The notes under the pieces were generated by a model. That model did no database searches. It worked only from the letters and a program-made list of their open reading frames with translations, and was not told where the DNA came from. The position numbers and the translations under genes are program-made. A stretch of DNA of 64,000 bases, from NCBI RefSeq assembly GCF_032854445.1, contig NC_088300.1:37848458-37912457 (forward strand). Reading direction: 5' to 3'. The stretch comes from Liolophura sinensis (taxonomy: Eukaryota > Mollusca > Polyplacophora > Chitonida > Chitonidae). Shown piece by piece: positions 1-64,000 of this stretch. Position 1 is the first letter of the stretch. Each line of letters begins with the position of its first letter.

Positions 1-1130
1 ATCTTTGTCTGTCATTCACTGTCTGTATGTCTGTCATTCTTTGTCTGTGCTTCAGGGTCTGCATATCTGTCCTTCTCTGTCTGTTCTTCACTGTATGTAT
101 GTTTGTCATTCTCTGTCTGTCCTTTACTGTCTGTATGTCTGTCCATCTCTGTCTGTCATTCACTGTCTGTATGTCTGTCCTTCTCTGTCTGTCTTTCACT
201 GTTTGTATGTTTGTCATTCTCTGACTCTCCTTCACTGCCTATATGTCTGTCCTTCACTGTATGTCCTTCACTGTCTGTATGTTTTGTCCTTCACAGAATG
301 TCCTTCTCTGTATGTCCTTCACTGTGTGTATGTCTGTCCTTCTCCGTCTATCCTTCACTGCCTGTCCTTCATTGTCTGTATGCCTGTCCTTCTCTGTCTG
401 TATTTTACTGCCTGTCCTTCATTGTCTGTATGCCTGTCCTTCTCTGTCTGTATTTCACTGTCTGTATATCTGTCCTTCTCTGCATGTCATTCACTGTATG
501 TATGTCTGTCCTTCTCTGTATGTCCTTCACTGTTTGTGTGCCTGTCCCTCCCTGTACGTCCTTCACTTTTTGTATGTCTGTTCTTCTCTATCTCTCCTTC
601 TCCATCTCTCCTTCTCTTTCTGTCCTTCTCTGTTTGTCATTCTCTATCTGTTCTTTTCTATCTGTTCTTCTCTATTTGTCCTTCTCTGTCTGTCCTTTTC
701 TTTCTGTCCTTCTCTGTCTGTCCTTCTCTATCTGCCCTTCTCTTTTTGTCCTTCTTTGTCTGTCCTTCACTGTGTGTATGTCTGTCCCTCTCTGTCTGTC
801 CTACACTGCCTGTCCTTCATTGTCTGTATGTCTGTCCTTCTCTGTCTGTGTTTCACTGTCTGTATGTCTGTCCTTCTCTGTATGTCCTTCACTGTTTGTA
901 TGTCTGTCCTTCCCTGTGCGTCCTTCACTGTTTGTATGTCTGTCCTTCTCTATCTGTTCTTCTTTTTCTGTCTTTCTCTGTTTGTCCTTCTCTATCTGTT
1001 CTTCTCTATCTTTTCTTCTCTTTCTGTCCTTCTCTGTCTGCCCTTCTGTGTCTGTCCTTCTCTATTTGTCTTTCTCTATCTGTCCTTCTCTGTCTGTACA
1101 TATGCCGATCCTCTGTATGTCTGTCTTTGT
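1..1130. repeat. 14-bp pyrimidine-rich minisatellite, reaching the window edge
   Basis: The stretch is built from variants of the 14-mer TGTCCTTCTCTGTC. In places an extra 8 bases (TGTATGTC) make a 22-bp version. The clearest run of pure 14-mers is about 590-760. Nearly all pyrimidines lie on the + strand, so stop codons are rare and three + frames stay open for hundreds of codons giving Cys/Leu/Ser/Phe-rich strings. I treat these as artefacts and not as proteins. The array is cut by the left edge of the window. Confidence 0.9.
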
Positions 1131-1876
1131 CAATAATCTCATTTCAACTTTTATCGACTTAAACAGGTTTCTGGGGTATGTACACAAACCCTATATCTAT
1201 CAGATATGTAAATGAGCTTAATGACAGCAAAGCAGTTTCTGACATATTCCATAATTAACGAATCTGTTAACGGGCACTACTTTTTTCGTTAAGTGACAGA
1301 ACAGAAACCCACTACAATCATATCTCTAAAAGGGCTTAGTTGGGTTAAAACAGTTTCTGACATATAGTTTATAAGGAAGCAATTTTTTCAATGGTCACTA
1401 CAATAATATATCAAATGCATGAACAAAACAATGTAAAGATTTCAGTCTGAAACCATAATTAGCTCTCCAAGAGACACTTTTCAGTTGTGCACAATCTCGA
1501 ATATGCACGGTCTCCTTCAGATTTGAAGAATTCAAAGTTTAAATGATCATAAGAAAGACCAGTGTCTATTGTAAACTATTTTCTAGAAATGCCTTTACTT
1601 GTATAAATTTTTATTTTCACCTCAATAAATTTGCTCTGACATATGACCCCAGGTGTTACTGCTGCAATAAGCCTGTATAGCTGTATCAGCCATTGCTCAT
1701 CTCCCGGTCTCCACTGTTGGTAATTAGTATACATTAGGCTGTACATCATGTCTAACCCATCCTTTCATGTCTCTGGCTGAGGATTCTTGGTTTGATAGTG
1801 TTATTATGTGTATAGTGTGAAGCTATATGATAGCCCTGTTGTGTTTTTATCTTTAACTTTAATGTTTTCGCCAGCA
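1131..1876. other. Non-coding stretch, nothing recognised
   Basis: AT-rich sequence with no long open frame, splice-bounded exon or known repeat that I can support. Confidence 0.5.
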
Positions 1877-2187
1877 TATTCTTTCCTCACCGAATGACAG
1901 TACTAGTCCCGTTGACAAATGCAAGCGTCTATCTACATAACCGTTGATTGGTTAAGTTAGCGATCAAGTTGACAGAGAATCAGTAAATGGCTTTTGTTGT
2001 GTGCCTTCTTGAATCCAAAAAAGGGACACAAAGGGCTTGTCGAAAAGGAAAGTGGAAAATTTCCAAACCCGTTCGTAAAATGTCACACTTACAGTGTGGA
2101 ACGGTCACCATACGAATGAATACATTATATTCACGGCTGAGCGAATACATGGGGAAGTACACGTGCACCATGTTAACCTAGCACAAA
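1877..2187 (+). repeat. Dispersed repeat R, copy 1
   Basis: About 305 bp, running from TTTCCTCACCGAATGACAGT to a TGTTAACCTAGCACAA end. It recurs in direct orientation at 3402-3708 with roughly 90% identity by eye. A 64-codon open frame (1987-2181) falls inside it. Differences between the copies mostly change amino acids and one copy has an extra A in an A-run near its start, so I read the frame as incidental. Confidence 0.75.
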
Positions 2188-3205
2188 CTTAGTCAGTAGA
2201 ACGGAGAAATACATTTCACCCAAATATTACTGTTCACTTACACCACAGCGGTAAGGCTTTGAAGAGCGAGAATAAATGAATAAGAGAAACATAATAAATT
2301 ATATTGAATCCTAGAATCCGATCCCCCCTCCCCCTCCATCCCAAAATATTTACAAGAATAAAAGAGAGAAAACTCAGAAAACGTTAAAAGAATTGACAGG
2401 GCTTTATGTTGCTTAGTTTGGCTTCTTACAGATTGTTTCACTGGCCATTCATGGTGCGCATGTATTGCACTATACTATTACATTCAGTTTGAATCGAGAA
2501 ATCGGGAGAGAATGCAGTGTACATCAAAAATCCATTATTGAACTTAATACCTAAACGGGAGTAATTACAGAAAAAATTACCCGATTGTAAATATACTTAA
2601 GCATGCATAAGTTTAGATTATAGAGAAGATGTATGTTAGTAGCCATCAGAAGAGAATACTTCTGAAAATATTTGTGTATCACTGGGTCAATGTAGAATCC
2701 AGCGTTCTAAACAACTAGTTGAAGAAGTTCTAAACAACATAAATGAAAATAAAAATAATAATTAGACTATTTTTATGATTAAGCGTGAAGATGTTTAGAT
2801 GAAATAAAAGACATGTACAAAGTTTCAGGGAAATTGGTGCAATACTTTATCAGGAGTTGAATGGACAAAATCTTAATACATGGAAAAGCACTACTGCCCA
2901 AAGTCATAGAGGGGGGTAATTATGGAAATAATTAAGAATTTATGATTGTAATAACAAACAGGTACGATGGAAAAGGTGTATGGTGAGTTTCATCAAAATC
3001 GGCGCATAAGTACGGGAGGAGATGCACGGACAAAATCGTGTGTGCAGACAGACAAACGGTATACAATCTCCAATCCCTACTTCGTTGAAGGGGGGCCTAA
3101 ACATACACTGGAATACAGTGCAAACTAAACAGGTACAAATGTGGTAAGATATTTCCTTACAAATTAAATAGGGCCGATCTAAGTGGTGTTTATCTAAAGC
3201 ACATT
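2188..3205. repeat. Non-coding spacer with a mollusc-type dispersed repeat
   Basis: About 2520-3090 has the texture of a dispersed non-coding repeat: phrases such as 'gtttcatcaaaatcgg', 'gacaaaatcgtgtgtgcagacagacaaacgg' in part, and 'cctacttcgttgaagggggg'. Similar phrases recur in mollusc genomic DNA to my knowledge. A short motif (taattacagaaaaaattacc / taattatggaaataattaag) appears twice inside. No coding potential is seen. Confidence 0.4.
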
Positions 3206-3330
3206 GGTAAATTAAATTTAGTCAGGACTGTAGTACAAAGTGAAAATTAACATGGCAGCTGCCAAAAATCAAACGTGATTAACCCTCTGATATATATAAT
3301 TATTGTTCCCTTCCAGACTCCAGGGCGCGA
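3206..3330 (+). repeat. Dispersed repeat X, copy 1
   Basis: About 120 bp starting TGGTAAATTAAATTTAGTCA and ending near CCTTCCAGACTC. It matches 3951-4068 closely. Together with repeat R it gives the order R - X - R' - X'. Confidence 0.7.
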
Positions 3331-3366
3331 GGGGGGGGGGGATTATACATTGGGGGGGGGGGGGTG
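3330..3366 (+). repeat. Poly-G tracts
   Basis: Two runs of about 11-12 G separated by ATTATACATT. Long G runs are error-prone in assemblies and can form G-quadruplexes. Confidence 0.8.
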
Positions 3367-3401
3367 GAGGCAAAGGCTGCTAAATTGGCTTGGATTGGCT
3401 T

Positions 3402-3708
3402 TTTTCCTCACCGAATGACAGTACAGTCCCGTTGACAAATGCAAACGTCTATCTACATAACCGTTGATTGGTAAAGTTAGCCATCAAGCTGACAGAGAAT
3501 CAGTAAATGGCTTTCGTTGTGTGCCTTCTTGAATCCAAAAAAAGGGACACAAAAGGCTTGTCGAAAAGGAAAGTGGAAAATTTCCAAGCCCTTTCATAAA
3601 ATGTCATACTTACAGTGTGGAACGGTCACCGTACGAATGAATACATTACATTCACGGCTGATCGAATACATGGGGAAGTACACGTGCACCATGTTAACCT
3701 AGCACAAT
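3402..3708 (+). repeat. Dispersed repeat R, copy 2
   Basis: Second copy of the 305-bp repeat at 1877-2187, same orientation. Its open frame is shifted by one extra A in the run after 'gaatcc'. Confidence 0.75.
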
Positions 3709-3950
3709 GGGACTATGTATTCTGTATATACATGCACATGTACCGAGGCCACCTGAACAAGTGCACAAATATAAAATAAATATAACAAATATAAAAAATT
3801 ATTCGTAAATCTGATCTATTACTGACCATCTAAAACAAAATATGTCTGAACATAATCTGACTTTAATGTATGTAAAGATAATCTATTATCCTACACCCGA
3901 AAGCAATTAGCATATGTGAATCTTATGTATTTATACATAAATCTAAGTGT

Positions 3951-4068
3951 TGGTAAATTAAATTTAGTCAGGACTGTAGTACAAAGTGAAAATTAACATG
4001 GCAGCTGCCATACATCAAACATAATTAACTCTCTGATATCTATAATCATTGTTCCCTTCCAGACTCAG
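3951..4068 (+). repeat. Dispersed repeat X, copy 2
   Basis: Second copy of the 120-bp repeat at 3206-3330. As there, a G-rich tract follows directly, so the repeat unit probably includes it. Confidence 0.7.
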
Positions 4069-4089
4069 GTAGGGAGAGGGGAATTATAT

Positions 4090-4138
4090 ATTTGGTGGGC
4101 TGTGGGGGTTGGGGGTTGGGGGGGGGAGGGGGGTATTG
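4090..4138 (+). other. G-quadruplex-prone tract
   Basis: Several runs of three or more G (ggg, ggggg, ggggg, more than eight G, gggggg) separated by one to three bases satisfy the usual G-quadruplex pattern. The tract lies about 360 bp upstream of the MARC start codon. Confidence 0.6.
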
Positions 4139-4237
4139 AGGCGACCTGCATGGTCAACAATGACGGCACAGTTGTGATCTGAACACGTTTAAATCTGTCA
4201 GGTTTAATCCAACCGGAGGCACAGACTGCTCAATTTC

Positions 4238-4350
4238 GATTGGCTGAACGTGGTGCTTGACGTTTCTCGAAAACAGTTGCTGATTGGCTGACGTGTTGAG
4301 CCACTTTCGTAGGATAAATACCCAGATCAGCTGAGAGAGCGATTTTGTTC
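4238..4350 (+). promoter_or_regulatory. Putative MARC promoter: two inverted CCAAT boxes and a TATA-like element
   Basis: GATTGGCT occurs at 4238-4245 and again at 4282-4289, both inverted CCAAT boxes. A TATA-like GATAAATA follows at 4313-4320, and an initiator-like TTCAGT lies near 4348. The spacing would put transcription start about 150 bp before the MARC ATG at 4501. This is a motif reading only. Confidence 0.3.
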
Positions 4351-4500
4351 AGTAGGCACTGTAGCTGGTAATGCGCACCGACGGTCAGGGCATAGAAAAA
4401 ATCAACAGGGAAGCCTGTCAGCAGAGTGTGTTTACAAGTGAAAAGTGACGGGCGGGTTGTGACAGCATAGATAACCAGCAGAACCTCTAGAGTGTTCACT

Positions 4501-7500
4501 ATGGGAATGACCATGTCAGTAAGTCTAGATGAGGACAGGTCTTCGCCCGCCGTCTTCACCGCTTTGCTCGGCGCAACGCTCTTCAGATACGCCTCTATGG
4601 AACTTCTGCGACGGCGGAAGTTAGCGCAGTTTGTGGAGGTGGGTGAAGTGGCAGGCATATCCCTATACCCGATCAAATCCACCCACGGCTGGTCACTACA
4701 GTCAGCTGATTGCACGCCACTGGGAATCCAGCATGACGGAGTAACCGACAGGTAGGTTAGTTAAGGTTGACGGTCGATAACCTCTTGCAGAGTTCACTAT
4801 TTTACTGCGTTTCTTCCTATCTAGGGGCCCGTGAGCATCGAGGATTATCAGCTGTATTGTTCGATCATTTAAGCACTGGTGCGCTAGGAGATCGTAGAAA
4901 ATACCCTAGGAGGTGTTTGTTTCAACGCCTGTAGATTCTGGCCCATGGTATTAACTATGATGTTAGCTGCAGGCTCTACTCTTTTAGCACCGTATCAAAA
5001 CATTGTAGTTGTGAAATAAACTCTTAACAGTGCATTTGCAGACTTGCCATGTAAACAGGAAAACGTTTATAAGGTGAACATGCTGTAGTAGGCATGTGCG
5101 ATCGTAAGTTCTCATTTAGCCCTGTTTTAATCACAGATACGAACAAACCAGTGCACAGCTGAAACCGTACTGGAGTGTTTTTTGGTTGTATTTTGTTTGA
5201 ATGTTATACCGTATAAGTCACCTGAAAAGATTGACAAAACAGCTCTCGTTGTTATGAAGTGCCATCCGCGGGTAACTGGTCCAAATTTGTAGATCATATA
5301 GGTACTTATTTTACTGCAATCCTCTATTTTTGCACATTATAATGACCTTGTTCTCAGGTCATGAAAAAGGTTAAGCTATAGCATGCTTATGTTTGATTTC
5401 TACCACAGAAAAGTATTAAGTTTTAGGTCAGAGCACGCTGCATGTATAGCTGGGTGGTATCAATGACAACTCGCCCAGATTTCACAGTCAAAGTCACGTA
5501 CAGTCTTGCGCAAGTCGCTTTGACATTTTCGCCTACCTATGCGTGGACCTTGAACAACCTTCTCAAAACGATACGCGTATGTATTACACAGACAACTGGG
5601 GATTGTATATTTGGCTCGGATTTTCATACTCACATAAAATACACACACCGGCTTGCTGTGAGTAGTACGTACGCACCCCACATGAATGTGCTGCCTTGCT
5701 CTTTACTTAATTCACCTTCCACAGCTTCTTCGAAGACAACTCAGGGATGCATTCGTTTGACGTCCAGGCATTAGTGACGTAACTGACAAATCTGTTTTAT
5801 TTGTTTTATATGAAAATAAATACAATTTACTATAAATTTTGGTAATGTAGATTATAGCAATAAAGATACCACAATATTAATGTCATGCGCAGTACATGAG
5901 GTAGGTTTATCATAGATGGCCCATATACTAGTATCTTATTCGTGTTAACCATGGAGGGATTTTATGTGTTAAACCAATCAACTCCCCCAAAATATGAACT
6001 AGGTAATAGAATATGCATTTGCATGATGCATACAGATGCATTTATATTCATGTGTGTGGGCTGTATGGCATCGTAAAGGGTCAATGCTGGGTCACAGGGT
6101 TGGTATTAAGCATTGCACCACTCAGCCGTGAAAATATCGATCTACCGTCTGACATTCAGCTGCAGCCCAGCTGCAGTGGTATAGTGTGGATAAGAGATTC
6201 AGTGTTAGGTGGTGGTGGGGGAGGTAGGGGGAGGGACGTAGAGCAGAATTTCGTTTGTCTGCAGTGGAAAATTTCCAGGGACGTGTAAATACGTTCTAAG
6301 GAACTACTGAGCTATTATGAGCTTAACTTTGCTTAGCCATCATATGTATATTATCCTTCATTTACAATACCACTCAACGTAGGCCTATGCTTTCAGTGTC
6401 AACACACAGGCATACAAGTACATTTGATTCGATCGGAAATAAATAGGTCAAGTGAAATGTGAGGTGTGCAATTACTGACACTGAGGAGTTTGTTAGTTCA
6501 TGCAGTCAGTAACAAGGACACAGTGAATTTACTGGATGAAAACAGGATGTTTTCTTGCTCAACTGACTGACTACCTATCAGAAACAACATAACTCACGAG
6601 TGAAGCACAAACACGACAGTCGATCTTTTTTCAGATCGAACGACAATGAGTAACACGTGTGTATCTATACTTGTCAGATGTATACAAACTCGTAAAGCTA
6701 TCAAGCCGCAATACCTGCGTGTTATCCTGATCGAAAACCAGAACGTACCCGGCATTACATCATCTGTATACGTACAGATAATTAATAATTTCTAATAATT
6801 GAATAGCTGGACAAATTCGCCGGAAAAAGCATGCAGTCGTTCCACCCGAACGTGTATCGTGCACAAAGAATATTTTGGATTTATATGGTAGAGAGTGTGA
6901 TACAGTACTTAAACGCATAAATAAATACTTTGCGAGTCAAAATACGGCAAAAAAGCTATATCAAGATGACTGAAACACAAACAATCCCATCCTCAAAAAG
7001 AAACAAGAAAACAAACAAACATATTTTGATCCTTCTGATGATTCACAGTTTCCAAATACAGTTTGTTTATGGTTAAAGGTTTGTAAACATAAGTTACGGT
7101 ACATGCATATGATGGATATGAAACTACAGATACCATGGAAACCATAGGGAACCATTGGATCATTGTTTTTATACAGTAAAGTAGAGATGACAACCGCTCC
7201 GTCTTTGATGTGTTTATACCATGATTGACCTGACCAAACTATGCTCAAAGTCACTGGAGCACGACCGCATCTGTAGGCGAGTTTAATCTGTACTTAGTTG
7301 CGGAGTGTATTACAGATACTCTCATTCGCGCAACGCAGTTGTGATACTTACGGTGAGGAAAAGTCCTGAATATGTTGTATATACGACAAGGAACATTTAC
7401 CATAGTTCACACGCGCATTAAAACTTGCCTAGCATAAATATTCATTTTAATTAACTAACCTGTTTTGAGACTCAAAAGGTTCCAGGGGGAAGCACGCCTG

Positions 7501-10500
7501 TTTCTGAGAAATAATCACATTTTCCGAGCCTATATCATAACGGTGAGTTTGCCGCCAACATTTGGAGGATATTCGATTGACCGCTGTTGACGATAGGAAA
7601 CTTTTAATACGCGTATGAAAAGTGGTAAATGTTCCCTACCGTAAATCCGACACATTTGAGTCTGTTCCTCATCTTAACGTTTGCATATGCGTTACTCGAA
7701 TGAGAGTTACTACACTCCGCAATTAAATCTGTGCTCACGTTGTCCAAATGAACTGCGACCCTTGTATTCGGCCATAATCAACTTTCATTCGGTTTTTCTT
7801 ACGCTACTTTGCATATGCATCAGATTCATCGAAACTGCTTAAAGTGACACACTGTACACCCAGCTTCAATATATTTGACCACGGCAGGTAACTGCACACT
7901 TTTAAGTCTAGTGCGCTCTGGCGTTGGTTTGAGGCCATCCTTGACGGAACAAAGTTTTGCCAAACCTAACGTCAGTGCAGTCTCGGACTGTATATGACCT
8001 CGCATGGGGAATTGGGGTATCATTCATTCATTAACTTATTTAAAAAAAGCTATCATGTTCGTTTTCAGCTAAACAGCCATGGTGGTAAATGTAGCGCACA
8101 CGGCTCTGCTGAGGTGGTTGTGACTGCTGTGCTGGAGACGAGAACGTCACAGACGTGGCCCAGAAGACGGAAGATGTCTGCACAGTATTACCTTTACAGA
8201 TTTCTGCCATGGAGGCAATTAATGTGCTGTTTTCGGAGACTTTCTTGTTCACTGAACGTTTGGCGATATATACACCGTGGCAACCAACCCTTAACCCCAT
8301 GCCCTCTCACCGAAGCTAGCAATGGGTCATTAATATATGAAATAGTCGTCAATTTTTAATTTGGCAACAAAAGTTCTTACTCTAAACTCCAGATTATGAC
8401 GCATGCATATTTTATCTGTGATATCGAAGTCTCTTACACCCAAGGCAAAACTAACTTTTTTCTTTCTGCTTCTTTCGCTTGATAATTGTATTTATTTTGC
8501 TGTAGCACATTCCTTACTTTGGACGCGCTTTGTTTAGCATCTCTTGATTTGAAAAAAAAAACACAAGACAATCTCCTTTTGGATGCACCTTAAAGTTGCA
8601 CTCTTATGCAGACGACCCATAGCTAGTGACGGAGTGACAGGGGCTGGATTACAAATGCCGGCACAATTGACGATTTCAGAAACCGGCAGACTTTTCTATC
8701 TTGATCCACACAGTGTCTGCTTTCAGAGGGCTTCCATGTCCGTTAATATCTTTACCCACAGCTCTGTGGTACATATGGCTTAAGTAAGTTTTCGTACTTG
8801 TGCTGAAATGTTGTCAGCCACACGTTGTCGGACTTGGCTGCAGAACTGAGAAGAGTGCCAGAGGAGGCCTGCTTGGCGGCGGATGAGGAGGTTGGATGGG
8901 GACCCGTAACTGTGAGTATACTGTCGGATTGGCTATTGAATCATAAGGCTCTAGATGGACACTCGGACGGACTTTGTTTGTATTCGTGACATGTAGAATG
9001 ATCTGACTGTTCCTGTATTTGCAGACACCTTCTAGTCACTCAAGCAGACGGGACCTTTCTGACAATGAGGAAGGAGCCCCGGATGACGCTCATAAAGACA
9101 GAGGTTCAGGACGACTTCTTGTTGTTCAATGCTCCAGGAATGGAGACGCTTAGGCTGCCAAAAGAGCAGTCAGTCAACAGCAAAAATCTTAGGAGATGTA
9201 GGTCAGTATATGCTTAATATGCATTCAATAAGTACATACTTGAAATCAAAATTTTACTAAACGTGCTAGACAGACTTCATGTTAAAATGATTTAGCACAA
9301 ATTTTTGGTGGCTGTTGTAAACTACTTTTTAAAGTTAATAGGCATATTTGCCTATATTAAACCGAGTTTCTTACATTAGGATTTGGGATGACAATGTGAA
9401 GGTGGTGGACAGTGGTGAAGAGGCCAGCCATTGGTTCAGCAGCTTTATGAACAAGGTAGGATTGCGGCTCATGTACTATGCTCCGGGGATCCCCAAACGG
9501 GAGGCCATTTCACAGCGGAAGCCTTGGGAGCACAAGGCCCAGCCCGGAGACAGAGTAAGACCATCACCTCTCACATATTACATGTTTTGCTACATTATTT
9601 TTATTTATTTATTTGGCAATGATTTACACTGTATTCAAGAATATTTCACTTATGCACAAGCGACAGGCATTTGTGGTAGGGGAAAACTGGCCAGATCCCG
9701 GAGGTCAGATTGCTGACAGACCTTCTTACGTGCGGAGACCTTCTTACGTACGGAGACGTGTTAATCCTAGCCCTTAGATTTCTGAATGCAGTCTGCGCTG
9801 TCAAGATCAAGACATGTGCGTTTGATTTTTAACGCTTATACAACGTTGCGTTAAAAATAATTCAATGCACGTAAGATCTCTTGAGATGATTCCACTCTAC
9901 TAAATTTGTTTGAAACTTTTGTGAAGTTGGTATTTCATTTGCACCTCTTGTTTAATGGCTGTGCCTCTATGACAGACGTCATACTACTACAACGTCTTAT
10001 ACTTGTAGGCAGCTTTTGCAGACTTTGCAGCGTACATGATTGCCTCGACTGACTCGTTGGACGTTCTCAACCAAAATCTGTCAACAGCTGTCAGTATCCG
10101 GAACTTTCGGCCAAACATCGTAGTATCCGGGAATGGGGCCTTCAAAGAGGTGAGTGTATCAATTGACAAAACTGAGATAAAAAGTTTTTCGGAATGCAAC
10201 ACTTTCTTGCTGCACCTGGTGTGATAGAATTATGAAGGGCAATGTGCCCCAGGGGCTCGTGTCCTTTTTGGGAATCGGTGTCATTGCTGGTAACATCTGT
10301 CCGACAGATGCAGACCAGTCTGTTTTTAGCCAAACTGCTTTTGCTTAAATTCTAACTTTTCTGAATTAATATTTTGGGCATGCTAAAACTGTGGTTTTTA
10401 GATATATATACTTTTTTGATATATATTAAGACTAGTCCGACCGTTGTGACTGCGTGGTCGCCAACATGTCTAGTGCTCTTGGTATGGCGTGTCAGTGGGG

Positions 10501-12599
10501 CAGCATTATCAAGACGGCATTTGGGGTAGAAATCAAATCAGCATTGAAACCGGCCTGTTGCTGCTGAAGACACTCTTGTGATATGACCGAAATAATAATG
10601 AAAGCGACGTAACCAAACATAATCAAGACATAGTCTTCGCCTGTATGATTTGATATACGTTTGCACCAATAGCCTGATTAATATCAACTTTGTCTCCATT
10701 AACAGGAAACATGGTCAGAAATCCGGATTGGAGATGCATCCTTCAGAGCTTTAGACTTATGTGCGAGGTGAGATACATGTATAACTGCGGCATTGTTCGC
10801 AGTTTGTTCGCAAGTGAGAACTCATGTATGAAGTGAGGATCCATATATGAAGTGAGCTGTAACTGAGGCATTGTTCGTAGTTTGTTTAAGTACCATGTAT
10901 GAAGTGAGAACCCATGTATGAAGTGAACTATAACTGTAAAGTGAGAACCCATGTATGAAATGAGCTATAACTGAGGCATTGTTCGTAGTTTGGTAAAGTG
11001 AGAACCCATGTATGAAATGAGCTATAACTGAGGCATTGTTCGTAGTTTGGTAAAGTGAGAACCCATGTATGAAATGAGCTATAACTGAGGCATTGTTCGG
11101 AGTTCAAGCCAGAACATGTTAATGAAGTGAGATACACCTGAATGAGGCATTGTTTCTGAGAAATACCAGTACTTACAGTTATGTATGATACTCTGGTCAT
11201 AAACTCGTACAGAATCATGAACAAAATCAACACAAAAGCTATTGCCAGTTGTACTACATGGGGCCTTCATCATCTTGTAGTTATCTCCCTTTTCATTTCA
11301 GATGTCTTCAGACGACAGTAAATCCAGATACCGGAGACAAATGTGTCAAACAAGAGCCACTGGCAACATTGAAAAAGTAAGACGTGGAACTTTTGAGGTG
11401 AAAGCTAGATAGGTGTTTATCAAAAGAAGGCCTACATTTGACCCAGATGGGCTACATCTGACGTAGATGGCCTACATCTGTCCTAGATGGAGTTAGTATA
11501 TCATTCTTAAGATTAAATGGATTCGCCAGTAAGATGCTTCATCTTTTTATTAAGTGGTTTTGATCTAATTTCCTAATAATGCAATATTTACGAGCTTTTA
11601 CGACAAGTTAGGAATCATTACGAATTTACGCCCAGTTACAAAGTTTTTTGAAACTTTTTAAAATTGCCGCCTATCTGAAACATAAAACACGCATTCAATA
11701 GGACTGTTCACGAATTAATGCGAAATACCACGAATGCAAACACGATTGCTTTCGACGTCAATTCGTTGCGATTCGGCAAATTTTCGTCTAAGTGTGAATG
11801 GGGCTTTGGAGTCATCGTCTGCTGGAACCGACTCCATACCATCAGTGTAGCTGAGTTAAGTAGCGTCTTAAAGGATACACTATAGGCTTTGGTTTAATTT
11901 TTTAATGTGCAGATTATCATGTGTAATAACATATGACAGTACAAATGAATTTTTCAACTTTCAAAAGTGGCTTCGAAGTACAGTTTTCTTAATGACCCAG
12001 CTGTCAGTCCGGAAATTAAGTAGTTTGCAGCGGTGACGTCAACGATGATCCCTGCTTAAAAAGAACTTAGTTGGGGCGGGAGTGTGGGGAACAGACTGAA
12101 TGGAGGCGGGTGTAGGGGCGCGGAGGTGGCGCTAAGCTGGCCGCAAGAAGCCATGTGGTATCTGTAGACATGTCACCTTGTCCAAACTGTAGCGACACGA
12201 TTTCACCGAGCTCGGGGGATCTGAGCAAGATTAGTGATGACGTAATTTTTGGAAAAAGTCCGACCGTTGACGGAAAATACGCATAATACAGATGGGTAAA
12301 TAACAGGTATAAAGATCACCCCACAATAAAATTTCTTTTAACAAAAATTCCGGGGCATAATTTTCTTCATTTGGCATAGAAACATATTCTTTGTTTTTTA
12401 GTTCCTTTTCATGTATCCTTTAAGCTGCCGTGTATGCCTAGCTTTAACGCTGACTAAACTTTCTGCTTTAAAACTTTCTTGTTACAGACTGAACAGCAAT
12501 CTCGCCTACACAAACAAAGCTATTTTTGGAGTCAACGCAGCATTGGATACTCCGGGACGAATTCACATTGGGGATAAAGTCTACGCGCTCATAGCTTAA
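4501..12599 (+). CDS. MTARC1: Mitochondrial amidoxime-reducing component (MARC), MOSC-domain molybdoenzyme
   Basis: Seven exons join in phase: 4501-4751, 9025-9201, 9380-9554, 10009-10149, 10706-10767, 11302-11376, 12488-12599. All introns are GT-AG. They encode 330 residues; human MARC proteins have about 335. MARC is the Mo terminal enzyme of the cytochrome b5/b5-reductase system that reduces N-hydroxylated compounds at the outer mitochondrial membrane. A hydrophobic stretch at residues 17-32 followed by RRRK looks like the signal anchor. The N-terminal MOSC region starts at about residue 49 (GEVAGISLYPIKS). The C-terminal MOSC domain carries NFRPNIVVSG and the CARC motif at 267-270. By family knowledge Cys270 is the Mo ligand, followed by TTVNPDTG. 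I chose the first ATG of the open frame. The vertebrate CKG after YPIKS is THG here. MTARC1 and MTARC2 are vertebrate duplicates, so this is a pre-duplication orthologue. Confidence 0.9.
4752..9024. other. MARC intron 1
   Basis: 4.3-kb intron. Apart from the inverted-repeat element at 7297-7722 I see no supported feature. The open frames in it (such as 5442-5774) lack codon or family support. Confidence 0.7.
7297..7722. mobile_element. MITE-like inverted-repeat element, possibly Harbinger type
   Basis: Long imperfect terminal inverted repeats of about 135-140 bp: left arm 7297-7434, right arm about 7590-7722. Examples: left TGCGGAGTGTATTACAGATA pairs with the complement of right ACTACACTCCGCA, and left GGAACATTTACCAT pairs with right GTGGTAAATGTTCC. 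The roughly 155-bp middle has no coding frame. TTA flanks both sides (7294-7296 and 7723-7725) as a possible 3-bp target-site duplication, which is the PIF/Harbinger signature. No transposase is present, so it is non-autonomous. Confidence 0.65.
9590..9757 (-). mobile_element. Degenerate SINE fragment in MARC intron 3
   Basis: Reads as the 3' half of the window's main SINE in reverse: poly-(TTTA) start, GTATTCAAGAATATTTCACTT, then an eroded middle and CAGATTGCTGACAGACCTTC. The last phrase is duplicated (CCTTCTTACGTGCGGAGA twice). It lies wholly within intron 3 (9555-10008). Confidence 0.65.
10768..11110 (+). repeat. 57-bp minisatellite starting at the MARC exon 5 splice donor
   Basis: Intron 5 begins GTGAGA, and the repeat unit (gtgagaacccatgtatgaaa... 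ending tagtttggtaaa, 57 bp) begins with the same donor-like bases. Three near-perfect units start at 10940, 10997 and 11054. Shorter, more diverged units run back to the donor itself at 10768. The array ends about 190 bp before the exon 6 acceptor. Confidence 0.8.
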
Positions 12600-13270
12600 T
12601 CTCCTGGATGCGGTTTTTAAAAATGTGTATTGATTTATGTCTGGTACTAATTTGGCAATACTCTAAACACCTTTTGGATAGGTAAGATGATGAGACTGCC
12701 ATTGAGATATAAATCCTGTTGAAATCCTGGCGACCATTGTTTTGATATAATGCTAATCTGACCACAGTTTTGGTCCTAGTTGTCACACACATTTCATAAA
12801 TATTCATATAATGTAAAACGTTTAAGTTTGACATAATAACGAGCGTTTTTAGTAACGTTTTAGTGACCATGTTAGGATGGCCTTTTAGTGCCATACATCC
12901 CGCCTCATGAATTAAATGTGATATAAACTTAATGCAAATAGTTTTACAAGTTATACAATCAACGACATGTACTTTTCAACAATAAGGTTGCGTGTTCCAC
13001 TGATTGTTGCGCTTATTTTAGATATTTTGATAATGTATATAATAATACTGTCTTTAGAGACTCACTGAGAAAAGGTGAAATGTCAAAAGAGTTTAGCTAA
13101 GCACCAAACTGGGTTGCGTGGGTAGCAAGAGTCCTTCAAACTTCTCTGTGGAACTTTTTATTCATAGAAGATGTAAGCTGGCAAGCTTTCATCATTGTTG
13201 ATTTTTCTTTGTTATATCCAGAAGTGTTTTTATATGTACATTATATTTCCTGAAATAAATACATTTTATA
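12600..13270 (+). other. MARC 3' UTR with polyadenylation signal
   Basis: Sequence downstream of the TAA at 12597-12599 with no further open frame. An AATAAA at 13254-13259 is the best candidate polyadenylation signal for the + strand transcript. Confidence 0.45.
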
Positions 13271-15140
13271 TACATGGTATCGGCTTGCTTGGTGGAATTG
13301 CACATTTTGCCAATAATTCCTGATGAATAGATAACAACAAAAGGCATGTATCTTAATGAAGTTTCATCAGTTTTGCAATCCGCAGTTATGTATATCAGAC
13401 CACATTTGGTAGATTTTCAAGAATTCTTATCGACACAGTGTCATATCATATTGCACAAGCTTTACTTCCGTTGTTATTACCTTATACTATCTTTACTGAA
13501 AGATTTAGAAACATTTTGAACAAAACTACAAACTGAAAATGTAAATATTATTCACGATCAACCTTATTCTTTGTAGAGAGAGAATCTACGAATATGTTTA
13601 CGCGTGTTGTTGTTGAGTTGTCTTATCCTTGTTTAACTTGTGTCGATCACCCCGTAGGGAGCCTATCATCTGAGCAATGATGATATTCACACAGAGACCA
13701 ACAGCTACAAAGAAGGTGAAGTATAGCAGCGAGTGAGGTCCGAGATTACTTATCAAGTAACCTGATAAGGAATTAGAGGCAAATGCTCCAACACCATCTC
13801 CCAGGTCAAATACAGCCACCACAAGGCCGTACATCGGAACGTAACGATCAACCCAGGCCACTCCGGAGGGGTAAATCGGACCGAAGAAAAAAGCAACTAA
13901 GCAAGAAAACACCCACAGATACAGATGCTTATCGTAGGCGTAGAAAGTAATGACAGCTAAGCACGAAGTCATTAGGTAGACTTCGGAGAACATGATGAAC
14001 TTTACGGAAAATTTCAGAGCACTCAGTCCCATGATGGCCCGCCCACCGCCATAGCAAGCAAAGTAAGCAGTGTTTAGGTATGCCGCTTCTCCTTTGGAGA
14101 ATCCGATATCACTTTCCACGGCGTAGGTGAACAGAAAAGACCCCAGGGCTCGATCTATAGCATTTACCATCATGTAGTAGAAGAAAAACAGAACTAGAAT
14201 AGACACGGCGGTTTTCGGGCGGTCCTTTAAAAATGGGGCATCACAAGGTTTGGAGTAGGAGCAGCTTCCCAACATGGCTGTCAACCTGCGGAACGGCTTG
14301 AACAGGAAGAAGCCAACATACACGAGACCGATGAAGAATATGAAGGCAGACACTATGGCGTATGGTATTTCAATCAGCGATTCTTTCACAACAATGTCTT
14401 TCTGTATGACTGTCGCGTTGTTTGTAGAATCCAAACTTACAGAATCGTTATCAGCGGAGAGGTTAGTCCAGCTGCGTGTGATGTTTATTGTGGCGTGACG
14501 GGACAGGAACGGCCTGGCAATCAACGGAGAGATCAAAGCACCCACTCCGTACCCGAAGTGCAGGAAGTGGACAGGTAATGCCGCTTTCTCTTTCCACATG
14601 AGGACCAGCATAGAGTTACCCACTGAAAACAAACACAAGAGTATTTTTTACACAATTTGTCTCATATTTTTGTCAGGGAATGCTACAGCTCACAACGCCC
14701 GCCTCACATCGCTATCACCATTAGACATGCGTGATATCATATCTGACTTCTTTATGTTTTGTCGACTGATTCATATGTGGGTTAAGTTTTGTAATCACAA
14801 GTGATAAAAGATGCATGCGCATTAGTTGAGAGAACGTTTTAATTACCGTACTCCTTACTTGGCCTTGGTAGTCCGTTCGACCAATTTGGAACTATTTATT
14901 AGCGTGTTGTATATAAAGATCAACAATGTTTTTAATGAAAAAAAGCTTCACCGGATAAACTGGCATTGTTTTCGGATTAGGCCATTGAAAAACAGGATCA
15001 TGCGCTTCAAATTGGAAGTTAGTAAGCGTGTGGCGTGACCCTTCACAGAAACTCCTTACATACGGAAACCCAATGACCACGTAAAGTGTCAGGCTCGCTG
15101 TCACAACGAAGACAATTCAAGTAGAACTTCTAGGATGAGT

Positions 15141-15395
15141 TTGCTATAATGCACATCCCAGGAGCCGCTCACCAATGCAATCGCCGTGAGTTCAAGTCCA
15201 GCTCATACTGGCTTCCTCTCTGGCCCTACTTGGAAAGGCCTTTCAGCTACCTGCGGATGGTCGTGTGTTTCCCCCGGGCTCTGCCCGGTTTCCTCTCATC
15301 ATAATGCTTGCCGCCGTCGTAAAATTGAAATATTCTTGAGTTCAGCGTAAAACACCAATCATGTAGTAGAAGAAAAAGTAATAAATAAATAAATA
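15141..15395 (+). mobile_element. SINE copy in transporter A intron 2, with a foreign patch in its tail
   Basis: Matches the main SINE from the B box (GTGAGTTCAAGTCCAGCTCA) through TATTCTTGAGTTCAGCGTAAAACACCAATC, ending in (AATA)n. The tRNA head is eroded. Between CCAATC and the (AATA)n tail lies a patch whose 20 bases at 15358-15377 are identical to 14169-14188 in transporter A exon 3. Confidence 0.8.
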
Positions 15396-17317
15396 ATGCA
15401 GAGCGCAGAAGAGTTTTGAACGAAGGGAGATAACAACCGTTTACCACATCAGATCGGTAGGTTACACCACCTCATTGACTTTCCTTACTATTACACTGCA
15501 TGTATCCCCAATCCAGGATGTCATTGTGGCAGTATTATCCAATCAGTGCACCAACACTCTTCAATTTGGCGTCAAACCTAGTGCCCAGGTACAAAAATTG
15601 CGCCTTTACCTCCATAACGCCTGAATAAAGGTTACTAAGCATGGACTAGAACGTCAAAAAAAAAAGATCAAAATGATCAATATTTTCATTTAAGCTTAAG
15701 AAATCGGTGAAAAATTTAAGGAATCGGAATGAGAGTGTTTCTTGGAGTATCCTTGATAGTATACATCTACGGTGCTCGTATGGATACATCTACCGTGCAC
15801 GTATGGAAACACTGGAACACCTTAAGCATTGTTCTTGTTACATATTAAAAGCTTGTTTTAAGGATTTATCTATTTTAATGTCACAAAAAATGTTCAGAAT
15901 ATTATTACGTTAAAATGTAACATGAAAGGCCAGTTGAAGCATCCACATTATCACACGTATGATGTTACACGTTTAAAATGTGAAATATAAAGCAATGAAA
16001 AGGATTCTTGGCGCCATTCCTTCTGATTTCTTTTCATCTGTTCAGACTCTTACCTGAGCTTATTCCTCCATGAGCGATGCCCTCGACCAGGAAGAGAAAG
16101 CGAGGAAATCCAGCGTTGTGACCCATGGTTTGGTGACCACACTGAGTGCCACGAGGGACAGGACAAATCCGAGAAGCAGATCCCCAGCGTTGCTGAATCG
16201 GTCCCGGAGGTAGCCGAACGGCATCGTGCCCACCATTTTGCCAATACTCCGGAATGCTAGAGCAAAGCCTACGCTGTCGTAATCTGTGTGAAGACGTTCA
16301 CACAGGTCTGGTATTGTAGGTCCCGTGACGCCACTATATAGGCCCTGTATTAAATAGAACAACAATTCTCAGAGAAGAAAATTCCTGAAATGTAGTTAAA
16401 CAATTATCAAAACATGGCTTGAGCAGGAGGCTTACAAGACTGTGATAACGCTTTATGTGACTTTTCTATTTCAAATATAGAAATGTAATAGATACATAAA
16501 AAGATATAAACTGGAAGTATATGTAAGCATACAATTCAAAGATAAACCGAACTTTGGATGAAACTATCAGAGTCTCTGCTTCAAAGAATTTATTCAGTTA
16601 CGCACTTCACATTGCTACTTCACAAGGCTTGTGTGTGCATTCGTGCCAGCGTCTTGTGAGCAGCCTGACTGAACAGCCATCGTGTGGCTTACGTTCAGCC
16701 AATACACGGATTTCATCAATTCAAGTAGATCAACTGGCTGCATAGGCCTACATAGATGGAGGAAAGTGTTTATGCTAGATCAATATTTGTAGCCTGCGTT
16801 GTACCTTAATACCTACATGTAAACTGAAAAGAAATTTTGTCACTCTTTCAGAAGACAAATATAGGCCTGTTTTTCTATATCACCACATCTAAATAAGCTC
16901 ATTGTTTTATTTGTTAAGGAGCAAAGCAGTCAGAAGCGTTATTCATGTTGAAACTTTTCCTCTGACCCGCGAGGTCACCTGCTCAAATCCAGGTTACAAA
17001 CTTGACAGTTATTCAATAAATGAAAAAATTTAGAGAACGACCAGAGACACCACTAATTAATGAATTAATATCATTCATATGATTCTTGTTTTACCCTATT
17101 TTTAAATTACACCATAGCGATCATTTTCCTGGTTGGAAGAAACAGGCGTGCCCAGTATGAACCACCAACCTTTGGCAAGCTTCAGACTAACTTGTCTATT
17201 GGTGGAATACAAGTGGTCTTCGATGAAGGTTAAAGACAGCACACACGAGCTTCTTTGACAGCTTATACTCACGGATGCCCCACAAACAGCGAGAGCGGCG
17301 GAATCTATAAACTTCCT

Positions 17318-17410
17318 GACAAAGGTCTGGTTTGATCTCGCACCTCGTGTATCCTAGAGGCGGAAAGACAAGCGCCTTCGACCAACAGACCAGGGCCCGC
17401 TCTCCTAAAT
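17318..17410 (-). mobile_element. tRNA-like SINE head, second family
   Basis: On the minus strand this reads GGGCCCTGGTCTGTTGGTCG (A-box-like), then AAGGCGCTTGTCTTTCCGCC, then GGTGCGAGATCAAACC (B-box-like). It is a degenerate tRNA-type Pol III promoter of about 75-90 bp inside transporter A intron 1. Its middle and 3' part align with the 45-bp satellite unit at 42052-43240. Confidence 0.55.
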
Positions 17411-17659
17411 CTTTTAAAACCTCCTGTTATTATTAACGCACTAATAAGCATGGCCTTTCTCTGAGCATGCCAAGCATACCATACAAATCCAGGTGACAAC
17501 CAGGCAGACGGATTTCATGACTTTAAACTTGAGAGTCTCGCCATCGGTGGTCAGATGAGCACTTTCCATGATCTTGCGTGCACCACCCATAACGCCCTCT
17601 GCCTCCGGTCTGACCACGTTCCTTGACCGACTAAAAACAGCCTCGGAAATATCCGCCAT

Positions 17660-18415
17660 TTATTGTACTGTTTCTGTAGTACAGGGTTACCAATGCAATA
17701 GGCACGTCCTCACCCCTGCACCTCTCTTCTCTATTCCCAGCTTATTTTTGGAACCAATCACGCTCCGGAAGGCTGAAGTTACATTCTCCAAGCTGTCATT
17801 ATCTGTATGAAGTTGTTCTCGCAGCCCTGCTCTTCCACATTCTTTTACACCACTATTTCGTCCCTATTATTTAAAACAATAATTCTCAAGGAAGAAGTTT
17901 TACAAATATAGTTAGACGCTGACCAAAGAGCAGTTCACAGTTGCCTTTGTTGCAGCTGAACTTATTAGCTTATTTTAGGTGATTTTCCAAGACCTTCAGG
18001 GTTATAAATAGGTGTAGGTCAACGTAGATACGCGAAGAACATAAAAAGTGTTCCGGTACGTGTTGTAGTGAACAGCAGACTGTTATTAGGCAGCATTATA
18101 GCTGACGAAAGCCTGCAGTTGTTTGTTGTGACACACAAATGAACCTTTTGTAGTGCTTTTCGGATGTAATTCTATATACGACGACTTACCCGTGGGTATC
18201 TGTTTACTGATATGACGTTTTGTCAAAACCCGTGGGCCTTTTAGGTCAAGGCAAGTAAAACAGCAAGCGAGATGAAAACATGATGTATTCATGATGTTGT
18301 CTACAATGATATTAGGAATATATATATATACCAGGCTGCACGTTATGTGGATACAGATAAATCTACGTCTTTCCTGACCCTTGTGTACTGGTGGAAAACT
18401 AGTGGTCTTCCTGAA
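17660..18415. other. Upstream region of transporter A
   Basis: No coding exon recognised. It should hold the minus-strand promoter of copy A. I see no clear TATA box. A short (TA)n lies near 18320. Confidence 0.4.
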
Positions 18416-19340
18416 CTGTGTATTGTAACATCCCCTTTAAACCGAGGAAACCCTTTGTTGAACTGTGTATTGGAACACGTCATTTAGCCCGAGTATACCC
18501 CGTCTTGAGATGTGTATTGGAACACGTCACTTAGCCCGAGTAAATCCCTTCTTGAAATGTGTATTGGAACACGTCACTTATCCCGAGTAAATCCCTTCTT
18601 GAAATGTGTATAGACCGAGTAAACCCCGTCTTGAGATGTATATTGGAACACGTCACTTAGCCAGAGTAAACCCCGTCTTGAGATGTGTATTGGAACACGC
18701 CACTTATCCCGAGTAAATCCCTTCTTGAAATGTGTATTGGAACACGCCACTTAACCGTGGAAACCCCTTCTTCAACTGTGTATTGGAATACGCCACTTAG
18801 CCCGAGTAAATCCCTTCTTGAGATGTGTTTTGGAACACGCCACTTGACCGAGGAAACCCCGTCTTGAGATGTGTATTGGAACACGCCACTTAGACCGAGG
18901 AAACCCCTTCTTGAACTGTGTATTGGAACACTTCCCTTAGCCCTAGTAAACCCCGTCTTGAGATGTTTATTGAAACACGTCACTTAGACCGAGTAAACCC
19001 CTTGTTGAAATGTTTATTGGAACACGCCACCTAGACGGAGTAAACCCCTTCTTCAACTGTGTATTGGAACACGCCACTTAGCCCGAGTCTACCCCTTCCT
19101 AAATTGTGTATAGACCGAGTAAACCCCTTCTTGAAATGTGTATTGGAACACGCCACTTAGCCCGAGTATACCCCGTCTTGAACTGTGTATTGAAACACGT
19201 CATTTAGACCGAGTAAACCCCTTGTTGAAATGTTTATTGGAACATGTCGCTTAGCTCGAGTAAACCCCGTCCTGAACTGTGTATTGGAACTGTGTATTGG
19301 ACACGTCACTTGGCCTGAGTGTGCTCTCCACTTAGTTCAG
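18416..19340. repeat. 46-47-bp tandem array (tier 1)
   Basis: About 19 units of the type TGTGTATTGGAACACGCCAC + TTAGCCCGAGTAAACCCCTTCTTGAA, 46-47 bp each, with frequent point differences and some truncated units (such as around 18601 and 19110). It lies directly between the two transporter paralogues. It grades into tier 2 through a partial unit around 19277-19340. Confidence 0.9.
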
Positions 19341-20791
19341 GAAGAGTTTTCTCACATTGTATATTGAAGAGATCAGTTAGTCTGAGAAAACCCTTCCTAA
19401 ACTGAGCACTGGACGCATCACTTAGTCTGAGTAAACGCTCCTGTACTTTGTATTGAACGTTCCACTTAGTCTGAGTAAACTCTTCCTAAATTGTGTATTG
19501 GACACGCCACTTAGTCTGAGTAGATCCCTCTTAAACTGTATATTGGACACGCCACTTAGTCTGAGTAAACTCTTCCTAAACTGTGTATTGGACACGACAC
19601 TTAGTCTGAGTAGATCCCTCTTAAACTGTATATTGGACACGCCACTTAGTTTGAGTAAACTCTTTCTAAACTGTGCATTGCACACGACACTTAGTTTGAG
19701 TAGATCCCTCTTAAACTGTGTATTAGACACGCCACTTAGTCTGAGTAAACCCCTCCTAAAACTGTGTACTGCACACGTCACTTAATCTGAGTAAACCCTT
19801 CCTAAACTCTGTATTGGACACGCCACATATTCTGAGTAAGCCCTTCCTAAACTGTGTGTTCGACACGCCACTTAGTTTGAGTAAACCGTTACTAAACTGG
19901 GCACTGGACACACCACTTAGTCTGAGAAAACCCTTCTTAAACTGTGTACTGGACACATGCCTTAATCTGAGTAAACCCCTCCTAAAACTGTGTACTGCAC
20001 ACGTCACTTAATCTGAGTAAACCTTTCTTAAACTCTGTAATGGACACGCTACGTATTCTGAGTAAACACCTCCTAAACTGTGTGTCCGACACGCCACTTA
20101 GTTTGAGTAAACCGTTACTTAACTGAGCACTGGGCACACCACTTAATCTGAGAAAACCCTTCCTAAACTGTGTATTCGACACGCCATTTAGTCTAAGTAA
20201 ACCCACCCTAGACTGCGTATTGGACAGGCCTCTTATTTTGAAAACCATTACTAAATTGTGCACTGGACACGACACTTAGTCTGAGTAAACTCGTCCTAAA
20301 CTGTGTTTTAAACACGCCACTTAGTCTAAGTAAACGCTTCCCAAACTGTGTATTGGACACACCACTTGGTCTGAGTTAACCCTTCCTAAACGTTGTATTG
20401 GACACGCCATTTAGTCTGAGTAAACCACTCTTAAATTGTGCACTGGACACGTCACTTATTCTGAGAAAACCCTTCTTAAACTGTCTATTGCACACGCCAT
20501 TTAGTCTGAGTAAACCCTTCCTAAACTGTGTATTGCACACGCCATTTAGTCTGAGTAAATCCTTCCTAAACTGTGTATTGGACACGCGATTTAGTCTGAG
20601 TAAACCCTTCCTAAACTGTGCACTGGACACGCCACCTAGTCTGAGTGAACCCTTCCTAAACTATGTATTGGACACGCCACTTAGTCTGAGTAAACCACTC
20701 TTAAATTGTGCACTGGACACACCACTTAGTCTGAGTAAACCCTTTCTATACTGTGTGCTGGGCACCTCACTTAAATTGGAGCCTTTCCTAA
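19340..20791. repeat. 45-bp tandem array (tier 2)
   Basis: About 32 units of CTGTGTATTGGACACGCCAC + TTAGTCTGAGTAAACCCTTCCTAAA. The unit length of 45 is a multiple of three, so both strands keep long open frames of repeated 15-residue blocks (such as LDTPLSLSKPFLNCV on +). These are by-products of the period. Some units alternate in pairs around 19500-19740, which suggests higher-order amplification of a two-unit block. Confidence 0.9.
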
Positions 20792-21324
20792 ATACTCTTG
20801 GTATATGCATACCTTCGTTAAAGTGTGTTACAGACTCAAATTTGGTCTTGGTTTGTCAAGGGGGAAACCACCTGTACACAGCTAGCTGGGTTCGTTCGCT
20901 CGTTATTAAGAGGACTACAAATATGATAGAGACCAAATGCACTCCTCGCACGGTGCCCTCCTTCTCTGGTTTATCTCAGGGGCTATACTTGTACAAAAAC
21001 TCTCCTTGTTGTACGTTGCCACCCCAGTTGGAAAACACTGCTCTTGCCTATACCCAAAAGTAGTGTAGACTAATGCCAGCCGTGCTATAAATGTACAGCT
21101 AGATTGATATACAGGAAAAAGATTTATCAGATAAGCCACACTTAGCTGGGGTAGACTCAGTCTTGACAAATATACAAGTAAAAGTACAAGCTCATGCCCT
21201 GTAACATATAATATAATAACCCAGAAAGTATATTTGACAATCTACATGTATGCTCATGTGCATACCTGTATATATGCATACATGTGCAAACAAAATGTGG
21301 GAGGCCCGAAGGCAGATGTTTTCT

Positions 21325-21560
21325 GGCATTTAGTCTTGGTATGCCGTTCCTGACCTGTGTTACAGGCACGGCACGTGGTCTTGGTATGCCCTTCTTGACC
21401 TGTGTTCCGGGCACGGCACTTAGTTGTGGTATATCTTTCCTAACCTGTGTTCTGGGCACGGCACGTTGTCTTGTTGTGCCCTCCGTGACCTGTGTTACGA
21501 TCACGTCTTTTAGCCGTGGCATATCTTGCCTGACCTATACGTGTTACGGACACGGCGATC
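21325..21560. repeat. 45-bp tandem array (tier 3, diverged)
   Basis: Five units of about 45 bp (GTATGCCCTTCCTGACCTGT + GTTACAGGCACGGCACGTGGTCTTG). Rotated, they align with tier 2: ctgtgt-a-ttggacacgccacttagtctgagtaaacccttcct against ctgtgttac-gggcacggcacttagtcttggtatgcccttcct. It therefore looks like an older or outlying branch of the same satellite. Confidence 0.8.
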
Positions 21561-21827
21561 GATGCCTCTCAGTTTAGTGATATGCTTGGCGTTGGAAGAG
21601 TACGCTGGACCAAACCTTCTCCACGTGCATGACCTACGAGAAATGTTCTGCAGGAATTGCATGAGTAGTGGTCTCAATGGATGAACTTATAACAGTACAA
21701 AATACTTCAGTGCTCTAACTGACAACATGCTGCTTTGTAAATAATATGTAATATGTTCTTCGTATGTTTTACACAATGCAAACATTAGCAAACAAACATT
21801 AGCGCGTATATACATGTAGTTTATGTC

Positions 21828-24800
21828 CTATTTTTCCTTCGATTCACCAGTAGTCTCTTGTTTATCCGCCGTGTGTCTGTCGCCCCGATTGTTCCCAATG
21901 ATCTGAGCAATGATTATGGTAAGGCACAGAATACCAGCAGCAGAAAACGTGAAATACAAGAAAGAACGCGGTCCAAGATTACTAATGAGATACCCAGACA
22001 TCCAATTTGAGACGAACGCTCCAACACCGTTGCCTACATCAAAGATGGCGACGACCAGTCCATACAGCGGAACATATCGGTCCACCCAGGCTACGCCTGA
22101 GGGATAAATTGGACCGAAGAAGAAAGCTAGGGAACAGGAGAATATCCACAGTATGAGGCGCTTGTCGTAACCATAGAAAGTTATAATTGCGGAGCATCCA
22201 GCCATCAGATAGACCTCAGAGAATAATATGTATTTTACAGGAAGCTTATGGGCCAGCAATCCCATGATGGCTCGGCCACCCGCATAACAGGCGTAAAATC
22301 CCGTGTTCAGATAAGCTGCTTCACTTTTCGTGAATCCAGTGTTACTCTCTACGGCGTACGTGAATAGAAAGGAGCCCAGAGCTCTGTCAATGGCGGTAGT
22401 CATCATGTAATACAGGAAAAAGAGAGCTAAGATAGACACAGCACTCTTCGGGCGATCTTTTAAGAACGGTGCGTCGCAAGGTTTTGAATAAGAGCTGCTT
22501 CCAAAACGGGCAGTCAATTTTCGAAACGGTTTATGGAAAAAAAATCCAACATAGGCCATACCAATAAGGAGGATGAATCCGGACACGATGGCGTAAGGTA
22601 TTTCAATCAAGGATTCCTTTATAATTATGTCTTCCTCCTTAAATGTCTCGTTGGCTGTGTGGTTTGAAAAGGTCAGATTAAACTCAGCAGTAACATTGGA
22701 ATCTAGTGTAAGGTTCTTCCTGTATCCATAGTAACCAATGTTGGATGCGTTCCCCGAGTCCACCGTCACGTTTATGGTCTGGTGTTGGGACAGGAAAGGT
22801 CTGGCAATCAGCGGAGAAACCAACGCTCCGAGTCCATAACCAAAGTGGAGCAAGTGCACAGGCAATGCCGCGTTTTCTTTCCACATTAGTACGCACATGG
22901 AATTGCCCACTATAAAAATGAAAAAAAAGTTTTAACTGTGAGATAACTTTGTGCAACATCAAATGTTTAGCGCAGCCTCCCCCCCCCCCCCTCTCCCACC
23001 ACAGATTTCAAAAACCTTTGTACAAAAACAGCTCAATTTAAGTTCATACCATGTTTTGTGGAAAGGCACCTAGAAGTTTATGTGAAGGCAGGATATTAAC
23101 TGAGGTAGATCAGTAGTCAACCGTAAAACTAGAAGGATCTCTGTGCGTGGACACGGGAAGAGCATTTGCCTTATCGAGACAAAATTGGACACTGATATAC
23201 AAAAAAGACTGTCGAGCATGACGACAAATAGCTGTATTGGTACTACGAAATATCATTCCGAAAATTAAGAAATACATATGAAAGATGACCCTCACAAATA
23301 CTTTGCTGACGTAACTTCCAAAAACGATGTAATGTTTTATTTCATTTGAATTTCGTATTTGCCTAACTTCTCATCGTTTAGAAACTATTCATTCACTATT
23401 TATTTACTCGATGGGTACTTAATTCGGTACTCAAACTTGTTTAACTTATACAAAGGCGGCAAGGTTTATGGATTTTGGACGCCAAAGTGCCACCGAATTT
23501 CGCTAGATACCTCATAAACCTCCTGACTTCAGTTAAAACTTAGAAACCACCAGGGCCTATTGGAAAAGAAATTTTAGTCACAAAGGGTCGTACGAAAGAA
23601 AGCTTTTCAAAAGTTTATACTTAAATATTTTGATTCTCTTAATTACTTGTCAGTTTTGATTTCACGACAGAGTTTGTAGTGTACAAGATTTTACTAAGCG
23701 GCGTAAAGGTCAAGTAGCTCGGCAGGTAAATAGAAGGATAGTGTTATGCACGCCTATGTATTTACCCCGATCATTTCTGTGGTGCAGTAGAACTGTTTAC
23801 GTGGCATACGTCACCAATCGATGTACACTGTGCCTCACCTTATACTGTACTCGATATACATGTAAAACAGTATGTGCCTCACATTATACTGTACTCGATA
23901 TACATGTAAAACAGTATGTGCCTATCACTATACTATACTCGATATACATGTAAAACAGTATGTGTCTCTCACTATACTGAACTCGATATACATGTACTTT
24001 GACTTTGACTGTTTCTTTGACTGTAGATATAAATGCTACAACATATTTCTAATTCCATTTCGAATACCAACCTGAGTTTATTCCACCGTGGGAAAATCCT
24101 TCCACAAAGAAGAGGAAGGCGAGTAAGCTGACTGTGGGTACCCAGGGTTTGGTGACGACGCTGACAGACACCACTGCGAGGGCTACTCCCAGCAGCAAGT
24201 CACCTTTACTACTGAACCTGTCCCTCAGATAACCACATGTTAACGAGCCTAACATTTTCCCAATGCTGCGGAAGGCCATTGCAAACCCCACGCTATCATA
24301 GTCTGTGTGGAGGCGTTCGCCAAGGTCTGGCACTGTTGGCCCTGTTATTCCGCTGTAGAGGCCCTGAAATATATTCGTGCACGCACTTAATGAATAAATG
24401 CTTGTGACTGAACGCTTATACACTTCCTGTCTTATGCTGGTTAATGGTTACGGGAAAATGACAGTGGTATTTTGGCCTCTAAGTATTTTGTTATGTTAAA
24501 GGGGCCCTCGCTAAATCGTAGTTTCCCCGCGGTCTATAGCGGCCGCTGTACCATGGGGAATAAACATTGAACTCTCTCCTCGCTGTTTCCATTACAGCTT
24601 TAGGTTTTGGGGGTACCTGGCCGATAACATCGATAACATCAGTTCCCACAGGAATATGTAGAAATACTATGCCAATTGGAAATAAAGTTTGTAACATGAA
24701 GCAGTCATCACTTTTCCATGATGTGCGGGAAAATGTCGTTATTCTAGGCATCGATATCCAAGCAAAATTTGAAACGCATAATCTGTAGATAAGTTGATGC

Positions 24801-25470
24801 CTAAAGTAGCGACTAAGTCGTTTTAGCCGTCAGTGGGGTGGATAACGTCAGCTGAACTAATCTGAGGCCAAAATAGTAGGTTTAATTGTAGCATTTTAAC
24901 CTAAAATCTGAATATGTTTTACAGGCAGGCCATTTCATATTAAATCCTTATGATTCTGCGAAAAACTAAACTGTAATTATACCATTGTGAACCTTCAGCT
25001 TTTAAGATGCGTCCTGAGACAAGTCTACGCCGACACCTTTCTGTCTGATTACGTTATATTTCTTTAAGGTGTAAGTCATATCACTAAACCTATGCTGAAA
25101 TATTACTTTAATAATGCAATCAAGTAATGCAAGGCAAAATTTGCTTTTTGTCATATCGAGACATCAAGAGTCTCCGTCTAGCCTTAATTGCACAGCATTA
25201 TTTATAAGTCAGCCAATTGCCTTCCAATTTCGATGGTAATTTTTAGAAATATTTAATTTGATAAAAAAGTTTGAAACATGTACTTACCATACAAAACCAG
25301 GTAACAATCAAACAGACGGATTTTGACACCTTAAACCTGACAGCCCTGCGGGTCGTCGTCCCCTGGGCATCTTTATCGTCTCTACCGGCAGCGGTTTCCT
25401 CATTTAGCTGGCACTGTGGCACACTCCACCTTCCGGATCTACCAAAAGCGGTCTCCTCGACATGGGACAT
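21828..25470 (-). CDS. MFSD4/NaGLT1-like MFS transporter, copy B, intact
   Basis: Three exons on the minus strand (25288-25470, 24072-24363, 21828-22909) encode 518 residues, close to the length of MFSD4 proteins. The start is the first ATG after an in-frame stop. TM1 begins around residue 50 (SVCLIVTWFCM). GLYSGITGPTVPDLGERLHT and the motif A GYLRDRF follow in exon 2. Exon 3 contributes GNSMCVLMWKENAALPVHLL and the remaining helices, including FGPIYPSGVAWVDRYVP. Between residues 200 and 251 is an extramembrane loop with seven N-glycosylation sequons (NVT, NAS, NLT, NVT, NLT, NHT, NET). I predict twelve helices and a plasma-membrane location. The family includes sodium-dependent glucose transporter 1; the substrate here is unproven. 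Intron 1 starts GTAAGT, intron 2 GTTGGT. It pairs with frameshifted copy A as a tandem duplicate. Confidence 0.8.
22976..22994. repeat. Poly-C tract in transporter B intron 2
   Basis: A C-run within 'cagcctcccccccccccccctctccc'. Confidence 0.8.
23827..24000. repeat. 44-bp tandem repeat in transporter B intron 2
   Basis: Four units of about 44 bp (TGTGCCTCACATTATACTGT + ACTCGATATACATGTAAAACAGTA) with a few differences, ending about 70 bp before the exon 2 boundary. Confidence 0.85.
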
Positions 25471-26754
25471 TCTGTTACTTTTCTCGAAGAAGCGCTCAAC
25501 TTTCCTATCCCTAATGTGGAGTCGATATTGGTTTGTGTAAACCTATCGTCAGTCACAGATGATACACTATCGAGAGTTGACTTTGACCTCAGATCTAGTG
25601 TCCGACTTAGGACTTTATGTTTTATCTTAAGTGATGGGCCATATATCACCAATTATCTTTATACAGCTAACTGCGTAAGTATTATATATTGTGTACATAC
25701 ATGTTTGTGCTTCATTATTCACCCCCACCGAAAACCACGCCTATTGTGACCATGCACAGTGTAAGTGTTGCTTTGTATGTCCCTTAGCATTGTATCGATG
25801 TTATTGTGTGTTAAATGTGATGAAAACAGCGTTTTTGAATAATTCCAGACCCGTCACACGTAATATATTGCAATTTACATCGCTACAATTTTGCCCATTT
25901 CTACCTCACTGAATAATGCCCTGACTAAGAAAAATTGACAAGAGTTCGTATTTCACCTGTCAGGTGTGACCATTTGCCAATTATTACGCTATCGTCGCTG
26001 CTCTGGTTTGACTGTCTAAGCTGATGGTCTTGTATTATATTATGTAGGATTATTCTTAGACAATCAAGATACTGACTCAATTTCTATACCTATTCTGATT
26101 AACAGTATTCAACAATACCACAGCAATATAAAGTTTCAAACTGAAGCCAAGCCTTGGGTCAAATTGGGTATAGTGCAATGGTGTCCATCAAACATTTATA
26201 AAATTGTCAGACTATCGCCTTGAATGTCCTTGAATCAACTCACCACAGTTTGTTTCGAATCATTCAACGTCTTGATCATAAATGCTGTAGATATCTCCAC
26301 ATATATCATCAACACGTTTGAAAAATTTCCAATATACTTGCTAGCTAATGTTATTTGGGTGGCTGGAGTTTCTTTCATCTAAAAACCTGGCTGCCGTCAT
26401 AAATGCATATGTATATGTAACACATTATTGAGTATGGCGTTAAAGGAAAGTCAGTCAAACTGAATTAATTCCCCAATAATTTCCGTAAAAATATTTTAAA
26501 ATTTTATACAGCGCTTATCAACAAAATAAATAGCAAAAAATCGTCATTTCCTATTCACTCCATTGATGACGCCATTTTCCCATGTCAGCGATCTAGCGTG
26601 ACGTCGTAAAACTTAGGAGCTACCCTGTACCATTGCTACTAAACAATGTTACGTGATTTCCGTGTATGTCAACGGACATGAAAATGAGAACAGCAAAAAA
26701 AACTAGATAATCAACTTAAAAGATTTATGTTTTTTTTAAATCTGGCAATATGTT
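25471..26754. other. Divergent intergenic region between transporter B and the unknown gene
   Basis: 1.28 kb between the minus-strand start of transporter B and the plus-strand candidate gene. Both promoters should lie here. About 26385-26450 has a weak resemblance to the SINE 3' half (ctggctgccgtcataaatg ... attgagtatggcgttaaa). No other feature is supported. Confidence 0.4.
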
Positions 26755-29700
26755 ATGGCGAGTTTCGTGGGTACAAGAGTCGTCTTCTTTCAGCGGCCTT
26801 ATTCGTCTTCTTCCTCGGCCTGCATCGGTGTCAGCCTTAGCTCATCAAGGAATTTACCGAACATGGCAAGGGACCTTTTCATTCGGAACATAGTCTTAAG
26901 GTCTTTATTATTCTCGCATGATAAGGTAATACATATATGAATTACTTTAAGATCACGGGAAACCTCTTTTTAGGGCGTACAAACGTTGGGACCTTGAGGA
27001 CAGCACAGGCGACATGACCGAGTTCCAGGTTAGTGAATGTAACGATTTAGAGCGGTTAACATGGAAGCTGAGTTGGGAACATAGGTAAGTGACCCCAGAG
27101 CTATCTCATGCCCAGCACGAAGATAGTGTGAAGGTTGTCAAACATGAAGCAAGAGAATACCTTTTTAGCGTAACAATTGTTTTGTTTATTTCAGATTGCG
27201 ATTGTAGCCTCTTACATAAAATAATGTAATGATTTGTAGATCTATTTAGATAGTTATGAAACATAAAGCAGGAGAATATCTTTTTAGGATAACAACTTTC
27301 TGTTTATTTCAGATTTGTAGCCTTTCACATAAAATAATGTAATGATTTGCAGATCTATTTAGACAGTTATGAAACATAAAGCAGGAGAATATCTTTTTAG
27401 GATAACAACTTTTTTGTTTATTTCAGATTGCCGTTGTAGCCTCTTACATGAAATAATGTAATGATTTGTAGATCTATTTAGACAGTTATGAAACATAAAG
27501 CAGGAGAATATCTTTTTAGGATAACAACTTTCTGTTTATTTCAGATTTGTAGCCTTTCACATAAAATAATGTAATGATTTGCAGATCTATTTAGACAGTT
27601 ATGAAACATAAAGCAGGAGAATATCTTTTTAGGATAACAACTTTCTGTTTATTTCAGATTTGTAGCCTTTCACATAAAATAATGTAATGATTTGCAGATC
27701 TATTTAGACAGTTATGAAACATAAAGCAGGAGAATATCTTTTTAGGATAACAACTTTTTGTTTATTTCAGATTGCCGCTGTAGCCTCTTACATGAAATAA
27801 TGTAATGATGTGTAGATCTTCTTTCAGAGGCAATTAGGAGCTGGGGTGGTATAGATTGACAGAGACATTACTTATGGATAACAATTCCTGGATTTATTGT
27901 GTTGTTGACGTTTCGATGTAGGTTCTTACATCGTTATCAAATCATATGAACATACAGAGATACATGTCAAAATATATACAGTAAGAGAGTGAGTGGTGTC
28001 AAAACAGGCAACAATGTAACTATTAGATAATGGCTTCAGGGTTTAAGGCGGTCACTGTCTAATCTGAAGAGGTCATTATAGGCGCTCGGTGGGTGGTACC
28101 CGCTGTCTCGGTTAAGCTGTGAATTGTGTCGTCGGATCATGATGGCTTCCAGCAATTTCCTTCCTTTGTAGTCTGACTGGTTGTCCTGTAGGGTATGAAC
28201 TGTGTTCCATTGGAGTTGATGTTCTGGATGGGCTCTGGTGTGATCACTGAGGGCCGATTTTCCATCTGATTTTTCTACTGAGACCTTGTGCTCTGCAATT
28301 CTGATACTGAATGGTCTACTGGTTTCCCCCAATGTATTGCCGTTGACAGTCACAATGAATGCTGTACACAGAGCCTATGAGTTCTTCCCTATGGGTTCGC
28401 TGTTTCTTTCCATTGGCTTTGAGTCGAGTTTTGAGGTTGGAGGCGGAGGTTCTGTTTGTCATGCAGGAGTTTTCTTATCTTTTCTAGCTTGGGATGCCTA
28501 TAAACGGAATGATTGAGAGTTTTACTGATAGTTCTCTCCACTAATTGTGGGAGGTATCGGTTTTGTGTGGTGAAGGCTGTTTTGAGGTGATTTATTTCTT
28601 CTTGGAGGTTGATGCTGGATATCTCTATGGCTCGTTTCGTCAGAAGTAGATATTATTCCTCTCTTGATCTGATTAGGTTGGTTAGATTGGTAATTCACGT
28701 ATTGGTCTGAGTGCTTTTGTTTGTGGTATACTGAAGTGAGAAGTTTGTCGTTCTTCTTGCCAATAAGAATGCAACCAAACCATACCCTTTCTGGATGTAC
28801 TTGTCAGCAAGAGGAACGACAAACTTCTCACTTCAGGAAACTGGTGGAAGCCATCATGATCCGACGACACAATCCACAGCTTAACCGAGACAGCGGGTAC
28901 CACCCACCGAGCGCCTACAATGACCTCATCAGATTAGACAGTGACCGCCTTAAATCCTGAAGTCATTGTCTAATAGTTACATTCTTGTCTGTTTAGACAC
29001 CGCTCACTCTCTTACTGTATATATGTTGACTTGTATCTCTGTATGTTCGTATGATTTGATAACGATGTAAGAACCTACATCGAAACGTCACCAACACAAT
29101 AAATCCAGGAGTTGTTATCCATAAGTAATGCCTCTGTCAATGTGTACATCTATTTAGAAAGTTGTGAAACATAAAGCAAGAGAACATCTTTTTAGGGTAA
29201 CAACTTACCTTATTCAGATTGCTGTTGTAGCCTCTTATACAAAATTTAACTTTAATGACCCCCTTTCCGCATGTCAAGGTGTAAGTGTGGTGTAAGTTTG
29301 GTGAACTTGAGCTAAACATTTCTGGAGATAACATATTTACAAGCCTTTTATAAAATTTAACTTAAATGACCCCAAAGACCTTGAAGAAAAGGTCAAGGTC
29401 GGTGAAATACAAAAGGTTATTCCCTTTACACAGACAAAGTGTATGTGTGGTGTAAGTTTGGTGAATTTGGCCTAAACCGCTCTGGAGATATCATGTTTGC
29501 AAGCCGTTTACAAAATTTAACCTAAGTGCCAAGGTCACTGAAAACCAATAAGGTTCTTGCTCTAGACAGTGTAATTGTGATGTGACTTTTGGTGAATTGT
29601 CTCTGTTCTAGAGACAGAGCGTTTAAAATGACCCCAGTGACCTTGAAGAAATAGGTCTAGGTGTGTGGATTATCGCCCCTTGGTCGCGTGCGCAGGTATC

Positions 29701-30480
29701 GGTATAATTAGTTGAACTGTTTAGAAATCGACAGTATGAGTGTTAGTGATATTGCAACCTCTACCTAGTTATTCATAGGTTACTAGGGATGAAGACGACG
29801 ACAACTCTGACATGGAGGTTTATGATTCCGGAGCTTATCGGAGATAACGAGATAAAGATCTCCACTCAGACTACAGACCTCGAATATGGGAAAACAAGTC
29901 AGGCATATGAACAGCCAGGAAAATCAGGTAAAGAGCCTTAATGTCATTATGTCTGCAGTTTGAGAAACACCCATTGTTAACATTAACCCTATTAAAATCG
30001 GTAGTGCCGTCCAAAAAGCTGTGAGTAACAGAAAATAGGTTAAGAAAATCCAGTCCAAAGATTACCTTGTCTCATGCTCTAGCCAGACACAAGAAAAAAA
30101 CTATTGGATCTTAATCATATTATGGGTAGGCATATAAAGTGTCGGTTAAAAAGAAAACAGGAGGTGTTGTTTATAGTGTTGGGGAAGAAGTTACAGAGGA
30201 GGAAGTGCTAGCTGGCTTAAAAAACAACAACAAAGTGTTTTCACGTTCAGAAATTGTCTAAATTTGAGGGCATATATCGGTATGATAAATGGTTATTTTC
30301 CTTCCACCAGAGGTTACACATGGCTTTGAGATTTTTACAGTGAACCCTGATGTTAAAGGGGAGCATTCGGTGGGAAATAAATTACTCCAAAACCAGGATT
30401 ACCAGTTGAAGTCCTTTATTGTCCAGGTTAAGAAAAAAACCCCAAAACAAGTAGGAAAAACAGAATTAACATCACAATAG
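26755..30480 (+). CDS. Candidate 4-exon gene, unrecognised product
   Basis: Four segments join in phase: 26755-26900, 26974-27084, 29779-29927, 30311-30480. They give a 191-residue frame ending in TAG. Exons 2-3 (CATAG|GTAAGT ... TTCATAG|G) and exons 3-4 (AAATCAG|GTAAAG ... CTTCCACCAG|AG) have good splice sites and matching phases. The exon 1 donor (AAG|GTCTTT) is weak. An alternative donor at 26925 breaks the frame, so exon 1 is the least certain part. The N-terminus is Ser/Arg-rich and poor in acidic residues (MASFVGTRVVFFQRPYSSSS), like a mitochondrial presequence. Later phrases include AYKRWDLEDSTGDM, TWKLSWEHRLLG, RFMIPELIGDNEIKIS and a Lys-rich tail. I recognise no family and infer no function. 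Intron 2 (27085-29778) holds the tandem array and the Penelope-like element. Confidence 0.4.
27120..27819 (+). repeat. 113-bp tandem array (left part)
   Basis: Six units of about 113-119 bp, each with GAAACATAAAGCAGGAGAAT, ATCTTTTTAGGATAACAACT, TTCTGTTTATTTCAGATT and AATAATGTAATGATTTGCAG. Every unit carries a pyrimidine tract followed by CAG, like a splice acceptor. The array continues at 29141-29245 on the far side of the Penelope-like element. Confidence 0.9.
27820..29140 (-). mobile_element. Penelope-like element fragment with inverted ends
   Basis: The element interrupts the 113-bp array. Two arms of about 300 bp are inverted copies: 27856-28160 and 28838-29140, about 93% alike by eye. 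The outer ends are TTGACAGAGACATTACTTAT and its complement. Flanking TGTGTAGATCT (27809-27819) and TGTGTACATCT (29141-29151) look like an 11-bp target-site duplication with one mismatch. Minus-strand coding remnants at 28036-28640 have Penelope-type features. Inverted terminal copies are known for Penelope-like elements. Inside, 28733-28753 and 28814-28834 form a perfect 21-bp palindrome pair. Confidence 0.75.
28036..28640 (-). pseudogene. Penelope-like element coding remnant: linker and GIY-YIG endonuclease end
   Basis: On the minus strand, 28640 down to about 28400 gives EINHLKTAFTTQNRYLPQLV, the linker typical of Penelope-like polyproteins after the reverse transcriptase. 28390-28036 gives the start of a GIY-YIG nuclease (SVYSIHCDCQRQYIGG), then RIAEHK and a conserved LLEAIMIRRH...LNRDSGYH end. 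An in-frame stop ends the linker, and a G-run at about 28325-28335 shifts the frame in the YIG region, so it cannot be translated whole. The reverse transcriptase itself is absent. The inverted arm on the + strand (28838-28960) encodes a second copy of the C-terminal end. Confidence 0.75.
29141..29245 (+). repeat. 113-bp tandem array (right part, after the insertion)
   Basis: One diverged unit resumes with ACATCTATTTAGAAAGTTGT, GAAACATAAAGCAAGAGAAC and CTTATTCAGATTGCTGTTGT, showing that the Penelope-like element split a pre-existing array. Confidence 0.8.
29240..29660. repeat. Degenerate repeat of about 170-bp period
   Basis: Phrases recur in order: AAAATTTAACTTTAATGACC, CTTGAAGAAAAGGTCAAGGT, GTGTAAGTTTGGTGAA, TCTGGAGATA. 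They appear at about 29240-29335, 29350-29490 and again at 29505-29660, more degraded. This resembles the 'gaccttgaa...ggtcaaggt' family of dispersed repeats that I associate with mollusc genomes. Confidence 0.6.
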
Positions 30481-30823
30481 TTTTCCTCATGAAACATTGT
30501 GTTAATAACTCTCAGCCACATACATATAACCGATACATCATGTACTGTCCTAAACTACACTCTTCAGAATATAAATGTTATCAGTGACACATCCGTGACC
30601 AAGGACCGGTTACACTATTACTTGATAGCTCAGCCTAACTCTAATAACAATCAAAGAGCTATGGCCATGTGATTAGACATGCAAACCTAATGTAACATGT
30701 TAACTGTTAAAACATCAGTGAATGCCCTTACTTGACCTATGCTTCTTTACCTTCACTTGTTCACACAGTGAAATGGTTATTTACAACCTCTGGACCTTGA
30801 CACTTTGAGGTAAAATACTGGTC
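30481..30823. other. Non-coding stretch downstream of the unknown gene
   Basis: Presumed 3' UTR and intergenic sequence; no other feature seen. Confidence 0.4.
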
Positions 30824-30834
30824 TTATTTGGATT

Positions 30835-31100
30835 TATTTATTTATTTGATTGGTGTTTTACGCCATACCCAAGAATATTTCACTTATACGACGTTTGCCA
30901 GCATTATGGTGGGAGGAAACCGGGCAGCGCCCGGGGGAAACCCACGACCATCCGCAGGTTGTTGCAAGACCTTCCCACGAACGGCCTGAGAGGAAGCCAG
31001 CATGAGCTGGACTTGAACTCACAGCGACCGCATTGGTGAGAGACTCTTGGGTCATTACGCTGCGCTAGCGCGCTAACCAACTGAGCCACGGAGGCCCCTT
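30835..31100 (-). mobile_element. Full-length tRNA-headed SINE with target-site duplications
   Basis: On the minus strand it begins GGGGCCTCCGTGGCTCAGTT (A box TGGCTCAGTTGG). The B box is GAGTTCAAGTCC, and the conserved body ends in TTGGGTATGGCGTAAAACAC then CAATCAAATAAATAAATA. TTATTTGGATT flanks it at 30824-30834 and 31101-31111 as an 11-bp perfect target-site duplication. This is the reference copy for the SINE family in the window. Mobilisation would depend on a partner LINE. Confidence 0.9.
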
Positions 31101-31111
31101 TTATTTGGATT

Positions 31112-31866
31112 ACAACCATAACACTGAAGAAACTGCAATAATCTGACAAGGAATTACTGTAACTTGCAGCAAGGATTTAACATCAAATGAAATAAATAAA
31201 ATAATGCTAATGACGATTGTAGTTACTACATGAACCACAAAGTTAAAAGTAAACCTTAGCTCAAGCAATACACTCTACGGATTTATCAGAATTACAACTG
31301 ACTAGACTTTCACGATGTAATTAGGTGACAACCAAAAACTTATTTTAAAACATCAAATGTACATCAAATGACACAGTTACATTAGTAACGATGACCCTTT
31401 TACAAAACAGACGTGTTCCGGAAGCTTGTGTACTTATTACATGTGCGTGTACAGTAAATGGACATTATTATCATTATGTATCTGTTCATCACAAAACTAA
31501 TCAAACTCACTGTAAACTGCATATGCCGTTTCGCCAAAGAACGTATATGTACTTACATGTACATTCAAAGTATGTAGCACATGATACATTGCACATATAC
31601 AGTAAATGTATACCCTTTTCGTGGTACTCATGGTATAACATGAGTACTCAAGCATAATACATTTTATATCAGAAACGCAAACCTCATATCCGGAGGGTTT
31701 AAAATCTAGGTTTCCATCTCTTACAACTACCGTGCATACACCGTAGCTCCTGTAACGCAATGTAAACGTAACATTACAAATTAGGACATTGAATTAAAGC
31801 AGCAATATTAATTAACAGTGGTAGTTTAACTTTGTTACACTCGCAACAATACTTTAGGTATGTGAT
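31112..31866. other. Non-coding stretch
   Basis: AT-rich, with no supported feature. Confidence 0.4.
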
Positions 31867-32172
31867 TTGGAAGTATCACATTACATAAGAAAGTTGAGGT
31901 TCTGTACACAACACTTCAAGAAAATATCTGATACAACGAATCAAGTGTGTGCAAAAATTCACAAAATTTCTCAAGGACATGATTATGACCCATGTATGAA
32001 TAAAGAAACGGCAAAATGTGCCAATGATGAGGGCGGACACGGTGCTGCTTACGCTGGCTGTCCGGCGATGCAGAATGAAGCCAACATGGTACAGTACATT
32101 GACGTTACTGAAAAACTATCCTTAAGGCCTTTAAAAGTGTGCATCAGCCAAGCGTTTCTCCAGAACATTTAA
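31867..32172 (+). pseudogene. LINE ORF1-like zinc-knuckle fragment
   Basis: An open frame of 101 codons contains QVCAKIHKISQGHDYDPC then ETAKCANDEGGHGAAYAGCP. This matches the layout of the CCHC knuckles in ORF1 (gag-like) proteins of non-LTR retrotransposons, which have the form C-A-K-C...H-x-Y-x-x-C and KCANC-GG-H-x-A-x-Y-x-G-C. The second Cys of the last knuckle is Asp here, and the first knuckle carries an insertion, so the fragment is decayed. No reverse transcriptase follows in the same orientation. Confidence 0.5.
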
Positions 32173-32326
32173 TTTTTTTCGCAAGATCCAGGCTTTGTAA
32201 ACCCTGATTCTGTTATGTCCTTACTCGCAAAGATCACATAACAATCGGATTATATCTCAGAATAAAGGAAAACTTCAACGTTTCATTTGTACAACGTGAT
32301 TTTCGGGGAAGTGGACTACTAGCGCA

Positions 32327-32701
32327 TTACTCGCGGTGACAAATCTCATGGGTTACTGATTTGGGAACTGAGATAACCGGTGTTGCAGGAAAATCCGAAG
32401 TGGTTTCTGATGACTCATGAATAAGGTTATCTGGTAGATTCTTTGACATGGAAATATCAATTACTTGATCCAAATGGCTCTTCCAAATAATGTCTATTCC
32501 CACTTCAACTTGGTATGCCACTGGGCCTGATTTATTCAGAATAACACCTCGAATCCATGTAGGGCGTTGATGGTTCATGCAGCCTTTCACTAGGACAATA
32601 GATCCGATCTCCAGTAATCTTATTTTATCAGATTCTGGTGAATCTTTCTTCATCATAGATGATGCCAGATTATGATGCATAATGCTGATTCTGGTCCACA
32701 A
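32327..32701 (-). pseudogene. Integrase C-terminal fragment of the gypsy element
   Basis: A 124-codon frame after a TPHSATKVTPAEL-like phrase just upstream (about 32720-32760, minus strand), which corresponds to the end of the integrase core in K02A2.6-type polyproteins. The segment contains IGSIVLVKGCMNHQRPTWIR, a tail similar to the chromatin-side domain of these integrases. It is present only once, because it lies outside the duplicated unit. Confidence 0.65.
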
Positions 32702-33134
32702 TCGACGTCATAGAAAAAGTTCTGCAGGAGTCACTTTCGTGGCGGAATGTGGTGTCCATTTGTACTATAACAAAAACTGGAACAATTTCTGGTTAACTGT
32801 TCCTGGACTTTTGGACAGGTTTTCATTGTTGTCTTGAACGTCCGAACAAACCTCTCTGCTTCTTCACTGCGTTGTCGGAAACAATATGTTCTGGAATACC
32901 ATATGCTGAAAATAACTTCACAAGGGCATATACAGTTGCATTAGCTGTTGTTTCTTTCATGGGTTTTACTTCCGGCCACTTGCGTCAACAGCAATCAGAA
33001 ATATTTGATATAGGAAAAGCCCAGCATAGTCTGTATGTACCCTTTCAAATGGTCGACTAGGCGAAATCCCTGAATTAGTTCGGGTAGATGGTTTGGTCGG
33101 GTTGTCATGAGATGGGCACACAATTTCTCACCTG

Positions 33135-33353
33135 CTACTCTATGTCGTCATCTCCCCAAAGCAAACATCCTTCCTCATAAGTTAATTCGTCTCGCTTCTG
33201 GTAGTAAGGTATCAGTTCTTCTGGTATTTGGTTCTTCGTAGGCCAACTACAAACACAAAATCGTTTCACTCTAGCAAGAATGTTGCTTCTGGCTGTAGCA
33301 TGGCTAACTTGAATGGCATTGACCGGCAAACTGTTTACATGATTGTAGTTCAA
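33135..33353 (-). pseudogene. Integrase N-terminal region fragment, copy 1
   Basis: The frame contains SWPTKNQIPEELIPYYQKRD and ELTYEEGCLLWG, the linker that precedes the zinc-binding domain of gypsy integrases. A stop follows. The second, identical copy is at 35319-35537. Confidence 0.75.
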
Positions 33354-33545
33354 AAAATTTGCTTCCTTAGTCCAGATATCAGTTTAATCCTTTTTGCTGT
33401 ACTGGGTATGGGCAAGCGGGGTAATACATCTGCAGTGGCGTTTGTTTTGATGACCTGTGCTTTATCTCGTACTAATATGCTGCCAATTTAATGCCCCAGC
33501 GTTGCATGCGTGAGGCTGCCAAGGATAGGGATACATTTCTTGTCC

Positions 33546-33743
33546 TCAAGAATCATGGTTAACGGCTTGTGCTCCGTTATTAACGTGAATTTGTTCCCAT
33601 ACAAATTGGTGAAATCTCAATATACCAAATACAATTGCTAGAGCCTCTCGCTCTATTAGCGAATAATTTCGCCCAGCTATAGTTAATGCTCTTGATGCCA
33701 AGGCAATTGGCCTTTCCTCGCCATCAATGGTATAAGAACACAC
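33546..33743 (-). pseudogene. RNase H fragment of the gypsy element, copy 1
   Basis: Contains ERPIALASRALTIAGRNYSL and EREALAIVFGILRFHQFVW, diagnostic of the gypsy RNase H domain. The later catalytic part is disrupted. Identical to 35730-35927. Confidence 0.85.
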
Positions 33744-33803
33744 TGCTCCTATTTTTCTGTTGCCAAAGTTAGTGGTTTCCCAGGGTCCAAGTGAACCAAT
33801 ACA

Positions 33804-34472
33804 TCACTTGATATTAGTGATTGATCCAAAAATGAATGGAACGTTCTTATTTAACAGTTTGTTAAGTGGAGCTGTAACAGTGCTTAGATTAGGCAAGAAT
33901 TTCCTGTAACAGTTGATCAGTCCAAGCAGTGATTGCACTTCAGCTTTATTCTGGGGCTGTGGTGCTTCTTCAATGGCTTGCACTTTGTCGGGGGATGATC
34001 TGATTCCAACAGCGTCAAACACAAACCCAAGGAATTTGATGAATGCCGACCTACCCTTTTTAAGTTTAATGTTGAACTCCTCAGAACGTTGTAACACATT
34101 TCTCATGTTTTCACAGTGTTCTATGTCGTTAGTGTCCATGAAATTTGCTACATGTGAGCCTGTTAATCCGTACAAGACTTTATCCATGGCCTGTTGAAAT
34201 AAGGCTGGTGATGCCGAAACACCAAAGGGTAATCTGATATACCTGTAAAATACTTTATGGGTGTTAATGGTGACATATTTCTTAGACTCTTCGTCAAGCA
34301 GAATTTGCTGATCGGCATGCGATATGTCCAACTTGGTGAATTTCTGTCCACCATTCAATGCTGTAAAACGTTCCCCTAGTTTCGCAGTTGGATATTCAGG
34401 AACATCTAGCACAGGGTTCAGTGTGATTTTATAATCAGCGCAAAGACGCAGAGTATTGCCAGGTTTCATCAC
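33804..34472 (-). pseudogene. Reverse transcriptase of the gypsy element, copy 1
   Basis: A 222-codon frame has LRLCADYKITLNPVL, FTKLDISHADQQILL, LPFGVSASPALFQQAMDKVL and SLLGLINCYRKFLPNL, all landmarks of Ty3/gypsy reverse transcriptase. The active-site box that is normally Y-x-D-D reads FMDTND, so one catalytic position is altered. A TAA interrupts the frame just upstream (about 34488). Identical to 35988-36656. Confidence 0.9.
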
Positions 34473-34833
34473 TGGTACAGTTGGAGTAGCTTAGTCAGGA
34501 TAATCCACTTTTTCCAACACACCTGTTCTTTCTAACCTGTCCTGTTCATCGGAGATTTTATCTCTTTCGGCATGCAGTACTGGGCGGGCTTTGTAGAACT
34601 TGGGCTGTGTACTTTCCTTTACCTGAAGGTTTTTACTATTCCCAGCTTTCCATCAAACACATTTTCGAATTCTTTGAGTAAAGAATTCTTATCAGTCATT
34701 GTGTTTACCTGTCTGATATTACTCCAATCCAATCTAAGTTCTCCCGACCAAACAATAATGGACTACTTTTCCTGGCACAACCCACAAGTTAAGTTTATTC
34801 TTCAGTTTCTGATAATCCACGGCAACCAATACT

Positions 34834-35100
34834 TCTCCCTTACTTGCACAGATCACATAATAATCGGATTAAATCCCAGTTGAGAGGTTTATCTCAGCGT
34901 TCCATTTGTACAACGCGGTTTTCAGGGGAAATGGAGTTTTAGCGCATTACTTGCGGGTAACAAATCAAACTGCTCATATAGATATTTACCTAGGAACATA
35001 TACTACAGATTCCCTTTGGTATTCATTGATATTATATATACAGGTGATCTATATACTCTATCTAAATATTTCCAGATCTAACTGTGGGTGACGTTGACGT
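34834..35100 (-). repeat. Putative 5' LTR remnant of the gypsy element, copy 1
   Basis: The part at 34834-34970 is homologous to 32216-32345 at the other end of the element, in the same orientation. This is the relation expected of two LTRs. The exact LTR ends are not visible. Confidence 0.5.
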
Positions 35101-35117
35101 GGGGGACGCAGAATAAA

Positions 35118-35165
35118 CACCTTTTTATTTATCTGATTGGTGTTTTACGCCATATTCAAGAATAT
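35118..35165 (-). mobile_element. SINE 3' end, truncated by the duplication junction
   Basis: Reverse orientation: TTTTTATTTATCTGATTGGT + GTTTTACGCCATATTCAAGAATAT, then an abrupt switch to retroelement sequence at 35166. The same SINE continues past this point only in copy 2 (37302-37435). Confidence 0.85.
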
Positions 35166-35318
35166 GCGTCAACAGCAATCAGAAATATTTGATATAGGAA
35201 AAGCCCAGCATAGTCTGTATGTACCCTTTCAAATGGTCGACTAGGCGAAATCCCTGAATTAGTTCGGGTAGATGGTTTGGTCGGGTTGTCATGAGATGGG
35301 CACACAATTTCTCACCTG

Positions 35319-35537
35319 CTACTCTATGTCGTCATCTCCCCAAAGCAAACATCCTTCCTCATAAGTTAATTCGTCTCGCTTCTGGTAGTAAGGTATCAGT
35401 TCTTCTGGTATTTGGTTCTTCGTAGGCCAACTACAAACACAAAATCGTTTCACTCTAGCAAGAATGTTGCTTCTGGCTGTAGCATGGCTAACTTGAATGG
35501 CATTGACCGGCAAACTGTTTACATGATTGTAGTTCAA
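35319..35537 (-). pseudogene. Integrase N-terminal region fragment, copy 2
   Basis: Identical to 33135-33353, shifted by 2184 bp. Confidence 0.75.
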
Positions 35538-35729
35538 AAAATTTGCTTCCTTAGTCCAGATATCAGTTTAATCCTTTTTGCTGTACTGGGTATGGGCAAG
35601 CGGGGTAATACATCTGCAGTGGCGTTTGTTTTGATGACCTGTGCTTTATCTCGTACTAATATGCTGCCAATTTAATGCCCCAGCGTTGCATGCGTGAGGC
35701 TGCCAAGGATAGGGATACATTTCTTGTCC

Positions 35730-35927
35730 TCAAGAATCATGGTTAACGGCTTGTGCTCCGTTATTAACGTGAATTTGTTCCCATACAAATTGGTGAAATC
35801 TCAATATACCAAATACAATTGCTAGAGCCTCTCGCTCTATTAGCGAATAATTTCGCCCAGCTATAGTTAATGCTCTTGATGCCAAGGCAATTGGCCTTTC
35901 CTCGCCATCAATGGTATAAGAACACAC
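35730..35927 (-). pseudogene. RNase H fragment, copy 2
   Basis: Identical to 33546-33743, shifted by 2184 bp. Confidence 0.85.
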
Positions 35928-35987
35928 TGCTCCTATTTTTCTGTTGCCAAAGTTAGTGGTTTCCCAGGGTCCAAGTGAACCAATACA

Positions 35988-36656
35988 TCACTTGATATTA
36001 GTGATTGATCCAAAAATGAATGGAACGTTCTTATTTAACAGTTTGTTAAGTGGAGCTGTAACAGTGCTTAGATTAGGCAAGAATTTCCTGTAACAGTTGA
36101 TCAGTCCAAGCAGTGATTGCACTTCAGCTTTATTCTGGGGCTGTGGTGCTTCTTCAATGGCTTGCACTTTGTCGGGGGATGATCTGATTCCAACAGCGTC
36201 AAACACAAACCCAAGGAATTTGATGAATGCCGACCTACCCTTTTTAAGTTTAATGTTGAACTCCTCAGAACGTTGTAACACATTTCTCATGTTTTCACAG
36301 TGTTCTATGTCGTTAGTGTCCATGAAATTTGCTACATGTGAGCCTGTTAATCCGTACAAGACTTTATCCATGGCCTGTTGAAATAAGGCTGGTGATGCCG
36401 AAACACCAAAGGGTAATCTGATATACCTGTAAAATACTTTATGGGTGTTAATGGTGACATATTTCTTAGACTCTTCGTCAAGCAGAATTTGCTGATCGGC
36501 ATGCGATATGTCCAACTTGGTGAATTTCTGTCCACCATTCAATGCTGTAAAACGTTCCCCTAGTTTCGCAGTTGGATATTCAGGAACATCTAGCACAGGG
36601 TTCAGTGTGATTTTATAATCAGCGCAAAGACGCAGAGTATTGCCAGGTTTCATCAC
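35988..36656 (-). pseudogene. Reverse transcriptase, copy 2
   Basis: Identical to 33804-34472, including the altered active-site box and the upstream stop. Confidence 0.9.
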
Positions 36657-37017
36657 TGGTACAGTTGGAGTAGCTTAGTCAGGATAATCCACTTTTTCCA
36701 ACACACCTGTTCTTTCTAACCTGTCCTGTTCATCGGAGATTTTATCTCTTTCGGCATGCAGTACTGGGCGGGCTTTGTAGAACTTGGGCTGTGTACTTTC
36801 CTTTACCTGAAGGTTTTTACTATTCCCAGCTTTCCATCAAACACATTTTCGAATTCTTTGAGTAAAGAATTCTTATCAGTCATTGTGTTTACCTGTCTGA
36901 TATTACTCCAATCCAATCTAAGTTCTCCCGACCAAACAATAATGGACTACTTTTCCTGGCACAACCCACAAGTTAAGTTTATTCTTCAGTTTCTGATAAT
37001 CCACGGCAACCAATACT

Positions 37018-37284
37018 TCTCCCTTACTTGCACAGATCACATAATAATCGGATTAAATCCCAGTTGAGAGGTTTATCTCAGCGTTCCATTTGTACAACGC
37101 GGTTTTCAGGGGAAATGGAGTTTTAGCGCATTACTTGCGGGTAACAAATCAAACTGCTCATATAGATATTTACCTAGGAACATATACTACAGATTCCCTT
37201 TGGTATTCATTGATATTATATATACAGGTGATCTATATACTCTATCTAAATATTTCCAGATCTAACTGTGGGTGACGTTGACGT
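37018..37284 (-). repeat. LTR-like remnant, copy 2
   Basis: Second copy of 34834-35100 within the duplicated unit. Confidence 0.5.
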
Positions 37285-37301
37285 GGGGGACGCAGAATAA
37301 A

Positions 37302-37435
37302 CACCTTTTTATTTATCTGATTGGTGTTTTACGCCATATTCAAGAATATTTCACTTATACGATGGCGGCCAGCATTATGGTGGGAAGAAACCGGGCAGAA
37401 CCCGGGAGAAACTCACAACCATCTGCAGATTGCCG
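37302..37435 (-). mobile_element. SINE fragment (3' half)
   Basis: Reverse-orientation SINE from the (TTTA) end through GCCAGCATTATGGTGGGAAG to the CCGCAGGTTG-like region. The tRNA head is missing. Its first 48 bases are duplicated at 35118-35165. Confidence 0.8.
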
Positions 37436-39247
37436 CCAGAAAAAAATATGTACGTATATAAAACCTATAGTTTCAGCGGTATTTGTTTGATCTACTGGTC
37501 AAGTACTATAAAAAAAAAATATCATTGTTTTTGTGTTCATTGAATGTGGAATTGACATGTCGTACCTTCCCTGTCATAAAATGAAACAATGGTCTTATTC
37601 TGACAAAATTCGGTGGAATTCTCCTGAAAGAACAGTCACATCGTTGATGCTATGGAAGGGCTTCATCAGAGAAAAACATACAGCAGAATAAAAATCATAG
37701 TTCTAGTTATCTTCTTGGAAAACCTTTGTTGATATGGAATAAAATATATACAATATCAGTGACATGTGCTCATGGAGGGGATTAGCATCTGCGTGTATCC
37801 AGAGATTGGTTCTGACATGCATATAATTTAATTTTGAGCGCTTAGCCTCATGATGCAAGGATAAAAGTGATTTTATGAACTCTGAAAAAATTAACTGTTC
37901 CCATTCACTCACTCCCACTGCAATATGCAAGTATATGATACTCTTGCACAACTTCTCCCGTACAATGCAAACTTAAGTAACGCATAAAACTCTCGAAACA
38001 TGCGTGAATGAAAAGAGATGTACATGCATCAAGAAAGATTTACTCCCCTATCTAGACGGATAATCTCCGTTTGTTGGTAGCTCTTCGGCATCAGCAGCGC
38101 GATGGTGTGCATCTGACGAAACCTGCTGAAAAACGAAAGCTTTACCAATGTGCAGAACTACATGTAGGCCCCTATAGGCTTTTATAGAGACGAGTACCTG
38201 CAAGAAGATAATTTGAAAGGATACTGGCAGAAGTGCTCTCGTATGTTGGCCCTACCGCTAACTTAGCTCAAAATTTATTTTTAGTAGGCTACCCATACAT
38301 GTCTTTCTAGATTTGGTCTACGAGTATTCGCATATTTTCTCGTCACCTGAAATGTAAAAGAAAAACGTGTTCATGGCCGCTAACGGTTGGTTCTTGAACG
38401 ATATTTGGCTACGCACCCAAACTGCGTTTAACACTGATGTAATGCCCGCCCTTTCTCAGCTATAATATCCCTCTTCACACAGCTTTTTTTTTCTTGCTCC
38501 TGTATCCCCTTTGTATCCTGATGTACCTATGTGATATCTTTTTATCTCTGTTTATGTGTCTGTGTCAGTGTGATATCTTTCATCTGCTCTAATTATGTAT
38601 GGTAATGATGAGACAAACCCGGAATATGATGAATTCGAAGGGCTGAAAGATGTAGTCTTTTTTTTCCTGTTTTTTTGTCGCTCGCCGCACATATCATGCT
38701 TTGCCATTCCTCTTGTGTGTAGCCATGTTGGCTAAAGATTAAAGATGGGTGTCACTGATCGACACCCATATATGGTAATTTATCTACAATTTCTCAACCA
38801 TTCCATTATTCAAACTCGTATCTATTTACATTATAATTCACTATGTATGGAGCATAATTCCTTTCAGACACCCATCTACTTTTAAATGCAAGAAATTAAC
38901 AATGAAACATCGTCAACTTTCGTGGAGAAGGTTTGTGATCCAAACTCATAAAACATGTTTTAGAAGAAAAGGTATTCACTGCGATAGTGGCTCTGTACAG
39001 TGAAATCAAGTCCTGTGCACAAACCCATCAACTATATAAGCTATGTCGGCACCAGTTGAGAATGTTGTACTGTATCGAGATCAGAAATTTGCATATAAGC
39101 TTTGCATATAAAACTCATTGTTGTACAATGCAAGGGAGATAATCATGTTTTTAGTTATTCGGTTTTAGGCGGTAATTTTTGGGCTGTCTGAAAGCAAATG
39201 TATGGAATAAGTACTCCAATTCTGTGTATTTTAGGCTGTTGGGTCTG

Positions 39248-39279
<32 letters not shown>

Positions 39280-40635
39280 CCAGTCTGCCACTTTTGGTGT
39301 ACAGACATGTCTGGTATCAAATGATAGAAATTTTCTAAACTTTTGGCAGGTATGAGTTTTAATGATGAACGTGTGAAATTCTGGGCGAAAGGACACAAGG
39401 AGGGAGGTGGAGAGTGACGTCACCTTTCACGTTGGTAAGCAACCCTCCCAGGAAAGGTCCTGATTTTGATGTTTACCTATGTCAGTATTTTTACGGTTGC
39501 TTTCTCACAGGCAGGGCCAGGAATACACCAAAGCCTGTTGGTTTGGGACTGGGTTACAGCACTAAACGATAACATCGCTTATGGAAAATTCCTAGCGGTC
39601 TGAGGCTGTCATCTATCTGTATCTGAACCCTTGTTATCTCCCCTGATCTGACAGAACTACCTCCATGGCCGCTGTTTCATTGGCTCAGATATTCTCTAGG
39701 CAGTGGCGCTACATTCAAAAGTTAAGAATGCCGTATAGAGCACAATCGCTTAATCGCTTAATCTTGCTAGAAGCAGTATTGCGCAATGACATCACATGTA
39801 CTGTCTAGGGGAGTGCGTCTCGTTTTTGCAGTGAGAAAATCCCTTCTAGGTCTGACGCGAGACAGGGCTTGTGATAGAAATGTAAGCCTACGTGAACACG
39901 AGAGGCAACACAGCCATGACAACGAAATGAGATTGAGGCAACTTTTCCTCCTTCAGGTAGGGCATAATTCTGAATGAGAGATTTTCCCTTGGCAAATTAA
40001 TACAACAGTCTTACCCAAACACACGAACCGTCAAACAATAAGCCCGTTTGGGTTGAAGAGAATTAAATTCTATTCTTCTTACTTTAAGATTTATTGCAGA
40101 CTTATTGTAAAGACGCGGTAGGATAAACTGATAGGACAATGATAGGCTACTGATAGCTGTACGCTGTACGGCCACAGGTCAGTGTGGGATTCCCCACAGC
40201 GTTGGTCCATAAACAGCTGACCTGTTAGCGGAAACGAGGCTGTCATGATTTAAAGAGAGATAAGCCACGAGCCAATCAGAAATCTACCTCGGAAGCAATG
40301 GCGGTGGTGTGTACTTGGCCCTACATGTCAATCGGGTCAAGCGTCTGGATTGCACGAGGACCGTAATGCCATTAGCTATTGAAAGCCAATAGCGCAGTAT
40401 CAACCTTGCTGACAGGAAGATGCCTAGTAGACCTAGTAAACGCTCTTTTTGCTCATACAAGTAAGAAAATGGGCTTAGCTAATGTACCGATAACTTGGAA
40501 AGTTCAGGTTTCAGGCTCTGAATCAATGGGTTTTGCATTTTTCACACTCCGGACGCATCCGGCAATGTTGATAACGTATATAAAGCATATAGATTTTACC
40601 ATATAATTAGTTCCTCTCCCGTTGGCGTCGCACGA
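37436..40635. other. 3.2-kb stretch with no recognised gene
   Basis: Only a T-rich tract (about 39248-39277) and minor low complexity. A frame at 39786-39977 ends at CAG|GTAGGG and could be an exon, but it has no family support and no partner exon. I leave it out. Confidence 0.45.
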
Positions 40636-40945
40636 GGGAAGGTCTGCCAACATCCTGTGGATGGTCGTGCATGGTCGTACGGTTGGCAGCGATTTGTTTT
40701 CAGACATGTGCATAAAACAGCAAGGCCGTTGCCACCATTTCAGATAGCTTCAAACTTGGACCTCCAGCTCATGCTGGCTTCCTCCCGATGCGGTCGTACG
40801 TGTGAAGGTCTTTCAGCAACTTGCGAATGGTCGTGGGCTTTCCTCGGCCTCTATCCGGTTTTCTCCCACTATCTCCCCGTCGCGGAAGTGAAATATTCTT
40901 GAGTATGGCGTAAAACACCAATCAAATCAATCAATCAAACATGGA
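40636..40945 (+). mobile_element. SINE, with a second partial copy in front
   Basis: 40740-40945 reads CCAGCTCATGCTGGCTTCCT through TGAAATATTCTTGAGTATGG + CGTAAAACACCAATCAAATCAATC. A shorter piece, 40636-40675 (GGTCTGCCAACATCCTGTGG, ATGGTCGTGC), matches an internal part of the same SINE, so two insertions or a rearrangement overlap here. Confidence 0.75.
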
Positions 40946-42040
40946 CAGTGGTGTGGAGTAATTCTGTTACTCAAGTGTTTCTCTTTTATTAGTCAATATA
41001 ACTTTGTAGGCTATGTATACAACGTCAGAAGCAGACATTTCTACTCATACTAGTTTACTGAGCTACCGAACGACCGGGAAACGTGGTACCAGCAAGAAGC
41101 GTAAGCGCTGTCGGTAAGAATGAACACAAAAACAAAACTGTACTCGACAATACCTCAACGTAAACATATAGCTTTGTTACTGCTCTACATTCGACATTAC
41201 AAACACTGAGTAGTGTATAGCATGTGTTTAGCCGTTTAAACATTACTTTCATTTTACACAGTTACGAAATCTAGTCAACTGTTGACAACAATATCAGTAA
41301 AGACCTACTGCATGGAGAGTAAAACCAGACCATCGACGACAGTGTGATAGCTGGTCACACCAGTGAAATACGACCTCTTGTCAATTTACTTCAGTCAGGG
41401 TTTGATTCTGAGTGTTCATCTAAATGTATAAATAGTAACGATTTACACGCTACCTAGTACTTAAGGAGAATTAGGTAAAAAAAAAAAAACCCAAAAAACC
41501 CCAAAACAGTGATGTCGGCAATTATTGGACGTTACTGGTCTAGAATTACTCAGAATACTGTATTGTCATCACATAGCTCATTAAAACAGACTCCGTGTTC
41601 GTAATACCAATTAGTCAACGTCAGAACAACAACAACAACAACATTGTATATAAACTGTTCAGTCGCCAGTTGGTTCAATCTGTGTTTACTTACAACATTT
41701 CTTGACAGCCTTGTGTAAAGTACATCAGATGACGTCCATCAAAACACGATCTAAAACTGTGAATTGACTGTTACATGGGTATGACTGTATATCGTTTTAC
41801 TGAGCCATGTTGGATTCTTGGTCACAATAAAAAATCTTAACCCTAAAACTGACGGATCGGAAGGTATATGATTGAGACGACAGCTGGGATTGATGTGGTA
41901 TGACAACTTTATTTTCCAGTCGTTAAACATTGTCTGGACAATATTTGCAGGACGCTGTGATGGATTGCCTTTATATTTTCGGGTAGTGGTTTGACATTGC
42001 TAATTGATGATTGTTTTCCAAATGTAAATCAGTTGTCCAA
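40946..42040. other. Non-coding stretch
   Basis: Contains an A-rich tract near 41480 and (CAA)n at about 41627-41645. Nothing else is supported. Confidence 0.4.
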
Positions 42041-42051
42041 GTTCCCTCTCT

Positions 42052-43240
42052 TTGGCCTGGGTTGAACTCGCACCCCGTGTGCTAGTGACTGAAAGGCAAG
42101 CAGCTTCATAACTCGCACCCCGTGTGCTAGTAACTGAAAGGCAAGGAGCTTGATAACTCTCACCCCGAGTGCTAGTAACTGAAAGACATGCAGCTTTATA
42201 AATCGCACCCTGAGTGCTAGTGACTGAAAGGCAAGCAGCTTGATAATTTGCACCCCGTGTGCTAGTGACTGGAAGGCTAGAAGTTTTATAACTCTCACCC
42301 CATGTGCTAGTGACTGAAAGGCAAGCAGTTTTATAAATCGCACCCTGAGTGGTAGAGACTGAAAGGCTAGCAGTGTTATAACTCTCACCCCGTGTTCTAG
42401 TGATTGGAGGGCAAGCAGCTTGATAACTCGCACCCGGTGTGGTAGTGACTGAAAGGCATGCAGTTTTATAACTCCACCCGGTGTGCTAGTGACTGAAAGG
42501 CGAGGAGTTTTATAACTCTCACCCCGAGTAGTTATTGAAAGGTAAGCAGCTAGATAACACGCACCCCGTAAACTAGTGACTGATAGGCAAGCAGCCTGAT
42601 AAATCGCACCCCGTGTGCTAGTGACTGGAGGACAAGCAGCTTGATACTCGCACCCCGTGTGGTAGTGACTGAAAGGTAAGCAGTTTTATAACTCTCACCC
42701 CGAGTGCTAGTGACTGAAAGGCAAGGAGCTTGATAAATCGCACCCCGTGTGCTAGTGACTGAAAGGTAAGCAGTTTTATAACTCTCACCCCGAGTGCTAG
42801 TGACTGGAAGGCAAGCAGCTTGATAACTCGCACCCCGTGCGGTAGTGACTGAAAGGCAAGCAACTTGATAACTTTCACCCCGAGTGCTAGTGACTGAAAG
42901 ACATGCAGCTTTATAAATCGCACCCCGAGTGCTAGAGACTGAAAGGCAAGCAGCTTGATAACTCGCACCCTGTGTGCTAGTGATTTAAGGCAAGCAGCTC
43001 GATAACTCTCCAACAGTGTGCTAGTAACTGAAAGGCAAGCGGCTTGATAAATCGCACCAAGGGTGCTAGTGATTGAAAGGCAAGGAGCTTGATAACTCGC
43101 ACCCCGTGTGCTAGTGACTGAAAGGCAAGCAGTTTTATAACTTGCACCCCGTGTGCTAGTGATTGAAAGGCAAGCAGCTTGATAACTCGCAACCCGAGTG
43201 CTAGTGACTGAAAGACAAGCGGTTTTATAACTCTCCCACG
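42052..43240. repeat. 45-bp satellite array resembling part of a tRNA-like SINE head
   Basis: About 26 units of CTCGCACCCCGTGTGCTAGT + GACTGAAAGGCAAGCAGCTTGATAA. On the minus strand each unit reads CTTGCCTTTCAGTCACTAGC then ACGGGGTGCGAGTT, the anticodon-arm to T-arm part of a tRNA-like sequence. The first unit extends into GGGTTGAACTCGCACCCC, the complement of a B box (GGGTGCGAGTTCAACCC). The array runs straight into a SINE at 43241. The 45-bp period keeps long frames open on the minus strand (repeats of VIKLLAFQSLA), which I regard as by-products. Confidence 0.9.
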
Positions 43241-43425
43241 AGTGCTCTCGCCAATGCGGTCGCTTTGAGTTCGTGTCCAGCTCATGCTGGCTTCCTCTCC
43301 GTGGGAAGGTCAGCCAGCAACCTGTGGATGGCTCTGCCCGGTTTCCTCCCACCATAATGCTGCCCGTATAAGTGAAATATTCTTGAGTACAGCGTAAAAC
43401 TCCAATCTAATAAGTAAATAAAAAG
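43241..43425 (+). mobile_element. SINE copy at the end of the 45-bp satellite
   Basis: Starts at CTCTCGCCAATGCGGTCGCT (just before the B box), continues through CCAGCTCATGCTGGCTTCCT and ends TATTCTTGAGTACAGCGTAA + AACTCCAATC(T)AATAAGTAAATAAA. The tRNA head is missing, replaced by the satellite. Confidence 0.85.
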
Positions 43426-43599
43426 AAATGTTACTGCTTCCTTTGAGTTATTTAAGCCCGTTTGAAAAGTAGGTGTACGCTAATGAAAACTGGATCCATT
43501 AGCCGATTGACGGGTATGACTTCGCTTCCAACGCTCTAAGATCTATTACCCCTAACCAGAACATCTTATTATAACGTACACATGTTCTCTATATGGAAA

Positions 43600-43955
43600 G
43601 AGTGAGTGAGTGCTTGGGGTTTAAGGTCGTGCTCAACAATTTTTCAGTCATATGACGCCGAAGGAATCCTTAGGGTGCATGTACGTGTAATATGCCTCCT
43701 TGTTGCAGGACGGATTTCCACCGCTCTTTTATCTAGTGTTGCTTCACTGAGACGATTTACCAAAGCCATGTAAGCCGCCCCGCCCGAGCCATTATACTGA
43801 TACGGGTCAACCAGTCGTTACACTATCCCCTTCATGCCGAACGCCAAGCGAGGAAGTTACAACTTTCTCTTTTAAAGCCTTAGGTGTGACTCGATCAAGG
43901 ATTGATTCTGGATCTACCAGTCCCGAAACGGACGCTCTACCAACTCTATATGGAA
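43600..43955 (-). mobile_element. Second SINE family with tRNA-like end
   Basis: About 350 bp. On the minus strand it starts with an A-box-like AGTTGGTAGAGCGTCCGTTT and a B-box-like region around GATCCAGAATCAATCC. The + strand reads TTTTTCAGTCATATGACGCC, CCTCCTTGTTGCAGGACGGA, and GAGCCATTATACTGATACGG. A fragment of the same family is at 55965-56090, which proves it is repeated. Confidence 0.65.
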
Positions 43956-44217
43956 AGACATGTCTATGGTAACAAAAAAGGGTACGTGGGTATGAAAATC
44001 CGGGTGATCAGTGGAAAATTCTGGGAAGATATGACTTATTCTTAATTTGTTTTCTTGATCTTCATCTTAAACCGTATGGAAATTATTTTTGGAATGGAAT
44101 CTTTATTTCATACAGTTTAGAGACGGGGTGTTCCAATTTGATAAACTAACAAGGTTAGAGCTTCAGGAACAATGCAGGAAGATGGTCATGATAACTAGAA
44201 GCCTTCAAACAACAGAC

Positions 44218-44360
44218 ATATTTTATTTATTTACTTATTTGATTGGTGTTTTACACCGTACTCAAGAATGTTTCACTTATACGACGGCGGCCAGCATGAT
44301 GGTGGGCCGAAACCGGACAGAGCCCGGAAGAAACCCACGATCATCCGCAGGTTGCACAAC
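44218..44360 (-). mobile_element. SINE fragment (3' half)
   Basis: Reverse orientation: ATTTATTTACTTATTTGATT, GGTGTTTTACACCGTACTCA, GCCAGCATGATGGTGGGCCG, ending at CCGCAGGTTGCAC. No head. Confidence 0.85.
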
Positions 44361-46361
44361 AGGCATAAAAATATCTCCCCTTTGCATTGTTTTAAATTAA
44401 TGTTATTGTATGCTAAATGTGGTGACCACACAGCATTTTGAGTAATTCTAGACGAGTGACTAATAAATTGCCGTGTAATAAACATCACTGTATTTTTGTG
44501 TTCTTTATTTTTTACGTGATTCTGCTTGCCGTGGTGCTACGGGGTGTGCTACTGTTTATGCATTTATATGAGCAGTTTGCTTCTTTCTTTTAGATGTTTT
44601 TTTCATCATCTGTCGGATCATCATACATATTAATAACCACATATATGTACAGAAAACATCCGCTTTACAGTGACGTATACCAATTACAAAGCAGCCAGTA
44701 GGAAACAGGCGGATGTCACATGACCTAAAGAACATAGTATTCCATCTTATTTATTGATTCTTGTGAGGCAGCAATGAGGAAGTACAAAGAGGAGAGACAG
44801 CATGTCGCTATAGGGTTACCGTTTCCATGAGAACCAGGGACATTCGTTCTACTTTGCTCCAATAACCAGTGGAAAATTTGAGTGACTTCTGACTCAATAC
44901 ACATTGTGGCGCATGGCTTTGATTGTCGTGAATGAAATGTCAATAGCGTCAATGCCTTCTCTTTTGTATTAATTAAAGAAAAGATATATGCACCGATAAA
45001 GTATCCCACATCAGTTTAAAAAAACATAACTTTTTTCTTTGTGATGATGCATAAACATAACCTTTTTCTTTGTGATGATGCATAAACATAACCTTTTTCT
45101 TTGTGATGATGCATAAACATAACCTTTTTCTTTGTGATGATGCATAAATTAGATATTGCTGTCGAAATCGCCGCCATGTTTTTTATTAACCAGGCACAAG
45201 ACATTTCTGTACCCGGAAAACGCAGCTGTTTCCGCTTACGTCACCGGAACCCTGGTTTGCCTTTTAAATCATATACGTGTGGGGTAAGAGCGATGCGACA
45301 TCGTTGTTTCATTTTGCTTTAAATTGACGCCTTTCATGGCCCCGTAAGAATTCCATTTTAAAACTTTTTTTATGGAGTTACCAAATGTGCACATCAGTGC
45401 AAAAAAATGGTTGTAGGTGTTTAGGTACTTTTCACCTCTCTTCCAGAAAATTTCAGGTTATATTATTTGTTTTTTGTCTTTTCTTTTAGCATATGGACTG
45501 GTCGCCTGTTTACTGATGTCAATTTTATTCAGACCTCAGATTTCTTTGTGCTTGAGATACTGAAATGAGAAAAAAGATTATTGATTCCATACATAACACT
45601 CATATAAATCATTCTTGTAAGCAAAACCGAGTAAAACATCACACCGGAAATCATTCGAGGTTTATTTTAATAAGCCGAGACCGATTTCAATATACACGTC
45701 CATGTATATCGCACTATTGCAATCTAGGCTTATTGCAATCTAACATCTTGTGCTGATAATGGAAATATCTATAATGTATGTACATTCATGTATAGATGTA
45801 CTTTCAGACTTACCGGTCATGACAAATTTCGACTGAAATGCTGAGTAAATATATAATTTTAAGAATGACGCTACCACTACAACATGAAACATTTCAATAC
45901 ATGCAGCTTACATGTTCCAAACAGGTAATAATTCCAGGTAAGCGTACTTACAAATACAAAATATTGTAAAAGTACTCGTATGTGCTCGTTACTGGACATT
46001 AATAGTATAATGTATATCATGTCATTATAAAAGAATAAAACAAATGGACAGCTAAAATGAACACAATTAGTGTCAGTCAAAATTTAAAGCAATGCCCGTG
46101 GCATCAAATATACATACCCAAATACAAACTGACAACTGTCGCCACGTGGTTAGCAAGCATGCCCAGCCGCATATCAGGCTCCGTGGAACTGACTAGAAGT
46201 AAGCTTACAGATCACCTTGCACAACTCATTCTACATCATGAAGACAGTCTGGAAATGCTTGGTGGGATTTTAAACAACTTTTCAACAACTTACCACGCAA
46301 AACTATATAGATTTGTGTTTAGTTCGTTTGTACGAATACTGGAATGATTCTGTCTTTAATA
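44361..46361. other. Region downstream of IR25a
   Basis: Should include the IR25a 3' UTR. A complement of AATAAA (TTTATT) at 45661-45666 is one candidate polyadenylation signal. Otherwise only the 31-bp repeat at 45023-45148 is clear. Confidence 0.4.
45023..45148. repeat. 31-bp tandem repeat, four units
   Basis: Four units of AAACATAACCTTTTTCTTTG + TGATGATGCAT, nearly identical, so recently amplified. Confidence 0.9.
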
Positions 46362-49300
46362 TCAGAGTTTTTCCGAGACTTCATCAAACCCTCTGTTGTC
46401 CTCTCCGTAAGACATTCTTGGCATGATTTTCGGTGAGGACATATTATTGTTTTTGTTCATCCCTTTCAGTTCACTCTCCTCGCGTTTCGGGTCTGGGATG
46501 GTCAACGACATTTTGCGGATGTTGTTCGTCTTGACTTGATCCAGCGATTTGGTCACGGGCATCTTCCTCTGGCGACTCGGTCGGTATTTGTATAAGTAAA
46601 CCTCCACAGCGAGGGTTAGCAGCCCCAGGCCCGTGCCGATGACGATAACGAGGAAGACGCCCCCTATGTTATTGATGCTGATACCGTCAGTTTCACTTTC
46701 CACTTCCGGGCAATTCTTCTTCTCGTGCTGCCACCATCTTGATTTCAACTCCTCCAAATAACGCTGGTTTAACAGCTGAAGAATCCTGGAAATTACCAAT
46801 TCAGATCAACTTCAGGGCAGTTTAGTTCAGAATTTACCTTGTGACAAATTTAATATCGATTGGCTTTTATCTTTAAAAAAAAAATTGACCAGTTATAATT
46901 CAAAAATTCAAGAAAATCTCTTGGCACCATGGGATTTCCAAACAATTATATTGTACAGCGATGATTTTTATTGATCTATTACCTTTGCTTTATTTAATTT
47001 ATTTAAATAGGGTTTTACACCTATACTCAAGAATATTTCACTTATTCGACTTTTTTACACCTATACTCAAGAATATTTCACTTTTCCGACTTTTTTTACA
47101 CCTATACTCAAGAATATTTCACTTATTCGATGGGGGCCAGCATTATAGTGGGAGGAAACCGGGCTGAGCCCAGGGGAAACCCACGACCAACCGCAAGTTG
47201 CTGACCCACCCATGTGCTATTTTGAATCTCCACAATACTGTGGCAATCAGTATAACATATCTTTTGTTTGACTTTGAACCAAACCGATTAGAAATGAGAT
47301 AATCACAATCGGTTATAATAATTGCTTGACGGCATGTTAGTTTGTATATAGAATTTGTATTACTAACACATTGGAGATCTCGTTTTTGAGTGGGGAACCT
47401 TCCTGCACAGCTAAAGCATAAGGTTTCCGACTGAACTCTTCGCCCACCTCCCACAAGTCGCAGTCATGTAACGTGGCGTATTTGTTCGAAGTGGCGTCTC
47501 CTGAAAAAGACATTTGTTTATCTGATATGGGATTTACAATCTACGCAAAAAAAATTTTTCATACTACATCGGTTGAACAATGGAAATCTTTATGTTTGAA
47601 AGCATGTATGACTCATCAGTCATGTTTTAAATAGCTGGAGGTCGGGTGTCAAGTTCATTTTGTGATATGCCTGTAAGTATAGCCCAAAGCATTGTCTCAC
47701 AGGAGAGGCAATGTTACCCACCACATTCATTAAAGGATGCGCACATGTAAGGAAGCCCAGTGCCGCCATTTTTCCATCGAGCTGCGAGCAACATTTTCGT
47801 TGGTATGTCACTCCTTCATCTATCATAAAACCTAGTTTTGTCGCGTTGTCGCCGTGTCATACTTAAGACAGGCAGACACAAGCAGAAAATGTCGCCATTT
47901 TAAAGTCAAAGTGGCATGGGTCTCTACTTTTTATACATTCGCTAACAGCACGACAACGGGACATTTTTATCTTAAAAAGGTTGCGTTGTCGCTTTCTCTT
48001 CCTTTGGGAATTGAAATTAAAAACGTCGATACTTTACTGTAAACTGGTGCGTGTATATATCTCGCCATGTAGTATTGGTTAGATCCTGTGTGCTATGTAA
48101 TGATTTCAATCAACGTCAGAAGTTATTACAACAAAAACTACTGTGTCAAGGTTATTCCATCAAACGCTTTCGTAAATTTCACATTGCGTATAATTCTCTT
48201 GTAAGTAAATATGGACAGAGCGTTCAGAATTTCTTGCACTCTGCTTCATCAGTGTGTTTAAATCCGCTTAACCCGGGGCCAGGAGCTATATATTCATCGT
48301 GTTGAATTAGATCGCCACATTTAAAATCTGACTAGTTGCAATCAAAGCGCAACTGAGATACATATAGAGATTATCATAACAGTGTGTGATCCTAGAGCCG
48401 GGTTCGAAGAGCGTACGTTTATGATAATCTGTTTATCATATACCTTTATTTTTGCGTAATAAGTGGTCAAAACACAATGGTTTTTCATAAATCAGTAGAC
48501 CGACTAGCTACAACCTGCACCGACAAAATGTAGTTCATCTATAAATAAGCATAATTTCTTCAGCATGAACATGATTATGTTCTTTAGACGTCTATTTCTT
48601 TGGTTTCAATTGCAAACTAATTCAAATAAATCAAAATAGTGAACTTTCAAGAGCTTAGATTATTACAAGGTCGTGACTTCATGTAACACGGTTAAATCCC
48701 TACGCCACAGGCCTCCCGTCACTCTCTGCCGTCCGGTGAGAGAGACCTGGGTTATGCTAACAAAGTTTCAACATGTGGTATGGTTTAAAATCACATCTTG
48801 TGTGAAGGGAACGGCTACAGTACATAGTGATGACTGGATGACATTGATGTAACGTCTGCATTTACTGAAAATATTATCCATAGCCACTGATCGAGATTGG
48901 CTGTAGCTCCGGTGACTCCACTGAAACTTTTTAAAAGGAGTAGTGAACGTTGATCATGGGGCATCGGTAGAAATTAATGATGGAACTACTGACGACTGTG
49001 TGTGAACGCCGAATATATTTGCTATTTTTACTGTTTACATTCAGAAGATGGGAAGACTAAAGACGCCGGCTTCATGGAAACGGTAGGCCTAAATTTCGGA
49101 TTTATGTGACAAATTTATTCGTCTTTGAGTGAAACGAGATCAGATCACCGACTGTATGGGATTGATCAACACGTGAATATTTATCTGCGCGAACTTGTGT
49201 TTAAGTTGCTTAGGGGACAAAGTTAAGGATTTTCGTCACGAAGGTCAGTCGTATTTTCACTGAGCTTTAATAAATGCCGCGACGTTGCAGTGCTAACCAT

Positions 49301-52300
49301 GCTTGATGCGTAGAACAAGTTAATTTTGGGAACCGCGATCGAAGTTTGGGCAGTTTTGGACTTGAAAGATACATAATTTCCCCCAGGCTGTAGGAAACAT
49401 GCTTGTCGTTTCTCTGTGTACTACAAAGAGGACCATTAAATGTGTTTTCTTTACAATTTAATGTTGTTGATGTAGTTACGTCTCACCAAATTCCGATGCT
49501 AGTTCAGGGCATTCCCAGGTAGAAGGCGCTTAAAACATAACATTGAAAGTAGTCCCTGTTCTCAGAGAATGAACCATCCTACACGGAAAAATATGGGATG
49601 CCTCTGTATCACGTGGGTAACGGCCATAGGTATATGATAAATTTTATTATCGACAACTTATGTACTGGCATGGAACATGATTTCAATACTCATTTCACTC
49701 ATTCGCCTAGAACATACCTAATTTCGAACTGTGTGTACTTTCTTAGTTCTTTGGTGGTTTGTGTTGTACTTCGTTTTGGTAACTGGCCTTGCAATTATTG
49801 ATCCGTTGACGGCTGGTCCAACGTCTGTTTCGACGCATAGATTTTCTCACTTTTTGTGAGTGAAATCAAAAAGATCGATAACGCGATAGCGCAACATTTC
49901 AATTGTTATATGTGGCCTTGTGGTAACATATGTGCGCATGTCAAGAAGGTCCACCAGCTGAGCTGTTCACAAGCTTCACAAGAGAACTCCGTGGATTAGT
50001 CTGCATGGAGTTACAAAACTACTCTCCGCATGCGCGTATTTTTAACTGTTTTTTAAGGGCGATATTTAGGGATAATATGTCGCTTTGGCGCGAGGGGTCA
50101 TAATGCGACATTAAAAACTCTGACCTTTAATTCAGCAATACTGATTTTGAATGTATTAGAATTAGAAAATCTCATGAGAACAAATTTGAATGAGCCATAT
50201 ATAAATAATAAAAAAAACAGCCAGAAGGTGATACTTTTAAACAAAAATGTTGTGTTGACCATCAACGTGGGAACCAAAACCCAGAGAATCATAGAGTTTT
50301 ACATTAAAATTACATGGTTCTCTGCATGTCTTCTCTAGACCGCGATAAAACGATGTTGGGGACAAACGTATTTTAAAATAGAGAGATGCACCAGTTTAAA
50401 GGTAAAATATTATGTCTCTCTCATGTCCAAGTTCAAAATGAGCGGCACAAAGAAGTGATGAGTGCAATGCGTTTCCATACATATGCTTGCAAAACCTTTA
50501 TACCAAAAATCTTCGAAGTCATTTCACCAAATGTTCTTACCTATGTATGCAAAATCTTCATTTTTGACTCTCCATTTTGCGTCCTCAATGTCTTTGGGAA
50601 ACTCAGAAGTTTTCATGGAATCCCACATGTTGGTAAACTTGTCACTGACAGGGTAATCCCATACGGCCAGTTTAGCCCGCTCCACGGCGTTCAGACTATC
50701 GTTCAGGCTCATCTCTTTCCAGATGCTGTCATCAAATATACATACTTTAAATTCAGTGGTTCCACGCATCAGTTTTGCATTAAATAAAAGATAGTAACTC
50801 CGAAAATTGAAGTCAAAGTTATCTATTTTGCTATGTACCCCTGTTCAGTTATTAAAGACAACATCGCGAATGGGATTTACGCACTATCAGAAGGGCAAAA
50901 AGATTTCTGCATTTTCAACGTATTCTCAAACTAATGGTCATAACGTCAGCTATTTTTAAGATTATGTCACAGACACTCCAACAATGCAAGTGCACACAAG
51001 TAAAATTACATCTGCATACGGCTCTTTCTTTAAAAAAAAACTCTCGGAAGTAGAGAACCATACTTGAAGGCACATGCAGCCTTGACGATTTCTGTCAAAC
51101 GAAATCCCTCAACAAGTTACTTTTATACTGAAAGTTCTAATCTTCATTTTCTGATAGTGTGAAACATTTTTATAAAATTACAAATATATATACTCTCGTG
51201 TATGTAGACGTGGGAGTATACTATATTTTGTTTTCATGTTGTTGACAATTATGACTGAAGAGAGACATTTACAATTCCTTTATATGTATATTTCAACCTC
51301 CATTTACCATTTCAACTCCATATATTTATATTTAACTCATATAAAATACGAAATGCAGGATAAAAACCTGTAAAATCTGTTTTCAATATCCGCCATTCTT
51401 TGGAAATAAACCTGCGACCCTGAGCCCTCCATTGGGGCGTATTTCGTTTTGAACTGTTTCGCCAAATCGTCCAAGGTTTCTATAGGCGTGTCCAGCCTAG
51501 AGACGGTGAGGAAAGCGGCCAGATTAGCTGTATAGATGGCTATCATGATAAAGCCGAACAACCACCATGTGGCAGCAAGTAAGCGCCCAGATAACGCACG
51601 AGGAGCTTCCCCTCCACCTTAATAAAAAAAGGCAAAACATGTCTTATAGACAAAATACAAAATCCCGTCCAACCAAATGATGTTTGACTGACTAGTTCTT
51701 TTAGCACTCTAAGGGTCATTTGCTCCAAGATTGCCTATGTACAAAGAAGACTCCAAGAATACATAAAGAGGGTCATTAAAAATATTGTGACGAGATGTTT
51801 TTAACATTTAAAATGTGACGCGACAAATGTGACCCGACAAATGTGACGCGTGTCGCACAAAATATATGACAGACGACTTTGTAAGAATTCCTCATCTTTT
51901 TAACAACTAAAGCAAATGTTTTGAAAGTTGAAGTCATGTTCCACTTTCCCCATTACATGTTGGCTACAGATTTGTCAATTGACGCAAACTGTGAAAGCTT
52001 GCCGTCAGCTGAAAATGTCCCTTGACTTCAGAAGTTTGACATTTGGTCAGCAATCGTTGTATATGTATATAGCCAACCTTCATCTCAAGTGGGGGGGGGG
52101 GGGGGGGAGGGCATAATGCTTTTTTTAAAATCCCCACTCGTTCAACGTCAAAATAATGTCAATTCCATGAAAAACATACCTCCTGTTATCATTTGTGGCA
52201 ATCTCTATGGAAAAACTAACTGAAGTAATGGCATAACTGTTTTTCACCAAGCAAACTCATTTTGCCTAACAGAACTGCGCAATTTCCCAGAATTCTTAAA

Positions 52301-52730
52301 TATTTGTTTAACCAATAGCAGTAATAGCCGGGTGAGAAGCTCCAACTGACCTTGAGGTGTTAATGACATCATACAGAACCAGACGCCTTCCTTGATACTG
52401 AACACGCGCGGCTCCGGGCCTTCCCCAGTCCACGTCAGCTTGTTGTTCTGGTAACTATAAGGGCTAAACTTGTCAAATACAAACAACAGGAAGCTGACGA
52501 TGAAGAAAGCAGCCACAGAGCATCCCCAGACATCGCCGTCTAGGACAGTCATGAATTTGAACAGCGTGTACTCGATGGCGGGTTTCTTCATGAGAATCGT
52601 GATTCCCACCAGGTCGTAGTACGGCACCGTGAAGTCGATTACATTCTCACGCTCTGCCATGACTGACAGGGGCCCAATCGCGATGTCTGCTCTCTACGGA
52701 AAGATAACAATTTAGTTTTTATATTATTAG

Positions 52731-52820
<90 letters not shown>

Positions 52821-55800
52821 CACGGTTGCGTAAAAAGCTCATCCAAATTAAATGTCAAGATTATCGTTAGTTGTGGTTAGCAGAGGCTATAACCAAGAAT
52901 TCTTTTTGAAGTTATAACCAAGAATTCTTTTTGAAGTTATCTTTTTAAACGAAACTAGCTAGGAGGTTCAAATGTGAGGAATTCTGCAGTATGTATTTAC
53001 TTTGTCAATGAGCTCTCGGATAACGCCATTCCAGGTTCCGTTGGCGTGCATGTTCCCGAAGAGTCCGTCGGGAGAGTCGAAGATAACGTAGTCAAAGCCC
53101 ATCTTTTCCGCTATCTTATTCAGAAGATCCACACAATAACCTTGATACGTGTAAGACCCGTTTGATAGGAGAGTCTTCATTACAAACGGTGGTGACTGTA
53201 ATCAATACCAAAGTGGAGATGTTATAGACAAGGGAGGGAATCTGCCTCACCCACACATGTTAACCCTACCCAAATCTGATCCCTGTGTCTCTCTATTCGT
53301 CATATGCGATTGGTTCTTCCCATGATGCGAGCGGTTAAACACCAGAGGACAGTTTTACAATCATGAGAAGGCATGTTATTAATCTATGAACTAGTATGTC
53401 AAAGGAAGACAAGGTTATTAGTGGGATTTGCGAACATATATAATGGTAAGAAAATGTTTATTTTTAATCTAACATATCCATTTTTCACAAGGACGTCAGG
53501 TTAGGAAACGATTGAGCTAAGCATAGGTCATTCCTTCGGTGCAGGAGGACAATTTTTGTGAAAAGCATTCGTACTGAGTGGAAAAGAAAGAAACACGGAG
53601 TGCACTTCTTTTTTATCCATCCTTTGTTTCTGTCTATTAGCCCTTAATTCCTGTCGAATGGAACGTCCCCATGCTGCTTCATGGTGTGTAAGTCATTGTG
53701 TGATGAGAAGCTTAAAAAGAAATCACTTTCAGGTAGGCTCGTGTATGGGCTTTGAAAGTATGCAGTCTTCCACTGGCTTGTGGTTTTCACACATCACTTC
53801 AGGTACGCGTCGAAATGATTACCAAGGTGTAGAGTTGTGGTTTCGGTTGTATAATACTTTGGCATTTCCCTTGTGGACACCAGTTTAAAAGTCCTTTTGA
53901 AAAGCATATATGTAAAAATAGTTTTGATACAGCCCGTGCTGATAAAGTGGGCAGAAAGGAACGTAGAAGAGTTTCTAACCGTTGGAACTGTCACGACTCT
54001 GTACTGTCTCTTCACGTTCTGTAAGGTTATCGAACTGCCGCTGTCAACCAAAAGACCGTTCATCTCTGTCCAGTTGGCAATCTGCATGAAACAAACCAAC
54101 CATTAAACATTAAACGAGATTTATCAACCACAATAACTTACTTAAAATGATATCACGATAAATGTAAGACATAATTCCTAGGAAATTATTCAAGAGGTCA
54201 GCGCCTATATTAAAGTGTCGAGTGTTGACCCACAGAGTGTTGAGAAAAAGTGTTCAAAGTGGTTTTGACCTTCCCATCAACTTAGGTAAAATCACGATGT
54301 ATACGCTCAACACAGGCGAAGAATTTAACCCGATGAAACCGTGAAGGTAAAACGTCGCTTGATATCGTTAAAATACAACTTGTGAAAGTGTAGTCAACGA
54401 AAAAATGTAACTAACGCGTACTGAAATTGGTTATTCAATATTGGAAATAGTGGCCTGAAATGGTTTTATTCAGATTTTACTGAAACAAACTTATCCTGCA
54501 GTATGCACTTAACACATTTTCTAACCACATACATCGTGTTACGAAAAAAATTTTTCTCACCCTAGTGTGACTCAGTGTTTCTCCTTTCTCAAACACCTGT
54601 CGTCGGAGAGACAATGTTAGATCTTGCTTGACCACGTGGCCATCACTGGCCAACGTCCCAAAAACCCCTTGTCTTCTTGCCTGTAAAATTAACAAATATT
54701 AGGTAAATTCAAGTGGAATTAACCTTACAAAATATTAGTTAGATTCCAGTTGAATTATTTTTAGACCGTCAAATGTTTCAGAATGCATTGTCCAGCTTAT
54801 TGGAATGAACATAACATACGCATCGGCTATGATTGCCAAAAATAGAGAGCAAGTTGTGTGATAAAAAGGGATTCTTATCGGTGATTTTTGCCCCCTGTAT
54901 GACAGCCGTAGTCGGCTGGAGAAATGTGATTATTGTCAAATAAGAATTGTGGAGTAGGTAGAGTATACTATTTTGCACATAGTCATCCCAGAGACACGTA
55001 ATGGCATGTACTCTAAATACGTTGTCTTCACCCAAACAGTTCGTATAGTGTTCGTCGTAGAGAACAGAGAACAACAGATAGGTTCAGTGTTAGCACAGAT
55101 CTGATGTTTTAGTGGCTGTTAGGGTACTGTTTACAGCGCATGTGCCGCTCTCTATACACTCGCTCTACATCACTGCCACTGCTAGAAAAGTTTGACCTTT
55201 GGAGCCTATGCGACTCACGTAGGCTTAGCCTCACCACTGGCGTCCTTGCGCGGAACTGTTTAATCAACATTCAATAATAAAATTGTTTCAGGTGTTAGAA
55301 ACACATTTTGCATGTTTTAGATGAAGATAATGTGTTTGAGACAGAGTCTTTTTGTTTTCTGATCCCGCTTTCTGTCTTTTCATCGTTACCAATGTGACCT
55401 CGGCGTTGTTCAAAATTTCTTTACAAACCCTGATAGACGTGGCAGTGATATAAAGAGAACGTGAAAGCGGCGCATGCACTGTAAGGAGTATGAGCTGTCA
55501 GATGTGATGATTTGACACAAAGTTTCTATGACGCCGCACAATGATATGACGGCATGTTACAATGTGATACGTATTTCCCTTTATGATTGTTGATGAAAGA
55601 TATTACTGTTTAAAGGCAAAGAACAAAATAAAAAAAGTTCTACATTCTGAACGCAGTAGCATTTTTCTACAATGGAATTAAGAAATTGTGAAATATAATC
55701 CTGTGACCGGTCATGTGACTTACCTCTCGTACTGCTTTGTTGTACTGGATCGTTTGCTCTACTGCCTCTAGTTGAGGAGAGTCCGCCGTGTAGCAGTTTG

Positions 55801-58800
55801 TGTAGTTGAATTCGGTGAATTTGGTAAGATTAGCGAAAGCCTCTGCCAGGAGGACGGTCAGATCGAAGACAAACGATTTATCGACCTAAGTAATCAGTAA
55901 GCAAGGAACATGTCAGAAACAAGCATGTGTTTAACAGAACAACATCAAATAAGCCACAGTTCGAGTGAGGGGGTGAGTACTTGGAGTTTAACGTCGGACT
56001 TTTTTTTTCAGACAATTTTTCAGTCATATGACGACGAAGAAATCCTCAGAGTGCATGTATAATGTGCCTCCTTGTTGCAATTCAAAGTTCATCGTCTCGT
56101 TTGCATGTCTGTTCTTCGGCCTGTGTACAATGAGAATACAAGGTAAGACTTGCCAAGACTGGGAGCAGATCGTAGCCACAAATACAGCTACTGAGATCTC
56201 CAAAAACTGGAAGCAAACCGCAGACTAATACACACCCACTGACATCTCCAAAACTGGAAGCACACTGTAGCCACAAATACAGCTTTTGAGATCTCCATAC
56301 CTGGAAGCAAACCGTAGCCACAAATACAGCTTTCGAGATCTCCAAAACTGGGAGCAAACCGTAAACTCATACACAACCACTAACATCTCCAAAACTGGAA
56401 GCAAACCGAAGACACAAATACAACTATTGAGATCTCCAAAACTGGAAGCAAACCGTATACACATGTACAATTATTAAGATATCCAAACCTGGAAGCAAAC
56501 CGTAGCCACAAATACAGCTTTTGAGATCTCCAAAACTGGAAGCAAACCGTAGCCACAAATACAGCTTTCGAGATCTCCAAAACTGGAAGCAAACCGTAAA
56601 CTCATACACAACCACTGACATCACCAAAACTGGAAGCAAACGGAAGACACAAATACAACTATTGAGATCTCCAAAACTGGAAGCAAACCTTATACACATG
56701 TACAATTATTGAGATCTCCAAAACTGGAAGCAAACCGTAAACTCATACACAACCACTGACATCTCCAAAACTGGAAGCAAACCGAAGACACTAATACAAC
56801 TATTGAGATCTCCAAAACTGGAAGCAAACCGTATACACATGTACAATTATTGAGATCTCCAAAACTGGAAGAAACCGTAGCCACAAATACAGCTTTTGAG
56901 ATCTCCAAAACTGGAAGCAAACCGTAAACTCATACACAACCACTGACATCACCAAAACTGGAAGCAAACCGAAGACACTAATACAACTATTGAGATCTCC
57001 AAAACTGGAAGCAAACCGTATACACATGTACAATTATTGAGATCTCCAAAACTGGAAGCAAACCGTAGCCACAAATACAGCTTTTGAGATCTCCAAAACT
57101 GGAAGCAAACCGTAAACTCATACACAACCACTGACATCACCCAAACTGGAAGCAAACCGAAGACACTAATACAACTATTGAGATCTCCAAAACTGGAAGC
57201 AAACCGTAGCCACTGATACAGCTACTGTGATCTCCAAATATGGAAGTAAACCGTGGACACACACGGAACTATTTGAGATATCTAAAACTGGAAGCAAACC
57301 ACACAAAGACGACTATTGAGATCAAGAATTCCATACAAATAAGCTTTCCTACTCTGGATGCAAATTGGACATTGGAACTAAGCCTATACATGTGTCCGTA
57401 AAAATCGGTTTAACTGCCTTAGTGACCTCCGCTTGTGTTGGGTTAATAAACTTTTTACGTTTGCTGAATTACTTACATTGACGAAATATCGACTGTACTT
57501 GGGGTTGAATGTCTTCATAAACTCCACGTATTTGTTAGTAGCTTCCAATGAGCCTTGGGCATTGCCACTGATAACGATGATATTCATTTTCTTACGACAG
57601 TTGGAACAGAACACACGAGAACTCTGAAATGAAACACAAATAATACACTGTTGTATTAAGGCCTAGAATTGAGACTGCTGGGCCATCACGCTGCGCTAAC
57701 GCGCTAACCAACTGAGCCACGGAGGCCCCAGCCTAGAATTAAGATTGTGAATGTTGACTACTTAGTAGTTAACGTGTAGGTAATTTACTTACTTTTGTGA
57801 GAACAAAGAAGCTGTACTTGTTATCAGCCAACCCGTCCCGATTAGCCTGTAAGACAAGAGAGAAGAGCTATTGAGCTATACCTCATATAGGAGGAATTTC
57901 CAAAATTCACATGCCACCCATGAACCTCAAAATTAGACATCGGAAGGACCCTTATAACTGCCACCGAAACCCACTTCCCAAAATATGTGGAACCAAAACA
58001 TATTTACACAAGCTACTAGTATCTTTTGGTTGATTTAACTTATCTACCTTAAAGACAAAGGCCGTCACCATTGTTCTCTTGCGGTGAGAAGAGGAAAAAA
58101 ACATAAAAAAAACAATCCTTGGATCTCGAGGAGATCGTTACACTTTGGAGAGATGATGATAATGCTTAAACAGTTAAACTAAGTGACTTGCGAACTATTC
58201 AGTTCAGTTTACTTTCGGTTGTATCTGCGGGTTGTTTCTACATTTTTACCTCCAGGCTTGGTTGAAATTAACGTCAGATTTTAGATGAATGAAGGACAAC
58301 CATTTTTGGCTCTATTTTCTAATGCTAACAGAAATCTGAATCACACAGACACCTAACAATCAGTAAACGGAAGATTTACATCTTTGTTGCTTTTGTTGCT
58401 ATGAATACTCAAGATAATGTTGTAATAAAGTTCAGGTCACAGCGCAGGTCACACGCGATCACCAAGACCTGAACGTCATCGAGTTTGTCGCAGTAAGCCT
58501 TTCACCAGGCTTTGTCTTGTAAGCGGATGGTCCAGATTCGGAGACGACATACCCTGCCTGTTGTGAACTGGAGAGTTGTAATGTATGAGCAGAAAGATAC
58601 TAGACAGTCATAATGTTGACTTACCTGGCCCAAAAACTTCTCGGCGTTGGTGTCATTACAAACCAAGAAAAAGTTGGCCAGCTCAAGATCTTTGATCCTT
58701 TGCACCTGTTTGACCAGTTCTGCATCTGTCTCCGCCATGCGGAGGTACATATGCTCTGTGGGGATGTCCGTCAGGACTCGACGGGGCACATTTTGTAAGT

Positions 58801-60462
58801 CTGTAATTATTTAATTACAGAATATAGTCACAAACATTTCATCACCAAATCATAAGAATACTGTACAACCACATAACAAGCATGCCATCAATAAATGGCA
58901 TCGTCGTGTAATTCCACCCTTTCACAACATCACCACAGAAATCTTTATGTGAGCATAAGATCGCATCGTTACAGTCGCCACGTTACAGTACAATCATAGG
59001 ACTGTGATAACTGATATCTGTCACACATTACCTTTGAGGTGTGAGTCCACTTTTGCTTCACTAAAAGACTTACCTATGTATACCGTTATTTACAGAGCAT
59101 CGTCGTGAAACTAAACCTTCAGAAACCATACATTAATAACTCACAAAATTACAACATTTGCTCTTGTCCGAGCATTTAGGAAAGAAAATAACAGTGTGGT
59201 TAACTTGTAAAAGTGTAAATTGAAAAGGCACAAAAGATGACAAAAACTGGCCTCAGTGAGCTTATGCAGATTAGGGGATGCAATAGTTTCATTTTTGCTT
59301 TTGAACATGGTGTACAAAGATATTCAAGGTACAAAGGTACAAAGATACTCAATATATGAATTTACAGCTTTTTCGTCAGTGTTATAATACCACTGGTGCC
59401 ATTATAATATAGGCATCAGCGATTGGGGAAGGGCTTTGCAAGTCATTGCTCACAGGCCCTACAGTCGTCATGATAGAGAGCACTTACCGAATGAGTTGTC
59501 ATAAATAATTGCCACGTTGGTTAAGTTTTCGTGAGTGACGATATCTCCAATGGACTTAAGCATGATCGTGGCAGGGGGTATGGCGCTGACGGAGAGGCTA
59601 GAATTACAGTGGACCAGAGAGAAATAGGACTCATCAAGCACGGAGACGTAAGGTACGCTCATATAGGCGGCCATTGAGCGGACGACAGGGGCCACGTGCG
59701 GGGACGATAGGTCGAGCAGCAAGGAGGTCCCATTTTCCAGTAACTCGCACACTGCGCAATACACAGAAAACACAGGGATAGACACAATATACTGTACCAA
59801 ATAAAACAATCTTTGCAATATACCTATTCTAAAGCTGCAGCAAATCAGCGAGCAATATTTGAACACACGAGCAAATGCTTTGGCCATCTGAGCCAGGTAA
59901 AAGTCCCCTGTAAAACTTAAAACCTATTATTAAGAGATGACAGTGTTATTTTTCAAGAGGCGTATATAGTCCAACAGTAAACTGTACAATAAAATGCTTT
60001 GATAGTGATATATATGTGGTGTTTTTTTCCATTCTCTTATTATTTCTGAAATCTTTTGCATAACAGAGTCTCTGTTACTTGAGAAAGGGACGGAAACATT
60101 ATTGCTGTGACATGTTTTGATGCACCAGACAGCTGCAGGTTACCAATACTGATGCCTCCAAGTTGCCACTTGTGAGAGTGAACGCAAAGCGCATGGCAAG
60201 ATTAAAGATATAATCGCTCAATAAATATCAGAAGTTAACTGGACAGGGTAACCAATACATCGTAGCAACAGCCTATACATTATACGAAAAGCTGGCTGTG
60301 ACCTTCACTGACCCTCATCCAAGGCCCCACACGAATCCAAGTCTCTGGAGTAGACGGTCTTCAACACAAACTGGGCATCCCCCGGGTTGGACATATGGTA
60401 ATACTGCAGACCTTTGTTGACATCCTCAGCCAGATCAATGCGGCCACTGTCCAAAACAGCCA
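46362..60462 (-). CDS. Ir25a: Ionotropic receptor 25a (IR25a), chemosensory co-receptor; 5' end missing
   Basis: Fourteen minus-strand exons join in phase: 60313-60462, 59488-59751, 58625-58800, 57793-57846, 57477-57623, 55724-55885, 54561-54680, 53980-54081, 53001-53195, 52351-52693, 51368-51617, 50541-50725, 47368-47500, 46362-46785. They give 900 residues plus stop. Residues 1-355 form the amino-terminal (LIVBP-like) domain that IR25a retains. Ligand-binding lobe S1 has [20 protein letters not shown] and Arg471 in [13 protein letters not shown], the conserved amino-acid-binding Arg of the family. TM1 is about 511-529, then the pore [30 protein letters not shown] (599 on), lobe S2 with [11 protein letters not shown] (Asp677), and the last helix about 800-825. 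IR25a acts as an obligate co-receptor cation channel in sensory dendrites. The donor of exon 51368-51617 (GTTTTT) is weak but phase and homology require it. The first exon, with the signal peptide, is not found. Confidence 0.93.
46985..47208 (-). mobile_element. SINE fragment with internally triplicated segment, in IR25a last intron
   Basis: Reverse-orientation SINE. The segment ACACCTATACTCAAGAATAT + TTCACTTATTCGAC is repeated three times (starting 47017, 47057, 47098; period 40-41), followed by GCCAGCATTATAGTGGGAGG and AACCGCAAGTTGCTGACC. It lies in the intron between 46786 and 47367. Confidence 0.85.
47501..50540. other. IR25a intron, 3.0 kb
   Basis: The only item of note is the + strand frame 48051-48305 ([20 protein letters not shown] then [10 protein letters not shown]), which resembles pieces of multi-copy invertebrate retroelement ORFs that I have seen but cannot name. 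Confidence in that reading is low. Confidence 0.4.
52091..52108. repeat. Poly-G tract in IR25a intron
   Basis: Eighteen or so consecutive G, interrupted only by the flanking A and T. Confidence 0.85.
52735..52819. repeat. (TA)n microsatellite in IR25a intron
   Basis: About 42 TA units with no interruption, starting 42 bp from the exon 52351-52693 acceptor side. Its length is likely to vary between individuals. Confidence 0.95.
55965..56090 (-). mobile_element. Fragment of the second SINE family
   Basis: GGGGGTGAGTACTTGGAGTT, TTTCAGTCATATGACGACGA, ATGTGCCTCCTTGTTGCAAT match 43600-43700. The fragment stops where the 47-bp satellite region begins. Confidence 0.75.
56146..57310. repeat. 47-bp satellite with higher-order structure, in IR25a intron
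   Basis: About 25 units of TTGAGATCTCCAAAACTGGA + AGCAAACCGTATACACATGTACAATTA type (47 bp). The 3' half of the unit varies among four kinds: GTAGCCACAAATACAG, GTAAACTCATACACAACC, GAAGACACAAATACAAC, GTATACACATGTACAATT. From 56500 to 57190 these kinds recur in the same order, which gives a higher-order repeat of about 140-190 bp. It lies between IR25a exons 55724-55885 and 57477-57623. Confidence 0.9.
57675..57730 (-). mobile_element. Head-only SINE insertion with target-site duplication
   Basis: On the minus strand: GGGGCCTCCGTGGCTCAGTT + GGTTAGCGCGTTAGCGCAGCGTGATGGCCCAG, the 5' tRNA-like part of the main SINE and nothing else. GCCTAGAATTGAGA (57661-57674) and GCCTAGAATTAAGA (57731-57744) flank it as a 14-bp duplication with one mismatch. 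It sits 62 bp from the short IR25a exon 57793-57846. Confidence 0.8.
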
Positions 60463-63170
60463 CTGGAGCGCAATTGTTCAAACAGTTAAATCAAGTTAGA
60501 ACTTCAAACAGATGAGAAATAGCTCTATTTATGTGATCACGTCCAGTGACCAATGGGGTTAACAGAACATTTGACCCAAACCGACCACGCCAAGCCGGAC
60601 CTTGTCTAACACATGGAAAATCACACAGAACTTCTCAGAGAAAAATTCTCTTTCTCAGCTTATCATTGCACAACATGAACTGGGTGTACAAGCACAAGAT
60701 AAGTCTTTTGGAATTAAAACTTGCATATATGCTTTACAGAATCTCTTTCTCGTTCATTGACATGATGATATTTTTGTAACCCTTCCCTACACACTCAAAA
60801 CAAATACACGTATTTATCAGAGAAATCAATGCAGGAAAGCGTATATCGATTTTGAAGTTTAAAAAGGTTTTATACACCTTTTTCGGCTTCGGCCTCGTTA
60901 CAAAGCTGTTTCAGTTTATTACAATGTTCTTAACAACACAGAATAATCCGCACTGTCTTGTAAATGTAAATCAGTTATATCAACGAATGAGAGAGCTTTG
61001 TAGCGCATCATCATTGGCGTAGACTTACAAGACCTACAGGAATGTATTATATATACAGTACATGCATTATTCGATATGTGAGTCTATATGTGTTATAGTC
61101 CGTGTAATGTCTAAAAACTGTTGAAACTTTTAAAAATTCTTAAAAGGAAAGACCACAAGGAGATTTCACGTAATTATAACTGGAGTACATAGGTATACCG
61201 AGAATCTTTGGTGGTCTTTGTAATATAGTTGTGTATAAACACGTTTTACCCTCGGCTATGTCGACAGCCTCACTGTTTTTTTCCGTATAATGCATTTATT
61301 TTGTATTTGACAAGGATAGTACGGTAATCTTGTTTTTGGACTCCGTACCTGGAAATGGTCAATCATTTATGTGATCTTGAAAACCATTGACCTGTTAGCC
61401 GTCTTTTTTCTGTTACTCCTATATTTATTTATATGGGAATATTGTGTTATATGGAAAAATTGTCTCCCGAGTGCACGGACTTAAAACATCCTTTCTTCGG
61501 GGGAAAGATTGAAATTTGTATATATATAAAATTGTCAGCTTGAAAAGTACAGGTGTGTTCAGGCCATGTGTATGTCTCAGATTAATTTTGGATTAATTAC
61601 AGTTGCCGACCTCCGGTTATTGTTTCGGTTGTTGTCTTACTGTCTTGTTTTTTAACTTTGTTTTTCTTCCTGTATGAAGCTACAGCTGTATTTATACAGC
61701 TAGAGTCTTATGAATTTACAAATAACACACATTTTATACTTCCCGACCTGGATTACGCAGCCAGTGGTGATTTGAAAATGATGGCATTAAAATATATTAA
61801 TTTCGGGTGAATGACTAGGAATTATATCATGATAGGGTATACACGGTATTTCTTATCAATGTCGTCTGTCAGCAAGTTGGTGCAGAGGGTGAAGGCCAGT
61901 ATGAACTGATAACATCAACTGTCAGAGATTATTCGTCTTTCCCTTCCCGGAAGGGTTGTACACTACATCCACGAGAGCAACGATTGGAAGGACAGGCCTG
62001 GCCAGTGTATTTGTAAAAAAAGGGAATATTTCCACTATATTGATATATAGTGCAAGCGTTACCATCGCAACTCCAATGGAAACACGTTCCAGCGAAAGAT
62101 ATGATCAACTGGTGTAGAACATGTCGTGTTTATAAAACCATGAAAGGTTCCACATTCGATCAGATGAGTGGGCTCTAGGTAAACTGTTCAAATACAGAAT
62201 CATTAAAATGCCTGTATAAATAATTTCCACTGTGTACCGACATTGAGTAATATCCAGCCTATCACCGTTATAAAATGTCAGCGCTCAGCAATCAGAGCAG
62301 AGTAACACACTTTGTTCAAAAAAACAAAAAAACAAATCCGGCATTCATTATCATTAGTTATCTCAAAAAAGGGTCGTTCAGCTAAAATCGATAGATCCAT
62401 TTTCAGACACAATAATACGCCATGTCCCACAAGACCTATTCTCTTACACGAGAAAACATAGATATAATTTAAATTTGGTGTATAGTACCACGCAGTCGTC
62501 ACTTTCCATCACGTCAAAACTTCTCAGTATAGCTTTAATTGCAGATGTTCACCCAAACACCGTGTCGATATAATAATCGATGTTTATCATTTCCTATGGA
62601 TATATAAAAGCTAGCATTTCACACAGTACGCGCTGCTTCCATGAGCTCCTAGCGTCCATAAAGCATTCTCCACTGAGCTGCACACAGTCGCTGTCACACA
62701 GAACCAAGGTTATCTAAAGGACCTGGTGCGGTACGGCGGAGAATTGGCCCCAGGGGAGTACGATAAGAAAGCGCAAATTTCAAAATCCAAGCACAAATCT
62801 GTAAATTTCGGAATCAGATGTATACAACTTGGTCGAAGTACTCATGCAAGTTATAATGCCATAAAAGAGATGGTTGCTTAGTACTAATCCTCCAGAAATG
62901 CACTCTCGATCAAAAACATCAATCTTTCGTTTAAACGAATCACTGTTTTTTTAATTTACAGTATGAAGAAAAATATTAACCAAAAAATATATCTTTACTG
63001 AATCCTTTATGTGTCTTTTTTACGTGCTGTCAAAGTTTCGTTTGGGTTAATATTTGTGTTCATATATAAAACATAAACTTTATAATTTGATGAGTTTTGC
63101 CATATTTTAGCAAGCGTAAAATCTGTATTTCTGCCTTGGTCCATCAGACATCCTCCATAGTACAGTGGAC
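60463..63170. other. Upstream of the known IR25a exons, no exon recognised
   Basis: The missing IR25a first exon would have to end in phase 1 with a GT donor on the minus strand. I found no ATG followed by a hydrophobic signal peptide that fits. A TATA-like GATATATAAAAG lies near 62598 on the + strand with no downstream exon I can support. Confidence 0.4.
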
Positions 63171-63179
63171 TAACAGTGG

Positions 63180-63376
63180 ACTAAGTCTCTGTGGAGAACT
63201 GTGAGTTCAAGTCCAGCTCATGCTGGCTTCCGCGCAGGTTGCTGACAGACCTTCCCACGGTCGTGGGTTTCCCACGGGCTGTGCCTGGTTTCCACCCACC
63301 ATAATGCTGGCCGCCGTCGTGTAAGTGAAATATTCTTGAGTACGACGTAAAACACCAATCAAATAAATAAATACTC
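63180..63376 (+). mobile_element. SINE copy lacking most of its head
   Basis: GAGTTCAAGTCCAGCTCATG (B box onward), CGTGGGTTTCCCACGGGCTG, TGCTGGCCGCCGTCGTGTAA, GTGAAATATTCTTGAGTACG and an (AAATA)n tail. Confidence 0.9.
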
Positions 63377-64000
63377 TGCGGACATAAGGTTATTTATAGG
63401 GGAAGAGTTCGAATCTTTGATGCACTTTCTTTTGAAACATACTTTTGTTTGATTAAAGATAAAGGCCGTCTTACATTAAATAAGTGTTATCATGAATTAC
63501 AATGGGTAAGCTATGGCACTACATAACATTTGGCTACTATAGCGACATCACACGTGAGAGCACATGTGGTCCACCAGCCATCATTAACACTAACATGTTA
63601 CGCGTAGAGAAAGTATAAGGCTGAAAGATTTCCTATATATTTATTTAATTTACTGGCGCATCACTGCGTGCTCAAGAATTTTTCAGAAAGTTACATTTGT
63701 AGTGCAGTGATTTTTTTTTATAACTCTGCAGTGTCTAATGCAAAAAAAAAGGTGTTTCAGTGTGACTAGAGCCGGCTACAATTTTTCAACTTCATGACCT
63801 ATACATCGTTTCAGTGCCTGTGTGGAACTTTATAGCCGTATGCTTGTCATATAACAGAAAAAGACGAGTAAACAAAACTCAAAAAAGAATTAGCCTTACG
63901 AGTGTGTCGGCCGCTCACAGCTATAGTCAGTTTCGCTACTCGAGGTCCACATTTTCCTGCACTGAGGCCGACTCCTCGCTTTACCATACCAGGCTTTTCG
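63377..64000. other. Right end of window, nothing recognised
   Basis: About 63637-63690 (tatttatttaatttactggc ... gtgctcaagaatttttca) may be a decayed SINE 3' end in reverse. No gene is seen before the window edge. Confidence 0.4.

Follow-up and report, generated by a model that had tools for sequence, protein, structure and literature searches.

SINE-derived satellites (sSats) have been reported in a survey of 56 squamate genomes (PMC10702118). As described in this survey, the terminal units of the sSats reach the SINE terminus, and the unit of the snake sSat, of 67 nt, covers the 3' part of the SINE head and part of the body. The existence of sSats outside squamates is left open by its authors. 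The growth of tandem repeats from scattered ones is thus a known and modest route, whereas the original prediction for the locus studied here had considered such a birth as uncommon. In amphibians, the tandems OAX/satellite 1 of Xenopus, Hy/PolIII of Hydromantes and PolIII/TAN of newts are claimed to originate from tRNA-related or SINE-like sequences (PMC9659126, PMC10702118). PMC9659126 ascribes these families to tRNA-related regions, and PMC10702118 considers the tRNA-related cases as inconclusive. Concerning shorter units, minisatellites derived from Alu, B1 or LTR elements are described (PMC9659126, PMC6947457), and in a published model a minisatellite starts between very short repeats that flank it, through slippage or unequal crossing-over (PMC6947457).

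The locus described here is a tandem array of 45-bp units from the chiton Liolophura sinensis. It was analysed within a stretch of 64,000 nucleotides of contig NC_088300.1, hereafter the window, whose numbering is used throughout. The array (42065 to 43246, minus strand) displays several similarities with the squamate sSats as these are presented in PMC10702118: it is a tandem of a probable piece of a dispersed element, its terminal unit is longer at one edge and contains more of the source, and its homogeneity is moderate. Contrary to the squamate sSats, whose SINE families are known and multicopy, its source is represented by one sister copy with an only putative tRNA head, and its unit is shorter (45 bp) and devoid of an exact B box (PMC10702118). 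The minisatellites derived from Alu, B1 and LTR also have a short unit coming from a dispersed element, but their source element is known (PMC9659126, PMC6947457). The lengths stated for amphibian units (360, 250 and 200 nt) are all of about 200 nt or above, against 45 bp here (PMC9659126, PMC10702118).

Units, left edge and sister copy of the array

The tandem array of the original prediction is real: TRF detects it from 42065 to 43233 with a period of 45, 26.1 copies and 81% matches. A wraparound alignment extends it to 43246 and gives 26 full units, where an sSat has at least four tandem units, followed by one partial unit (43229-43246). In this alignment, each full unit displays 1 to 9 differences from the consensus, and the mean pairwise identity between units is 0.83 (range 0.64 to 0.96). 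Identity is flat over lags 1-12 (0.81-0.83), which rules out a higher-order repeat. Some two-unit blocks located 90 bases apart agree at 86 of 90 positions. Moreover, where the unit tail carries a variant with T at columns 39 and 42, the following unit has T at column 5 in 5 of 8 cases; for the tails devoid of the variant, the count is 3 of 17. Such a pattern is what slippage and exchange would produce in an array of modest size. Several minus-strand frames are open over long parts of the array, which was taken as low stop content and not as a coding origin; the longest frame (262 aa), the only one searched, has no Pfam match at E 0.001. The array appears to be a local minisatellite for which we see no proper function. 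In pairwise comparisons with seven other arrays of the window, its unit gave no score that was reached by at most 4 of 200 shuffles. Further arrays of 45-47 bp units are present at 18407-20756, 21325-21536 and 56153-57323, and are not detectably related to the 42065 unit. The unit at 21325 matches the 18407 array at 19783-19847 (score 40, maximum 28 in 40 shuffles).

One other place of the window is clearly related to the array unit. An alignment to 17318-17410 had been proposed, and it was recovered at 17324-17379 (minus strand), where 43 of 56 columns are identical to the first unit with its left flank (42054-42107). The blastn E value within the window is 3.7e-6, and the score of 44 compares with a maximum of 32 in 150 dinucleotide shuffles. 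Without the flank, the similarity of the unit to this sister copy is borderline (score 31, maximum 30 in 150 shuffles and 33 in another 40). The best match of the unit profile in the window, once the array is masked, is 17337-17373, weak when taken alone (nhmmer E = 0.082); compared directly with the stretch 17300-17420, the unit obtains a score that none of 200 shuffled units reaches. The sister copy is localized between minus-strand MFS_1 ORFs at 16368 and 21828. The minus-strand ORFs matching Pfam MFS_1 are 13598-14647, 16060-16368 (a match below Pfam's own cut-off), 21828-22931 and 24049-24447, and apparently correspond to two related transporter genes with introns.

The match with the sister copy runs 11 bases past the array edge. 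This remnant of the source (42054-42064, minus strand), recognised by its match to 17324-17335, includes a B-box-like word and constitutes a transition unit together with the first unit. From 42054 to 42065, 10 of 12 positions agree with 17324-17335, a likeness reached by 11 of the 127,992 12-mers of both strands, the two copies included. It is absent at the 25 internal junctions, where the left-edge register gives 2 to 5 matches when fixed and 4 to 6 with shifts of at most 4 bases. Because the match passes the array edge and is absent at the internal junctions, the unit represents an internal portion of a dispersed sequence of greater length. The first unit is thus a transition unit as in the SINE-derived satellites published for reptiles (PMC10702118), where the longer terminal unit shares source sequence beyond the repeat; here the shared part is the left edge with its 10 of 12 positions. 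Among the 26 units, the first is also the most similar to the sister copy; chance alone would give it this rank in one case of 26, and no gradient of likeness to the sister copy is observed along the array (Spearman 0.18, p = 0.37).

A search with a two-row profile detected no third copy of the source in the window at E below 1. The stretches located behind the two copies (41601-42054 and 16901-17324) are not detectably related, 192 of 200 controls scoring as high. Outside of the window, the exact source pattern has no match in viral contigs, a longer exact pattern has none in bacterial and archaeal genomes, and a distant blastn search of plasmids yielded none.

Nature of the source sequence

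The original prediction had seen in each unit the anticodon-to-T-arm half of a tRNA, and in the array the product of a SINE head. From this reading, we retain that a longer sequence supplied the unit from its interior and is present to a greater extent at the left edge than in the units, whereas a tRNA or SINE source is not confirmed. No tRNA was found by ARAGORN, nor by Rfam at gathering scores. Lowering the ARAGORN thresholds stepwise gave 0, 0, 26, 201, 360 and 384 matches, and at the level with 26 matches none overlaps 17324-17379 or the array. With Rfam at E up to 10, no tRNA is present among the 13 matches listed for the whole window, nor in three narrow stretches (3, 3 and 0 matches). 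The silence of Rfam weighs little because Rfam is also blank on a textbook SINE head near 31018-31088.

The likeness to tRNA was scored against 21 tRNAs, over 5112 tiles of the window, with random window segments and shuffles as controls. For the sister copy (17323-17405), 18 of 300 random segments and 58 of 300 shuffles score at least as high, and the tiles of this copy occupy ranks 247 and 248 (counted from 0) among the 5112. For the first unit with its flank, these values are 17/300 and 43/300, and for the unit in tandem 66/300 and 141/300. The positive control, the head near 31088, is reached by 2 of 300 random segments and by none of 300 shuffles, and its tiles rank first among the 5112. 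The predicted fold is ordinary (z = -0.03, 89 of 200 shuffles at least as stable). The description of the unit as half of a tRNA is therefore not sustained: neither program finds a tRNA, the likeness is within the random range and the fold is no better than that of shuffles.

Since SINE heads drift away from tRNA, a decayed head of tRNA type may nevertheless be the source, with a probability that we place somewhat below even. Two dispersed copies are known, and a B-box-like word occupies the homologous place in both (GTTCAACCC at 42067 and GATCAAACC at 17337). An A-box-like word with one mismatch is located at 17384, 47 bases before the B word at 17337, but A-B pairs of such kind are common (13 in the window). 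The architecture of the edge is that of SINE-derived satellites; on the other hand, a body common to both copies was not found, as indicated by the 192 of 200 controls scoring as high. Taken with the silence of ARAGORN and of Rfam (itself blind to the textbook head), and with the tRNA likeness of the sister copy (18/300) and of the first unit with its flank (17/300), these observations leave a tRNA-derived SINE head, with the unit as its anticodon-to-T-arm half, as a tentative origin, not quite an even bet.

The array could also be an older, unrelated satellite of which 17324 would be a dispersed monomer. Only two places are known, and the unit part alone could be such a stray monomer; however, the match passes the unit at the left edge and the internal junctions do not match, so that we consider this origin as unlikely. 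Judged by these alignments, 17324 is not a stray monomer, and both places hold a longer sequence with the unit as its inner part.

B-box words were searched with the consensus GWTCRANNC, exactly or with one mismatch. A complete B box at the first unit, lost from the later ones, had been announced and was indeed observed: the plus strand reads GGGTTGAACTCGCACCC at 42059-42075, and 42067 is the sole exact minus-strand match in 42050-43246. Within the repeat units, no exact B box is present and a single minus-strand site with one mismatch was detected (43049). The window contains 31 exact matches on both strands, which is the number predicted by uniform base frequencies (about 31). With no exact B box in the units, the suggested retention of part of a Pol III promoter in them is unlikely. 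That the array consists of Pol III promoter pieces in tandem and is still transcribed is very improbable: the exact B box of the left edge would agree with it, as would the minus strand of the array, which contains 11 A-box-like sites with one mismatch and is devoid of TTTT inside 42050-43246, but the units have no exact B box and only the site at 43049 with one mismatch, and 241 A-box-like words with at most one mismatch are counted over the two strands of the window.

SINE family of the window and right edge of the array

A SINE had been placed directly at the array end, at 43241. This neighbour is indeed a member of a repeat family, but the similarity begins slightly earlier, at 43234-43235, within the last partial unit. 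The alignment to 31051-30833 begins at 43235 and the alignment to 15156-15360 at 43234; the stretch up to 43246 matches both the array and the SINE, the first 12 bases of the SINE overlapping the last partial unit. These alignments define a 5'-truncated and internally gapped copy (43235-43425, plus strand). Relative to the long copy, about 47 bases are missing from its 5' end (31098-31052 in the long copy), and gaps of 8, 18 and 6 bases are present. No target-site duplication was found, the longest word common across this SINE being of 5 bases. The longest copy of the family (30833-31098, minus strand) contains exact A-box and B-box matches to the consensus and the best tRNA-like tile of the window. 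We take the tail of this family to resemble molluscan SINEs (MetaSINE or V-SINE like). The tail pattern has no match in viral contigs.

A derivation of the unit from this adjoining SINE has very little probability: the last 12 bases of the array stretch match the array and the SINE alike, but the unit and the long SINE copy are not among the pairs reached by at most 4 of 200 shuffles, and the orientations are opposite. From the comparison of sequences, the SINE of the right edge is not detectably the source of the unit and appears largely excluded in this role. In terms of an identified SINE family, the unit has one sister copy, and the identifiable SINE of the window is not detectably its source.

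The same SINE family is involved in another tandem repeat of the window. An array of 41-bp units (47013-47130, minus strand; 2.9 copies by TRF) comes from the tail of the family: its score against 30856-30896 is 55, with a maximum of 31 in 40 shuffles, and the SINE body, from the same copy as the tail, directly adjoins it. This tail array is a firmer case of passage from SINE to tandem repeat than the 42065 array.

Other repeats of the window were observed. On the minus strand, 57671-57729 contains only the 5' part of the SINE, the tRNA-like head, with 91.5% identity over 59 columns to 31040-31098. The direct repeat GCCTAGAATT is present on both sides of it, at 57661 and 57731, and nowhere else on the plus strand; this copy looks like a retroposed head without body. 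The sequences 43600-43707 and 55967-56079 form a repeat pair (78.6% over 117 columns), of which the former follows the SINE end at 43425 after about 175 bases and the latter precedes the 47-bp array at 56153 by about 75 bases. A tandem duplication of 2185 bases with 100% identity (32981-35165 and 35165-37349) has SINE tail sequence at its ends and contains a reverse-transcriptase ORF (33804-34490, Pfam RVT_1) in its first copy. This duplication is either very recent or an assembly artefact.

Birth of the array and its meaning

The array is an ordinary repeat-derived minisatellite whose source family is not proven. It probably grew from the middle of a short dispersed sequence, by tandem duplication followed by expansion. 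A copy of this sequence would have been present at the locus on the minus strand, and slippage or end joining would have duplicated in tandem about 45 bases of its middle, between two similar short words, TTGA and TTCGA. In the sister copy, these words (at 17332 and 17377, respectively) are separated by 45 bases, a distance equal to the array period, and the left flank also contains TTGA, at 42062. The unit junctions read TTGATAACTCG or variants and the flank reads TTGAACTCG; this difference requires either a filler of two bases or a subsequent change. As evidence of a breakpoint, a word of four bases is weak. The initial pair may then have grown to 26 units as slippage continued and units were exchanged unequally, homogenisation remaining limited. 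At the left edge, the source still continues beyond the unit, and its right edge would have been lost at the present junction with the truncated SINE, which belongs to another family. A search of 43235-44200 did not recover the right-hand half of the source (score 18, with the highest control tiles at 19-24, the source itself aside). The dispersed source may be questioned from two observations, the existence of one sister copy only, which does not fix the full extent of the source, and the borderline similarity of the unit alone to this copy.

The array and its transition into the source are present at one locus and the sister copy is located 25 kb away, so that the locus gives a direct view of how a tandem repeat is born. 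Concerning the existence of sSats outside squamates, the tail array at 47013-47130 is the firmer evidence of the window, and the 42065 array would contribute to this case only on proof that its source is a SINE. Tentatively, and with a little less assurance than for the decayed head itself, the source could be the head of an invertebrate (mollusc) SINE of tRNA type, and two independent tandem births would then have taken place from opposite SINE ends within about 5 kb. If this is true, the 42065 and 47013 loci would represent seeds of SINE-derived satellites outside reptiles.
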